From a bacterium (GTDB lineage: Bacteria > CG2-30-53-67): a DNA stretch of 41,789 nucleotides. The position numbers were made by a program, and so were the translations under genes. The number at the start of each line of letters is the position of its first letter. Within the stretch, counting starts at the first letter, position 1. This document shows positions 1 through 41,789 of this stretch, one piece after another. A model generated the notes under the pieces. The model was given only the letters and a program-made list of their open reading frames with translations. It was not told where the DNA came from and did no database searches. The stretch lies in assembly GCA_919901565.1 (NCBI GenBank), contig CAKKPE010000064.1, positions 1 to 41,789 of the forward strand. Direction: 5' to 3'.

Positions 1-5
1 AAACC

Positions 6-47
6 GGACATTCCTATTTTGGTAAGAATAGGACATTTCTATTTTGG
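6..47. repeat. 17-bp direct repeat pair at the left edge
   Basis: Two copies of GGACATTYCTATTTTGG (6-22 and 31-47) differ at one base and start 25 bp apart. Tandem terminal repeats of this kind occur at the ends of IS21-like and related insertion sequences, so this may be the right end of an element lying mostly outside the window. Alternatively the repeats are binding sites for a regulator of the promoter immediately downstream. The sequence alone does not decide between these. Confidence 0.4.
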
Positions 48-70
48 CTTTACATCCCTTTGCTAACACA

Positions 71-99
71 TTGACTCGGTTATTCAAATAAGGTATGAT
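71..99 (+). promoter_or_regulatory. sigma-70 promoter for the glycosyltransferase-epimerase operon
   Basis: TTGACT (71-76) is followed after exactly 17 bp by TATGAT (94-99). Each hexamer differs from consensus at one base. Transcription should start near 106, leaving a leader of about 130 nt before the ATG at 238. Confidence 0.7.
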
Positions 100-237
100 T
101 CCACGTTACAGTTAAATTGATTATGGGCAGGGTAAAATACGTAAGATATCATTTAGTTACAAGAAAAACCCGTGACAAGGCCTGCCGCTGTTCCCTGAGG
201 TTTGACCGATCTAATCCAAATCGGGCATTTAATTTAT

Positions 238-2859
238 ATGTATAGAGTGAATATCATCATCATGACGGTTGTTGCTGCATTGACCATCAGTCTTTGGGCG
301 TTTCTTAACCGTCCCGAAAAAGAACCGTCATGGCCGGATAAAATCCAGGGATTTTCCTTCTCTCCAATGAGGGCGAATCAGGACCCGTTCCTTGGGATCA
401 TGCCTACGGCCAAGGAAATTTCAGAAGATCTGGCTCTTCTGGCGGGCAAGACGCATGCCGTACGGACCTACACGGTTGACGGTGTTCTTGCCGAGGTGCC
501 GGCCTTGGCCCATAACTACGGGATCAACGTCTCCCTGGGGGCGTGGATCAGCCAGGATCTCGAAAAAAACGAGATGGAGATTGAAGCATTAATCCGTATT
601 GCCCGGGAGAGCGTCAATGTCGTGAGAGTCACAGTGGGAAATGAGGCGATTCTCCGGGGGGACGTCCCTGTTGAATTAATGATCAAGTATCTTGACCGGG
701 TCCGGGCGGCGCTGACCATCCCGGTCAGCACGGCAGAACCCTGGCATGTCTGGATCAAGCACCCCGAACTTGGCGCCCACGTGGATTTTATAGCAGCACA
801 CATGCTCCCTTACTGGGAAGGTGTTCATCTTGATACGGCCATTGACTATGTGGTCGAACGCACCAACGAACTGAAGGCTGCTTTCCCCGGGAAGCCTATC
901 GTACTTGCCGAAGTGGGCTGGCCCAGCAATGGCCGCACCCGCAAGTCCGCGGTGGCTACAGAATCCAACGAGGCTATTTTCCTGCGCCAATTTCTGGCCA
1001 GGGCACAAAAGGAAAAATACACCTACTATATTATGGAAGCATTCGATCAGCCCTGGAAGCGGACCTCCGAAGGGGCGGTGGGGGCCTACTGGGGTGTCTA
1101 CGACGTGGAACGCCGGCCCAAATTTGCCTTTACGGCCCCGATCGTCAAGATTCCAGAGTGGCATCTTCTGGCAGGCATCTCCGTGCTGGTTGCCGCTATC
1201 ACATTCGCCATTCTGCTGACGGACAGCAGGACCCTGAGCAGACGGGGCCGTAGTTTTCTTGCCGTTGTGGCCTACGCCGCTGCTACGGCCGCGGTTTGGA
1301 TCATCTATGATTATATGAACCAGTACATGACTGCCGTGACTGTAACCGTGGGGATCCTTCTTGCCATCGGGATGGTCGGGGTCATCCTGATATTGCTGAC
1401 CGAGGCCCATGAATGGGCCGAAGCGCTGTGGGTCACCGGACGGCGCCGTGCATTTACCCCGGCCCAGCCTGACATGAAGGATCTGCCCAAGGTTTCAATC
1501 CATCTCCCCACCTACAATGAACCTCCAGCCATGGTCATAGAGACGCTGAATGCCCTGGCAGCACAGGATTACCCGGACTACGAAGTGCTCATCATCGACA
1601 ACAACACAAAAGACCCCGGGGTTTGGCAGCCCGTGGAGGCGCACTGCCAAGCGCTGGGTGCACGCTTCCGGTTCTTTCATTTAGATCAATTGTCCGGATT
1701 CAAGGCGGGCGCCTTGAACTACGCCCTGGCCCATACAGCCCGGGATGCATCCATTGTGGCCGTGATCGATAGCGATTACATGGTGGCCCCGTCATGGCTC
1801 AGGGATTTTGTTCCGCAATTCTCACGTGCAAGCCTTGCCATCGCGCAGGCGCCTCAGGACTACCGTGACGATCGCGCGAGTATTTTTAAAGCGATGTGTT
1901 ACGCGGAATACAAAGGTTTCTTTCACATCGGCATGGTCACGCGCAACGAACGCAATGCAATCATCCAGCATGGAACCATGACCCTGGTGCGAAGGAACGT
2001 TTTGGAAGAAGTCGGCGGCTGGGCCGAGTGGTGCATTACCGAAGACGCTGAACTGGGTCTCCGTATATTTGAAAAGGGTTATGAGGCCACCTACAACCCG
2101 CAAGGCTACGGCAAAGGGTTGATGCCCGATACATTCATTGACTATAAGAAGCAGCGTTTCCGATGGGCCTATGGCGCCATCCAGATTATGCGCCGTCATG
2201 CCAGAGCTCTGCTTGGATTCAGGAAAAGCAGCCTGACTTATGGTCAGCGGTATCATTTTATTGCCGGATGGCTCCCCTGGCTGGGTGACGGCGCGAATTT
2301 ATTTTTTACTTTTGGCGCCCTGGCCTGGTCAGCAGCCATGATCATCGCCCCTAAACTTGTGGACCCTCCTCTGGTGATTTTTGCAGTACTCCCTATGTCT
2401 CTGTTCTTCTTCAAGGTAGCCAAGATGATCTATCTTTACCGTGTGAAGGTAGGTGCAACAGTCAAGCAGACCTTTTCCGCAGCACTCGCAGGCCTTGCAT
2501 TGTCGCATACCATCGCCAAGGCGGTTATCGTGGGGTTTGCCACGACCCGAGAGCCCTTTCTTAGAACACCGAAAATGGCAAGTGCCCAGGTTCTGATAAA
2601 AGCGGTAGCCGCAGTGTGGGAGGAATTCATGCTGATGCTTCTGCTCTGGATGTCGGCAGGAACCATCGCCTACATGCAGGGTTATGACTCCAGGGACATC
2701 TTCCTGTGGACCATTGTGCTGATCATACAATCGGTGCCCTATCTTGCATCGTTTATCATGTCCCTGATCAGCGGGTTGCCGGGATTGCCGTCGGATGTCA
2801 TTAACAGCCCAGGCGCTGCAAAGATTTCAGCAGTCAGCGCATCTGCTAACTTGAAATAA
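238..2859 (+). CDS. membrane GH17-GT2 fusion, NdvB-like beta-glucan glucosyltransferase
   Basis: Bifunctional membrane protein (873 aa from this ATG) predicted to make and trim a beta-glucan at the inner membrane. An N-terminal membrane anchor is followed by a glycoside hydrolase family 17 domain (about residues 35-310). Its two expected glutamates are visible: E136 in VGNEA (acid/base) and E225 in AEVGWPS (nucleophile). Two further membrane segments lead into a GT2 synthase domain (about 410-710) with D511/D513 in the DxD motif, ITED ending at D603, and the processive-synthase signature QRFRW (Q639, R642, W643). Several C-terminal membrane helices follow. This is the architecture of NdvB/NdvC-type beta-1,3/1,6-glucan synthases. 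The start is uncertain: an in-frame TTG lies at 202 and an ATG at 262, and none has a good Shine-Dalgarno. The epimerase follows 29 bp downstream and could supply the UDP-sugar. Confidence 0.85.
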   Translation: MYRVNIIIMTVVAALTISLWAFLNRPEKEPSWPDKIQGFSFSPMRANQDPFLGIMPTAKEISEDLALLAGKTHAVRTYTVDGVLAEVPALAHNYGINVSLGAWISQDLEKNEMEIEALIRIARESVNVVRVTVGNEAILRGDVPVELMIKYLDRVRAALTIPVSTAEPWHVWIKHPELGAHVDFIAAHMLPYWEGVHLDTAIDYVVERTNELKAAFPGKPIVLAEVGWPSNGRTRKSAVATESNEAIFLRQFLARAQKEKYTYYIMEAFDQPWKRTSEGAVGAYWGVYDVERRPKFAFTAPIVKIPEWHLLAGISVLVAAITFAILLTDSRTLSRRGRSFLAVVAYAAATAAVWIIYDYMNQYMTAVTVTVGILLAIGMVGVILILLTEAHEWAEALWVTGRRRAFTPAQPDMKDLPKVSIHLPTYNEPPAMVIETLNALAAQDYPDYEVLIIDNNTKDPGVWQPVEAHCQALGARFRFFHLDQLSGFKAGALNYALAHTARDASIVAVIDSDYMVAPSWLRDFVPQFSRASLAIAQAPQDYRDDRASIFKAMCYAEYKGFFHIGMVTRNERNAIIQHGTMTLVRRNVLEEVGGWAEWCITEDAELGLRIFEKGYEATYNPQGYGKGLMPDTFIDYKKQRFRWAYGAIQIMRRHARALLGFRKSSLTYGQRYHFIAGWLPWLGDGANLFFTFGALAWSAAMIIAPKLVDPPLVIFAVLPMSLFFFKVAKMIYLYRVKVGATVKQTFSAALAGLALSHTIAKAVIVGFATTREPFLRTPKMASAQVLIKAVAAVWEEFMLMLLLWMSAGTIAYMQGYDSRDIFLWTIVLIIQSVPYLASFIMSLISGLPGLPSDVINSPGAAKISAVSASANLK

Positions 2860-2888
2860 AAATTTAATAACATTTAGGGAGAAAACAA

Positions 2889-3842
2889 ATGAAGGTTCTC
2901 GTTACGGGCGGCGCCGGATTTATCGGCAGCAATCTTGCAGAGCGTCTGATTCTTGATGGACACCAGGTTACGGTTTATGATGATCTCAGCAGCGGAAGGA
3001 TCGGAAATTTGCAGGGAGTGCAGGCCCATCCAAACTTCACCTGGGTTCAGGGGTCCATCCTGGACCGGGACCGCCTGGCTAATCTCATTCGGGAACACGG
3101 TATAGAATTCATATCTCATCAGGCCGCAAGGCCCAGTGTCTCCCGCAGCGTGGAGAACCCTCTGGCCACCAATGAAGTCAATGTCACCGGGACCCTGAAT
3201 GTGCTCAAGGCAGCGGTAGACCATAACGTTAAAAAAGTGGTCGTGGCCATTTCATCATCGGTGTATGGGGACACACCCGAACTCCCAAAGCGTGAAACCA
3301 TGCCTTATAATCCCCAATCCCCTTATGCCGTCTCCAAGGTCACCAAGGAATTATACCTGAAGGTCTTTCATGGGGTATACGGGCTTGATACGGTCGGACT
3401 ACGCTATTTCAATGTCTATGGCAGGAAGCAGGATCCAAAGTCCGATTATGCGGCGGTGATCCCAAAGTTTATTACAGCGGCCCTGAAAGGCGAAGACCTG
3501 AGCATTGAAGGCGATGGTGAACAAACCCGTGATTTCACCTATATCGATGACGTGGTGGAGGCCAATATGGCCGGGTTTACACATGACAAGGCCTCAGGCC
3601 GGTCCTTTAATATAGCGTACGGCGCCCGTATCAGTATCCTGGATCTTGCCAGGAACATCATCAAGATTACGGACTCAAGATCACAAATCATCTTCAAGCA
3701 GAAAAGAAAAGGGGATATCCGCCATTCCCTGGCAGATATCTCTTATGCCGGAGAGTACCTGGACTACAGGCCGAAATATGATCTGGAGCGAGGCCTTGCC
3801 CGGACTGTTGACTGGTACCGGGGGATTTTGTCCGGCTCCTGA
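2889..3842 (+). CDS. NAD-dependent sugar epimerase/dehydratase (UDP-glucose 4-epimerase-like)
   Basis: Extended short-chain dehydrogenase/reductase of 317 aa, the usual length for UDP-glucose 4-epimerases. The Rossmann glycine motif TGGAGFIGSN lies at residues 6-15 and binds NAD. The catalytic pair is Y146/K150 in YAVSK, preceded by SSSVYG. The start at 2889 has a good ribosome site (AGGGAGA at 2876-2882). It sits 29 bp after the GH17-GT2 gene and probably shares its promoter, so a role in making the nucleotide sugar used by that synthase is likely but inferred. Substrate specificity cannot be read from the sequence; galactose, galacturonate or another sugar is possible. Confidence 0.88.
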   Translation: MKVLVTGGAGFIGSNLAERLILDGHQVTVYDDLSSGRIGNLQGVQAHPNFTWVQGSILDRDRLANLIREHGIEFISHQAARPSVSRSVENPLATNEVNVTGTLNVLKAAVDHNVKKVVVAISSSVYGDTPELPKRETMPYNPQSPYAVSKVTKELYLKVFHGVYGLDTVGLRYFNVYGRKQDPKSDYAAVIPKFITAALKGEDLSIEGDGEQTRDFTYIDDVVEANMAGFTHDKASGRSFNIAYGARISILDLARNIIKITDSRSQIIFKQKRKGDIRHSLADISYAGEYLDYRPKYDLERGLARTVDWYRGILSGS

Positions 3843-4098
3843 TCAGACCGGAGACGGACTAACATGTCTTGAAAGCCCATTCTTCATCCTCTTCAACCTT
3901 TAAACCCGGATCCAATGACACATGTAATGTTTTTGTCAAAAAGTGTATAACAGCCTGTTTTTACAGGATTCATTCCCGTTACCATAAAATAAAATGTTTC
4001 ATTTATATTACATGCGTACCTATTTTTACGGAATGGCTTGTTCAGTCTATCTAAATAAAAACCTTTATTATCAGCATGTTATAATGTTTTACCGTTTT

Positions 4099-4114
4099 TG
4101 GCACTGGTTTTGCA
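4099..4114 (+). promoter_or_regulatory. sigma-54 promoter upstream of the small membrane protein
   Basis: TGGCAC-TGGTT-TTGCA matches the -24/-12 consensus at all but one base, with the required 10 bp between the GG and GC pairs. Transcription should start near 4125, about 75 nt before the gene at 4200. The 358-bp gap 3843-4199 holds no credible gene. It contains AT-rich dyads, including an imperfect copy of the 18-bp element seen at 4604-4721 (3995-4012, about 14 of 18 matching) and a strong half-site TGTTATAAT at 4077-4085. These are candidate enhancer sites for an NtrC-type activator. Confidence 0.82.
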
Positions 4115-4199
4115 TTATAAAATAGTCAGAAGGCTAAAAACATAAGATGACCTTAAAAATAAAATTTTAGGTCATCCAAATCAAACATGGAGGTGTAAA

Positions 4200-4538
4200 A
4201 TGAAAACCAATGAAATGGAAGTCATCAAAACAGGAATGAAGGTGGGTGCGATATTGGGCGGGATTGCTTTTCTGGTTTTTGGAATCGTTCCAGGATTCCA
4301 TTACGGCGGTTATGGGGCCTTGATGCTGATCAGCAAGATCGCTGGAGGCCCGGTCGAGGCTACCCTTGCAGTCCGTATGGTTATTGTGGTTGGAATTCTT
4401 ATCGGGACTCTGTGCCTCGGATTCATGAGCATTGTGATTGGTTCCGTGCTTGGGACGGTATCCGGATACATGGTTCATGTTCTGAGCTATCTCAAGGCAC
4501 CTGCCGATGAAGAGCATATGATAGAAGCCGAAAAATAA
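4200..4538 (+). CDS. small hypothetical membrane protein
   Basis: Not recognised as a named family. This 112-aa protein has a short charged N-terminus and a hydrophobic, glycine-rich segment at about residues 14-45. A second hydrophobic stretch at about 58-95 probably forms one or two helices. The C-terminal tail is acidic, ending EAEK. A good Shine-Dalgarno (GGAGGTG at 4191-4197) supports the ATG. It is a single transcription unit: its own sigma-54 promoter lies upstream and an intrinsic terminator directly downstream. Shared sigma-54 control with the cytochrome operon suggests a linked role, for example a membrane partner or assembly factor, but no motif supports a specific function. Confidence 0.75.
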   Translation: MKTNEMEVIKTGMKVGAILGGIAFLVFGIVPGFHYGGYGALMLISKIAGGPVEATLAVRMVIVVGILIGTLCLGFMSIVIGSVLGTVSGYMVHVLSYLKAPADEEHMIEAEK

Positions 4539-4572
4539 TACGGCTAAAAAAACATAATAAAATCGTACCTCC

Positions 4573-4604
4573 AAAGGCCCTCTATCAGAAAAGAGGGCCT
4601 TTTT
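4573..4604 (+). terminator. intrinsic terminator of the small membrane protein gene
   Basis: A 9-bp GC-rich stem AGGCCCTCT (4575-4583) pairs with AGAGGGCCT (4592-4600) across an 8-nt loop and is followed by a T tract. The first 18-bp activator-like element begins immediately after it. Confidence 0.9.
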
Positions 4605-4621
4605 GTTATTATTTTACTACA
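4604..4621. promoter_or_regulatory. 18-bp upstream activator-like element, copy 1
   Basis: TGTTATTATTTTACTACA shares 15 of 18 bases with the perfect palindrome at 4704-4721. It is centred about 209 bp upstream of the predicted sigma-54 transcription start. Proposed binding site for the NtrC-type regulator encoded at 6993-8384 (inference). Confidence 0.5.
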
Positions 4622-4632
4622 TGTAAAATATA

Positions 4633-4650
4633 TGTTATAGTTTTATTACA
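4633..4650. promoter_or_regulatory. 18-bp upstream activator-like element, copy 2
   Basis: TGTTATAGTTTTATTACA matches copy 3 at 16 of 18 bases. It starts 29 bp after copy 1 and is centred about 180 bp upstream of the predicted start. Confidence 0.55.
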
Positions 4651-4703
4651 TTCCGTGAGAAATGAGACTTCAAAAGGCTTTTCAAGGTGGTACGTAAAAA
4701 TAG

Positions 4704-4721
4704 TGTAATAATTTTATTACA
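4704..4721. promoter_or_regulatory. 18-bp upstream activator-like element, copy 3 (perfect palindrome)
   Basis: TGTAATAATTTTATTACA has 8-bp arms that are exact reverse complements around a 2-bp centre. It is centred about 109 bp upstream of the predicted sigma-54 start, a typical position for a bacterial enhancer-binding protein site. Confidence 0.65.
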
Positions 4722-4795
4722 GCAGCCCGCAAAAGGCATTCATGACTGCTTCTTAGAATATGTTAAATTTCATATACTTGGGGCTTTGAGAATAT

Positions 4796-4811
4796 TGGCA
4801 TTATTCTTGCT
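4796..4811 (+). promoter_or_regulatory. sigma-54 promoter of the multiheme cytochrome operon
   Basis: TGGCAT-TATTC-TTGCT has the obligatory GG-N10-GC spacing and an intact TTGC -12 element. Transcription should start near 4822, leaving a leader of about 55 nt. The promoter lies just upstream of a possible TTG start at 4817, which argues that the true start of the first gene is the ATG at 4877. Confidence 0.8.
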
Positions 4812-4876
4812 CATGCTTGTTCTTGATATTAAGGATAAAGTTTAACGGGACGGCAACGCAAAAAAGAGAGGTGGCC

Positions 4877-5833
4877 ATGGGATATAAAAGATTTTTTCTT
4901 TTTTTTCTTTTTTCAGCAGGGGTCTTATTTCAGGCGAACGATTTATTCTCGGACAATCTCTCCTGTCTGGTCTGCCATGGTGCACTGAAGGGTACTTACA
5001 TGACCCGGCAAGGCGTTCGGACGAGCCTTCATGTGGATGGTGAAAAATATGCCTCCTCAGTTCATGCGGATCTGGATTGCACGACGTGTCACCTCAAATA
5101 TCAGGACAACCCCCATAAATCCACGGACCAGGGGCTGGACGAAACGATCCTGGGCCTTGCCCAGGCGATTCAGAAAAAAAGCCCTGTGGACCCCGTGGCC
5201 CAGGCTGCTTGCATCCAGTGCCACAATGAAATCTATCTCGAGGTGAAAAATAGCGTTCACGGGATCAATATCTTTCAGAAGAATGAAACCGATGCGGCCC
5301 TTTGCCTGGACTGTCATGGATCTCCCCATGAAATCGTCGCTGCCGCCGGCACGAACACAGAGCGCGGTCCCTTGAAGTCAGCAGTAGCCTATGAACAGAT
5401 CGTCACCACCTGCGGAAGGTGCCATGAGCAGAAAAGCGTCTCCCTGAAATACGGCTTCAGCACCCGGATCATACAGCGCTATAACGAGAGCTTCCACGGA
5501 AAGAAATATCATCTGGGGGGTAAAAACCTTCCGGTCTGTACCACCTGTCACGGCTCACACAGTATCCGTTCTCACAAGGATCCCCAATCCCTGGTTTATG
5601 GTACAAACAAGATTACCCTCTGCAAGCAATGCCACGCAGGAGCCAATGCGGAGTTTGTGGCCGCGATTACACACAAGCCGATCGGCAAGGATAACCCCAT
5701 ACCTTATTATGCGGAAAAAGGATTGATTATTCTAACCATGGGTGTCATTGCAGGCTGTGCCCTGCACATCTTATTGCAGATCTATGCAGCCATACGCGAC
5801 GCCATTCAATATAGCAGGAGGATGTCAAGATGA
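4877..5833 (+). CDS. heptaheme periplasmic cytochrome c with C-terminal membrane anchor
   Basis: 318-aa c-type cytochrome with seven CXXCH haem-binding motifs: CLVCH, CTTCH, CIQCH, CLDCH, CGRCH, CTTCH and CKQCH. An N-terminal signal sequence (about residues 1-22) exports it, and one hydrophobic helix near the C-terminus (about 280-305) anchors it in the inner membrane. The ATG at 4877 is preferred because GAGG lies 8-11 nt upstream and the signal peptide begins there. The stop overlaps the cytochrome b start (ATGA at 5830), so the two are translationally coupled and probably form one c/b complex. That complex would pass electrons between the quinone pool and periplasmic haems. The protein is paralogous to the N-terminal half of the fusion at 8388-10085. 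The terminal acceptor is not evident. Confidence 0.9.
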   Translation: MGYKRFFLFFLFSAGVLFQANDLFSDNLSCLVCHGALKGTYMTRQGVRTSLHVDGEKYASSVHADLDCTTCHLKYQDNPHKSTDQGLDETILGLAQAIQKKSPVDPVAQAACIQCHNEIYLEVKNSVHGINIFQKNETDAALCLDCHGSPHEIVAAAGTNTERGPLKSAVAYEQIVTTCGRCHEQKSVSLKYGFSTRIIQRYNESFHGKKYHLGGKNLPVCTTCHGSHSIRSHKDPQSLVYGTNKITLCKQCHAGANAEFVAAITHKPIGKDNPIPYYAEKGLIILTMGVIAGCALHILLQIYAAIRDAIQYSRRMSR

Positions 5834-6603
5834 AACCCGAACATGACGTAACCTCACATCCAGACACTCTGCCCAAGGAAGTCGAAAGGTTCAACATTCA
5901 TTACAGGATCCAGCATGTCATCATGCTGACCTCGTTTCTTGTCCTCTTTTTTACAGGTTGGGCGCTCAAGTTCTCGGAAGTTGAAACGTCCTACTCATGG
6001 ATCCACTTCTGGGGCGGGACGAGAACCGCAGGTATCCTTCACCGCATAGCGGGGATCACCATGATTTTGGACTCTCTCTATCATGTCCTTTATTTGACAT
6101 ACCGTTTTTTCAGGGGTAAACTCCAGTGGGATCTGATCCCTGTCTGGAAGGATTTCATAGATCTCTACCAGAATATGCGTTACTTCCTGGGCTTTTCAAA
6201 AGAAAAACCCAGGTTTGGGAGGTTCACCTATTTGCAAAAGTTCGATTACTGGGCCGTGTTCTGGGGGATATTCATCATCGGGTTCTCAGGTCTCGCACTT
6301 GCATTCCCGACCAAGGCCGCCCTCTTTTTTCCGGAAGCGTCCAAGAACTGGATCTGGGAACTCATTTACATCATGCACAGCGATGAGGCCCTGCTTGCCA
6401 TTGTCTTCATTCTGTTCTGGCATTTTTACAATGAACACCTCCGTCCCGAGGTCTTTCCCATGAGTTGGGTATGGATTACAGGAAAGATATCCATGCATGA
6501 ACTCCAGCAGGAACACCCCATGGAGTTTGAGCGGTTATTCCCGGGAGCCCATGCACAAACGGTGACAAGCGAAGATGAAACGGATGAAGACAAGACTTCT
6601 TAG
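5830..6603 (+). CDS. di-haem cytochrome b-type membrane subunit (HydC/FdnI-like)
   Basis: 257-aa integral membrane cytochrome with four or five hydrophobic helices. It carries the histidines expected to ligate b haems: RIQH near residue 29, LHR near 71, YH near 83, and HSD/WHFYNEH near the C-terminus. Such subunits exchange electrons with menaquinone. The ATG overlaps the stop of the heptaheme cytochrome gene. It is strongly similar to the C-terminal half of the fused protein at 8388-10085, with shared blocks such as LPKEVER, KPRFG.FTY.QK and FPMSWVWITGKI. Its natural partner is the upstream cytochrome c. Confidence 0.88.
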   Translation: MKPEHDVTSHPDTLPKEVERFNIHYRIQHVIMLTSFLVLFFTGWALKFSEVETSYSWIHFWGGTRTAGILHRIAGITMILDSLYHVLYLTYRFFRGKLQWDLIPVWKDFIDLYQNMRYFLGFSKEKPRFGRFTYLQKFDYWAVFWGIFIIGFSGLALAFPTKAALFFPEASKNWIWELIYIMHSDEALLAIVFILFWHFYNEHLRPEVFPMSWVWITGKISMHELQQEHPMEFERLFPGAHAQTVTSEDETDEDKTS

Positions 6604-6612
6604 GGTGAATAC

Positions 6613-6969
6613 GTGAAAAAAACACTTTTAATGATTATACAAATTGCTGTCTTTATTCCCTGGATATGGCAAGGGCCGCCATCCTCTCTGGGGATTTCCA
6701 TCTCTGCCTCTGAAGCCGCTGTTGAACAGTCAACCAGGCAAGAGACTTCAGAAGTTTACGTGATCAAGGATCTGCCGTGTTTCAAGTGCCACATCTATGA
6801 AAGATTTGTTCAGGAGCCTGCGCCAGGCGTTTTCTCGCACGCCCTGCATGTTCAATTCGAGTATCACTGCAACCAATGCCACAGCTTCAGTGGTCACCGT
6901 GAGATGATCATTAATACGACATTGTGCACCTACTGCCACAAAACCGTGCCGGAACTCAAGAAACACTGA
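6613..6969 (+). CDS. small triheme periplasmic cytochrome c
   Basis: 118-aa exported protein with an N-terminal hydrophobic signal or anchor and three CXXCH motifs (CFKCH, CNQCH, CTYCH). Additional histidines could serve as axial ligands, as in cytochrome c7/c3-type shuttles. It starts with GTG at 6613, supported by AGGGTG at 6602-6607, 10 bp after the cytochrome b gene. It is likely the soluble or tethered electron carrier working with the upstream c/b pair. Confidence 0.85.
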   Translation: MKKTLLMIIQIAVFIPWIWQGPPSSLGISISASEAAVEQSTRQETSEVYVIKDLPCFKCHIYERFVQEPAPGVFSHALHVQFEYHCNQCHSFSGHREMIINTTLCTYCHKTVPELKKH

Positions 6970-6992
6970 TTCCGGGTATAGATGGATATGCC

Positions 6993-8384
6993 ATGAAGGC
7001 ACGAATTCTCTTTATTGACGACGAACTTCCCATGCGCGAGATGTTTCAGCGGCTGTTCCAGGCTTCTGAATATGAAATACTGCTGGCCGGCAATGGCATG
7101 GAAGGGCTCGATATATTCAGCAAGGAAAAGGTGCATCTTGTCATCACCGACTTCAGCATGCCGGGTATGACCGGGATGGATGTGCTCCGGGAGATCAAGG
7201 CAAGGGACCGGAATATTCCGGTTATCCTGATTACGGCATTTGCAACCATAGAAACAGCCGTAGAGGCCATCAAGGTCGGTGCATACGACTACATTACCAA
7301 ACCCTTTGACCCGGATGCCATTGAGATTACCATTAAGAACGCCCTTTCGCATAAACAACTGGTGGATGAGAATATTTTTTTGAAACAGAAGCTCAAGGAT
7401 GTGGAAACCCGTTCCGGCATCATCGGAGAGTCTCCCAAGTTAAAGGAGGTTTTCCATCTGATCGAGAAGGTCGCTCCTACGGACGCAACGGTTCTGATTC
7501 AGGGAGACAGCGGGACCGGAAAGGAACTGGTTGCCAGGAGGCTCCATGAGCTGAGTACGCGAAAAGACAATACCTTCCTGTCCATCAACTGCGGGGCGTT
7601 ACCGCTGACCCTGCTGGAGAGCGAGCTTTTCGGATATGAAAAGGGGTCCTTCACCGGGGCCACATCGTCCAAGGAAGGCCTGTTCAAGGCAGCGGACGGG
7701 GGAACTTTATTTCTGGACGAGATCGGCGATATGCCGCAGGTCCTTCAGGTCAAGCTTCTGCGTGTCCTGCAGGACAAGGAGATTCTCCCCATCGGCGGCC
7801 GAAAATCTTTTACCGTTAATGTGCGGATCCTCTCTGCCACCAACAAGAACCTGAAGGAAGAAATTGAGAAGGGGCGCTTCAGGGAAGATCTTTATTACCG
7901 CATCAATATATTTACCATAGATATTCCACCGCTCAGGGAGAGGACCGAGGATATTCCCCTTCTTCTGAATCATTTCATCAAGCGCTATAACAAGGAGTTC
8001 GGGAAGAATGTTGACCGGATATCTCCGGGACTGATGCGGTTCTTCCTGGAATACGACTGGCCTGGAAATATCCGGGAGCTTGAAAACTATGTGGAGCGCG
8101 CCATCCTCATGGCCGAAGGCAAACAGCTTGAGCTTTCTTCGATTCCCACAGATGTACAAAAGACCCCAAGAACCCCTTCTTCAGGAGAACAGGGGGATAT
8201 CCTCCCCTTCAAGGAGGCCAAGGATAATTTTGAACGGAACTATATTGTCTCCATTCTGAAGCGATACAACGGTGTTATCTCCAAGGCCGCGCGTGCGTCC
8301 CGGATTCCAAGGCCAAACTTTTATGACAAACTGAAGAAGTACGGGATTGTCCAGAACAAGAAGTCAAACGGACCGGGTCTGTAG
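6993..8384 (+). CDS. NtrC-family sigma-54-dependent response regulator
   Basis: 463-aa enhancer-binding transcription activator. The receiver domain (about 1-120) has the acidic pair D9/D10, phospho-acceptor D53 and the TKPFD lysine. The AAA+ domain (about 145-375) has Walker A GDSGTGKE (171-178), the sigma-54 contact loop GSFTGA (218-223; Ser for the usual Ala) and Walker B with D242/E243. A Fis-type helix-turn-helix lies at about 420-460. The ATG at 6993 is chosen because the receiver fold begins there. It sits 23 bp after the triheme gene and 3 bp before the fused cytochrome gene, inside the operon whose sigma-54 promoter it probably activates. The sensor kinase at 10561-12348 is the likely partner. 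Confidence 0.93.
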   Translation: MKARILFIDDELPMREMFQRLFQASEYEILLAGNGMEGLDIFSKEKVHLVITDFSMPGMTGMDVLREIKARDRNIPVILITAFATIETAVEAIKVGAYDYITKPFDPDAIEITIKNALSHKQLVDENIFLKQKLKDVETRSGIIGESPKLKEVFHLIEKVAPTDATVLIQGDSGTGKELVARRLHELSTRKDNTFLSINCGALPLTLLESELFGYEKGSFTGATSSKEGLFKAADGGTLFLDEIGDMPQVLQVKLLRVLQDKEILPIGGRKSFTVNVRILSATNKNLKEEIEKGRFREDLYYRINIFTIDIPPLRERTEDIPLLLNHFIKRYNKEFGKNVDRISPGLMRFFLEYDWPGNIRELENYVERAILMAEGKQLELSSIPTDVQKTPRTPSSGEQGDILPFKEAKDNFERNYIVSILKRYNGVISKAARASRIPRPNFYDKLKKYGIVQNKKSNGPGL

Positions 8385-8387
8385 CTG

Positions 8388-10085
8388 ATGAAGCGCCTGA
8401 ACCTGTTTCTCATCATTTTCATCACGTTTATTTTTCGCGCTTCATTTCTTGGAGCCGCCCTGGCTCCTGAAACGCAGAGTCCTTCCCGGTGTCTGGGCTG
8501 CCATAGCAACTTAACCGGAAAAAATTTTATTCATCTGCAAAGACATCAGAAATCCGTTCATGGTCATCTTTCATGTACCGTGTGCCACAGCTCCGACCGT
8601 GTGGCATCGATTGATCCGTTACACCGGGAAAGCGTTCATTCGAATGCGGTCCCTTCGGTCCCGGCTGCGCCTCCTGATCCGCTCAGCCGGAAAAGCCGGT
8701 TTCCGGAAGCATTGGAAGCCTGCGGGCGTTGTCATGAAGAGATCTATGCACAGGTCAGACAGAGTGTTCACGGCCGGGCGATTTTTGAGAAGAAAAACCC
8801 GGATGCGGCCTTCTGCAGCGATTGCCATACTCCCATCCATTATATCAGGCCGGTATCCGAGGTTTCCTCCTCGGTCGCCAGGGCCAATCTGATCGATACA
8901 TGCAGCCGGTGCCATGCCAATCGGGTTATTGCATCCAGGTACCATCTCAATGTCTTTGTGGTCCAGTCTTACAAGGCCCATTTCCACGGCAAGAAATACA
9001 GCCTTGGAGGCAAGGATACTCCTACGTGCATCTACTGTCACGGGCACCATACCATACGGAATGTGAAAGATCCGGCGGCATGGGTCTCCTCCAGGAACAA
9101 AATCACACTCTGCGCCCGGTGCCATGATGGCGCCACGGCTGAATTCGCTGAGTCATTTACCCATACGCCCTTGAATGCCGGGAGCAACCCCGCTGCCATA
9201 TGGGTCCGCAAGGGGCTGCTCTCCATTCTCATGGTTTTTGCAATTTTTCTGGGCCTTCACCTTCTGCTCGATATCGCGCAGCAGTTCCGGTCCATCGGAA
9301 AGAAAAAACACACCGCCCTTACGCGTGGTGAAGTCTCATGGCCTCTTTTTCAGCGCCTTCCCAAAGAGGTAGAGCGCATGGACCTTCATCTTCGCATACA
9401 GCATGCGCTTTTGTTTGTCGCTGTTTTTTACCTGGCCGCATCGGGGATTGCCCTGAAGTTCCCGGAAATGCACTTCTCGGAGGCCTGGATACGTTTATGG
9501 GGAGGCGTTGAGAATGCAGGACACCTGCATCGTTTTGCCGCCCTGATTCTGATCATCGATCTCTTCTACCATCTCCTCTATTTAGGGGTTCAGGGCTTCA
9601 GGAAAAAGTTATCCCTGAAACTGATCCCCGATATTCAGGATTTTAGCCATCTTTACCAGAATCTTCGATATCTTATCGGCAAGAGCCGGGAAAAACCCCG
9701 CTTCGGGACGTTCACCTATATCCAGAAACTCGATTACTGGCTGGTGATCTTCGTAGTCATTGTCATGATCATCACAGGGCTGATGTACTGGTTCCCGACC
9801 ATCACGGCACGAATCCTCCCTGCCGGTGTCTCCAAATGGATATGGGGGGTGGCGTATGTGGTCCATAGCACCGAGGCCATCCTGATCCTCTTTTTTGCCT
9901 TTGTCTGGCACTTTTATAATGTCCACCTGAAAAGCCGGGTTTTCCCCATGAGCTGGGTCTGGATAACCGGCAAGATAGACCTCGAGGACCTGATGGAAGA
10001 GCATCCCGGAGAGTTTGAAGAACTCTTTGCGGCGGAAAGGAACAAAGAGGCAGAGAGCTCGAAAGGGGAGAACCGCTCCGAATGA
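8388..10085 (+). CDS. fused heptaheme cytochrome c - cytochrome b membrane protein
   Basis: 565-aa single-chain version of the c/b pair encoded at 4877-6603. A signal sequence (about 1-22) is followed by seven CXXCH motifs (CLGCH, CTVCH, CGRCH, CSDCH, CSRCH, CIYCH, CARCH) in about residues 30-255. A transmembrane helix (about 270-290) joins it to a cytochrome b domain (about 320-540) with the same histidine pattern as the stand-alone subunit (RIQH, LHR, YH, HS, WHFYNVH). Fused multiheme-c/diheme-b quinol oxidoreductases such as Geobacter CbcL feed electrons from menaquinol to periplasmic carriers, and a similar role is plausible. The gene starts 3 bp after the regulator gene. The internal duplication suggests two redox branches under one regulator. 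Confidence 0.9.
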   Translation: MKRLNLFLIIFITFIFRASFLGAALAPETQSPSRCLGCHSNLTGKNFIHLQRHQKSVHGHLSCTVCHSSDRVASIDPLHRESVHSNAVPSVPAAPPDPLSRKSRFPEALEACGRCHEEIYAQVRQSVHGRAIFEKKNPDAAFCSDCHTPIHYIRPVSEVSSSVARANLIDTCSRCHANRVIASRYHLNVFVVQSYKAHFHGKKYSLGGKDTPTCIYCHGHHTIRNVKDPAAWVSSRNKITLCARCHDGATAEFAESFTHTPLNAGSNPAAIWVRKGLLSILMVFAIFLGLHLLLDIAQQFRSIGKKKHTALTRGEVSWPLFQRLPKEVERMDLHLRIQHALLFVAVFYLAASGIALKFPEMHFSEAWIRLWGGVENAGHLHRFAALILIIDLFYHLLYLGVQGFRKKLSLKLIPDIQDFSHLYQNLRYLIGKSREKPRFGTFTYIQKLDYWLVIFVVIVMIITGLMYWFPTITARILPAGVSKWIWGVAYVVHSTEAILILFFAFVWHFYNVHLKSRVFPMSWVWITGKIDLEDLMEEHPGEFEELFAAERNKEAESSKGENRSE

Positions 10086-10560
10086 TCCCTGGACAAACGC
10101 CTGGGAAAAGGGAGGAGTGAAAGAGGTCCTGGTTCTTCCGTAGGAAAGCTGAACGGCCATAAAAAAGGCCGTAAAAATTAAAGATGAAGAATCAAAAATC
10201 AAAATGACAGAGTAAAGATAAAAAATGAGTATTAAGACGGGTTCTGAGATTGCCTATTTTATGACTTGAGTTTATTGACGTGCGATAAAAGGGAGAGATC
10301 TGAAGAGCGATTTGTAATCGGGTGATTGTAGTCGTTCCCGTTCGGTAGATTATATCTTGAATTTAGGGCAGGCTTTTTAAAAGAGTTAGCATAATTATTA
10401 TATTTTGATTCGTCATTTTTATTTTTTATTTTTGATCTTTGATTCTTTAGGTGTGTAATAAATACTTTGATTTTAAATTTATGCGTGGTTTAACTTAAAC
10501 ACGAAGGAGAGAAATGTTTTCTTCGTGTCTTCGTGCCTTAGTGGCCGAGCTCTTCCTGCT
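10086..10560. other. 475-bp intergenic region with AT-rich imperfect inverted repeat
   Basis: No credible gene. A stretch rich in AAAATC-type words near 10180-10225 is echoed as an imperfect reverse complement near 10415-10452. These could be the ends of a degenerate MITE of about 270 bp. The 20-mer at 10186-10205 recurs with one mismatch at 21885-21904. A small hairpin at 10153-10172 (ACGGCC/GGCCGT) lacks a following T tract on either strand. Confidence 0.4.
10521..10548. repeat. dispersed CTTCGTG intergenic repeat, copy 1
   Basis: CTTCGTGTCTTCGTGCCTTA followed by GTGGCCGA. The reverse complement of its core (GGCCAC, then AAGGCACGAAGA) recurs at 21860-21890. The motif is a recurrent intergenic sequence with no evident coding capacity. 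Confidence 0.5.
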
Positions 10561-12348
10561 TTAATCCTTACCCTGGCAGGGAAGCGATATGAAGAAAGTG
10601 GTCCCATGGTTCGGCGCACTCTCCACCCGGATACTCCCCCCGTGATCCGTGATGATCCTCTGGGTGATGCTCAGGCCAAGCCCGGTCCCTTTGTCCTGCA
10701 GTTTTGTACTGAAAAAGGGATCGAAGATCTTTGACAGGTTTTCAGGCGGGATGCCTATGCCAGTATCCCCTACATCGATCAATACAGCTTCCTGCCCGGA
10801 ATCGTTCTCCGTGGAAAGAGTCAGGACCCCTCCCTTGGGCATGGCCTGAAAGGCATTGATCAGCAGGTTGACAAAGACCTGCTGGAGTCTCTCCGAACTT
10901 CCGGCGACCTTTTTCACATTCGGGCTGAGCCTCTTTATGACCCGGTAGTTTTTCTCCTCCTTGAATTGATGCTCTACCATGGTCAGAGAATCATCAATGA
11001 CCCGATTGATATCCACGGCGTCATACTCCTGTGCCGAATGTCTGGAGTAGAGGAGGAGACTCCGGGTGAGCCGGTCGATGCGAAAAGCCGCCTCGGAAAT
11101 CCGTTTGATGAAATCCTTCTCCTCTTCATTGCCGCATTTTCTCAAAAGCATCTTGGCGTATCCGACGATAATAGAGAGGGGATTCCCGACTTCATGGGCG
11201 ACTCCTGCAGCCATCTCGCCGAGTGAAGCGAACTTTTCCTGATGGATCAACTGCTGGACCGCCAGGTCAAGTTCTTCACGCTGCTTCTGAAGAGAATGCA
11301 CCATGTTGTTGAATGAGTCGGCCAGTGTGGAAAGCTCATCGTCTGACCCGGTCCGGATGCGCTGACTCAGATCTCCTTGCGCAACCCGGTCCGCCAGGAT
11401 GGCCATCTCTTTCAACGGCTTGCTGATGGCCCGGATCACAAAGAAATTAATCAGGGTAAGAATGATCATGATGGCCAGCGAGATAGCGATATAGTTGCTC
11501 ACCACGCTCCCCTTGGCCTGAGCCAGGTCATTGGTTGACATGATTACGCCGAATACGGCCTTGTTCCCCTCTCCGGCACGAAGCGGAGAGAAGACCGCCT
11601 TGTACTCCTTGCCGGCCAGATAGACCTTTTCAAGGACAGGCTCCCCTTTCCCCAGAGTTTGTTCAAGAAGAGCAGGTGTTACCCGGGCCTCGATCTTCTC
11701 CTGCCATTCAGGACTTTCCAGAGTCGAAGCGATGATTTTGTCGCCATGGAGGATAAAGAGATCATTCTTGGTTTTGGACTTGACCTCTTCAAGATACTCA
11801 TTGTCCAGGCCGAAGCCGACCAGTACAACGTCCGGCCTCCCGCTGCTGTTAAAAGGGACCACCACGTCGTAATCCAGATGGGTATTCCCGTCAGTGGTTT
11901 TAAAGATCAGGTCGCTGTATTCTTCTCCTTTCAGGCCCCGTTTGATCATCTCCCGCTGTGCCCGGTTGCCGCTCTGAAGAAAACGTTCCGGCTCGATATA
12001 GATCCTGACCCCCTCCTTGATCAGAAGGTCCATATGTGAGATGTCCATGGTCCGGTGAAGGACCGGGCTGTCTATCTGATGGGAGGAGCTTTTAAAGGAG
12101 GCAAGGAGGTTGCCGTAATGAATCGTCTGTTTCTCCTTTTCCTTGAAGAAGGCCTCCACGGTTTCCTTGTACACAAGGATATCCCGGCTTGTGCTCTTTT
12201 CGATCTTTTGGGTAAGGATATTGACCACCAGAATGACCACAATGATGATGGCGAGAAAAGAGAAGACAATAAAGGGGAAGAGGATTTTATTCTGGATCGT
12301 CCGCCGTTCAATAAAGAAGTCACGGCAGAAGGCGCTTAATTTTGACAT
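10561..12348 (-). CDS. membrane sensor histidine kinase (likely partner of the NtrC-type regulator)
   Basis: 595-aa sensor kinase. Transmembrane helix 1 (about 24-46) and helix 2 (about 283-307) enclose a periplasmic Cache-like sensing region of about 235 residues. A HAMP linker follows (308-360). The HisKA domain carries H385 in AHEVGNPL. The ATPase domain has N-box NLLINAFQAM, G1 DVGDTGIGIP and G2 GTGLGLS near the C-terminus. This H-box class (AtoS/ZraS/NtrB-like) usually phosphorylates NtrC-type regulators. It is convergent with the cytochrome operon and only 475 bp away, so the orphan regulator at 6993-8384 is its most likely substrate (inference). The sensed ligand is unknown. Confidence 0.9.
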   Translation of the reverse strand: MSKLSAFCRDFFIERRTIQNKILFPFIVFSFLAIIIVVILVVNILTQKIEKSTSRDILVYKETVEAFFKEKEKQTIHYGNLLASFKSSSHQIDSPVLHRTMDISHMDLLIKEGVRIYIEPERFLQSGNRAQREMIKRGLKGEEYSDLIFKTTDGNTHLDYDVVVPFNSSGRPDVVLVGFGLDNEYLEEVKSKTKNDLFILHGDKIIASTLESPEWQEKIEARVTPALLEQTLGKGEPVLEKVYLAGKEYKAVFSPLRAGEGNKAVFGVIMSTNDLAQAKGSVVSNYIAISLAIMIILTLINFFVIRAISKPLKEMAILADRVAQGDLSQRIRTGSDDELSTLADSFNNMVHSLQKQREELDLAVQQLIHQEKFASLGEMAAGVAHEVGNPLSIIVGYAKMLLRKCGNEEEKDFIKRISEAAFRIDRLTRSLLLYSRHSAQEYDAVDINRVIDDSLTMVEHQFKEEKNYRVIKRLSPNVKKVAGSSERLQQVFVNLLINAFQAMPKGGVLTLSTENDSGQEAVLIDVGDTGIGIPPENLSKIFDPFFSTKLQDKGTGLGLSITQRIITDHGGSIRVESAPNHGTTFFISLPCQGKD

Positions 12349-12429
12349 CAGTTACCAAAGGTAAGGGTGAAGGCCCGGTTTTCCCGGGGCGTTTCAGACG
12401 AGAATGGCTCACTGTTTCGCCCCATTACA

Positions 12430-12458
12430 TAAATAGTCTAAATTAAACAGCATGTCAA
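12430..12458 (-). promoter_or_regulatory. sigma-70 promoter of the histidine kinase gene
   Basis: On the minus strand TTGACA (12458-12453) and TATTTA (12435-12430) are separated by exactly 17 bp. The -35 is a perfect match and the -10 has two mismatches. The predicted start is near 12423, about 75 nt before the ATG. Confidence 0.55.
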
Positions 12459-12467
12459 TAGGGATAT

Positions 12468-12498
12468 GGCAATTTGCCTGTGATATAAAATTGGCAAA
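12468..12498. promoter_or_regulatory. GGCAA palindrome cluster between divergent promoters
   Basis: GGCAATTTGCC (12468-12478) is a perfect 11-bp palindrome. A third half-site GGCAAA (12493-12498) follows 14 bp later. The cluster lies about 45-75 bp upstream of the kinase start and also upstream of the sigma factor gene. It is a candidate regulator site. Nothing else is evident in 12349-12653 except a weak ECF-like candidate, AAACC (12510-12514) with CGTC (12530-12533), which could allow autoregulation of the sigma factor. Confidence 0.35.
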
Positions 12499-12653
12499 CA
12501 AAGCGGTGTAAACCAAATGCAGAGTCATTCGTCAATTATAGCATGCGGGCCATACTCCCTTCCCGGATGGCTACGGTGTTGACAAAGAAGGCGCCTCTGG
12601 TTAGGATGACATCAGTTTCCGGAATCAAGCCACCGGATTGGGGAGCAGAAGAA

Positions 12654-13250
12654 ATGGCCAATGAAGATCACGAGTTGGTCCGGCGTGCGCTGGAGGGTGA
12701 CACAGGGTCCTTTGACTTGCTGGTGGAGAAATATACGAGCCGCTCTTATTGGATCGCCCTCCGCATGGTCAATGATCCAAGCGAGGCCGAGGATCTCCTT
12801 CAGGACGCCTTTCTCAAGGCTTACCAGGGATTGAAGGGGTTTCGCGGGGAGGCCGGTTTTTTCACCTGGTTCTGCAGGATCCTGATTCATCAATGCCAGG
12901 ACCATCTTAGAAAGAAACACTTCCGTTCCAGGTTTTCCTTTCTGTTCCAAAGGGAGGGAGAAGAGGGCGACAAAAAGAACCTTGAAGAGGATTACGCTGA
13001 TCCTCACTGGAGCAGCAGCCCGGAGAAAGTCATGGAACAGGCCGAGTCGAGTCATTTGATTCAAGAGGCCATCTCCGAGCTCCCGGTCCGCCAGCGAAGG
13101 GTTTTTATCTTAAGACATTTGCAGGGCCTTCGGATTCGGGAGATTGCAGGAACCCTTGGAATCTCTGAAGGCACAATCAAGATCCACCTTTTCAGAGCGG
13201 TTCAATCCTTGAGAAAGAGACTGGGAGAGACATTAGGGGATCAGCCATGA
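12654..13250 (+). CDS. ECF-type RNA polymerase sigma factor
   Basis: 198-aa group 4 sigma factor. Region 2 (about 20-90) includes the DLLQDAFLKAYQGL segment that contacts core polymerase and the -10 element. Region 4 (about 135-190) has a helix-turn-helix (LRIREIAGTLGISEGTIKIH) for -35 recognition. The ATG at 12654 is preferred over an in-frame ATG at 12543 because GGGAG lies just upstream and the conserved domain begins there. The stop overlaps the next gene (ATGA at 13247). The downstream zinc-finger membrane protein is its likely anti-sigma factor, so activity should be held at the membrane until an envelope or redox/metal signal arrives. Confidence 0.93.
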   Translation: MANEDHELVRRALEGDTGSFDLLVEKYTSRSYWIALRMVNDPSEAEDLLQDAFLKAYQGLKGFRGEAGFFTWFCRILIHQCQDHLRKKHFRSRFSFLFQREGEEGDKKNLEEDYADPHWSSSPEKVMEQAESSHLIQEAISELPVRQRRVFILRHLQGLRIREIAGTLGISEGTIKIHLFRAVQSLRKRLGETLGDQP

Positions 13251-13750
13251 CAAAGTGCAAAACAAACAGGGACAGGCTTATCGAGTTCTATTACGGTGAG
13301 CTCGGCGCCCAGGCACAGACCGCACTGGAGGACCATCTCCGGATATGTGCCGGCTGCCGTACCGAATTCGAACGGCTCCAGAATCTCCTGAACGCCATAC
13401 CTCCTGACCAGCAGGCCGAGCTGCCGCGAGGTGTCAGGAATCGTGTCCGTCAAGGGATTCGATCCAGGATCCGGACCCCGCATGTCTTGCCCGGTACCGC
13501 CGGTTTTCCCGTTTCCCGCTGGGTTCCTGCCCTTGTATCCCTGGTGGCTGTCCTCTTTGTAGGCATTTTAACGTTTCAGTCTATCCCGCCCAAGGATTCG
13601 TCTCAAGGCAACGAGGTAACGGAGGAGGAGATGGAGGTGGCAGAGAACATCGATCTCCTGCAGGACATGGATCTTATTGAAATCCTGGATGCATTGGAGG
13701 AGATGATTCAGCAGCCGGATTCCAATCCAGCGCAGGGAGGTGAGCTATGA
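13247..13750 (+). CDS. zinc-finger transmembrane anti-sigma factor
   Basis: 167-aa protein with an N-terminal anti-sigma zinc-finger (ZAS-like) motif, HLRICAGC (HxxxCxxC, near residues 28-35). One transmembrane helix lies at about 90-110. The acidic C-terminal periplasmic tail is rich in Glu/Asp. It is coupled to the sigma factor by an ATGA overlap and to the next gene by another ATGA overlap (13747). Family knowledge says such proteins sequester the co-encoded ECF sigma factor. The acidic tail may bind a metal or the basic DUF3106 protein encoded next (inference). Confidence 0.87.
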   Translation: MTKCKTNRDRLIEFYYGELGAQAQTALEDHLRICAGCRTEFERLQNLLNAIPPDQQAELPRGVRNRVRQGIRSRIRTPHVLPGTAGFPVSRWVPALVSLVAVLFVGILTFQSIPPKDSSQGNEVTEEEMEVAENIDLLQDMDLIEILDALEEMIQQPDSNPAQGGEL

Positions 13751-14193
13751 GATGGATATGTTTTTTGCTGATGTTGACCCTGGTCTCCCCGTCCGTGAGC
13801 TTTGCCCGTGATCCAGGAAGAGATCACATGATGCGGGATCGAGCCCATACACGGGAAAGATTTGACCGGCTTCCTCCTGAACAGCGCAGGGAGATGAATA
13901 GAAAGCTCCGGACCCTCAGGGACCTTTCCCCCGAAGACCGCGAGCTTTTCTCGCAGAGGCTCAAACGCTGGAAGGCGTTACCTCCGGAACAGAAAGCTCG
14001 CCTCAAGGAAAACATGGATAAATTCCGGGCGCTTTCTCCGGACCAGCGGAATCTTTTAAGAAAGTCCCTGAACCGGCTGCGGGAGCTCCCCCCCGATCAG
14101 AGGGATCAGGTGATTAAAAAGCTCAAGGAGTGGAAGACCCTTCCGCCGGAGCAGAGACAGAATCTGAGACAGATCTTCAAACCGCCTGGTTGA
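13747..14193 (+). CDS. periplasmic DUF3106-like protein
   Basis: 148-aa exported protein. A signal peptide (about 1-20, ending SFA-R) is followed by six or so degenerate repeats of about 18 residues. Each begins LPPEQR, LSPEDR or similar and continues with a basic amphipathic helix ending in W/F-R-x-L. The repeat spacing and Pro-Glu-Gln-Arg caps are typical of DUF3106 proteins. Their arrangement resembles the periplasmic metal or stress sensors CpxP, Spy and CnrX in genomic context. Its position as the third gene of an ECF/anti-sigma operon suggests it is the periplasmic sensor or an effector of that system. The function is inferred from context only. Confidence 0.8.
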   Translation: MRWICFLLMLTLVSPSVSFARDPGRDHMMRDRAHTRERFDRLPPEQRREMNRKLRTLRDLSPEDRELFSQRLKRWKALPPEQKARLKENMDKFRALSPDQRNLLRKSLNRLRELPPDQRDQVIKKLKEWKTLPPEQRQNLRQIFKPPG

Positions 14194-14418
14194 TCCATCT
14201 TCCTCAGCGGCATCATATTTTCTGTCTTGACGGAACGAAGCCCAAAGTTCGTATTAATGCGGAGGTGAAGGCTCTTGGTCGAGCCAAACCAGGCTACAAA
14301 CTTGACTATGAAACTCTAACCATTCATGGGAGCGGCAGCTTAACAGCGCCACTCCATTCAACCATTATGTTGAAAAATGAGCTATGCAACTGATTCGATG
14401 CACAGGTAAGCTCCAGAA

Positions 14419-14468
14419 AGAAATGGGGCTTAAGAAAGCGGATCTGCTGGAGGCCGAACCCCATTTCT
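14419..14468. repeat. 10-bp inverted repeat downstream of the ECF operon
   Basis: AGAAATGGGG (14419-14428) pairs perfectly with CCCCATTTCT (14459-14468) across a 30-nt loop. T-rich sequence follows from about 14490, including two tandem copies of TGTTATTTTTTTTC. It may serve as a loose terminator for the ECF operon. The rest of 14194-14518 shows no supportable gene. Confidence 0.45.
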
Positions 14469-14518
14469 CTTATCTGGGTTCTTGTGAGCCTGTTATTTTT
14501 TTTCTGTTATTTTTTTTC

Positions 14519-14546
14519 TTGCATTTAATCTTTAAAACGGTATAAT
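14519..14546 (+). promoter_or_regulatory. rpmE: sigma-70 promoter of rpmE
   Basis: TTGCAT (14519-14524), a 16-bp spacer and a perfect TATAAT (14541-14546). Transcription should start near 14553, 26 nt before the ATG. GAAAGG at 14565-14570 is the ribosome site. Confidence 0.75.
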
Positions 14547-14578
14547 AACAAGTTACAATAGATAGAAAGGGCATTCAA

Positions 14579-14779
14579 ATGAAAGAAAAGATCCACCCCA
14601 AATATGACCCGACGACCATCACCTGCACGTGCGGGAATGTCATCGAAACGCGGTCCACGCAAAAGGATCTGAAGATCGAGATCTGTTCAAGCTGCCACCC
14701 GTTCTACACGGGACAGCAGAAGCTTGTGGACTCGGAAGGCCGTGTCGAAAAATTCAGGAAGAAATACGGTATAAAGTAA
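14579..14779 (+). CDS. rpmE: 50S ribosomal protein L31
   Basis: 66-aa ribosomal protein L31 of the zinc-binding (C+) type, with CTCG (CxC) near residues 16-18 and CSSC (CxxC) near 37-40. The N-terminus MKEKIHPKY and the segment [20 protein letters not shown] are diagnostic. It binds the large subunit at the central protuberance and bridges to the small subunit. It has its own promoter and heads the conserved rpmE-DUF1385-prfA-prmC neighbourhood, although a MITE-like insertion now separates it from the next gene. Complete. Confidence 0.97.
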
Positions 14780-14796
14780 AAGATCCCATGATTGAT

Positions 14797-14944
14797 GGCG
14801 TTGTAAAAAGTCCTCGGATGGGACGGCAAAGCAAAAAGCCCCGGATGCAAGGAGCGCAAGTTCTGAGGAATGAGGCGTACTCACAACTAAGCTGCAATGA
14901 CGAAGGACGCAGCGGAACGCAGCAGATGGACTTTTTACCAAGCC
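14797..14944. mobile_element. MITE-like element with 17-bp terminal inverted repeats
   Basis: The left end (14797-14813) and the reverse complement of the right end (14928-14944) agree at 15 of 17 positions, centred on GTAAAAAGTCC. The 148-bp interior has no coding capacity and contains further dyads. Palindromic elements with ends of this type (TAAAAAGTCC) are, to my knowledge, widespread in deltaproteobacterial genomes. CATGAT occurs on both sides (14787-14792 and 14947-14952) and could be a target duplication, though it does not abut the ends exactly. The rest of 14945-15193 holds only the hairpin at 15053. Confidence 0.6.
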
Positions 14945-15052
14945 GTCATGATGGGAACCTGCAAAACCTGCCACAGAACACGGTGGAGTACACGGCCGCA
15001 TTTTTACTCCTCCCAAACCATTAGCCTAATTTACGCTTTGACTTTGCCAGAT

Positions 15053-15081
15053 GTTCCATAACGATCAAGACGTTATGGAAC
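15053..15081. promoter_or_regulatory. 11-bp perfect inverted repeat upstream of the DUF1385 gene
   Basis: GTTCCATAACG (15053-15063) and CGTTATGGAAC (15071-15081) flank a 7-nt loop with no T tract after it. A -35-like TTGACT lies at 15038-15043, so the repeat would overlap a promoter -10 region. An operator is as likely as an RNA hairpin. Confidence 0.5.
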
Positions 15082-15193
15082 CTTGCTGTCACCTTGTATA
15101 AAAAGGATATTAGTTCATGTCTTGAAAATGCACATCATGCATACTCCCCGCAGCAAGGAGCACGGGGCTTGAAGCAGGAAAGGAATCAGATTT

Positions 15194-16123
15194 ATGAAGA
15201 ATGAAGCGATATCCGTCGGAGGGCAGGCCGTGATCGAAGGGGTCATGATGCGGGCGCCCCACTCGCTGGTCGTGGCAGTCAGAACGCTCTCCGGCAAGAT
15301 CGAATTCAAAAAGCAAGACCTGCGCCTCCTTTCGGACCGATATGCGATCCTGAGAAAGCCGGTCCTTCGCGGGGTGGTGGCCTTGTGGCAGTCCCTGGTC
15401 TGGGGCGTGAAGGCATTGGATTTCTCGGCCCAAAAGGCCGTGGAAGAGGAAGATCAAAAAGATTCAGGCGCGCTCTCATTTCTGCTGGCCCTGGTCCTGG
15501 GCATCGGGGGGGCTGTACTCCTCTTCATGGTTCTGCCGCTCTTTCTGACCGGCCTTCTGAGAAAGGTCCTTCCCATCGTGGACCAAAGCTCCCTGGCCTT
15601 CAACATGGCGGACGGGGTTATCCGGGTAGCCGTATTCCTGATCTATGTCATTGCTATATCGGCCCTCAAGGATATCCGCCGCCTTTTTCAGTACCACGGC
15701 GCAGAACACAAATCCATCTATACCTTTGAGGCCGGCCGCGACCTGACCGTGGCCAATGCAAAGGATTTCTCCATGCTCCACCCCCGCTGCGGAACCAGCT
15801 TCCTGCTGATGGTGATGGTCCTGAGTATCATGATCTTCTCCATGATCCCGCATGAGAGTTCTTTCTGGATCAAGGGTGGTGCCAGGCTGGCGCTGCTTCC
15901 GCTGATCGCCGGCCTTTCCTATGAGTTCATCAAGTACAGCGCCAAAATGAGAGGGAACCGGATCATGGAAACAATGATGGCCCCGGGCTTATGGCTTCAG
16001 CGCCTGACCACCCGCGAGCCGACCGAGGAGATGGTGGAAGTGGCCCTGGCGGCACTCAAAGAGGCCCTGGATATGGAAGAGGTCAGGAAGTCGGAAACCG
16101 CGCCGGCAAAGCAAGGGCTCTAA
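15194..16123 (+). CDS. DUF1385 (YqhQ-like) membrane protein
   Basis: 309-aa protein of the DUF1385 family. The N-terminal signature GGQAVIEGVMMRAP (about residues 8-21) is followed by three or four hydrophobic segments (about 85-120, 135-155, 205-245). A conserved YHGAEHKSI motif (about 170-178) has histidines suited to metal binding, and a HPRCGTSF motif follows. The gene is commonly placed just upstream of prfA, as here (3-bp gap). The biochemical role of the family is not established, so none is assigned. The start at 15194 has AGGAAAGGA upstream. Confidence 0.88.
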   Translation: MKNEAISVGGQAVIEGVMMRAPHSLVVAVRTLSGKIEFKKQDLRLLSDRYAILRKPVLRGVVALWQSLVWGVKALDFSAQKAVEEEDQKDSGALSFLLALVLGIGGAVLLFMVLPLFLTGLLRKVLPIVDQSSLAFNMADGVIRVAVFLIYVIAISALKDIRRLFQYHGAEHKSIYTFEAGRDLTVANAKDFSMLHPRCGTSFLLMVMVLSIMIFSMIPHESSFWIKGGARLALLPLIAGLSYEFIKYSAKMRGNRIMETMMAPGLWLQRLTTREPTEEMVEVALAALKEALDMEEVRKSETAPAKQGL

Positions 16124-16126
16124 ACC

Positions 16127-17197
16127 ATGTTTCATAAACTCAAAGAAATCAGTGAAAAATTCGAAGAGATCACCCGGCACATGAGCGATCCTCTGGTCAT
16201 CTCCGACCAGAAGACCTTCCAGAAGCTGGCCAGGGAACATGCCGGCCTTTCGGGGATTGTCGAGACATACCGGGAATACATGAAGGCGGAGGAGGGTCTT
16301 TCGGCGACCGAGCAGATCCTTCATCAGTCCAAAGATGATTCGGATATGCTCGAAATGGCGCGATTGGAAATCGACAGCCTGAAAAACAGGAAAGAGGCCC
16401 TGGAGCAAGAACTCAAGATCATGCTGATCCCCAAAGATCCCAATGATGACAAGAACATCTTCCTGGAGATCCGGGCCGGTACCGGGGGCGAGGAGGCGGC
16501 GCTCTTTGCTGCAGACCTCTTCCGCATGTACACGAGATATGCGGAGAGGAAAAGATGGAGAGTTGAGGTCATGCACAGCAACCCGACCGGTGTGGGCGGA
16601 TTCAAGGAGATCATCACCCTGATCCAGGGAGCCGGAGTCTACAGCCAGTTGAAATACGAGAGCGGCGTACACCGGGTCCAGAGAATCCCGGCTACCGAAG
16701 CCAGCGGCCGGATCCATACATCGGCCGTGACCGTGGCCGTACTCCCGGAAGCGGAAGATGTCGAGTTGGAGATCGACCCCAAAGATATCAAGATCGATGT
16801 GTTCCGTTCCTCCGGGCCCGGCGGTCAGAGTGTCAATACCACGGACTCGGCGGTCAGGATCACGCACCTACCCTCCGGCATCGTGGTTTCCTGCCAGGAT
16901 GAAAAGTCCCAGTTAAAAAACAAGACCAAGGGCATGAAAATTCTTCGGGCCAGGCTCCTGGACCAGCTTCAACAGGAGCAGGATCAGAAGATTGCCAAGG
17001 ATCGAAAAACCCAGATCGGGACCGGAGACCGGAGCGAACGGATCCGGACCTACAACTTCCCGCAGAACCGGATAACAGACCACCGCATCGGACTGACTCT
17101 CTACAAGCTCGACGCGGTCCTGGAAGGGGATCTTGATGAGGCCATCGGCACCCTGACCAGCACCATGCAGGCAGCGGCCTTGAAAGGCGCTTTGTAA
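16127..17197 (+). CDS. prfA: peptide chain release factor 1
   Basis: 356-aa class I release factor that recognises UAA and UAG and triggers peptide release. The stop-codon tripeptide P188-A189-T190 (in [10 protein letters not shown]) identifies RF1 rather than RF2. The catalytic GGQ (G232-G233-Q234, in [12 protein letters not shown]) contacts the peptidyl-transferase centre. The N-terminal helical domain and C-terminal [17 protein letters not shown] block are intact and the length is normal. It starts 3 bp after the DUF1385 gene. The Q234 side chain is the substrate of PrmC, encoded by the next gene. Confidence 0.98.
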
Positions 17198-17225
17198 AAA
17201 GTGTTATAGATCGACGAATACCGTT

Positions 17226-17344
17226 TCCCCCCTCACCCCATTAGAGTCTTCGCCTCTAACGGGGCAGGCCTCAATCTCTCCCCAAGGGGAGAGGAAGTTC
17301 AAATATCCCTTCTCCCCAGGGGGGAGAAGGTTAGGATGAGGGGC
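17226..17344. repeat. palindromic CCCCTCACCC...GGATGAGGGG intergenic repeat, copy A
   Basis: A 119-bp element made of nested hairpins: TCTCCCC/GGGGAGA around 17277-17292, and CCTTCTCCCC/GGGGAGAAGG around 17308-17330. It is bounded by CCCCTCACCC and GGATGAGGGG. Two more copies are present (19272-19354, reverse orientation; 36468-36553). It sits between prfA and prmC. Confidence 0.75.
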
Positions 17345-17387
17345 GACATCAACCGACAATACAAGGTTGACGCGAGAAGAGTGGACT

Positions 17388-18257
17388 ATGATGCCTGATG
17401 TTCATATTGAACAAGACGCCCTCATGTGGATGGCATGGGCTGAGAACCTTTTCTGCTCCTCTGGTGTTCCCAATCCGAGAGTCGATGCCGAATCCATCAT
17501 GGCCTCGGTGCTCGGCATGGACCGGTTGGCCCTTTATCTTGACCCAAGGACTCTTAAGGAGTCTGAACGGGGGATTTTTTTCGGTCTGGTGAAACGGAGA
17601 TGCAGCCGGGAACCTCTGCAGTATATCCTGGGTGAGGCCTCATTCTATGGGCGCAGCTTTCATGTAACCCCCGATGTCCTGATCCCCCGGCCGGAAACCG
17701 AACTCCTGGTCGAAGCATGCCTGGAACGCATCGGGCGTCCCGGCCGCATCATGGATGTGGGCACAGGGAGCGGTTGCATCGCGGTGACCCTGGCATGCGA
17801 GCTTCCGGAGGCTAGGGTCCTGGCCCTGGACGCAGAAGAGAACGCCCTCTCCGTAGCCCTGAGCAATGCCCGGCGGCACGGGGTCAGTGAGCGGATCCGG
17901 ATGATCTGCGGAGATCTGGCCGCGGCCATCAGGAGCGGCTGCAGGGCCGACCTGGTTGTGGCCAACCTCCCCTATATCCCCGCGGCGGCCTTGGATCATC
18001 TCCAGATCGAGGTGAGGGATTTTGAACCGGTGTTGGCGCTTCAAGGCGGCGAAGACGGCCTGCTGCTGATCCGGCGGCTGATCGCGGACCTCCCCCGCCT
18101 GCTGCAGCCCGCGGGGCTGGCCGCCCTGGAGATCGGAGAAGACCAGGGAGAAGCCGTAGAGTCCCTGTTTGAAGAAACGCATTCATTCGGAAAGGTTGAA
18201 ATAATCAAGGACCTTTCCGGCCGTAACCGCATGGCCTTTGCAGTCAGAACCATTTAA
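17388..18257 (+). CDS. prmC: peptide chain release factor N5-glutamine methyltransferase
   Basis: 289-aa SAM-dependent methyltransferase that modifies the GGQ glutamine of release factors. The N-terminal helical substrate domain (about 1-85) contains EPLQYILGEASFYG. The Rossmann domain has the SAM motif MDVGTGSGCIAV (about 121-132). The catalytic tetrapeptide reads N193-L194-P195-Y196 where most PrmC proteins have NPPY; the Asn and the aromatic residue are kept, so activity is still plausible. The ATG at 17388 is preferred over an in-frame TTG at 17367. It follows prfA, its substrate gene, after a 190-bp gap occupied by repeat A. Confidence 0.94.
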   Translation: MMPDVHIEQDALMWMAWAENLFCSSGVPNPRVDAESIMASVLGMDRLALYLDPRTLKESERGIFFGLVKRRCSREPLQYILGEASFYGRSFHVTPDVLIPRPETELLVEACLERIGRPGRIMDVGTGSGCIAVTLACELPEARVLALDAEENALSVALSNARRHGVSERIRMICGDLAAAIRSGCRADLVVANLPYIPAAALDHLQIEVRDFEPVLALQGGEDGLLLIRRLIADLPRLLQPAGLAALEIGEDQGEAVESLFEETHSFGKVEIIKDLSGRNRMAFAVRTI

Positions 18258-18295
18258 CCAGGTCAAACGCATTCAATCCCTGAAACGGTCAACTC

Positions 18296-19231
18296 ATGGA
18301 TAACCGTCTGAAAAAAACAATGGAGTCCCCTAATCTCTGGTTTGTTGCCGCAACCGTTGGGACCCTGTTTTTCTTTTCTTCCCTGATCCCTATGATCATC
18401 TCGCCGGTCTTCCTTGTCCTGACCACATGGAAATACGGGCACAGGATGGGACTTGCGGTCGCAGCATTGAGCACTTTTTCTGTGCTTTTTCTTTTTAATC
18501 TGCCGGTAGCGGCTTTTTTCTTCACACAGTTTGTGATGGTAGGCATCCTTCTGGGCGACGGTCTCAGGCGCAAGACACCTCCCCTGAACCTTCTTTTGAC
18601 CACGACCCTGATCTCCACGCTGCTGGTAATGGCCGCCGGGGCGGGCTATCTCTATCATGGCCCCGTCCCTTTTTCCGAGATGATTCAACAGGGAGGCGAG
18701 GCCGTGAAACTTGCCTTCGAAGAAAGCGTCAAACGCCTGCATCCCGACCCGGAGGAACTGGCGCGTTACCGGGAAAGCATGATCGCCATGCTCTCCTTTG
18801 TTAAAAACGCCTTTCCCGCTCTTCTCTTTATCAATGCTTTTTCCATTGTCTACCTAAGCCTTCTGATCCCCCTGAATTATGCAGACCGGCTCGGCCTTGA
18901 CCGGTCCCATATTCCTCCGCTCAAAGAGACCTCCATCCCCTTTGCCTGGGTCTGGGGGCTGATCCTGTCCGGCATGGTCTATCTTTTCCATGTCCCTTAT
19001 CTGAAATGGGTGGGGCTGAACGTGGCGCTGATCTTTTTGCTGGCCTACCTGATGCAGGGATATGCGATCCTTTCTTTTTATCTGAACAAGACGCGTCTTC
19101 CCGGAATCTTTAAAGGCGTCCTTTACATCACCTGCCTGATCAACATATCCCTGATGATCGCACTCTGCGCGGTCGGCCTTTTCGATACCTGGTTTAATTT
19201 CCGCAAAAGGTTTCCAGTCCCGCGTGTCTAA
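18296..19231 (+). CDS. DUF2232 (YybS-like) polytopic membrane protein
   Basis: 311-aa protein with about eight hydrophobic segments across its length and few charged loops. A moderately hydrophilic stretch (about 125-165) contains EESVKRLHPDPEELARYRE. The pattern, length and the C-terminal segment (LAYLMQGYAILSFYLNK) fit the DUF2232/YybS family, whose function is unknown. It starts 38 bp after prmC and probably shares its transcript. Confidence 0.72.
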   Translation: MDNRLKKTMESPNLWFVAATVGTLFFFSSLIPMIISPVFLVLTTWKYGHRMGLAVAALSTFSVLFLFNLPVAAFFFTQFVMVGILLGDGLRRKTPPLNLLLTTTLISTLLVMAAGAGYLYHGPVPFSEMIQQGGEAVKLAFEESVKRLHPDPEELARYRESMIAMLSFVKNAFPALLFINAFSIVYLSLLIPLNYADRLGLDRSHIPPLKETSIPFAWVWGLILSGMVYLFHVPYLKWVGLNVALIFLLAYLMQGYAILSFYLNKTRLPGIFKGVLYITCLINISLMIALCAVGLFDTWFNFRKRFPVPRV

Positions 19232-19271
19232 GAATAGTCTCGCGTCAACCTTGCAGAGTCTTTTGGTGTCA

Positions 19272-19354
19272 CCCCCTCATCCTAACCTTCTCCCCATAGG
19301 GGAGAAGGGATGCTTGAACCTCCTTTCCCCTTGGGGAGGACTGAGGTGAGGGGG
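19272..19354. repeat. palindromic CCCCTCATCC...GGTGAGGGGG repeat, copy B (inverted relative to copy A)
   Basis: CCCCCTCATCCTAACCTTCT, then CCCC-ATA-GGGGAGAAGG, ending GGTGAGGGGG. It is the reverse complement arrangement of copy A, so the prmC-DUF2232 pair is bracketed by inverted copies. The remainder of 19232-19485 shows no gene. Confidence 0.75.
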
Positions 19355-19485
19355 AAAATGGGATACGTCATTTTACACGTGACACGACACTATCCCTTCC
19401 ACAACTTCATGGGGAATACCGATTCCGGCAGGGGCTCCTATCCATTTCCCGGACACAGGGGCGGATTTTTGGGTCTACAATTCTT

Positions 19486-19514
19486 TTGACTCCCCCGCTG
19501 TTTTTCGATACTAT
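19486..19514 (+). promoter_or_regulatory. sigma-70 promoter of the HprK/PEPCK-like gene
   Basis: TTGACT (19486-19491), a 17-bp spacer and TACTAT (19509-19514). The predicted start near 19521 gives a leader of about 97 nt. This makes the in-frame TTG at 19486 implausible as a translation start. Confidence 0.55.
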
Positions 19515-19617
19515 CGCAGACACACAAAAAAGGGGGAAACGGGGGCCCATCTTCCCGGATAGGCCTTGTTTCCGCCATGATATTGAATACTTATTCGGCT
19601 ATTGGAAAGGCTCCGTG

Positions 19618-21396
19618 ATGATCGTCCAAAAGAAACCCTACGTGATCACCCGTGGAAAGGTGATTATCGACTACTCGGCACTCTACTGCGACACCACGGA
19701 AAAACTGCTGAGGAGCGAGCTCTTCAGCGACGTGGTCGATCGTTTCATAAAAAAGATCGCCTCCAAATCCACCTCCAGCTTCGCCTTCCTGATGGAGACC
19801 CTGCCGTGGCTCAAAAGAGATGAGCTCACCGAATACATCGTGAACCTCTTCCGGCTCCTGTCCAGCCACTCGGCCGAGGAGATCGCTGCCATGAACAAGG
19901 AGTATCGCCACATCTTTTCCGAGAAACTACTGTTCCATGATTTTATTGAAGAACTCTATCAGTTCTGGCGGCGCTTCGAGCGCTTTATCTATATCGAGGC
20001 TCCGGAACGATCTCACTATTCCAGGAGCAGCATACATCACGCCCAGTTTATCAAAGCCAACGAGGAATTCAAGAACCTGGTCCTCTTCGTCTACCGCCGT
20101 GTGAGCGAAAATTTGCTGGGCCAGAATCCCAGGGTCTACCGGCAGCTCCCCTCGGGAGCCAATATGGGGATGCTCCTCGAAAAGGTCGAATGGTCCTGTC
20201 CCGAAGGGTACCGCCACCTCAAAGAGATCCCTTTCATCCGGCTTTCCCTGGTGGAGCCGCCCCTCATCCTCTACCCCGTGATGAACAAGCGCAAAGGGAG
20301 TTTTAAAGAGATCCATTCCGTCACCCCCGACATGCTCGATCTGAAACCCGAAGAGTGGTACTGTTTCCCTGCCAGGGTCGGCCCCCTGACCGCGTTCATC
20401 TATTTTCATCAGGATTTCATCTCACTCGGCCTCTCCCTGATCAATCTCTTCGAAATCGCGGACTACGACGAGATCGATGGAAAGAAGCCCGAACTCATGC
20501 TCCTCTTCGGCCTGAGCGGCCCTCTTCAGGAGGATACGGTCTTCTTCGAGGACAACAAGAGCGGAATCCTGATCGGCCTGGTCAAACATTCGGAGGAAAT
20601 GGACTACTTCGGCTATTTCAAGAAGATGATCCTGACCCTGCACAACATCGCCATGCTCAAGAGAAATCGGCTGCCGCTGCACGGCGCCATGGTTTATCTC
20701 AAACTCAAGGAAGGCCAGAGAGGCAATGTGATCATCGTCGGCGACAGCGGGGCGGGCAAGTCCGAAACCCTGGAGGCCTTACGCGGATTGGCCGACGAAT
20801 ATATCTGCGAAATGAGGATCATCTTCGACGACATGGGCTCCATCGGCGTGAACAGCAAGAAGAAGATCGTCGGCTACGGGACCGAGATCGGCGCTTTTGT
20901 CCGGCTCGATGATCTGGAGCCCGGGTACGCCTATGTGGAAATCGACCGGAGTATCTTCATGAATCCCGACCGGACGAACGCGCGGCTGATCATTCCCATC
21001 ACCCCTTATCACCACATCGTCAAGGGCTACCCCGTCGACATGGTCCTCTATGCCAACAACTACGAACAGATCACCGCCGAGCACCCGGCCATTGAATTCT
21101 TCTCCTCACCCGGCGAAGCCTTCTCGGTCTTCAGGAGCGGGGCGCGCCTGGCCAAGGGGACCACGGACGAGAAAGGGCTGGTTCATACCTACTTTGCAAA
21201 TCCCTTCGGGGCCGTGCAGCGAAAAGAAGAGCATGAGAAGTGCGCCTCGGAATATTTTGAAAAGATGTTCCAGTCCGGCGTACGCGTCGGCCAGATCCGG
21301 ACCCGCCTCGGCATCGGCGGCTTTGAACAGAACGGCCCCAGGGAAGCCGCATTGGAACTATTCAAGATCATCCAGAGGATGACCCCTGAGGAGTAA
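19618..21396 (+). CDS. HprK/PEP-carboxykinase-like P-loop protein
   Basis: 592-aa protein of no firmly named function. Residues about 1-340 are an uncharacterised, largely helical and basic region. The C-terminal part has a P-loop GDSGAGKS (375-382) preceded by LPLHGAMVYL and followed by a DDMGSIG acidic motif. This order resembles HPr kinase/phosphorylase and PEP carboxykinase, which share a P-loop fold. The GxSGxGKSE form is closest to HprK. The ATG at 19618 has GGAAAGG seven nt upstream and follows a good promoter. Substrate unknown; it could phosphorylate a protein or a small molecule. It is not a canonical PckA because the length and flanking motifs differ. Confidence 0.6.
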   Translation: MIVQKKPYVITRGKVIIDYSALYCDTTEKLLRSELFSDVVDRFIKKIASKSTSSFAFLMETLPWLKRDELTEYIVNLFRLLSSHSAEEIAAMNKEYRHIFSEKLLFHDFIEELYQFWRRFERFIYIEAPERSHYSRSSIHHAQFIKANEEFKNLVLFVYRRVSENLLGQNPRVYRQLPSGANMGMLLEKVEWSCPEGYRHLKEIPFIRLSLVEPPLILYPVMNKRKGSFKEIHSVTPDMLDLKPEEWYCFPARVGPLTAFIYFHQDFISLGLSLINLFEIADYDEIDGKKPELMLLFGLSGPLQEDTVFFEDNKSGILIGLVKHSEEMDYFGYFKKMILTLHNIAMLKRNRLPLHGAMVYLKLKEGQRGNVIIVGDSGAGKSETLEALRGLADEYICEMRIIFDDMGSIGVNSKKKIVGYGTEIGAFVRLDDLEPGYAYVEIDRSIFMNPDRTNARLIIPITPYHHIVKGYPVDMVLYANNYEQITAEHPAIEFFSSPGEAFSVFRSGARLAKGTTDEKGLVHTYFANPFGAVQRKEEHEKCASEYFEKMFQSGVRVGQIRTRLGIGGFEQNGPREAALELFKIIQRMTPEE

Positions 21397-21452
21397 GGGT
21401 ATATCCTCATACAGGTTAGCATCAAGAACCCCCCGGGATGCAACCACGTTTT

Positions 21453-21842
21453 TCAGATTTCAGTGATATCCAGACCTCTTCGCTTTATCGCGCCTCTTTC
21501 CATAAATTTAAGAAATGAAGAACGGAGCATGTCGCTCATCAGGGCCTTTTTTACCGGAGGGATCTTCAGAAAGCCTCCGACAAAACCGCGCATGAATTCA
21601 TGGGTCATGCTTTGCGGATTGTCGAAGAGCTGGTTCTGAAGGGTCCCTTTTCCCAGAGATTTTTGAATGCGGTCGAACCCGGAGAGGCCGAACGGCATCC
21701 GCACAACCAGATCGGCTTCCTCAGTCGTGTAGAGCTCCTTGAGGATGGCGCGCAGCCGTTCATTCCATGGAGCCCTCATCGGCATATTGTCGAGCTTGCT
21801 GCCGAGTTTCCGGTAAATATCCTTGCCATTCATATGCCCCAT
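21453..21842 (-). CDS. hypothetical protein, possible truncated N-terminal domain of an Fe-S protein
   Basis: 129 aa from the ATG at 21842, which has AAGGA eight nt upstream; an in-frame ATG lies at 21833. The first 70 residues (IYRKLGSKLDN..., LRAILKELYTTEEADLVVRM) resemble the helical leader found before the ferredoxin module of some deltaproteobacterial 4Fe-4S proteins. No cysteine motif follows. The C-terminal half (about 70-129) is helical and basic, with a hydrophobic patch FMRGFVGGFLKIPP. It may be a remnant or an independent small protein. It is convergent with the HprK-like gene, 56 bp away. Confidence 0.5.
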   Translation of the reverse strand: MGHMNGKDIYRKLGSKLDNMPMRAPWNERLRAILKELYTTEEADLVVRMPFGLSGFDRIQKSLGKGTLQNQLFDNPQSMTHEFMRGFVGGFLKIPPVKKALMSDMLRSSFLKFMERGAIKRRGLDITEI

Positions 21843-21859
21843 GATCGGATTCCTTCTGA

Positions 21860-21905
21860 ATCGGCCACGAAGCCGCCAAGGCACGAAGAATGAAAAATCA
21901 AAATC
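21860..21905. repeat. dispersed CTTCGTG intergenic repeat, copy 2
   Basis: CGGCCACGAAGCCGCCAAGG followed by CACGAAGAATGAAAAATC. It shares its core with the reverse complement of 10521-10548, and its AT-rich tail (21885-21904) matches 10186-10205 with one mismatch. It marks the junction between housekeeping genes and the defence island. Confidence 0.5.
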
Positions 21906-21911
21906 TTGAGT

Positions 21912-22832
21912 CTACAGTCCAAGGCCCATCCTTAGCTTTTCCAAAGACTCCTCGTACTTGTTTCTATCCATCTTCTGAATATTCATCAACTTCCATTGAA
22001 TAGCGGGCAGTTTATCTATCCCTTCTCTTCCAATGAGTTCCCATTCAGGTTGTCCTTGTTTCACAGAAAAGAGGAACGCCCTTTCATTATCCGTCAGTTC
22101 CTTCTTTAAAATTGTGATGAAGCTTTCTCTTGCTGTAATCAACTCATGGTACTGAACCGGATCCGCAGTCAACCCCACGAACTCCTTTTCAAAGATTTGT
22201 CGCATATCCTTCAGGGTAGGCTCAATCAACTCGTTCATGGGGCGGTCATGACTTGCAAGATATACGACAAAGGCCTTCCGTATCTCCTCTGTGATTCCCT
22301 CATTCTCCATCAGGATTTTGATATCAAAGATATCCCTGGGATGCTGACGATCCAATGCCGCACAAATCTTGCTCCCATACAAGTCGGCCATAGAGAGCGT
22401 TTGTATGGAAGTGGAAAGCTCAAAAAGTTCTTCGGCCTTTTCCGAAAGGTCACGCTCCTCACAAGGGAACACAGAACCGCGAACGACCTGGTTAGGCTCA
22501 ATCTTGATCTGAACATGCTGATTCCTAACAATCAATTTCACAGTCCGTTGCGATCCTTGCGTATTGGCTTCATGTACTCTTGAACCGGGAATCGAATCTC
22601 TGACGGCGGCGGCAATACGCTTGAGGGCATCTTCGATATTTTCCAGGGTTCTTTCACGAGATTCCAGAGGAAGGTACGTCAGATCTATGTCCACAGAGAG
22701 TCTTGGCATATTCCGCACAAAAAGATTTATTGCGCTTCCGCCTTTCAGTGCAAAACACCTTTCCGCTGCCACATGAGGAATAACACGCAGCATGAGTTCC
22801 GCCTGCTTGAAAAATGGATTGTTTTTGTTCAT
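21912..22832 (-). CDS. AbiEii/AbiGii-family nucleotidyltransferase toxin (system 1)
   Basis: 306-aa toxin of the AbiE type IV toxin-antitoxin and abortive-infection family. The nucleotidyltransferase signature KGGSAINLF (30-38) is followed by the metal-binding pair D48/D50 in SVDIDLTYL. A later conserved block (HPRDIFDIKIL, near residue 170) completes the active-site motifs. AbiEii proteins inhibit growth by transferring nucleotides to cellular RNA substrates such as tRNA. The start is 8 bp after the stop of the AbiEi gene, in the usual antitoxin-first order. All catalytic motifs are intact, unlike the second copy at 32800-33640. Confidence 0.93.
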   Translation of the reverse strand: MNKNNPFFKQAELMLRVIPHVAAERCFALKGGSAINLFVRNMPRLSVDIDLTYLPLESRERTLENIEDALKRIAAAVRDSIPGSRVHEANTQGSQRTVKLIVRNQHVQIKIEPNQVVRGSVFPCEERDLSEKAEELFELSTSIQTLSMADLYGSKICAALDRQHPRDIFDIKILMENEGITEEIRKAFVVYLASHDRPMNELIEPTLKDMRQIFEKEFVGLTADPVQYHELITARESFITILKKELTDNERAFLFSVKQGQPEWELIGREGIDKLPAIQWKLMNIQKMDRNKYEESLEKLRMGLGL

Positions 22833-22840
22833 GTCGTAGT

Positions 22841-23614
22841 TTATCTCGAGAGGTCCACCGGAACGGAGATCCTATATTTCGGATCCAAACGCCCCCCTGG
22901 CACGATCATGCGTTTACCTTTTCCAAAATCTATCTTTGACAAGTCCAGCTTTTTGACCCAGGCATGATTGCAAACATCAGCAAGATACATGAACAGGCGT
23001 TTCACTTTCACGGACCCACAGGCTTCCAGCAATGTCTGGACCAGTCCAGGGCGTAACGTTGTCAGCCCCTCCATAAGCAGTCTCGCTTCCTCAAAGGACT
23101 CCCCCCTCGGCACATAATAAAGGACCTCCATGATCGCTCTCTCCGGAGAGGACAATCGTATTGAATAGGCCCCCATTTCTTTGATGGTCATTCCAGGATT
23201 GCCTTGGGGAGGAAAGAGCTTGGTCGTTGTGTACCGGAGTTTCACGCCCCAGTCATGTTTCCTGAACCACACAGGAAGCTTCTCTCCTGGAGAACCGAAG
23301 AGTGATACCAACGCGCCTTTTCCAAGGGGCAGATAATGGGCGTATCCCTGAATCTGCAGCGCTGTTTTGCCGCCCCCATGAATGGAAAGCCCCAACTGTT
23401 TCTGAACCGCATAGAGGCCCCCGGTCCAGTCCACAGAATCCCCTTCACGGATGAACGCACCTCGGCCCAAACGATCAAGCCAGGCTGTCTTCCGGTAGGC
23501 ATCAACCAACTGGCGATAGACACCGCGTTCACTCAACCAGGAGTGAACAGCAACCGTTCCTTGAGGCCAAGCCCTGAGGATCTGGTTTAATTTACTCCTA
23601 TTTTGACTATTCAT
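22841..23614 (-). CDS. AbiEi-type antitoxin and transcriptional autoregulator (system 1)
   Basis: 257-aa protein with an N-terminal winged-helix DNA-binding region (about 5-60, including GTVAVHSWLSERGVYRQLVD). A C-terminal AbiEi-like domain (about 75-257) contains LSSPERAIMEVLYYV, the conserved SxPERAxxE block. AbiEi proteins repress their own operon and counteract AbiEii. The ATG at 23614 is preferred; a TTG three codons earlier (23623) is possible, and neither has a clear Shine-Dalgarno. One operator overlaps this start and another covers the promoter, matching the two-site autoregulation known for AbiE loci. Confidence 0.9.
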   Translation of the reverse strand: MNSQNRSKLNQILRAWPQGTVAVHSWLSERGVYRQLVDAYRKTAWLDRLGRGAFIREGDSVDWTGGLYAVQKQLGLSIHGGGKTALQIQGYAHYLPLGKGALVSLFGSPGEKLPVWFRKHDWGVKLRYTTTKLFPPQGNPGMTIKEMGAYSIRLSSPERAIMEVLYYVPRGESFEEARLLMEGLTTLRPGLVQTLLEACGSVKVKRLFMYLADVCNHAWVKKLDLSKIDFGKGKRMIVPGGRLDPKYRISVPVDLSR

Positions 23615-23627
23615 AATAGACAAAATA
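23599..23627. promoter_or_regulatory. AbiE system 1 operator, start-codon proximal
   Basis: 12-bp arms TATTTTGACTAT (23599-23610) and ATAGACAAAATA (23616-23627) around a 5-bp centre; 11 of 12 positions are complementary. It overlaps the start codon of abiEi. Confidence 0.75.
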
Positions 23628-23666
23628 ACATATTATTAAACCAATGGCAAGGAGTAGTTTATTATA

Positions 23667-23695
23667 ATTCTATTTTGTCAATAATGAATTGTCAA
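23667..23695 (-). promoter_or_regulatory. sigma-70 promoter of AbiE system 1
   Basis: On the minus strand a perfect TTGACA (23695-23690) and TAGAAT (23672-23667) are separated by 17 bp. The predicted start is near 23660. Both hexamers lie in or touch the distal operator, so repressor binding would block polymerase. The remaining gap to 23860 shows nothing else. Confidence 0.75.
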
Positions 23696-23699
23696 ACAA
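23671..23699. promoter_or_regulatory. AbiE system 1 operator, promoter proximal
   Basis: The same 12-5-12 layout as the first operator: TATTTTGTCAAT (23671-23682) and ATTGTCAAACAA (23688-23699), with 9 of 12 positions complementary. Operator centres are 72 bp apart, about seven helical turns, which would suit cooperative binding. Confidence 0.65.
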
Positions 23700-23859
23700 C
23701 ATCCAATATAAACCCCAGCATGTCCTCTTCACAATGGATGTCGGATTGGATATGAAGGATTTTATTCATCTCGTTCACATCTCAAGTTGGGGCACTATTT
23801 CAGACCGTATTAATGACCAAGATCGGATTTCATTCCCTTCTCAACCCTTTCTTTGTCAA

Positions 23860-26800
23860 TTATTGAAGAGCCGTGTTAAGGACAAATGATTTAATACACA
23901 AGCCTTCTTGGGATAGATCAGCAGCCTGGATGTCGTATTGCTTTTGTGCTTCTTCGAAACTAAGTTTTGGAGCCTTTCCTTTTCTATAATCTGTGGTATC
24001 CCACTTGTCGCAGTTAAACCATCCGACAAGGTACAAGCCATACTTACAATCGTTATCTTTTAAGTATCTGTCTGCCAGTTGGGTCTGCATTGCCTCAGGG
24101 AGATCTTGGTTCCAACATCCCTTCACTTCGATAATGACTTTTACAATATCATAGTCTTCTTGTTTGAACTCCTTCTTGATAGCATCTACGTGAATATCTG
24201 TTTTTTGGCCCCGTCGGATTTCAACTTCTCGATTCACAACAATTCCCCTTTTCTTGAGATCCTCGTCCAGATGTATCTTCACATAGTCAGAGAGTCTGTT
24301 CTCATCCTTAGGTATATATATCTTCTTTTTATTCTCATTGATCTCGTTCCATAGGTATATGGCGGCAGGTGTTGTACCTTGTAACTTTTGCTCTAAACGT
24401 CCTAAAGACTCGAGTACTATGTCAAGCAGTTGAATCCCGCTCTGGACGAAGCGTGTATGTTGGTTACTCGCGAACTTGAGAATTACTTCCGGATTTGGAG
24501 GTACCCATGTTAGCCTACGAGTGATATTCTGGGCCTCAAGTAACATCCATTTCAACCACTTCTTATCTGGAAATTCTCGTGAAATTATTTTTAATGCTTC
24601 ACATGCTTGATTAGTGCCTCGATCTCTGAGATAGTTCAGGATAGCATCTCGAAATCTTTTCACACTTTCGTTGCGACTAACACGGGAGAGTCTTTTTGGT
24701 TTTGGATCCTCAGCATATGGATATTGATAAACAAGCCGAATGTACAGATCAGCTATTTGGCTCTCCAAAAGTGTCTTTCCTATCTTTTCAGCGATTTCCT
24801 TAGAATCATGAGCAATCTCTGAAATCACTTCATATCCAAACTCCGGATCTTCCTGAATTGCCTGCCAAACAACTGCCCACCCAGCATCTTCTGCATGCAT
24901 CATCAGTGCTTTCGCCGCAGCCATTGCCCTTTGGCGCGCAATTTCAGTTGTGGGCAAAGGTGATTGAAGAAGAGATTCGACAAACTTTTGAGCCTCCTCT
25001 GCCTGATGATCAAGCAGATCACGAATCAGGCAATCCAGTGACTTAGGGTGCATATTTTCATCTTTTGCTTTTATCAAAAGTGCATTAGCCAGTTTGTCAT
25101 CCCAACAAGATTGGATCCTTTGTGTGATGAAAATGCACTTGTGATCCTTATTCTCTTTGTCAATTAAAGTAAGCAAAGTACTGATGATTTCATCAGGAGC
25201 ATTCTGATAGGTGATCTTCATTAGTTGATCACGAGACTTTTCATTGTCAGTGTGACTCGATTCAGGATAGGCAAGAATAATCGGGGCCCACCTCTTCCAG
25301 CCCTCGCTGGGAATCTGCTTCAAAAAATCAGGGGCCTCTCTTAGGAGTAGAATCAACCCCCTATACCCGGCACCTGCGGGGCGGTAAAAAGTATTCGTGC
25401 CCAACCACTTGTCCGCCTCAGGGTCATTACCAAGCATAAACTCTTTCGCCGCTTTGATGATCCGCTCTTTTGTTTCAAGGTTAGCATTCAACCATCCGGG
25501 AAGCGTTGTTAGGTCTGCTTCAAATTCATCACCATAATATAGACTATTGGGCTTAAGGGTCATTTCCATGTTCAATTGCCACCATGCATCAAGTTTGCCG
25601 GATTCAATCTTTCCCAAAAGGTTGGAAATTCTTTCTGAAGGTGAGGGTTTGAGTTGAGGGCGTTTCTGTCTGTGCTGCGTGAGAATCTTCTGTTGCTCAA
25701 GATATTCGTCCTTTATTCTTTGTGCCTCTGGTGAGTCTAAGCGAATTGGATCGAGCCAAGGTTTAAAGGAGTGGTAGAGTACCCGATTTGTTTGACAGGC
25801 CAAAACAATAGCGTCCGCTTGATTTGCCTCACTCCAGTCAAAAGCTCTCAGAATCAGTTCCGCCCACGCAGTCTGTGATTCCTGGGGCTCAGTGGATTGT
25901 ATACGGCCAATCATCCACAATACGTCCCGAGAAGTAACCAGAGGAGGTTCGGAATGGAGTAACCGAATAGAGTCCTTCTCTGGAGATGAAACAATGGGAA
26001 GTATTGCTTCGATAATCAGCCTGCGTTTCTTATCGTTCTTGTTCCATTCATCCAAGAATGTCTGCTCATCATTATGATCAAATATTGGATCATAATGTTT
26101 CAACCTTGAAAAGACCGCTTTTGCATATGCCTTCAAATCACCTGAGGATTCCAGGCATTCCCATCCTTTCATCATTATCTTGTCCATAAGCTTCCTGAAA
26201 CAATAGGGAAGCTCATGCCGACGTACCTGTTCCTCAACCCATATGAAAGCCCTGGGTAGATCTTCTGGTTTAAGATCGTCCGCAAGATCGAAAGCTACGA
26301 ATGAATAATACCGACCTATGAAGTTTTCCCTTTTGGGGGGCGTTATGGCATCGAAAAGTTCTTCCACTCCGATATACTTGGGCCACAGGGCTTGTAGAGC
26401 ATATCCTTTCAGCTGGTCCTCAGGGTCATCTCCCACACCACCTGCTGCAATCGGCTTCAATCTTGGTATTGCCTCTTCGTCCCCGATCCTGTCCACTGCA
26501 TAGATTGCCTCTTCACGTAATGACTGGTGTTGAGATACATCCAGAGCAACATTCATTAGCTCATCCACAAGCGTTTTTAGTCTGCATTCCCCCGCGATTT
26601 CTATAGCCGCTCTTCTTGCAAAAAAACTCTTCTTGTCGTCAGCAATGTAGGCTTGAATCTGCTCAGCCAGACCGGAATGATACAATTTCTTGTAATAGCG
26701 GTGCATTCCAAGATCCTGACCCAGCAATCTTTCCTCGTCAAAGAGTCTGAGCAGATTCTCGACCAATTGCACACGATCTTTTTTGTCAGCCATTACCACA

Positions 26801-28074
26801 TCACTGCGGATCAATACGTCGGAATTCCCTCTCATGGTTTCCCGGAATACACCGTGATCCATACTTGCCAACCAAGCCGCCGTCTCATGAAGCTGAGGGA
26901 CAAGTCTCCCGTCAGGATCATCAGGGTGTATGATCAGACTCATCATTTGAGAAAGCGTCATATTGTGCTGCACCAAATATCTAGCGGCGAGAAATTCAGC
27001 ATATGTCTGATGGGCCCAGCCCATACGGTTTGATCCACGGGAAGAAAACAATCCCGTATTCAGTGTTTCTCTTATCGCCTCGTCATTCACCTGGAATTGA
27101 GAGCCATTAATGCACTCATGCCCACCGCATAATTCTCGGATTGTTGTATCCTCATTTGGAAGGTCGCCCATGTCTACGCCCGTTGAGATAGCGTATCGAT
27201 TACAAAACACCGTGACAGCAGCAATACGAGACGCCACTGCCATACGTTGGTCGGGCGTATAATTACCGATCAAGCGTGCTTCTCGACGGCTTACACTCGT
27301 CTCTTCACACAATAGGCGGCAACCATCAAGATAAAGGGCTGATTTAGTCGATGGGAACTCGCCTTTTCGCTTGAAGGTATTCAAAAGAAAGTCCAGCGTA
27401 ACGGGTTTGATTGATAGAGGCACGACCTCCATTCTATCTACCTCATGAAGGAAGGCATCTGCATCCAAGCCATTGGTCTTTGCAGCTTCTAATACATCGA
27501 TACGGCGAAGGGGAACCAACTCAAATGCCTTGAAGTTATCTTTGCCCCAAAGGCGAGTCAATCCTTCTTCCAGAGAGGGAGGCCATTCAAAAGTACGGCA
27601 GGCTATGCGAAGATATAATCGCTCCGTGGGGTATTTCCTGAATTCTTCGGACAGCAAAGCAGTTAGGGTATCAATTCTTAGCAGACATTCGTCCAGACTG
27701 TCTAAGAAAAGGTGAAGTCGATGGTTGTTATTTACCCAGGAAAGAAAGGTTTGGTCTCCAAACAAAGTGCGTACCAATCTATCCTCGCTTCCAAATTGCC
27801 GAAGATCAAACCAAAGAACCTGATCTCTCCCCGACTTAATCTTTGCACCATAATTTTTTCTTTCTGCCGACATCGCATGGGTTTTGCCTATTCCAGGTTC
27901 ACCGAGCAACGCCAAGCAAGGAACTTCAGCTATAGATTCAAAAGTGACAACATCCGGATTGCCATATATTCCCCATTTGGAATCAGGATCGGATAAGAAT
28001 CCGCCATCCGACAGATTGATATTCCCAGTTCTTGGGCACCAGAATCGCTTCCAGTTGTAATTTTTATTAGGCAT
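23860..28074 (-). CDS. NACHT/STAND NTPase with HEAT-like repeats and C-terminal PD-(D/E)XK nuclease
   Basis: 1404-aa three-part protein, predicted to be a phage-sensing or stress-sensing switch with a nuclease effector. A short N-terminal segment precedes a STAND ATPase with Walker A GEPGIGKT (58-65) and the NACHT-type Walker B LFLDSLDE (122-129, with D125 and the D128-E129 pair). The long middle (about 430-1230) is helical and HEAT-like, for example LREEAIYAVDRIGDEEAIPRL; it is the expected ligand sensor. The C-terminal domain has D1293 in KTDIHVDA and E1316-V-K1318 in VIIEVKG, the D-(X)n-ExK pattern of restriction-like nucleases. It starts 44 bp after the metallophosphoesterase-NACHT gene on the same strand, so the two probably form an operon. 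The effector sits at the C-terminus, whereas Avs proteins carry it at the N-terminus. Confidence 0.85.
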   Translation of the reverse strand: MPNKNYNWKRFWCPRTGNINLSDGGFLSDPDSKWGIYGNPDVVTFESIAEVPCLALLGEPGIGKTHAMSAERKNYGAKIKSGRDQVLWFDLRQFGSEDRLVRTLFGDQTFLSWVNNNHRLHLFLDSLDECLLRIDTLTALLSEEFRKYPTERLYLRIACRTFEWPPSLEEGLTRLWGKDNFKAFELVPLRRIDVLEAAKTNGLDADAFLHEVDRMEVVPLSIKPVTLDFLLNTFKRKGEFPSTKSALYLDGCRLLCEETSVSRREARLIGNYTPDQRMAVASRIAAVTVFCNRYAISTGVDMGDLPNEDTTIRELCGGHECINGSQFQVNDEAIRETLNTGLFSSRGSNRMGWAHQTYAEFLAARYLVQHNMTLSQMMSLIIHPDDPDGRLVPQLHETAAWLASMDHGVFRETMRGNSDVLIRSDVVMADKKDRVQLVENLLRLFDEERLLGQDLGMHRYYKKLYHSGLAEQIQAYIADDKKSFFARRAAIEIAGECRLKTLVDELMNVALDVSQHQSLREEAIYAVDRIGDEEAIPRLKPIAAGGVGDDPEDQLKGYALQALWPKYIGVEELFDAITPPKRENFIGRYYSFVAFDLADDLKPEDLPRAFIWVEEQVRRHELPYCFRKLMDKIMMKGWECLESSGDLKAYAKAVFSRLKHYDPIFDHNDEQTFLDEWNKNDKKRRLIIEAILPIVSSPEKDSIRLLHSEPPLVTSRDVLWMIGRIQSTEPQESQTAWAELILRAFDWSEANQADAIVLACQTNRVLYHSFKPWLDPIRLDSPEAQRIKDEYLEQQKILTQHRQKRPQLKPSPSERISNLLGKIESGKLDAWWQLNMEMTLKPNSLYYGDEFEADLTTLPGWLNANLETKERIIKAAKEFMLGNDPEADKWLGTNTFYRPAGAGYRGLILLLREAPDFLKQIPSEGWKRWAPIILAYPESSHTDNEKSRDQLMKITYQNAPDEIISTLLTLIDKENKDHKCIFITQRIQSCWDDKLANALLIKAKDENMHPKSLDCLIRDLLDHQAEEAQKFVESLLQSPLPTTEIARQRAMAAAKALMMHAEDAGWAVVWQAIQEDPEFGYEVISEIAHDSKEIAEKIGKTLLESQIADLYIRLVYQYPYAEDPKPKRLSRVSRNESVKRFRDAILNYLRDRGTNQACEALKIISREFPDKKWLKWMLLEAQNITRRLTWVPPNPEVILKFASNQHTRFVQSGIQLLDIVLESLGRLEQKLQGTTPAAIYLWNEINENKKKIYIPKDENRLSDYVKIHLDEDLKKRGIVVNREVEIRRGQKTDIHVDAIKKEFKQEDYDIVKVIIEVKGCWNQDLPEAMQTQLADRYLKDNDCKYGLYLVGWFNCDKWDTTDYRKGKAPKLSFEEAQKQYDIQAADLSQEGLCIKSFVLNTALQ

Positions 28075-28118
28075 TATTATTCAGATACTATGGTCACGAT
28101 TTCCTAAAGGTTAAAAGC

Positions 28119-31100
28119 TTAAACATCCCTGGCACAACGAAAACCCACATCGACGCTCCTGAGATAGGGCATGCCCCTGTCGCGGTACGCGCAACGACAG
28201 AGGTAACCTAGATCGCTCCAAGAGCCGCCGCGCAGAACTTTATACTTCTTTTTCTCGTTATCATACCAGATCTCGGTCCATTCCCAGACATTCCCGGCCA
28301 TATCAAGGCAGCCGTAAGGGCTTTGGCCCTGGGGAAATTGGCCCACATCTGTGGTCCTTCCTGTCCCGCTCTCATAGGAATTACATTTTTTAGAATCAAA
28401 TGCATTCCCCCAGGGGTAGGTCTGCCCCTGGGTCCCACGGGCCGCCTTCTCCCACTCCTGCTCATCAGGAAGTCGCTTGCCGGCCCAGTCTGCATAGGCT
28501 TTGGCGCCGTACCAGGTAACATATGTAACCGGATGTCTATCGAACCGATCTTCAACTATGTAGCCTTTCCCGTGACTCTTGATCCTGCAATCGCTGCCTT
28601 CTAAATTAATCCATCTCTTCAGATCTTCGGATTCTGGCTTTACGGTCATCAAGAACTTGCAGTACTGCTCATTGGTGACCGGATATTTGTCCATATAAAA
28701 CGCAGGCAGGTCAATGACCCTCTGGGGCTTTTCGTCACTGCGTGCATCCGGGTCATCTTCCTTACTCCCGAATAGAAAGGTGCCTGCCGGAATTAGCACC
28801 ATCTCGGCGCCATCTACGGGGCTGGTGAAGATCTCCGGCGCCTCTTCTTTGGGTTTCTCAATCCCCGCGGTCGCATCTAAAGACTCCAGGGCAACCCACG
28901 ACGAGGATACCACTACGCTGTCTATGCCGGTTACCGCCTGTTTCAAGGCTTCAATCACCCTAGGTCCGCCCAGGGCCGTCAAGGCCCGAATGACATTGGA
29001 CCGGGTCTCCGAGGCAAGCTGATCGTCCTTCAGGGCTTCAATCAGAATATTGACGGGCTTGGTGATGGAATCCTTTACCGAATCCATGAGCAGGTCAATC
29101 TCTTTCTTGAAGATCTCTTTTTCTATCAGGGCCTTGGTGAAGTCTTCAATCATAGAAGGGTTATCCAGGGCCAGGCAGAGGCGGATGACCTCTTTCCACC
29201 ATTTATCTCCATACTTTGAGAGGAGGAGATCCATCTTTCCCAGGTTCCGGATTTGTTCGGCGGCCAGGTATTCCTGGAAGCTGAGATGGGTGAATCCGTA
29301 TTCGCTCTCGCTGTATCCCATGAAGATCCCGCTTCGGTCTCGGATGTTCAGCAGAAATTCCTCAGGATTGATCTCTGATTTTCCAATCTCTTCAAGTGGT
29401 CCGGCAATAATCTCCCGAATTTCCTCCATGGGCGCAGACCTTCGCTCATCTTTTTCATGAAGCCACAGGGCCAGGGGCTGGAGGACCTTTCTTGCCTGTC
29501 CTGCGGTGAGTAAAACCTCCAAACCTCTATCCTTGTCCCATCTTTCCAGGAGAACGTTTGTACACTCTTCGTAAAGATCCACCCTCCGCTCAGGCAGGCT
29601 CCCCCGGTCCCGCTGGACCAGTGCCATGATCTGCAGGAGCAAGGGGTTGACTGCGAGTTTCTTCAGGTCCTCAGAGTCTCGGATTTTCTCATAGAGGTTC
29701 AGGGCTTGTTCATGCCCCTTATTTCGCCAATGGTCCTCATCCTCGATGGGATGAAGCGCCGCCTCCACGGCCTCGAACCAGTGGACCAGGAATACTTCCA
29801 CCTCTGGCAGGGTAAAATTCCTGATGGCCAGTTCTATATGATTCGCCGTGAGCCTGCTCTCCTCCCGGTAGCCGGCAAAGCGGGATGTGACCACGAATCG
29901 TGTACGGGGGAATTGCCCCAAGGCCTTATCGATCCACTTGCAGGTCAGAATCCTTGCCCGCTCGTTGGCGACCTCGTCCAGCCCGTCGAGGAGGATGATG
30001 CCTTTGCCGCTCTCAAGAAGCTTTTTCAGGACACTCTCGGAAACCGAACGACCCTTTAATGAACAAGCCTCCATGATGAATGGGAGAAAGCCCTGCTTTT
30101 TAGGTTCTTTTAACTCTCGCAAAGGAGCAAAGAATGGGATGAGATCCTGCTCAAGTCCGAGCCTCTCCCTGCCTCTGTCCTGGATCAGCATGACAAGAAT
30201 ATATTTTAAAAGGGTGGTCTTGCCTGAGCCCGGATTGCCCAGGATGACCAGATCCTTGGTCTTGAGGCGCGCCGAGACCTCAAAGGCCTTTCTGAGGTCC
30301 ATGATAGGGAGTTGCTCCCTGTCTTGTCTCTCCTCCAGGATCTGCCTTTCTTGAACCGTCAGACCATGATCTCGGAGATGCATGCGGGCCTGCATCTGCA
30401 CATAGACCTTTTCCAGTTCAATAGGGACCCTCAAGGTAGTCTCGAAACCCTGTGTGGGGAGGTGGCGGTGTTCATTCAGCGCAGCCTGTTTGTAGTTCTC
30501 AAAGATACGCTCTTGCTTAATAGAGCGCTGGATATTAGCGACCGAAGTTTTGATTCCGGGCATGTCAAAGACGCACTGACCGTCCTTGCCTTTTTCACCA
30601 TCCAGGACCCATTGTCTATCTTTGTCAACGAACGTTCTGAAGTCCAGCCGGATCTTATGGATGGCCCAGTTCAGGGTAATGTATTGAAACCGGTTGGGGT
30701 AGGTGCTCTCTTCATAGGCGCAGCCGGCCTGAAAGCCATAGATCTCTCCAACCAGGTCCCTGGTGTATCCGCCTTCCGCATCATGGAGGTGTCCTGAAAG
30801 GGCGATACAGCCGTTCATATGTTTCCGGCAGATCCACCGGTCCTTGGGCCAGAGCCATTCCAGTGGGTGGTGGAAGAGATGGACCGTGAGATCATGGGCT
30901 CCATTTGTTCTCAGCTCCTCAACGGCCTTTACGAGCTGGTATTCGCCGATGGCAATCTTCTCCCTGTCATCGGAGACTCTACACATCCACGCCGAATTCA
31001 GGCCTACAAGGCCGATCCTCTTTTTGCACTCAGCCGTGTAAGAATAGATAAAAGGAACAAGCCGAGGGTTATTGCTTTTTAAATGGGGATAATGCTTCTC

Positions 31101-31496
31101 CACAAAAGCGAAATAGTCATCCATGCCTTTGAGGAGATCATTCCTGTAGTTTTCCAGTTCCTTGTTGAGGTCTTTCATCTCTTTGTAGGAAGGAATATCT
31201 CCAGGCCTGTATATTTTGCGGTAAACATCGTGATTGCCGGGGACAACAAAGAGCCTCTGGTCCGGAAGGGCAAGAGCTGCGAGGAGGTCATCAAAGAAAG
31301 GCTTGGCAAGGTCATACTCTTTCTTGATCCCAGTCTTGGCAATGTCGCCGGTAACGATCACGAGTTCGGGATTGAAGCCGGATTTGCGGTCTTCACGGAC
31401 GCGGGCGATCAACGGATTGAGCACAACGGAACGGTCGAAATCGTCTTCCGTGCTGACATGGAGATCGGAGATGTGAAGGATTTGCAGTTGGTCCAA
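28119..31496 (-). CDS. metallophosphoesterase - NACHT - HEAT - FGE/C-type-lectin-like protein
   Basis: 1125-aa multidomain protein. Residues 1-290 are a calcineurin-like metallophosphoesterase with all metal motifs: D11-x-H13, G50-D51, G87-N-H-D90, H209/H210 and G235-H-L-H238. The NACHT ATPase has Walker A GNPGSGKTT (420-428) and Walker B IILLDGLDE (500-508). Helical, HEAT-like repeats follow (about 750-880). Residues about 885-1125 form a formylglycine-generating-enzyme/SUMF1-like fold ending VGFRCA. Only C1100 and C1102 lie near the expected catalytic cysteines, so a sensing role is likelier than formylglycine synthesis. The start is TTG at 31496, with GAGGGGG directly upstream and the fold beginning at residue 5. 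It is the first gene of a probable two-gene operon flanked by AbiE modules. Confidence 0.88.
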   Translation of the reverse strand: MDQLQILHISDLHVSTEDDFDRSVVLNPLIARVREDRKSGFNPELVIVTGDIAKTGIKKEYDLAKPFFDDLLAALALPDQRLFVVPGNHDVYRKIYRPGDIPSYKEMKDLNKELENYRNDLLKGMDDYFAFVEKHYPHLKSNNPRLVPFIYSYTAECKKRIGLVGLNSAWMCRVSDDREKIAIGEYQLVKAVEELRTNGAHDLTVHLFHHPLEWLWPKDRWICRKHMNGCIALSGHLHDAEGGYTRDLVGEIYGFQAGCAYEESTYPNRFQYITLNWAIHKIRLDFRTFVDKDRQWVLDGEKGKDGQCVFDMPGIKTSVANIQRSIKQERIFENYKQAALNEHRHLPTQGFETTLRVPIELEKVYVQMQARMHLRDHGLTVQERQILEERQDREQLPIMDLRKAFEVSARLKTKDLVILGNPGSGKTTLLKYILVMLIQDRGRERLGLEQDLIPFFAPLRELKEPKKQGFLPFIMEACSLKGRSVSESVLKKLLESGKGIILLDGLDEVANERARILTCKWIDKALGQFPRTRFVVTSRFAGYREESRLTANHIELAIRNFTLPEVEVFLVHWFEAVEAALHPIEDEDHWRNKGHEQALNLYEKIRDSEDLKKLAVNPLLLQIMALVQRDRGSLPERRVDLYEECTNVLLERWDKDRGLEVLLTAGQARKVLQPLALWLHEKDERRSAPMEEIREIIAGPLEEIGKSEINPEEFLLNIRDRSGIFMGYSESEYGFTHLSFQEYLAAEQIRNLGKMDLLLSKYGDKWWKEVIRLCLALDNPSMIEDFTKALIEKEIFKKEIDLLMDSVKDSITKPVNILIEALKDDQLASETRSNVIRALTALGGPRVIEALKQAVTGIDSVVVSSSWVALESLDATAGIEKPKEEAPEIFTSPVDGAEMVLIPAGTFLFGSKEDDPDARSDEKPQRVIDLPAFYMDKYPVTNEQYCKFLMTVKPESEDLKRWINLEGSDCRIKSHGKGYIVEDRFDRHPVTYVTWYGAKAYADWAGKRLPDEQEWEKAARGTQGQTYPWGNAFDSKKCNSYESGTGRTTDVGQFPQGQSPYGCLDMAGNVWEWTEIWYDNEKKKYKVLRGGSWSDLGYLCRCAYRDRGMPYLRSVDVGFRCARDV

Positions 31497-31637
31497 GGCC
31501 CCCTCTTAAAAAACGGTGTCTGGTAGAATTCACAATGACACCCCATTCAAGGCGGTTGTTCCTTTGCGTTCTATCCCATGAATCTGTAGTCTCTGCAGGC
31601 GGCGATCCTGAATCATCAGCCCACGAAAGTAGGAGCA

Positions 31638-31666
31638 ATCGTACATTAGCAGGGATAAAGTTTCAA
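31638..31666 (-). promoter_or_regulatory. candidate sigma-70 promoter of the NACHT gene pair
   Basis: On the minus strand TTGAAA (31666-31661) and TACGAT (31643-31638) are separated by 17 bp. The predicted start near 31631 leaves a leader of about 135 nt. The surrounding gap 31497-31796 holds no supportable gene. Confidence 0.4.
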
Positions 31667-31796
31667 GCGAAAACTGGGAGAAGCCCCAATTGCGGGATCT
31701 CCCTCTCAATTCGGATTCTTGATAGCGACGGTTGAGATTCTTTTATAGATAAACCGGTCACGGATTTTATTGTGCCTACTTCAACTGTACGTTATA

Positions 31797-31826
31797 ACTG
31801 TATAACGTGTATACACGTTATACAGT
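31797..31826. promoter_or_regulatory. 30-bp perfect palindrome, AbiE system 2 operator O1
   Basis: Fifteen-base arms beginning ACTGTATAACGTGTA are exact reverse complements with no spacer. The central 16 bp AACGTGTATACACGTT are identical to those of the second palindrome at 31877-31908. Centres are 81 bp apart. An extra half-site ACGTTATA lies just to the left (about 31789-31796). Confidence 0.8.
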
Positions 31827-31859
31827 AAATTTGACTATATGTCAAGTTGTTTTTTTAGG

Positions 31860-31888
31860 TTGACATGAAGATAACAAGGTGATAAACG
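31860..31888 (+). promoter_or_regulatory. candidate promoter of AbiE system 2
   Basis: A perfect TTGACA (31860-31865) is followed after 17 bp by a poor -10 (TAAACG, 31883-31888) that lies inside the second palindrome. Repressor bound there would cover the -10 region. Confidence 0.4.
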
Positions 31889-31908
31889 TGTATACACGTT
31901 TATCACCT
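31877..31908. promoter_or_regulatory. 32-bp perfect palindrome, AbiE system 2 operator O2
   Basis: Sixteen-base arms beginning AGGTGATAAACGTGTA are exact reverse complements. It shares the 16-bp core with O1 but has different flanks, and ends 20 bp before the start codon of the antitoxin gene. Confidence 0.82.
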
Positions 31909-31928
31909 AATACCTAATAGGTTCTGAA

Positions 31929-32810
31929 ATGAATACAAAAACTCTTAAAAAGAGGTTCGAGACCCACTTTAAGATGCCGGTGGGACAGCACCAAATGCCC
32001 GCGCATGCTGAGCGCGTCATGGGGGAAACCCGGTACAAGAATGTCAGCAAGTTTATTAGTGTGCTACTAAAAGATGGTATCATCAAGCGATACCGGCTGA
32101 CTGCAAGAAACAACAGAAGTCGTATCTTGTACTGCTCCAGACCTCTTGATGAAATAGATCCCTATGAAAATGCCATGGCAATGTTTCCCGATGGCTATTT
32201 CTGTAATTACTCCTCTATCTATTACCACTCGCTTACTAATCAGGTTCCAAAAACACTTTACATATGTAACGAGACAATATCTGAGAGGCGGAGCAAAGTT
32301 CGAGATATAAGCGATAACGATCTGCGCAGAGCATTTATTAAGCCACGCCGACATACAAGCTGCGTGTTTGATATCACAGGCTATAGCATCGTTGTAGTGG
32401 ACCGAGAAAGAAACTCAGGGCACGGGGTTATTAAGACCCTTGCAACATCGCAGTTGTTGCCAAGGAAGTCACGCGTTACATGCATGGAGCGCGCACTGAT
32501 AGACGCTGTCGTGGCCCCGCACTACAACGGCGGCATTGCAAGCGTGTATGCACATTACAAAGCTGCGCAACGGAGGGCGAATGCCGCCAAGCTTATTGAA
32601 TTATACAAAAAACTGGATTTTGTGTACCCGTATTCTCAAGCCATCGGGTTCCTTCTAGAGAAGGCAAGAATGGCGAAGCATGCAGCTCTTGTTTACAGGG
32701 AGTTTCCACCGAAGCACATCTACTATATAGACCATAACGCAAAAACATCTTGGCGCTATGATAAAAAGTGGAAACTGCACTATCCAGAGGGACTTGTAGA
32801 TGAGGATTGA
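31929..32810 (+). CDS. AbiEi-like antitoxin and transcriptional autoregulator (system 2)
   Basis: 293-aa protein that fits the AbiEi role by position and pattern. An N-terminal winged-helix region (about 8-70, including NVSKFISVLLKDGIIKRYRLT) is expected to bind the two palindromes upstream. The C-terminal part has the conserved block SRVTCMERALIDAVV (about 177-191), equivalent to the S-PERAxxE block of AbiEi. Sequence similarity to the AbiEi of system 1 is low, so the two modules were probably acquired separately. The stop overlaps the toxin start by 11 bp (32800-32810). Base composition is lower in GC than the housekeeping genes. Confidence 0.82.
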   Translation: MNTKTLKKRFETHFKMPVGQHQMPAHAERVMGETRYKNVSKFISVLLKDGIIKRYRLTARNNRSRILYCSRPLDEIDPYENAMAMFPDGYFCNYSSIYYHSLTNQVPKTLYICNETISERRSKVRDISDNDLRRAFIKPRRHTSCVFDITGYSIVVVDRERNSGHGVIKTLATSQLLPRKSRVTCMERALIDAVVAPHYNGGIASVYAHYKAAQRRANAAKLIELYKKLDFVYPYSQAIGFLLEKARMAKHAALVYREFPPKHIYYIDHNAKTSWRYDKKWKLHYPEGLVDED

Positions 32811-33640
32811 AGAAGTAATCACTGAAACGATAATTGCAATATACCAAGATCGGACGGCTGCCGCCTATCTACGCCTGAAAGGTGGGAGTGCAATGCGGTT
32901 GTTCGATGATCTGAAATCCCGGCTGTCTACAGACGCAGACTTCTCAATTTCAAAAGGAATAGAGAACAAAAAAGATTTTTTCAGCGGCATTAAGTCCTCT
33001 ATCGCAAGAAGATTCCAGAAGGTGGGGTTCAATATTATAGACTTTAAATGTGAAAGGAGGCCCAGAAGCCGACGGGCCGATCTTCCGGTCTGGTGGGGCG
33101 GGTGGCAATGTGAATTCAAGCTTGTTGCGTTTGAGCATCGTGGGAAGTCCATAGAAACAATGAGAAGAAATGCTATGGTTCCGGAAGGGGCTGGTTCCCC
33201 AAAGATTCTATTAGAAATCAGTGAATACGAATACTGTGGCAAGAAGCGAGTTAAAACAATCCAACGAGTCAGGATAGCTGGCTACTCGCGGGAGCTGCTT
33301 GTGCTTGAGAAAATGCGGGCCATTTGTCAGCAGCATTCTGACTATAAGTACAGGCTCAGCAAAAACAGAGCGCGACTTTTATGACATATATGAACTAACC
33401 GCTAATACAGACGATAATTTTACGGATAGATGTCAGTCTGATATTGTGAAGGTCTTCCAGGCGAAGAGCGTTCCCTTATCAATCTTATCCGCTTTGTGGG
33501 ATAATACGTTTATAGATGAACAACGACGTGGATTCGATGAGGTAAGAGATACGGTGAGCGGGAATATACAGGAATTTGATGTCTATGTGGAGCACCTGCG
33601 ATTCCTTGCGAGGGAGATTTACCCTGCCGCGGCTAGATAA
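32800..33640 (+). pseudogene. AbiEii-like nucleotidyltransferase toxin (system 2), frameshifted at an A5 run
   Basis: The first frame (32800-33384) has the nucleotidyltransferase motifs LKGGSAMRLF and STDADFSI (DxD) but ends early with NRARLL. The next frame continues with TERDFYDIYELT, the second AbiEii motif block, and runs to 33640. Removing one A from the run at 33361-33365 joins the frames into a 279-aa protein of normal AbiEii length. The break is therefore a single-base insertion, a sequencing error or a slippage switch. As written, the toxin lacks its C-terminal third, while its antitoxin gene is intact. Confidence 0.8.
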
Positions 33641-33681
33641 TATTCGGAAAGTTCTACGCTACCGACAGACAGCAAAGCAAT

Positions 33682-33917
33682 CTACCGTTTGCCCAAAAAC
33701 TCCGTAAACGCCTTCTCCGCCACCGGAAGCGTTCCTCCCGAAAAATTCATCTGCCTTTTGCTGGATCATCTCAATGAGATCCACCGGGAGGTTGAAGGAC
33801 TTGAGCTTGAGCTCCACTCCCCTCTTCGGGCGCCCCACCGGTTTACTGGTTTCATCATCCCTCTGACGGGGCAGAGGTTGGAGAGCACTAAGGTTTTTTT
33901 GTTTTCTCCACGCTCAT
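33682..33917 (-). pseudogene. small ribbon-helix-helix-like gene coupled to priA, with two homopolymer frameshifts
   Basis: An ATG at 33917 overlaps the priA stop as ATGA. Reading on, a frameshift is needed at an A7 run (about 33894-33900) and another at a T5 run (33741-33745 on the plus strand, as AAAAA). With one base removed from each, the frame is open for 77 aa and ends VAEKAFTEFLGKR. The middle reads VGRPKRGVELKLKSFNLPV and then DLIEMIQQKADEF: a basic AT-hook-like GRPKRG followed by a beta strand and helices as in CopG/MetJ-type ribbon-helix-helix proteins. No uninterrupted frame explains this interval. It may be a real gene with sequence errors or a fresh pseudogene. Confidence 0.6.
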
Positions 33918-36361
33918 AAAAAATTGACCGGGTCCACGTCCACGATCAGGTCCACGCCGGAGAATCCGGGGGTTTGTGTCAGCCGGGTGACCCCTTGTTC
34001 CACGATCCGGTGGAGGCTGCGGACGGATTTCCCTTTGACGAGGATCTGGTAGCGCTTCTTTCCTCTGAGTGTGGAAAGAGGCGCCCTGGCCGGGCCGAGG
34101 ACCTCGACCCCGTGCTGGCGCAGGGGCTGGTCCCTGAGGACCTTCCCGAGGTGTTCCGCGGCCTCCTTGACCTTCTGAAGGGAATTGGCCGATAGGACCA
34201 GGTTGATCAGGCGGCAATAGGGGGGATAGTTCAGGGCCTTCCGGAACAGGATCTCCTGGTCAAAGAATGACTGGTAGTCATGGTTCCTGGCCGCCTGGAT
34301 CGAGTAGTGCTCCGGGGTATAGCTCTGGAGGTAGACCTTTCCTTTTGTCGCTCCTCTTCCGGACCGGCCCGCGACCTGGGTCAGGAGCTGAAAGGTCCTC
34401 TCCCCGGACCTGAAGTCCGGAAGGTGCAGGGAGGTGTCCGTGTTCAGTACGCCGACAATGGAGATCCCGGGGAGGTGGTGCCCTTTGGCCACCATCTGGG
34501 TCCCGATCAGGATGTCCCCCTGGCCGGACCGGAACTGGTCCAGGATCTTTTGCGCAGCGCCTTTCTTTCTGGTGGTGTCCCGGTCAAGGCGGAGGAGCGA
34601 TGACCCTTGGAAGATCTTCTCCACCTCCTGCTCGATCCGCTCGGTGCCCGATCCCTTGAGCTCCAATGATCCGGTCTTGCATTCGGGGCAGACGGTTGTC
34701 AGTGTCGTGGTGAATCCGCAGTGGTGGCAGCAGACCTCATGCTCCTTCATGTGGTAGGTCAGGCTCACGCTGCAGTTGGGGCAGCGGTGGACATAGCCGC
34801 ATGTTGCGCACAGAAGAAAGGGGGCATAGCCCCTGCGGTTCAGGAACAGGAGGACCTGCTCCTTGCGTTCGAGGCCCTGTTTGACCGCCTGGGCCAGTTT
34901 CGGGGAGAGAAACCCCGCGTCTCTTTGTTCCTTCATGTCGATGAGGCAAACCTCGGGCATGGGGCGGTCCTCGATGCGCTTTTCCATGGTGAGCATCCGG
35001 TACTTTCCTGCCTGCGCATGAAAGAAACTCTCGACCGAGGGGGTCGCACTCCCGAGGATCACGGTTGCGCCGGACATCTTCCCCCGGACCACGGCCAGAT
35101 CCCGGGCATGGTATCTGGGCACTTCTTCCTGCTTGTAGGTTGCATCGTGTTCTTCATCCACAACGATAAGACCGAGGTGCGTGAAGGGCGCAAAGATCGC
35201 CGAACGGGCGCCCACGGCGATGGAGACCTCCCCTTTGCTGATCCGGGTCCACTGGTCATAGCGCTCTCCGTCCGAGAGCCCGCTGTGCAGGACGGCGATC
35301 CCTTTGCCGAACCGGGAGCGGAATATGCGGATCAATTGCGGGGTCAGGGCGATCTCCGGGACCATGACGATGGCCTCCTTTTGCTGAGCGCGGGCGGTTT
35401 CAATGGCGCGAAGATAGACCTCGGTCTTTCCGCTGCCGGTCACACCATAGAGCAGAAAGGTCTCAAAACGCCCCTGTTTCAGGGAGGCCGCGACCGGCTC
35501 CACGGCGGCTTCCTGTTCCGGGGAGAGGTTCGGAGGATGCTCCATGACGATGGTCTCTCCTGGGAAAGGGTCGCGGAAGACGTCCCGGCTTTCCCGGACC
35601 AGCAGGTTTTTCTCAACCAGGCCCCGGACCGCGCCGGCCCCGGCGCCGGTCTGTTCACGAATTTCCGCGGCGCTCCATGGGTCCGGCCTCCCCTGCAGGG
35701 CCTGGAGGATCCGGGCCTGTGAAGGAGAGCGTTTCTGAATGGCGGCAAGGTTTTGTTCCAGCCGGTCCGTGTCTGAAGTGAGCCTGTAGACCGCCTCGGA
35801 CTTGTTCCGGACCGGTTTGCGGACCTCCTCTCTGATGACCAGGAGGCCTTCCTTGCAATATCTGTCCAGATGAGCCTTTATGTCCCGCTTGCCGGTCTTT
35901 GTTTCGAGCTGTTTAATGGTCAGCTCCCGGTCCTGGAGGACGTTTCGGACCTTGTGAAACAGGGGGTTTGCCTGGGCGCAGGCCTTGCCTTGTTCGGTGA
36001 GGGAGACGTGGTATGTGCGGACCTCATCAATGCCCGCGGGAAGCACGGCCCGGATCACCGAACCCCAGGGGGCAAAGTAGTATTCGGATATCCACCGGGT
36101 CAGTTTGAGCATCTGCGCGGGCAAAAGGGGTTCGGCATCCAGCAGGCGGATCAGGGGTTTGAGCTGCGGATAATCGCTCTGCTCCCTTTTTTCCACGAGA
36201 TACCCGGTCACGGTCCGGCGGCCCAGGGAGACCCTCACCCGGATTCCCGGGAGAGCGAGATTCCTGAACTCTTCAGGGATGGTGTAATGGAAGATCCTGT
36301 CCACACCGGGCACCACGACCTCTGCAATGCCCTGTTCATTAACCTTTGCCTGTCGCGTCAT
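33914..36361 (-). CDS. priA: primosomal protein N' (replication restart helicase)
   Basis: 815-aa superfamily 2 DNA helicase that reloads the replisome at stalled forks. An N-terminal DNA-binding domain (about 1-190) precedes the helicase core, with Walker A GVTGSGKTE (near 306-314) and the DEEH box VDEEHDATYKQEE (near 400). Eight zinc-binding cysteines lie between the helicase lobes (CATCG, CPNC, CCHHCG, CPEC; about 520-570). Motifs IGTQMVAKGH and QVAGRSGRG are intact and the length is normal. It marks the right border of the defence island. Confidence 0.97.
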   Translation of the reverse strand: MTRQAKVNEQGIAEVVVPGVDRIFHYTIPEEFRNLALPGIRVRVSLGRRTVTGYLVEKREQSDYPQLKPLIRLLDAEPLLPAQMLKLTRWISEYYFAPWGSVIRAVLPAGIDEVRTYHVSLTEQGKACAQANPLFHKVRNVLQDRELTIKQLETKTGKRDIKAHLDRYCKEGLLVIREEVRKPVRNKSEAVYRLTSDTDRLEQNLAAIQKRSPSQARILQALQGRPDPWSAAEIREQTGAGAGAVRGLVEKNLLVRESRDVFRDPFPGETIVMEHPPNLSPEQEAAVEPVAASLKQGRFETFLLYGVTGSGKTEVYLRAIETARAQQKEAIVMVPEIALTPQLIRIFRSRFGKGIAVLHSGLSDGERYDQWTRISKGEVSIAVGARSAIFAPFTHLGLIVVDEEHDATYKQEEVPRYHARDLAVVRGKMSGATVILGSATPSVESFFHAQAGKYRMLTMEKRIEDRPMPEVCLIDMKEQRDAGFLSPKLAQAVKQGLERKEQVLLFLNRRGYAPFLLCATCGYVHRCPNCSVSLTYHMKEHEVCCHHCGFTTTLTTVCPECKTGSLELKGSGTERIEQEVEKIFQGSSLLRLDRDTTRKKGAAQKILDQFRSGQGDILIGTQMVAKGHHLPGISIVGVLNTDTSLHLPDFRSGERTFQLLTQVAGRSGRGATKGKVYLQSYTPEHYSIQAARNHDYQSFFDQEILFRKALNYPPYCRLINLVLSANSLQKVKEAAEHLGKVLRDQPLRQHGVEVLGPARAPLSTLRGKKRYQILVKGKSVRSLHRIVEQGVTRLTQTPGFSGVDLIVDVDPVNFL

Positions 36362-36467
36362 GCACGGATATTAACAAAGGCGGACAGAGAAAACAACATG
36401 GATTCAATAGCATTATGTCATTCCCCGAGTCGGAGACTGTGTCTTAATCTTGATCTCTTCCTTATGT

Positions 36468-36553
36468 TCCTTCTCCCTCTTGGGGAGAAGGTTAGGATGA
36501 GGGGGCTCTTCCCGGTCAACCCCTCACCCTTGCCCCATTCATGGGGAGAGGAA
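36468..36553. repeat. palindromic CCCTCACCC/GGATGAGGG repeat, copy C
   Basis: CCTTCTCCCTCTTGGGGAGA, then AGGTTAGGATGAGGGGG, followed by CCCCTCACCCTTGCCCC and GGGGAGAGG. It belongs to the same family as 17226-17344 and 19272-19354 but with the halves rearranged. The rest of 36362-36682 holds no gene; a short GTCGAGGACAGGC word at about 36608-36620 resembles part of 40330-40400. Confidence 0.7.
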
Positions 36554-36682
36554 ATTTATTGATTGCCCTAAACCTTGTCCCCTGATGTACACCAACCCCC
36601 GATCTCAGTCGAGGACAGGCATTTTTCTCACAGACCCCCAACTATTAACATCTGAAAATATGCTTGATTGCTTATTTTTTTC

Positions 36683-36711
36683 TTGCAACACGTTTTTTTA
36701 TTTAGTATCAT
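36683..36711 (+). promoter_or_regulatory. sigma-70 promoter of the MerR-MinD gene
   Basis: TTGCAA (36683-36688), a 17-bp spacer and TATCAT (36706-36711). Predicted start near 36718, 56 nt before the ATG at 36774. Confidence 0.5.
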
Positions 36712-36773
36712 GACCCCCCAAACCTAAGTGTTCCTCTAAGACATGTCGCACTACGGTCTCTATTCAGGATGTA

Positions 36774-37826
36774 ATGGAAGAAAAAGAGTTGTACACTCTT
36801 GATGATATTTGCTCTTCCCTGGGTTTGGAGAAAAACCGGATACGATTCATCGAACGTGAGTTCGGTGCCTTTTTCGGATTTCCCCGACTATCACCCTTCC
36901 CGACACTTTACACCCTGAAACAGATCAATATCCTGAAGAAGATCGACCAGCTGCTCAACCGTCCGGACCTGAGCATCTTTCAAATCAAATCCGAGTTCCA
37001 GCGTCTCTGCCTGGAGCGGGGCAAGGGGGTCTGGGTCATTGCCGTCACCAGCGGAAAAGGCGGGGTGGGCAAGACCTCCATTGCTGTGAACCTGGCCGTG
37101 ATGCTCGCCGGGCACGGAGTCAGGACCGTGCTTTTTGACGGGGACCTGGGCCTTGCCAATGCCCATCTCTTCCTCGGGGTCAACCCGAAGTTCTCGATTG
37201 CAGACCTGATCACCCGCCGCGCAGGCATTGAAGAGATCCTCGTGGAGGGGCCCTGCGGCATGAAACTGATCCCGGGCGGGTCCGGGCTCTTCCAGCTCGC
37301 TGAACTGAACGAACCGCAGCGGAACCGGATCATTGATGAGATCACCCGGCTCGGGAAGATGACCGATGTCCTGGTCATCGACACCTCTGCAGGCGTTTCC
37401 AGGAACGTCCTCCGGTTCATCAGCCTTGCAGATGAAATCCTGACCGTGGCGACGCCCAACATCGCATCCACCCTGGATGCCTTCGGACTGATCCGTATTG
37501 CCGTGCAGCAGAAGGTCGCCGGAAACATGAACCTGATCGTGAACCGTGTCCGAAGCAGGGCCCAGGCCGACCAGGTCTTTGACAAGGTCATCGGCTGCGC
37601 AAACGAGTTTTTGGGGAAAATCGTGGAGAGAGCGGGGTATGTTTTTGAGGATTCCAATGTGGAAAAAGCCATCCAGGCCCGGTCGCCCCTGGTCAGCCTT
37701 TGCCCGGATTCCCCTGCTGTGCTCTGTCTCGAAGAGATCGTACAGAAACTGCTGCATAAAAAAAAGGCATGGAAAGGAGGGAGGAAAACCGAACTGTTCG
37801 AGCTTTTTGTACCCATGGAAGCATAA
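36774..37826 (+). CDS. MerR-HTH - MinD/FlhG-like ParA-family ATPase
   Basis: 350-aa fusion. Residues about 5-80 form a MerR-type winged helix (YTLDDICSSLGLEKNRIRFIERE and TLYTLKQINILKKIDQLL). From about 85 there is a MinD/ParA ATPase with deviant Walker A SGKGGVGKTS (93-102), a DGDLGLANAH switch region and VLVIDTSAG Walker B. MinD/FlhG-type ATPases position proteins at membranes or poles. The fused DNA-binding domain suggests it also reports to transcription. No flagellar gene is nearby, so FlhG itself is not claimed. The ExeA-like ATPase starts 60 bp downstream. Confidence 0.88.
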   Translation: MEEKELYTLDDICSSLGLEKNRIRFIEREFGAFFGFPRLSPFPTLYTLKQINILKKIDQLLNRPDLSIFQIKSEFQRLCLERGKGVWVIAVTSGKGGVGKTSIAVNLAVMLAGHGVRTVLFDGDLGLANAHLFLGVNPKFSIADLITRRAGIEEILVEGPCGMKLIPGGSGLFQLAELNEPQRNRIIDEITRLGKMTDVLVIDTSAGVSRNVLRFISLADEILTVATPNIASTLDAFGLIRIAVQQKVAGNMNLIVNRVRSRAQADQVFDKVIGCANEFLGKIVERAGYVFEDSNVEKAIQARSPLVSLCPDSPAVLCLEEIVQKLLHKKKAWKGGRKTELFELFVPMEA

Positions 37827-37886
37827 TGATCAGGTTCCATGATTTATTATATTCATGCCGCCAACACAAGAAAAGGAGAACTTATT

Positions 37887-38834
37887 ATGTCTGAAATGTC
37901 CAATGCCTTGCACGAGGTTCCCTTCCGGCCGGTCGAGGACCTGGCCCCTGCCCCGGACCTCGCCGGATTGATATCCGAAAGCCATATGAAAGCCCAGGAA
38001 GCTGAAAAGGGGTCATGGGACACCTCATCCATGAATCAGCTCGAATACTTCGGTTTCCATTCCCATCCCTTTTCCGACTCGGTGAACCCGGAATTCTTTT
38101 ACGGCAGCTCGGTCCATGAAATGGCCTTCAGGAAAATGATCATGACCATCAAGGATGACATCTCCCTGGGCCTGGTGCACGGCGCCAGCGGGACCGGCAA
38201 GAGCCTGATGACCCTGATGCTTTTGAAACATCTGGACCCTGAGGAGTACCGTCCCGTGATGATCCTTGTCACACCCGGTATGAGCAAGACCTCCCTGCTC
38301 AAAGAGATCCTGAAAGAGCTGATCGAGGATAACAATAACCTCCCTTCGCAGACGCAGGCGCTGATCGACCTGCTGCACGACCAGATCATCGATCTTTACA
38401 GCCAGAACCGGAAGCTGGTGGTCCTGATTGACGAGGCGCATTTCCTGAGCTCGGAGTCCCTGCACATCCTTCGAACCATCAGTAACCTTGAAACCCCGCA
38501 GAAAAAGCTCTCCACCTGCATCCTGTTCGCGGAGGACCTGTTTTTAAGGCGGTTGTCCCATCCATCCTATGATTCCCTGAGGAACCGGATGTACATGAAG
38601 GTTTCCCTCTCGCCCATGGGCCCTGACGAGACACTGCAGTATATCAAGTTCAGGCTCCTGAGCGCCGGGTGCAAGGAGTCCATTTTTGACGATGAGGCCT
38701 TATTGGAGATTCATAAAAGCTCCGGCGGCGTCTGCAGAGATATCAACCGCATCTGCCATAATGGTTTGATCGAAGCCTTCCTGAACAAGAAGAGGAGGGT
38801 CGACAAAGAGATTATGAAAAATGTCCTCACGTAA
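37887..38834 (+). CDS. ExeA/GspA-like AAA ATPase
   Basis: 315-aa ATPase. After a roughly 48-residue variable leader, the family signature LEYFGFHSHPFSDSVNPEFFY (about 50-70, one residue over twenty if read whole) introduces an AAA domain. Walker A is GASGTGKS (near 107-114) and Walker B is LVVLIDEAH (near 185-193). The C-terminal lid contains GGVCRDINRICHNGLIEAF. ExeA-like ATPases act in type II secretion assembly and in other complexes that need peptidoglycan or DNA partners. The ATG at 37887 is chosen for its AAAGGAG eight nt upstream; an in-frame ATG at 37839 lacks one. It is 60 bp after the MinD-like gene and overlaps the next small gene. Confidence 0.87.
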   Translation: MSEMSNALHEVPFRPVEDLAPAPDLAGLISESHMKAQEAEKGSWDTSSMNQLEYFGFHSHPFSDSVNPEFFYGSSVHEMAFRKMIMTIKDDISLGLVHGASGTGKSLMTLMLLKHLDPEEYRPVMILVTPGMSKTSLLKEILKELIEDNNNLPSQTQALIDLLHDQIIDLYSQNRKLVVLIDEAHFLSSESLHILRTISNLETPQKKLSTCILFAEDLFLRRLSHPSYDSLRNRMYMKVSLSPMGPDETLQYIKFRLLSAGCKESIFDDEALLEIHKSSGGVCRDINRICHNGLIEAFLNKKRRVDKEIMKNVLT

Positions 38835-39012
38835 AAAGAGAGGGAGTGCCGGTTTTCAGGCGACGTTCCGGAAGACCGCCCTGAAAAAAGGGGAGCTGAC
38901 ACCCGAGGAGATACGGGAGCGTAAACGGGCGCCCAAAAAGTACAAGACCACCGCAGAGCGGCATCTTCATTCTCTTGCAGAGGAGCGCCTCCTCGTGCCT
39001 CCTGAAGAATAG
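38821..39012 (+). CDS. small basic hypothetical protein
   Basis: 63-aa, highly charged protein (many Lys, Arg and Glu) with no membrane segment, no cysteine and no recognised domain. Its ATG lies 14 bp inside the end of the ExeA-like gene, the kind of overlap seen in coupled operons. The frame ends cleanly before the convergent ATPase gene. The central ELTPEEIRERKRAPKKYKTT looks like a short helix with a basic tail. It is probably real, because codon use looks like its neighbours, but the function is unknown. Confidence 0.55.
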   Translation: MSSRKKRGSAGFQATFRKTALKKGELTPEEIRERKRAPKKYKTTAERHLHSLAEERLLVPPEE

Positions 39013-39043
39013 GGTTTGAAACATCGGGAGTTTCTCTCCATTC

Positions 39044-40225
39044 TCAGTTGTGTCTGTGTGCAACCCCGCGCTTCCGGGACAGCGTTCGCGTCGGGTAACT
39101 CCACTCGCCCCGAACATCGGAAAGTGATAGAACAGAAATGTTTTCAGCCAGCGGATAGGAGTCACTCCCAGGATAGATAACCCAGAGATGAGCAAGATTC
39201 AGATCGTTGATGGCGGTCGTCATGGATCGCGTGGCCCTCGGTGCATCCATGTATTTGAACTCGACACCCCAGTTTTTCCCGCGCTCCTGCCAGAAGAGAT
39301 CGAGCTCGGCCCCGGCATGGGCCTGAAAGAAGAACACGTCCTCGTCTCGTTTCCCAATGGCAAAGCAGACGGATTCCAGGGCAAAGCCTTCCCATGAGGC
39401 GCCGACCTTGGGGTGGGCAAGAAGCTGATCATGGGACCCCGTGGTCAGGAAACTGTGAAAGATCCCGGAATCGCGGAAATAGATCTTCGGTCTTTTGACA
39501 AGCCGCTTGGAGATATTCACATGCCACGGCTGGAGCGTCCGCACCATAAATGTGGCGGAAAGAAGGTCCACATACTTTCGGACCGTCATATCCGAAATAC
39601 CAAAGGACCGAGCCAGCTCCGAATAGTTGATGACCTGTCCGTGATAGTGACTGAGCATGGTCCAGAACCGGCGCAACGTGCGCGCCGGGATCGAGATACC
39701 GAGCTGCGGGATGTCCCGCTCCATAAAGGTCGCGATGTACTGCTCAAGCCATGCGAAGGCGTCCTCGTCTCTTTTCGCCAGATAGGCCCTGGGGAACCCT
39801 CCCCGAAGCCACAGGCGTCGCGCATTATCGATATCCTGCGGCATAAATCCGCCGAGATGGTAGTAACCGATTCGTCCCGCCAGGGTTTCACTGCTCTGCC
39901 GTATCAGGTCCCGCGAGGCGCTTCCAAGGACCAGATATCGTTGGTCTGAATGCGTGTCCACGAGATGGCGGAGCAAGGGAAAGAGATCCGGCTGACGCTG
40001 GACCTCATCAATCACGATCAGGCCGGAAAGAGATTCCAGGGCCAACTGCGGCGTCTCAAGCCGCGCCAGATCCCGCGGATTTTCCAGATCGAAGTAGTGA
40101 TCAGCGGCAAGGCCGCGCGCCAGTGTGGTCTTGCCGCACTGCCGCGCGCCGAGCACCGCAGTCACCGGAAAGAGATCCATCATCTTGGAGAACCGACGGG
40201 CGGCTTCTTTTCTTTGGACAATCAT
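39044..40225 (-). CDS. AAA_14/DUF4143-family ATPase
   Basis: 393-aa protein of the common AAA_14-DUF4143 family. Walker A is GARQCGKTT (26-34), Walker B is GLIVIDEVQ (near 69-77), and the arginine-rich sensor GSASRDLIRQSSETLAGR follows. The C-terminal DUF4143 domain (about 190-370) has a restriction-nuclease-like core, AGAELDLFW followed by WGVEFKY (D...E-x-K). These ATPases are abundant, often mobile, and of uncertain function; some have been linked to toxin-like or defence loci. It is convergent with the MerR-MinD operon. An imperfect palindrome lies 21 bp upstream of its start. Confidence 0.92.
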   Translation of the reverse strand: MIVQRKEAARRFSKMMDLFPVTAVLGARQCGKTTLARGLAADHYFDLENPRDLARLETPQLALESLSGLIVIDEVQRQPDLFPLLRHLVDTHSDQRYLVLGSASRDLIRQSSETLAGRIGYYHLGGFMPQDIDNARRLWLRGGFPRAYLAKRDEDAFAWLEQYIATFMERDIPQLGISIPARTLRRFWTMLSHYHGQVINYSELARSFGISDMTVRKYVDLLSATFMVRTLQPWHVNISKRLVKRPKIYFRDSGIFHSFLTTGSHDQLLAHPKVGASWEGFALESVCFAIGKRDEDVFFFQAHAGAELDLFWQERGKNWGVEFKYMDAPRATRSMTTAINDLNLAHLWVIYPGSDSYPLAENISVLSLSDVRGEWSYPTRTLSRKRGVAHRHN

Positions 40226-40245
40226 CAGGGTTCACCCCCACCATT

Positions 40246-40280
40246 ATTGAAATATCATACTCAATATATGAATTTTCAAT
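40246..40280. promoter_or_regulatory. imperfect palindrome upstream of the AAA_14/DUF4143 gene
   Basis: ATTGAAATATCATA (40246-40259) and TATGAATTTTCAAT (40267-40280) are complementary at 12 of 14 positions across a 7-bp centre. Possible operator for this minus-strand gene. Confidence 0.45.
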
Positions 40281-40329
40281 GTTAAAGTCAACCCTTTTCT
40301 GTATTCGGCCTTGGCTTCCACGGATCGGA

Positions 40330-40400
40330 GCCTGCCCTCTGATCCCCCGATCAAGTCGGAGGACAGGCTCGATCAGTGGGTCGAGGGCAGGCTTGATCGG
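40330..40400. repeat. nested inverted repeat, likely dispersed palindromic element
   Basis: Outer arms CCGATCAAG (40347-40355) and CTTGATCGG (40392-40400) interlock with GCCTGCCCTC (40330-40339) and GAGGGCAGGC (40383-40392), both exact. A related word occurs at about 36608-36620. The rest of the 464-bp gap 40226-40689 shows no RNA gene or ORF that can be supported. Confidence 0.6.
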
Positions 40401-40514
40401 TCTACGACTCATAGAGGGAATCCAGACACATTTTCCTTGAAACTCTACCCGTGCTGATGTAGGATTGCTCATCCTTTCGTAGGCGGAGGACTTAACGTGT
40501 CGGGGCCGCGAGTC

Positions 40515-40537
40515 GTGTTATACAGACTGTATAACAC
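40515..40537. promoter_or_regulatory. 23-bp perfect palindrome upstream of the nuclease-SIR2 pair
   Basis: GTGTTATACAG (40515-40525) and CTGTATAACAC (40527-40537) flank one central base. The arm word GTTATACAG also occurs in operator O1 of AbiE system 2. It lies 150 bp upstream of the gene at 40690 and may be its operator. Confidence 0.55.
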
Positions 40538-40689
40538 CACGGCGCGAATTTGGTTACAAGCGAGATTATATTGATATGTGAATGGGTTAACGTATTTATT
40601 GGTATTAATTGCTGGCGTTATATATAGCTAAAACAGATGTCTATAGGTTTTTAGTACGGATCTGTATGTAAACAAGTTATGGCAAAGAT

Positions 40690-41223
40690 ATGAAATTCGA
40701 CGAACAAGAAGTAGAGAGGCTATATCAAGAAAACCTTTCGCGTGCCTACCAGTTGCTTGCCTCCTTGCCTGTAGCCGAGGGAAGGCAACCAACTACAAAA
40801 GGGCTAAATGGCTGGGTTTATGAGCAGACAATCCGCCATTGCTTATGTGAGGAATTAAAGGAATTAAGATTAGCCCCAACCATAGAGGAGCAAGTGCGGC
40901 TCCACGGTAGAACCAAGGTTGACTTGCTGGTGGGTAAAGTTGCTATTGAAATAAAAGCCTTGGGTATTTTCGGCAATGACACACGGAAGTACAGCGGGTA
41001 CCGAGCTAAGGCGGAAGAGAATGGTTGGAGCTATTTTTATCTAACGCGGGGAGAGAGCTACCGTCCTTATCGCGTTTCAATGCAGTCCACCTTTGGAAAA
41101 GAAAGGGCCTTTTTTTTGGACACAGCAGGAGATTGGGAGAGATTCGTAAGCGAAATCATAAGCAACTTCAACCCCGGCCATAACATCACACTGCACAGGA
41201 CGCCAAAAAGCAGGCGCCTGTGA
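40690..41223 (+). CDS. PD-(D/E)XK endonuclease-like protein
   Basis: 177-aa protein with the restriction-endonuclease core. E45 lies in the leading helix GWVYEQTIRH, D78 in RTKVDLLVG, and E87-I-K89 in KVAIEIKALG. The later GYRAKAEENGWSYFYLTRG fits the helix and strand that complete the fold. No DNA-recognition domain or methyltransferase is present in the window. It precedes the SIR2-like gene by 47 bp on the same strand, so the two probably act together. Nuclease activity is inferred from the motif only. Confidence 0.72.
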   Translation: MKFDEQEVERLYQENLSRAYQLLASLPVAEGRQPTTKGLNGWVYEQTIRHCLCEELKELRLAPTIEEQVRLHGRTKVDLLVGKVAIEIKALGIFGNDTRKYSGYRAKAEENGWSYFYLTRGESYRPYRVSMQSTFGKERAFFLDTAGDWERFVSEIISNFNPGHNITLHRTPKSRRL

Positions 41224-41270
41224 GTTTGGCGTTGGACGATATAGTCTTTCAATTATGTAGGTAAATAATA

Positions 41271-41789
41271 ATGCAAAGGGAATACTCACAACATATCTTA
41301 CTTACTGGTGCTGGTTTTACCAAGAATTTTGGCGGACTACTCGCTAAAGAGATGTGGTCGATAATATTTAATAAAATACAATCATATCCTCGACTTAAAA
41401 AAGTGCTTTTTGACAATCCTGATTATGAATCAATTTATTATGAAGTTATGACTGGTGATTATGACGATGAGGAGAGAAGTGCAATAGATGTTGCAATATT
41501 TGATGCCTATAGGATTCTTGAAGATATAGTCTGTGCCTGCAAATCTGGAAACGGTATCCCGAATATATATGGTGTTAACAAAATGATAGAGCGTTTCTGT
41601 GGCTCAAGAGATGAGTTAGGATTCTTTTTTACTCTTAATCAGGATCTTTTCGTAGAAAGACATTTTAACAGTACATTAAAAATGTTGATTCACCCCGGCG
41701 TACCCAGAATACCAGATGCACATAAAATCATTAATAGGCTCCCCATGGACAAGGAAGATTTTATTCTGGTTCCAACAAATGATCAATTG
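41271..41789 (+). CDS. SIR2-like NAD-binding domain protein (partial, runs off the window)
   Basis: The reading frame opens at ATG 41271 and stays open to the window end (173 codons seen). The N-terminus HILLTGAGFTKNFGGLLAKE (8-27) is the SIR2 nucleotide-binding GAGxS-type loop, with Thr where Ser is common. FFTLNQDLFVERHF around N123-Q124-D125 is the equivalent of the sirtuin catalytic N-x-D block. In defence systems (Thoeris, DSR, Avs, SIR2-HerA) such domains deplete NAD on infection. Base composition is markedly AT-rich compared with the rest of the window, which suggests horizontal transfer. Downstream domains are outside the window. Confidence 0.8.
   Translation, partial: MQREYSQHILLTGAGFTKNFGGLLAKEMWSIIFNKIQSYPRLKKVLFDNPDYESIYYEVMTGDYDDEERSAIDVAIFDAYRILEDIVCACKSGNGIPNIYGVNKMIERFCGSRDELGFFFTLNQDLFVERHFNSTLKMLIHPGVPRIPDAHKIINRLPMDKEDFILVPTNDQL

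Follow-up and report, generated by a model that had tools for sequence, protein, structure and literature searches.

Adjacent NACHT/STAND proteins P1 and P2 in an insertion beside priA, probably two independent immune receptors

Here we analyzed a bacterial contig (CAKKPE010000064.1; the window, the whole stretch of 41,789 nucleotides) in which two genes for large NACHT/STAND proteins, P1 and P2, lie side by side. Together with two AbiE modules that bracket them, both genes sit inside an insertion beside priA (Table 1). The coordinates, lengths, strand, and spacing given for the two reading frames in an earlier note on this DNA were all reproduced. The insertion is missing from four relatives; the spacing between homologues of the two genes that flank it is 25, 23, and 7 bp in genomes G002, G004, and G005, respectively, and about 1.9 kb in G001, a genome of the same genus. 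A search for repeats at the insertion edges found only an 11-bp inverted match. The left AbiE pair has a promoter-like site (23695-23667, 11/12). The right pair is weaker, its AbiEi recognized through PADLOC only (2.5e-17) and its AbiEii 194 aa long (PF08843, 1.7e-8). A scan of the 44-bp gap between P2 and P1 found no terminator-like site, so the two genes are probably co-transcribed as one transcript. The shared direction, short gap, and lack of a terminator-like site in that scan would fit a functional operon, which counts against independence of the two genes.

Table 1 Features of the priA-adjacent insertion (positions in the window).
Feature	Position	Strand	Size	Description
Insertion	19232-33913		14.7 kb	Between gene 18296-19231 and priA (33914-36361)
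Left AbiE pair	21912-23623	-		Canonical toxin-antitoxin pair: AbiEi (22841-23623; AbiEi_3), AbiEii (21912-22832; AbiEii)
P1	23860-28074	-	1404 aa	N-terminal NACHT, HEAT-like middle, C-terminal PD-(D/E)XK nuclease (predicted)
P2-P1 gap	28075-28118	-	44 bp	P2 stop to P1 ATG
P2	28119-31496	-	1125 aa	Metallophosphoesterase (aa 5-238), NACHT (aa 416-576), weak HEAT (aa 814-865), FGE/C-type-lectin-fold (aa 897-1123)
Right AbiE pair	31929-33384	+		Divergent: AbiEi-like (31929-32810), short AbiEii-like (32800-33384)

In Pfam, HEAT_2 is the only family over cut-off for P1 (3.7e-7), and NACHT is absent among its matches. Residues 1-620, modeled with AlphaFold2 (mean pLDDT 91.3), matched NOD2, NLRP3, NAIP/NLRC4, and Avs4/Avs5 with a Foldseek probability of 1.00, at low whole-chain TM (query TM 0.25-0.44); the likeness to Avs4/Avs5 lies in the NACHT/STAND core and is a fold match only. 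K64, D125, and D128 are kept in all 28 aligned P1-family proteins. As modeled, the N-terminus is an NLR-type P-loop NTPase of the NACHT/STAND class with Walker A and B motifs. At the other end, the predicted structure of residues 1150-1404 (pLDDT 85) had BamHI as its best fold matches (probability 0.99, E 2e-3, TM about 0.4), with 0 of 629 matches reaching E 0.001. Across the same 28 proteins, D1293 is present in 24, E1316 in 25, and K1318 in 24; the exceptions are two proteins with another C-terminus (L070 and L073), one at a contig end (L080), and one that ends short (L091). In the 24 rows that contain the nuclease region, D1293, E1316, K1318, and Q1332 are invariant. With these catalytic residues on a modeled restriction-endonuclease fold, the C-terminus is a PD-(D/E)XK domain of predicted nuclease activity. 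The NACHT-HEAT-PD-(D/E)XK layout proposed earlier is borne out by the HEAT_2 match, the fold models, and the invariant residues, and the residues named with it are correct (P1 K64, D125, and E1316; P2 K426, D504, and H89). PADLOC gave no match to P1, and the sole match from a PDB sequence search was an artificial helical protein (E 0.015). bNACHT25 likewise combines a NACHT/STAND core with a PD-(D/E)XK nuclease effector (PMC12169576), but its nuclease is N-terminal, whereas P1 has the NTPase at its N-terminus and the nuclease at its C-terminus.

P1 aligns with the NCBIfam EruA model NF058535, named ‘NACHT domain-containing antiphage protein EruA’, at 284.5 bits (aa 121-1358 on positions 71-1277 of 1318), a span that covers most of the C-terminal nuclease region. 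Judged by this long colinear similarity reaching the C-terminal domain, P1 is a member of an EruA-like family in the broad sense. However, 284.5 bits is far below the equivalog cut-off of 1000 bits, so P1 is a distant relative and its identity as the EruA equivalog is ruled out. HyoA (NF058534) is more distant still, at 139.8 bits against a cut-off of 1200. One P1 relative, L087, aligns over residues 124-1408 to EruA positions 71-1315. A literature search found no paper on the EruA or HyoA antiphage proteins; the other bacterial EruA that it returned is an unrelated E. coli regulator. Relatives of P1 exchange the C-terminal nuclease for a CHAT domain, a GT4-conflict domain, or a membrane segment, with the exchange point at about aa 1186-1207. 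The literature search gave no paper on anti-phage STAND NTPases with a C-terminal effector, and among the papers listed for GT4-conflict none uses the term. Since the closest P1 relatives among the matches listed are just 55-63% identical, over their best part only, the immediate relatives of the P1-P2 locus appear to be unsampled.

P2 starts at a TTG codon and gave strong Pfam matches to Metallophos (PF00149, 5.1e-11), NACHT (PF05729, 8.4e-15), and FGE-sulfatase (9.9e-62), in agreement with the metallophosphoesterase-NACHT-FGE-like architecture claimed for it. Its NACHT domain has K426 in Walker A and D504 in Walker B. Calcineurin-like phosphoesterases have a characteristic set of metal-binding motifs, used here as the yardstick, and P2 contains D11/H13 (DLH), GD at 50-51, GNHD at 87-90, HH at 209-210, and GHLH at 235-238. 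With these motifs complete, the N-terminus is a DS-8-like phosphoesterase of predicted activity. The DS-8 model (NCBIfam NF053861) scored 130.9 bits over aa 8-283 only, and PADLOC PDC-S60 scored 109.3 bits on the phosphoesterase. This match to the phosphoesterase part, against a full-length cut-off of 790, rules out P2 as the DS-8 equivalog. A closer relative of DS-8, L111 from a Klebsiella plasmid, reaches 190.2 bits over aa 5-857 of 869 and has nSTAND_NTPase4; FGE was not found in it. Like P2, DS-8 is a single protein with a metallophosphoesterase at its N-terminus and a STAND/NACHT NTPase after it, but the P2 phosphoesterase sits on another scaffold, a PF05729 NACHT with an FGE C-terminus. 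According to the DefensePredictor report, DS-8 protects against phage and its defense is lost on mutating the phosphoesterase or the NACHT (PMC13092281). The pair had been put forward as undescribed, which is too strong for its parts, as P1 and P2 have named relatives and DS-8 has published phage protection; the profile searches proposed alongside did return the EruA, HyoA, and DS-8 models, all below cut-off.

The NACHT-FGE relatives of P2 exchange their N-terminal domains. For the P2 FGE domain, the best solved matches are SUMF2 (top), CalU17, and EgtB, with true FGEs also among the matches. Active FGE uses a copper-binding cysteine pair spaced C-x4-C; the P2 cysteines are C1100-R-C1102 (C-x-C), with a 3-residue gap against 5nxl. 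FGE domains elsewhere are enzymes, and this, with the true FGEs among the matches, could suggest genes unrelated to phage. In that case P2 would be a phosphoesterase of signaling or metabolism joined to an FGE-type enzyme, and P1 a nuclease with a housekeeping or plasmid-related role. P1 relatives are plasmid-borne in 24 matching records (10 of which match 80% or more of P1), and two, L071 and L087, lie amid genes without a defense look, as such a role would have it. We think it unlikely, however, given the best solved FGE matches and the cysteine spacing, the insertion common to P1, P2, and the AbiE modules, the long P1 match to the antiphage EruA model, the NLR/Avs fold matches, and the effector swapping among P1 relatives.

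In multicellular bacteria, diversity-generating retroelements (DGRs) target STAND proteins at a C-terminal FGE/CLec domain. Like P2, the targeted NACHT/STAND-CLec proteins have a central NACHT/STAND and, at the C-terminus, an FGE/CLec domain as putative sensor; vWA, CLec, phosphodiesterase, and NACHT domains occur together in one of them (PMC10907252). The P2 FGE domain might by analogy be a present or past target of DGR hypermutation, making P2 an adaptive antigen sensor. However, P2 has no vWA among its Pfam matches, and the genome that carries it (97.4% complete, 160 contigs) gave no match to reverse transcriptase PF00078. The final 212 bases of P2 likewise had no template repeat there, the best other match being 28 bp at 89% (E 0.024). 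A DGR-diversified FGE is largely refuted in this draft genome, and the idea is extremely improbable.

The paired occurrence was the unusual point singled out in the earlier note, and the co-occurrence check it proposed went the other way. In a neighbor test that reaches P2-like proteins within BLAST range, no P2-like neighbor was accepted in 44 P1-family loci from named genomes (0/44), in six further loci (0/6), or in four viral contigs (0/4), and no P1 relative lay beside 15 loci resembling parts of P2 (0/15). On these counts, a conserved two-gene P2-P1 module is rejected. The source window was the positive control, and the flanks of P1-family loci reached 2 kb or more upstream in 43 of 50 and in both directions in 33 of 50. 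Separate relatives of P1 and P2 occurred in one of 193 sampled genomes, the source genome itself, with the P2 counts leaving out an initial search dominated by FGE-domain matches; G054 entered both lists through the NACHT region of one protein. Viral contigs scanned with the first 885 aa of P2 gave no match. The neighbors of P1 relatives are heterogeneous. Eight large Walker-A ORFs near them were assigned by Pfam (in a scan that left out ORFs of L071, L092, L039, L040, and L042) as a helicase-PLD, an ABC transporter, an SbcC-like protein, a UvrD/DEAD helicase, a conjugation coupling protein, Lon, and two uninformative proteins, at L075 and at L068, the latter with a sub-threshold BrxC match. 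A weak NACHT-segment match at L071 (E 7e-4, segment aa 149-225) was discounted, as by eye this 237-aa protein starts like a radical-SAM protein. At L095, an FGE-only match lies a few kb away. The absence of pairing elsewhere is also compatible with a lineage-specific P2-P1 pair.

Plants have sensor/helper NLR pairs. A true two-receptor module here would consist of P2 as lectin-fold sensor and phosphoesterase and P1 as nuclease executor, for example with P2 altering a nucleotide signal and so gating P1. The arrangement on one strand across a short gap in which no terminator-like site was found, the complementary domain sets, and the pair of NACHT-FGE genes that G005 (L043), a genome of the same family, carries at a distance of about 2 kb are consistent with this, as are the duplicated CLec-STAND target genes in DGR loci (PMC10907252). 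The neighbor counts, the single genome with both proteins, and a sensor-NTPase-effector layout that is complete in each protein argue against it, and such a module seems quite improbable. We regard as very unlikely a bacterial counterpart of the sensor/helper arrangement, specific to this lineage, in which P2, a phosphoesterase NLR that senses through its lectin fold, detects infection and P1, transcribed together with it and downstream of it, executes. P1 would then represent NLRs of inverted polarity, which start with the NTPase and end in an effector that can be exchanged (PD-(D/E)XK, CHAT protease, GT4-conflict glycosyltransferase, or membrane segment).

P1 and P2 are instead likely to be NLR-like (STAND/NACHT) immune receptors that each act as a single protein, independently of the other, and are stacked in a defense island with no obligate functional link. 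The domains, folds, conserved catalytic residues, insertion, and absence of conserved pairing are established by this analysis. Each protein resembles a known kind of single-gene defense and is probably anti-phage. Of the defense module first proposed, the NACHT/STAND kinds linked to anti-phage defense and the shared insertion with AbiE stand, and the two-protein module does not. In P1, the HEAT-like region would sense an infection product, the N-terminal NACHT would bind ATP and oligomerize, and the PD-(D/E)XK domains thus gathered would cut DNA, leading to cell death or destruction of phage DNA. In P2, the C-terminal FGE/C-type-lectin-fold domain may be the sensor, the central NACHT would oligomerize, and the metallophosphoesterase would hydrolyze a nucleotide or a phosphodiester, in line with the proposal for DS-8. 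Their adjacency probably reflects defense genes stacked at one insertion site beside priA.

The P2-P1 pair itself looks ordinary, two STAND defenses in an island, and the useful outcome is the anatomy; modular domain exchange in both families is more interesting than the pairing. P2 extends the DS-8-type phosphoesterase to a NACHT-FGE scaffold, in this case with no DGR machinery detected. With both proteins it would be possible to test directly what FGE/CLec domains recognize and which phosphate ester the phosphoesterase hydrolyzes. In the P1/EruA-like family the effector is carried at the C-terminus and exchanged near one point, and an NLR therefore need not have its killer domain at the N-terminus.

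The two adjacent NACHT genes are both on the minus strand, with P2 (a metallophosphoesterase-NACHT-FGE protein) upstream and 44 bp from its stop to the ATG of P1 (a NACHT-HEAT-PD-(D/E)XK protein). A scan found no terminator-like site between them. The observation in the earlier note was correct, as we recovered both reading frames at the same coordinates, and the residues named there (K64, D125, and E1316 in P1; H89, K426, and D504 in P2) are all as described.

Coordinates of the genes in the window and of the domains of P2
Feature	Position	Strand	Remarks
636-aa P-loop protein	19486-21396	+	within the insertion
P1	23860-28074	-	1404 aa, ATG start
P2	28119-31496	-	1125 aa, TTG start
P2 Metallophos	aa 5-238		Pfam
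P2 NACHT	aa 416-576		Pfam
P2 HEAT, weak	aa 814-865		Pfam
P2 FGE-sulfatase	aa 897-1123		Pfam
Second AbiEi-like gene	31929 (start)

The proposal that this paired occurrence marks an undescribed two-gene defence module did not hold among homologues. A profile search of genome contigs with the P1-family alignment gave at least 44 loci, and with the window itself as positive control, a P2-like neighbour was accepted at 0 of 44 (among the matches listed), at none of six further loci (L037-L042), and in none of four viral contigs with P1 relatives, one of which carries only a 95-aa fragment. Fifteen loci resemble parts of P2 (seven NACHT plus FGE, two phosphoesterase without an FGE match, six NACHT only), and none adjoins a P1 relative. 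At least 2 kb is present upstream in 43 of the 50 P1-family loci and on both sides in 33, so a minority are weakly informative because their flanks are short. A weak NACHT-segment match at L071 was discounted, and an FGE-only match lies a few kb from the P1 relative at L095. Across 193 sampled genomes, P1 is matched in five and the phosphoesterase-NACHT part of P2 in 13; only the window's genome is on both lists, aside from G054, where the weak P1 match falls in the same protein that matches the P2 NACHT. The immediate neighbours of P1 relatives are mixed. As far as could be tested by sequence comparison, the pair does not appear to be conserved, and its adjacency most likely reflects stacking in an island.

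Three distant P1 relatives (L099, L100, and L109) have an upstream same-strand gene of 417-431 aa, overlapping or 2 bp apart, whose product carries the P-loop GPRQTGKT close to its N-terminus. This gene is not P2, but it may be a partner that recurs among these distant relatives. On an IMG/VR contig classed as viral (L144), a P1 relative with 37% identity at 7980-12203 has adjacent ORFs 67 and 3 bp off.

Homologues of the 18296-19231 gene lie 25, 23, and 7 bp from priA in compared genomes G002, G004, and G005, and approximately 1.9 kb from it in G001 of the same genus, where priA is split across two contigs and the interval was measured within one. In the window this distance is 14.7 kb, which indicates that, compared with G001, G002, G004, and G005, the whole interval has been inserted, with both AbiE modules, P1, P2, and the 636-aa P-loop protein in it. 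Within 17 kb around priA in G003, the fifth family member, no other ORF matches the window. No edge repeats of the insertion were found, and no integrase was identified among the proteins searched. The 636-aa protein has weak PEPCK_ATP and AAA matches and a PADLOC match to AriA (0.0086), with no NCBIfam match at 1e-5. Between the P2 start and the second AbiEi-like gene, just upstream of the latter, are palindromes of 30 and 32 bp, perfect as read and with the common core AACGTGTATACACGTT (31804-31819 and 31885-31900). This 16-mer occurs genome-wide at these two sites only, and the palindromes are a probable operator of the second AbiE module.

For P1, Pfam reports HEAT_2 and two sub-threshold P-loop matches. 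AlphaFold2 models were built from alignments of the window and genome-derived relatives. The model of aa 1-620 (pLDDT 91.3) resembles NOD2, NLRP3, NAIP/NLRC4, Avs4, and Avs5 at probability 1.00 with low whole-chain TM-scores, and that of aa 1150-1404 (pLDDT 85) has BamHI as its top match (probability 0.99, E 2e-3, modest score). Each of the 24 nuclease-region rows has D1293, E1316, K1318, and Q1332. In the 28-protein family alignment, every sequence has K64, D125, and D128, while E1316 is found in 25 and D1293 and K1318 in 24 each. The sequences that depart from this are L070 and L073, whose C-terminus differs, L080, which meets a contig end, and L091, which stops early. The models thus place the NTPase N-terminally and the predicted nuclease C-terminally, whereas PMC12169576 gives bNACHT proteins, and STAND NTPases generally, the reverse domain order. 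P1 scores 284.5 bits against antiphage EruA over aa 121-1358 (cut-off 1000) and 139.8 bits against HyoA (cut-off 1200); both names come from NCBIfam alone, and a literature search found no paper on these proteins. PADLOC gave no match for P1.

P2 has the complete motif set of this phosphoesterase family. Against solved proteins, the P2 FGE domain is closest in sequence to SUMF2, then CalU17 and EgtB, with true FGEs after these. Active formylglycine-generating enzymes have C-x4-C; since P2 has C-x-C instead, a binding role seems more likely than catalysis. P2 scores 130.9 bits against DS-8, over the phosphoesterase only (NCBIfam, cut-off 790), 49.5 bits against DS-9 (NCBIfam, cut-off 420), and 109.3 bits against PDC-S60 (PADLOC). 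DS-8 is described in PMC13092281 as a single-protein phosphoesterase-NACHT system that loses defence when either domain is mutated. The Klebsiella plasmid protein L111 is nearer to DS-8 (190.2 bits across aa 5-857), and by Pfam it has nSTAND_NTPase4 and no FGE. P2 therefore shares the DS-8-type phosphoesterase but carries it on a different scaffold.

The best reading is that P1 and P2 are each a self-contained sensor-NTPase-effector protein, and both are probably anti-phage. From sequence and predicted structure, we infer that P1 would oligomerise, bringing its C-terminal nucleases together to cut DNA, and that the FGE/C-type-lectin-fold domain of P2 would sense and so activate the phosphoesterase. 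A sensing role is proposed for CLec in CLec-STAND proteins in PMC10907252. Diversification of P2 by a DGR is unlikely here because neither a reverse transcriptase nor a template repeat was found in the draft genome.

Both families exchange domains. In four relatives (L070, L084, L039, and L073) the P1-homologous part stops at aa 1186-1207 and a different C-terminus follows: CHAT (PF12770) in L070 (1.2e-7) and L084 (2.5e-11, gene split over ORFs), GT4-conflict (PF20706, 8.9e-113) in L039 (9983-14905, Rhizobium plasmid pTiK1_93), and in L073 a hydrophobic segment, judged by eye, that is probably membrane-spanning. The L039 protein is annotated only as 'glycosyltransferase'. A C-terminal caspase on a NACHT-HEAT core is by itself not new, since a Trichodesmium NACHT-HEAT-metacaspase protein was described in 2012 (PMC3501461). 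In NACHT-FGE proteins it is the N-terminus that varies, with a phosphoesterase in P2, L110:18126-21602, and partly L110:10307-13606, and a methyltransferase in L043:151-3381. For L044, L127, L128 (cut by the contig end), L130, and L131, no N-terminal domain was assigned. L043, from same-family genome G005, has a second NACHT-FGE gene approximately 2 kb away (5403-8522), whose phosphoesterase-like N-terminal stretch is broken by a stop codon. The modular P1 family, with its predicted inverted polarity, is the part worth following.

Follow-up and report, generated by a model that had tools for sequence, protein, structure and literature searches.

A probable NLR-like intracellular defence receptor joining a metallophosphoesterase and a NACHT NTPase to an FGE domain with a retroelement-type footprint

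In the window, the 41,789-nucleotide stretch of bacterial DNA analysed here, one gene encodes a protein that joins an N-terminal calcineurin-like metallophosphoesterase (MPE) to a NACHT NTPase and a C-terminal FGE-sulfatase domain of C-type-lectin fold. We consider this protein likely to be an NLR-like intracellular defence receptor, a bacterial counterpart to the immune receptors of animals, in which sensing by the FGE domain would pass through NACHT to hydrolysis by the MPE. We also propose, tentatively and as one possibility, that MPE-NACHT-FGE proteins form an adaptive-like receptor class that is diversified by diversity-generating retroelements (DGRs) and takes interchangeable effectors (MPE or a DUF4062 NADase), with the window copy a germline-fixed variant kept after loss of its retroelement.

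The reading frame is uninterrupted across all 1125 residues. Pfam finds effector, STAND NTPase and C-terminal FGE in that order within the one protein: Metallophos (PF00149, E 5e-11) at residues 5-238, NACHT at 416-576 and FGE-sulfatase, the strongest match, at 897-1123. The first-pass annotation had described an MPE with all metal-ligand motifs intact at the N-terminus of a NACHT protein; Pfam and motif reading confirm this, and add the C-terminal FGE-sulfatase domain that it overlooked. The NACHT motifs are GNPGSGKT (Walker A) and IILLDGLDE (Walker B). The features of the gene are as follows.

28119..31496, minus strand: MPE-NACHT-HEAT-like-FGE gene, 1125 amino acids, TTG start
About 31499-31506, minus strand: ribosome-binding site AGAGGGGG, preceding the TTG start
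30597..31496, minus strand: MPE, residues 1-300, predicted effector (Pfam PF00149, DS8 and DS9 models, invariant ligands, AlphaFold2)
29769..30251, minus strand: NACHT NTPase, residues 416-576 (Pfam PF05729, E 8e-15)
28902..29057, minus strand: HEAT-like stretch, residues 814-865 (PF13646, E 1.5e-4; 22.4 bits, under the Pfam cut-off of 27.7)
28128..28808, minus strand: FGE-sulfatase (C-type-lectin-fold) domain, predicted sensor (PF03781, E 1e-61)
28149..28217, minus strand: variable-repeat-like segment, residues 1094-1116, with a DGR-type footprint (gap-free alignment to foreign template repeats)

The MPE carries the motifs SDLH (D11, H13), GD (G50, D51), GNHD (87-90), HHP (209-211) and GHLH (235-238). 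When the window domain was aligned with nine relatives, each just 21-29% identical to it, H8, D11, H13, G50, D51, G87, N88, H89 and D90 in the first half and N167, H209, H210, G235, H236 and H238 in the second were invariant across the ten sequences. Because the ligands hold among relatives this distant, the motif set is far beyond chance. The DS-8 model (NF053861) matches window residues 8-283 over its positions 1-275 (E 3.7e-38). DS-8, the nearest relative to have been characterised and identified in E. coli with DefensePredictor, is a single-gene anti-phage system made of a metallophosphatase and a NACHT domain, and mutating either the metallophosphatase catalytic residues or NACHT abolishes its defence (2026; PMC13092281). 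By analogy with this relative, the window MPE is very probably catalytic and the effector; the earlier expectation of catalysis stands as a prediction.

Structural comparison bears on what the MPE might hydrolyse. An AlphaFold2 model of the domain (pLDDT 80.6, pTM 0.87) was searched against experimental structures, the comparison that the first-pass annotation had proposed. Closest were Rv0805, a class III cyclic-nucleotide phosphodiesterase (E about 3e-12), and purple acid phosphatases (about 4e-12). Of the families named beforehand, the cyclic-nucleotide phosphodiesterases thus rank high; Mre11 and UshA stand lower, after GpdQ, with Mre11 at E about 1e-7 and TM-scores of only 0.4-0.5. The modelled fold points to hydrolysis of a small phosphodiester or phosphoester rather than to nuclease activity, and does not decide between the substrates named beforehand (cyclic nucleotide, NAD-type molecule or nucleic acid). 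The best PDB match of all, 9a6c (YydB), is an integrative rather than an experimental model and was set aside for assigning function; a literature search on YydB function found no paper. Among viral proteins, the structure search returned generic phosphoesterases only. Searching viral contigs with the whole window protein gave no match, and searching them (IMG/VR) with the MPE alignment gave 15 loci, which fed the structure prediction. In these contigs the MPE family is carried by nSTAND4, nSTAND5, nSTAND6 and NACHT-FGE proteins; its presence on several STAND types marks it as a portable effector.

The C-terminal FGE domain, likely the sensor, is the single FGE-sulfatase match in the window genome. 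Among its PDB relatives is Treponema variable protein 1 (2y3c); the PDB entry nearest to it in sequence is SUMF2, which we take to be a paralogue without FGE activity. Aligned to the bacterial FGE 5nxl, the window protein has Asp at the first position of what we assume to be the active-site Cys pair, and this position falls within the variable segment. An AlphaFold2 model of the domain built from three sequences reached a pLDDT of 36 and was discarded.

Comparison with two relatives revealed that the effector varies on a conserved NTPase-FGE chassis. L005, from a Brocadiaceae genome (G008), is 65% identical to the window protein in NACHT and 61% in FGE; it lacks an MPE match and has DUF4062 at the N-terminus instead. 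L049, conversely, is 63% identical in the MPE, 25.5% in NACHT and 34% in FGE. These contrasts indicate that effector and receptor halves move independently, as an effector-receptor division predicts. DUF4062 is reported to be a TIR-like NADase active in phage defence, and is the executioner in Swarozyc (PMC13174449). The swap suggests that an MPE and a TIR-like NADase can each replace the other as executioner, and fewer substrates then come into question for the MPE.

A search of 392 genomes of the phylum to which G008 belongs with the DS-8 model yielded four DS-8 proteins above the threshold, together with some twenty further places where the MPE matched clearly. The MPE-NACHT-FGE order recurs in L049, L050, L051, L052, L054, L059/L096, L062, L063/L097, L064, L011 and L083 (L059 lies within the longer stretch L096, and L063 within L097; L064 is a longer stretch around L007 in which the template is visible). 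A DGR-type reverse transcriptase adjoins L050, L052, L054, L059, L063 and L064; the genome that holds L064 belongs to the same family as that of the window. Template/variable repeat pairs are present at seven loci (L049, L050, L052, L054, L064, L096 and L097), and their templates show the classic layout, with Asn runs (AAC/AAT) between RGGSW and GF. Mismatches fall at template adenines, 23% of template bases, in 104 of 126 cases (p about 4e-45), a count in which the L064 pair belongs to a neighbouring STAND-FGE target rather than the MPE-bearing one, and L054, L096 and L097 give two pairs each, one of each from a second target. A variable repeat is also present in the L064 target that bears the MPE, displaced by one base from the template.

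Several loci had irregularities of their own. Variable repeats of two DGR targets lie out of frame with respect to their templates (L050, about 2000-2135; L064, 8484-8600). For the template repeat of L049 (5561-5631), no reverse transcriptase was found in the 25 kb around it, and several lie elsewhere in the genome; perhaps it is served in trans. In two close homologues a single in-frame stop interrupts the gene, L049 (1988-5281; TAG between MPE and NACHT) and L051 (1475-4912; TGA inside the MPE), which may reflect decay, sequencing error or recoding. More broadly, several homologues contain in-frame stops or frameshifts, possibly through assembly errors or decay. In L058 (2-5023), an open frame encoding 1674 residues or more has the reverse order, NACHT-like at 240-636 and DS-8-type MPE at 1333-1610.

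Adenine-specific divergence is also found in the C-type-lectin-fold domain of the window protein, with two of three controls flat and the third weak. The window tip, VLRGGSWSDLGYLCRCAYRDRGMPYLRSVDVGFRCARDV, aligns without gaps to template repeats from other genomes. Measured against the L049 template, which comes from another genome than the window's, it differs at 19 of 31 adenine sites, compared with 15 of 80 sites that are not adenine (p 2.7e-5). In the 11 AAY codons, first and second bases differ in 14 of 22 cases and third bases in one of 11. The tip of L005 carries the same adenine-type footprint (p 1e-8). Two control genes, non-STAND FGE genes from related genomes (L008 and L009), differ at 9/11 and 6/11 third bases and are free of adenine bias; L010, the third control, lies in between (p 0.01; 4/11 third bases). 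In the window genome (G000; 97% complete, 160 contigs), we found neither an RVT_1 match for a reverse transcriptase nor a template repeat or second copy of the variable segment. An active DGR was accordingly rejected, and the assembly gives no sign of ongoing diversification. Judging from these alignments, we infer that the window segment descends from a DGR-diversified repeat; the genome would then have lost a former retroelement. The window protein is apparently an orphaned DGR-type receptor.

The gene sits in a small island flanked by ordinary chromosomal genes, with these neighbours.

21912-23623, minus strand: AbiEii/AbiEi pair
23860-28074, minus strand: EruA-like NACHT protein (NF058535, E 2e-84, far below its cut-off)
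31929-33384, plus strand: second AbiEi/AbiEii pair
33914-36361, minus strand: PriA

Two different AbiEi/AbiEii-type pairs thus bracket the two NACHT genes, one on each side. The EruA-like gene follows the MPE gene, beginning 44 bp downstream, and a single transcript may cover both. A conserved two-gene system was considered and rejected: in 15 genomes that are related or carry MPE-NACHT-FGE, no homologue of the EruA-like gene was found, and for this reason we do not count it as part of the system. By eye, a C-terminal segment of its product, TDIHVDAIKKEFKQEDYDIVKVIIEVKGCW, resembles a PD-(D/E)XK nuclease core. The palindrome AACGTGTATACACGTT occurs in two perfect copies (31804-31819 and 31885-31900) in the interval separating the MPE gene from the divergent AbiEi/AbiEii pair, with none expected by chance; it is probably an AbiEi operator.

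We envisage the following course of events. The FGE/C-type-lectin domain would bind a molecule of the invader, upon which the NACHT NTPase, like that of other STAND proteins, would oligomerise and so gather and activate the N-terminal MPE. The activated MPE would hydrolyse a molecule that contains a phosphodiester, most likely a small one of nucleotide type, and thereby stop phage growth, probably with sacrifice of the cell in an abortive outcome. The requirement for MPE and NACHT residues is carried over to this scheme from DS-8, a relative of the window protein. Sequence comparison further shows that the sensor belongs to a lineage with a tip diversified by DGRs, and that the effector module is exchanged between chassis; in the window copy, apparently without a retroelement, sensor specificity would be fixed.

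Other readings of the domains account for parts of these data. The MPE could be a Mre11/SbcD-type nuclease that cuts DNA or RNA on NACHT oligomerisation, as Avs nuclease effectors do. The PADLOC 'Effector, Endonuclease' model matches residues 6-301 (E 1.1e-28) and SbcD gives a weak match (E 0.011), to which the structural match to Mre11 can be added; Rv0805 and purple acid phosphatases nonetheless outscore Mre11, and we recognised no Mre11 capping domain in the window MPE, so that we regard a nuclease as rather unlikely. That the FGE domain is itself an enzyme, of formylglycine or sulfoxide-synthase type, and the protein a modification system rather than a receptor, appears highly improbable. 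Its Pfam and NCBIfam names and most of its PDB relatives point to enzymes, whereas its nearest sequence match is the presumably inactive SUMF2, the first Cys of the assumed active-site pair is replaced by Asp, and the segment holding that Asp is hypermutated in related loci. A regulatory role, in which the MPE lowers a second messenger and dampens signalling by another defence system without killing, is suggested by the reported alignment of DS-8 with the cGAMP phosphodiesterase SMPDL3A (PMC13092281) and by the possibly co-transcribed EruA-like gene. We think it quite unlikely, since DS-8 defends as a single gene that requires MPE activity (PMC13092281), the EruA-like pairing is not conserved, and the replacement of the MPE in L005 by DUF4062, an executioner in Swarozyc, fits an executioner role (PMC13174449).

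The footprint, for its part, could be ordinary loop divergence in a gene that was never a DGR target. Variable loops are common at the same place in FGE proteins, the L010 control is weakly biased, and the window genome has neither reverse transcriptase nor template repeat. Set against this, third bases are kept and first and second bases scrambled, the reverse of ordinary drift, and the footprint recurs in L005 and is missing from the non-STAND FGE genes L008 and L009. We therefore hold loop divergence to be unlikely and retain descent from a DGR-diversified repeat as our reading. So understood, this kind of gene links a sensor type hypermutated in bacteria to effectors of a family for which DS-8 has demonstrated a role against phage. 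Adaptive-like immunity through retroelement-diversified receptors is an open proposal; it becomes testable with one gene, and the effector of that gene should give a measurable read-out.

The window protein belongs to an already known kind of receptor, the parts of which are known separately. Like DS-8, it has a same-family N-terminal metallophosphatase and NACHT in one chain; the phosphatase of DS-9 is related to that of DS-8 (PMC13092281). It is nonetheless distinct from DS-8, scoring 130.9 bits against an equivalog cut-off of 790 (NF053861) where true members reach 859-882, and ending in an FGE domain, whereas the model spans 994 residues and FGE gives no match in true members such as L045. 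A 2021 eLife survey describes STAND-FGS proteins with calcineurin among their N-terminal effectors and predicts a DGR association, with the retroelements often nearby (PMC8195603). The window protein shares their order of calcineurin-type effector, STAND NTPase and C-terminal FGE, and differs in having no DGR in its own genome; in the survey sections compared, we found no template and variable repeats for calcineurin-bearing members. The first-pass annotation had set an MPE effector apart from those that dominate known STAND defence proteins; that such an effector is new among them is not supported, given DS-8 (PMC13092281) and the listing of calcineurin on STAND-FGE proteins in the survey (PMC8195603). 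In Thiohalocapsa, DGR-diversified NACHT/CLec proteins were described as antigen sensors (PNAS 2024; PMC10907252). They resemble the window protein in combining NACHT with a C-type-lectin sensor bearing a variable repeat, and one target has a phosphodiesterase domain with NACHT; that target, however, also carries vWA and is part of a MoxR ternary system, whereas a single gene encodes the MPE-NACHT-FGE protein of the window. Swarozyc (PMC13174449) relates to this protein through DUF4062, which L005 carries as its effector on the same kind of NACHT-FGE chassis and in place of which the window protein carries the MPE. As far as the compared literature shows, three things are new here: template and variable repeats documented explicitly for members that carry an MPE, the exchange of effectors, and the orphan footprint.
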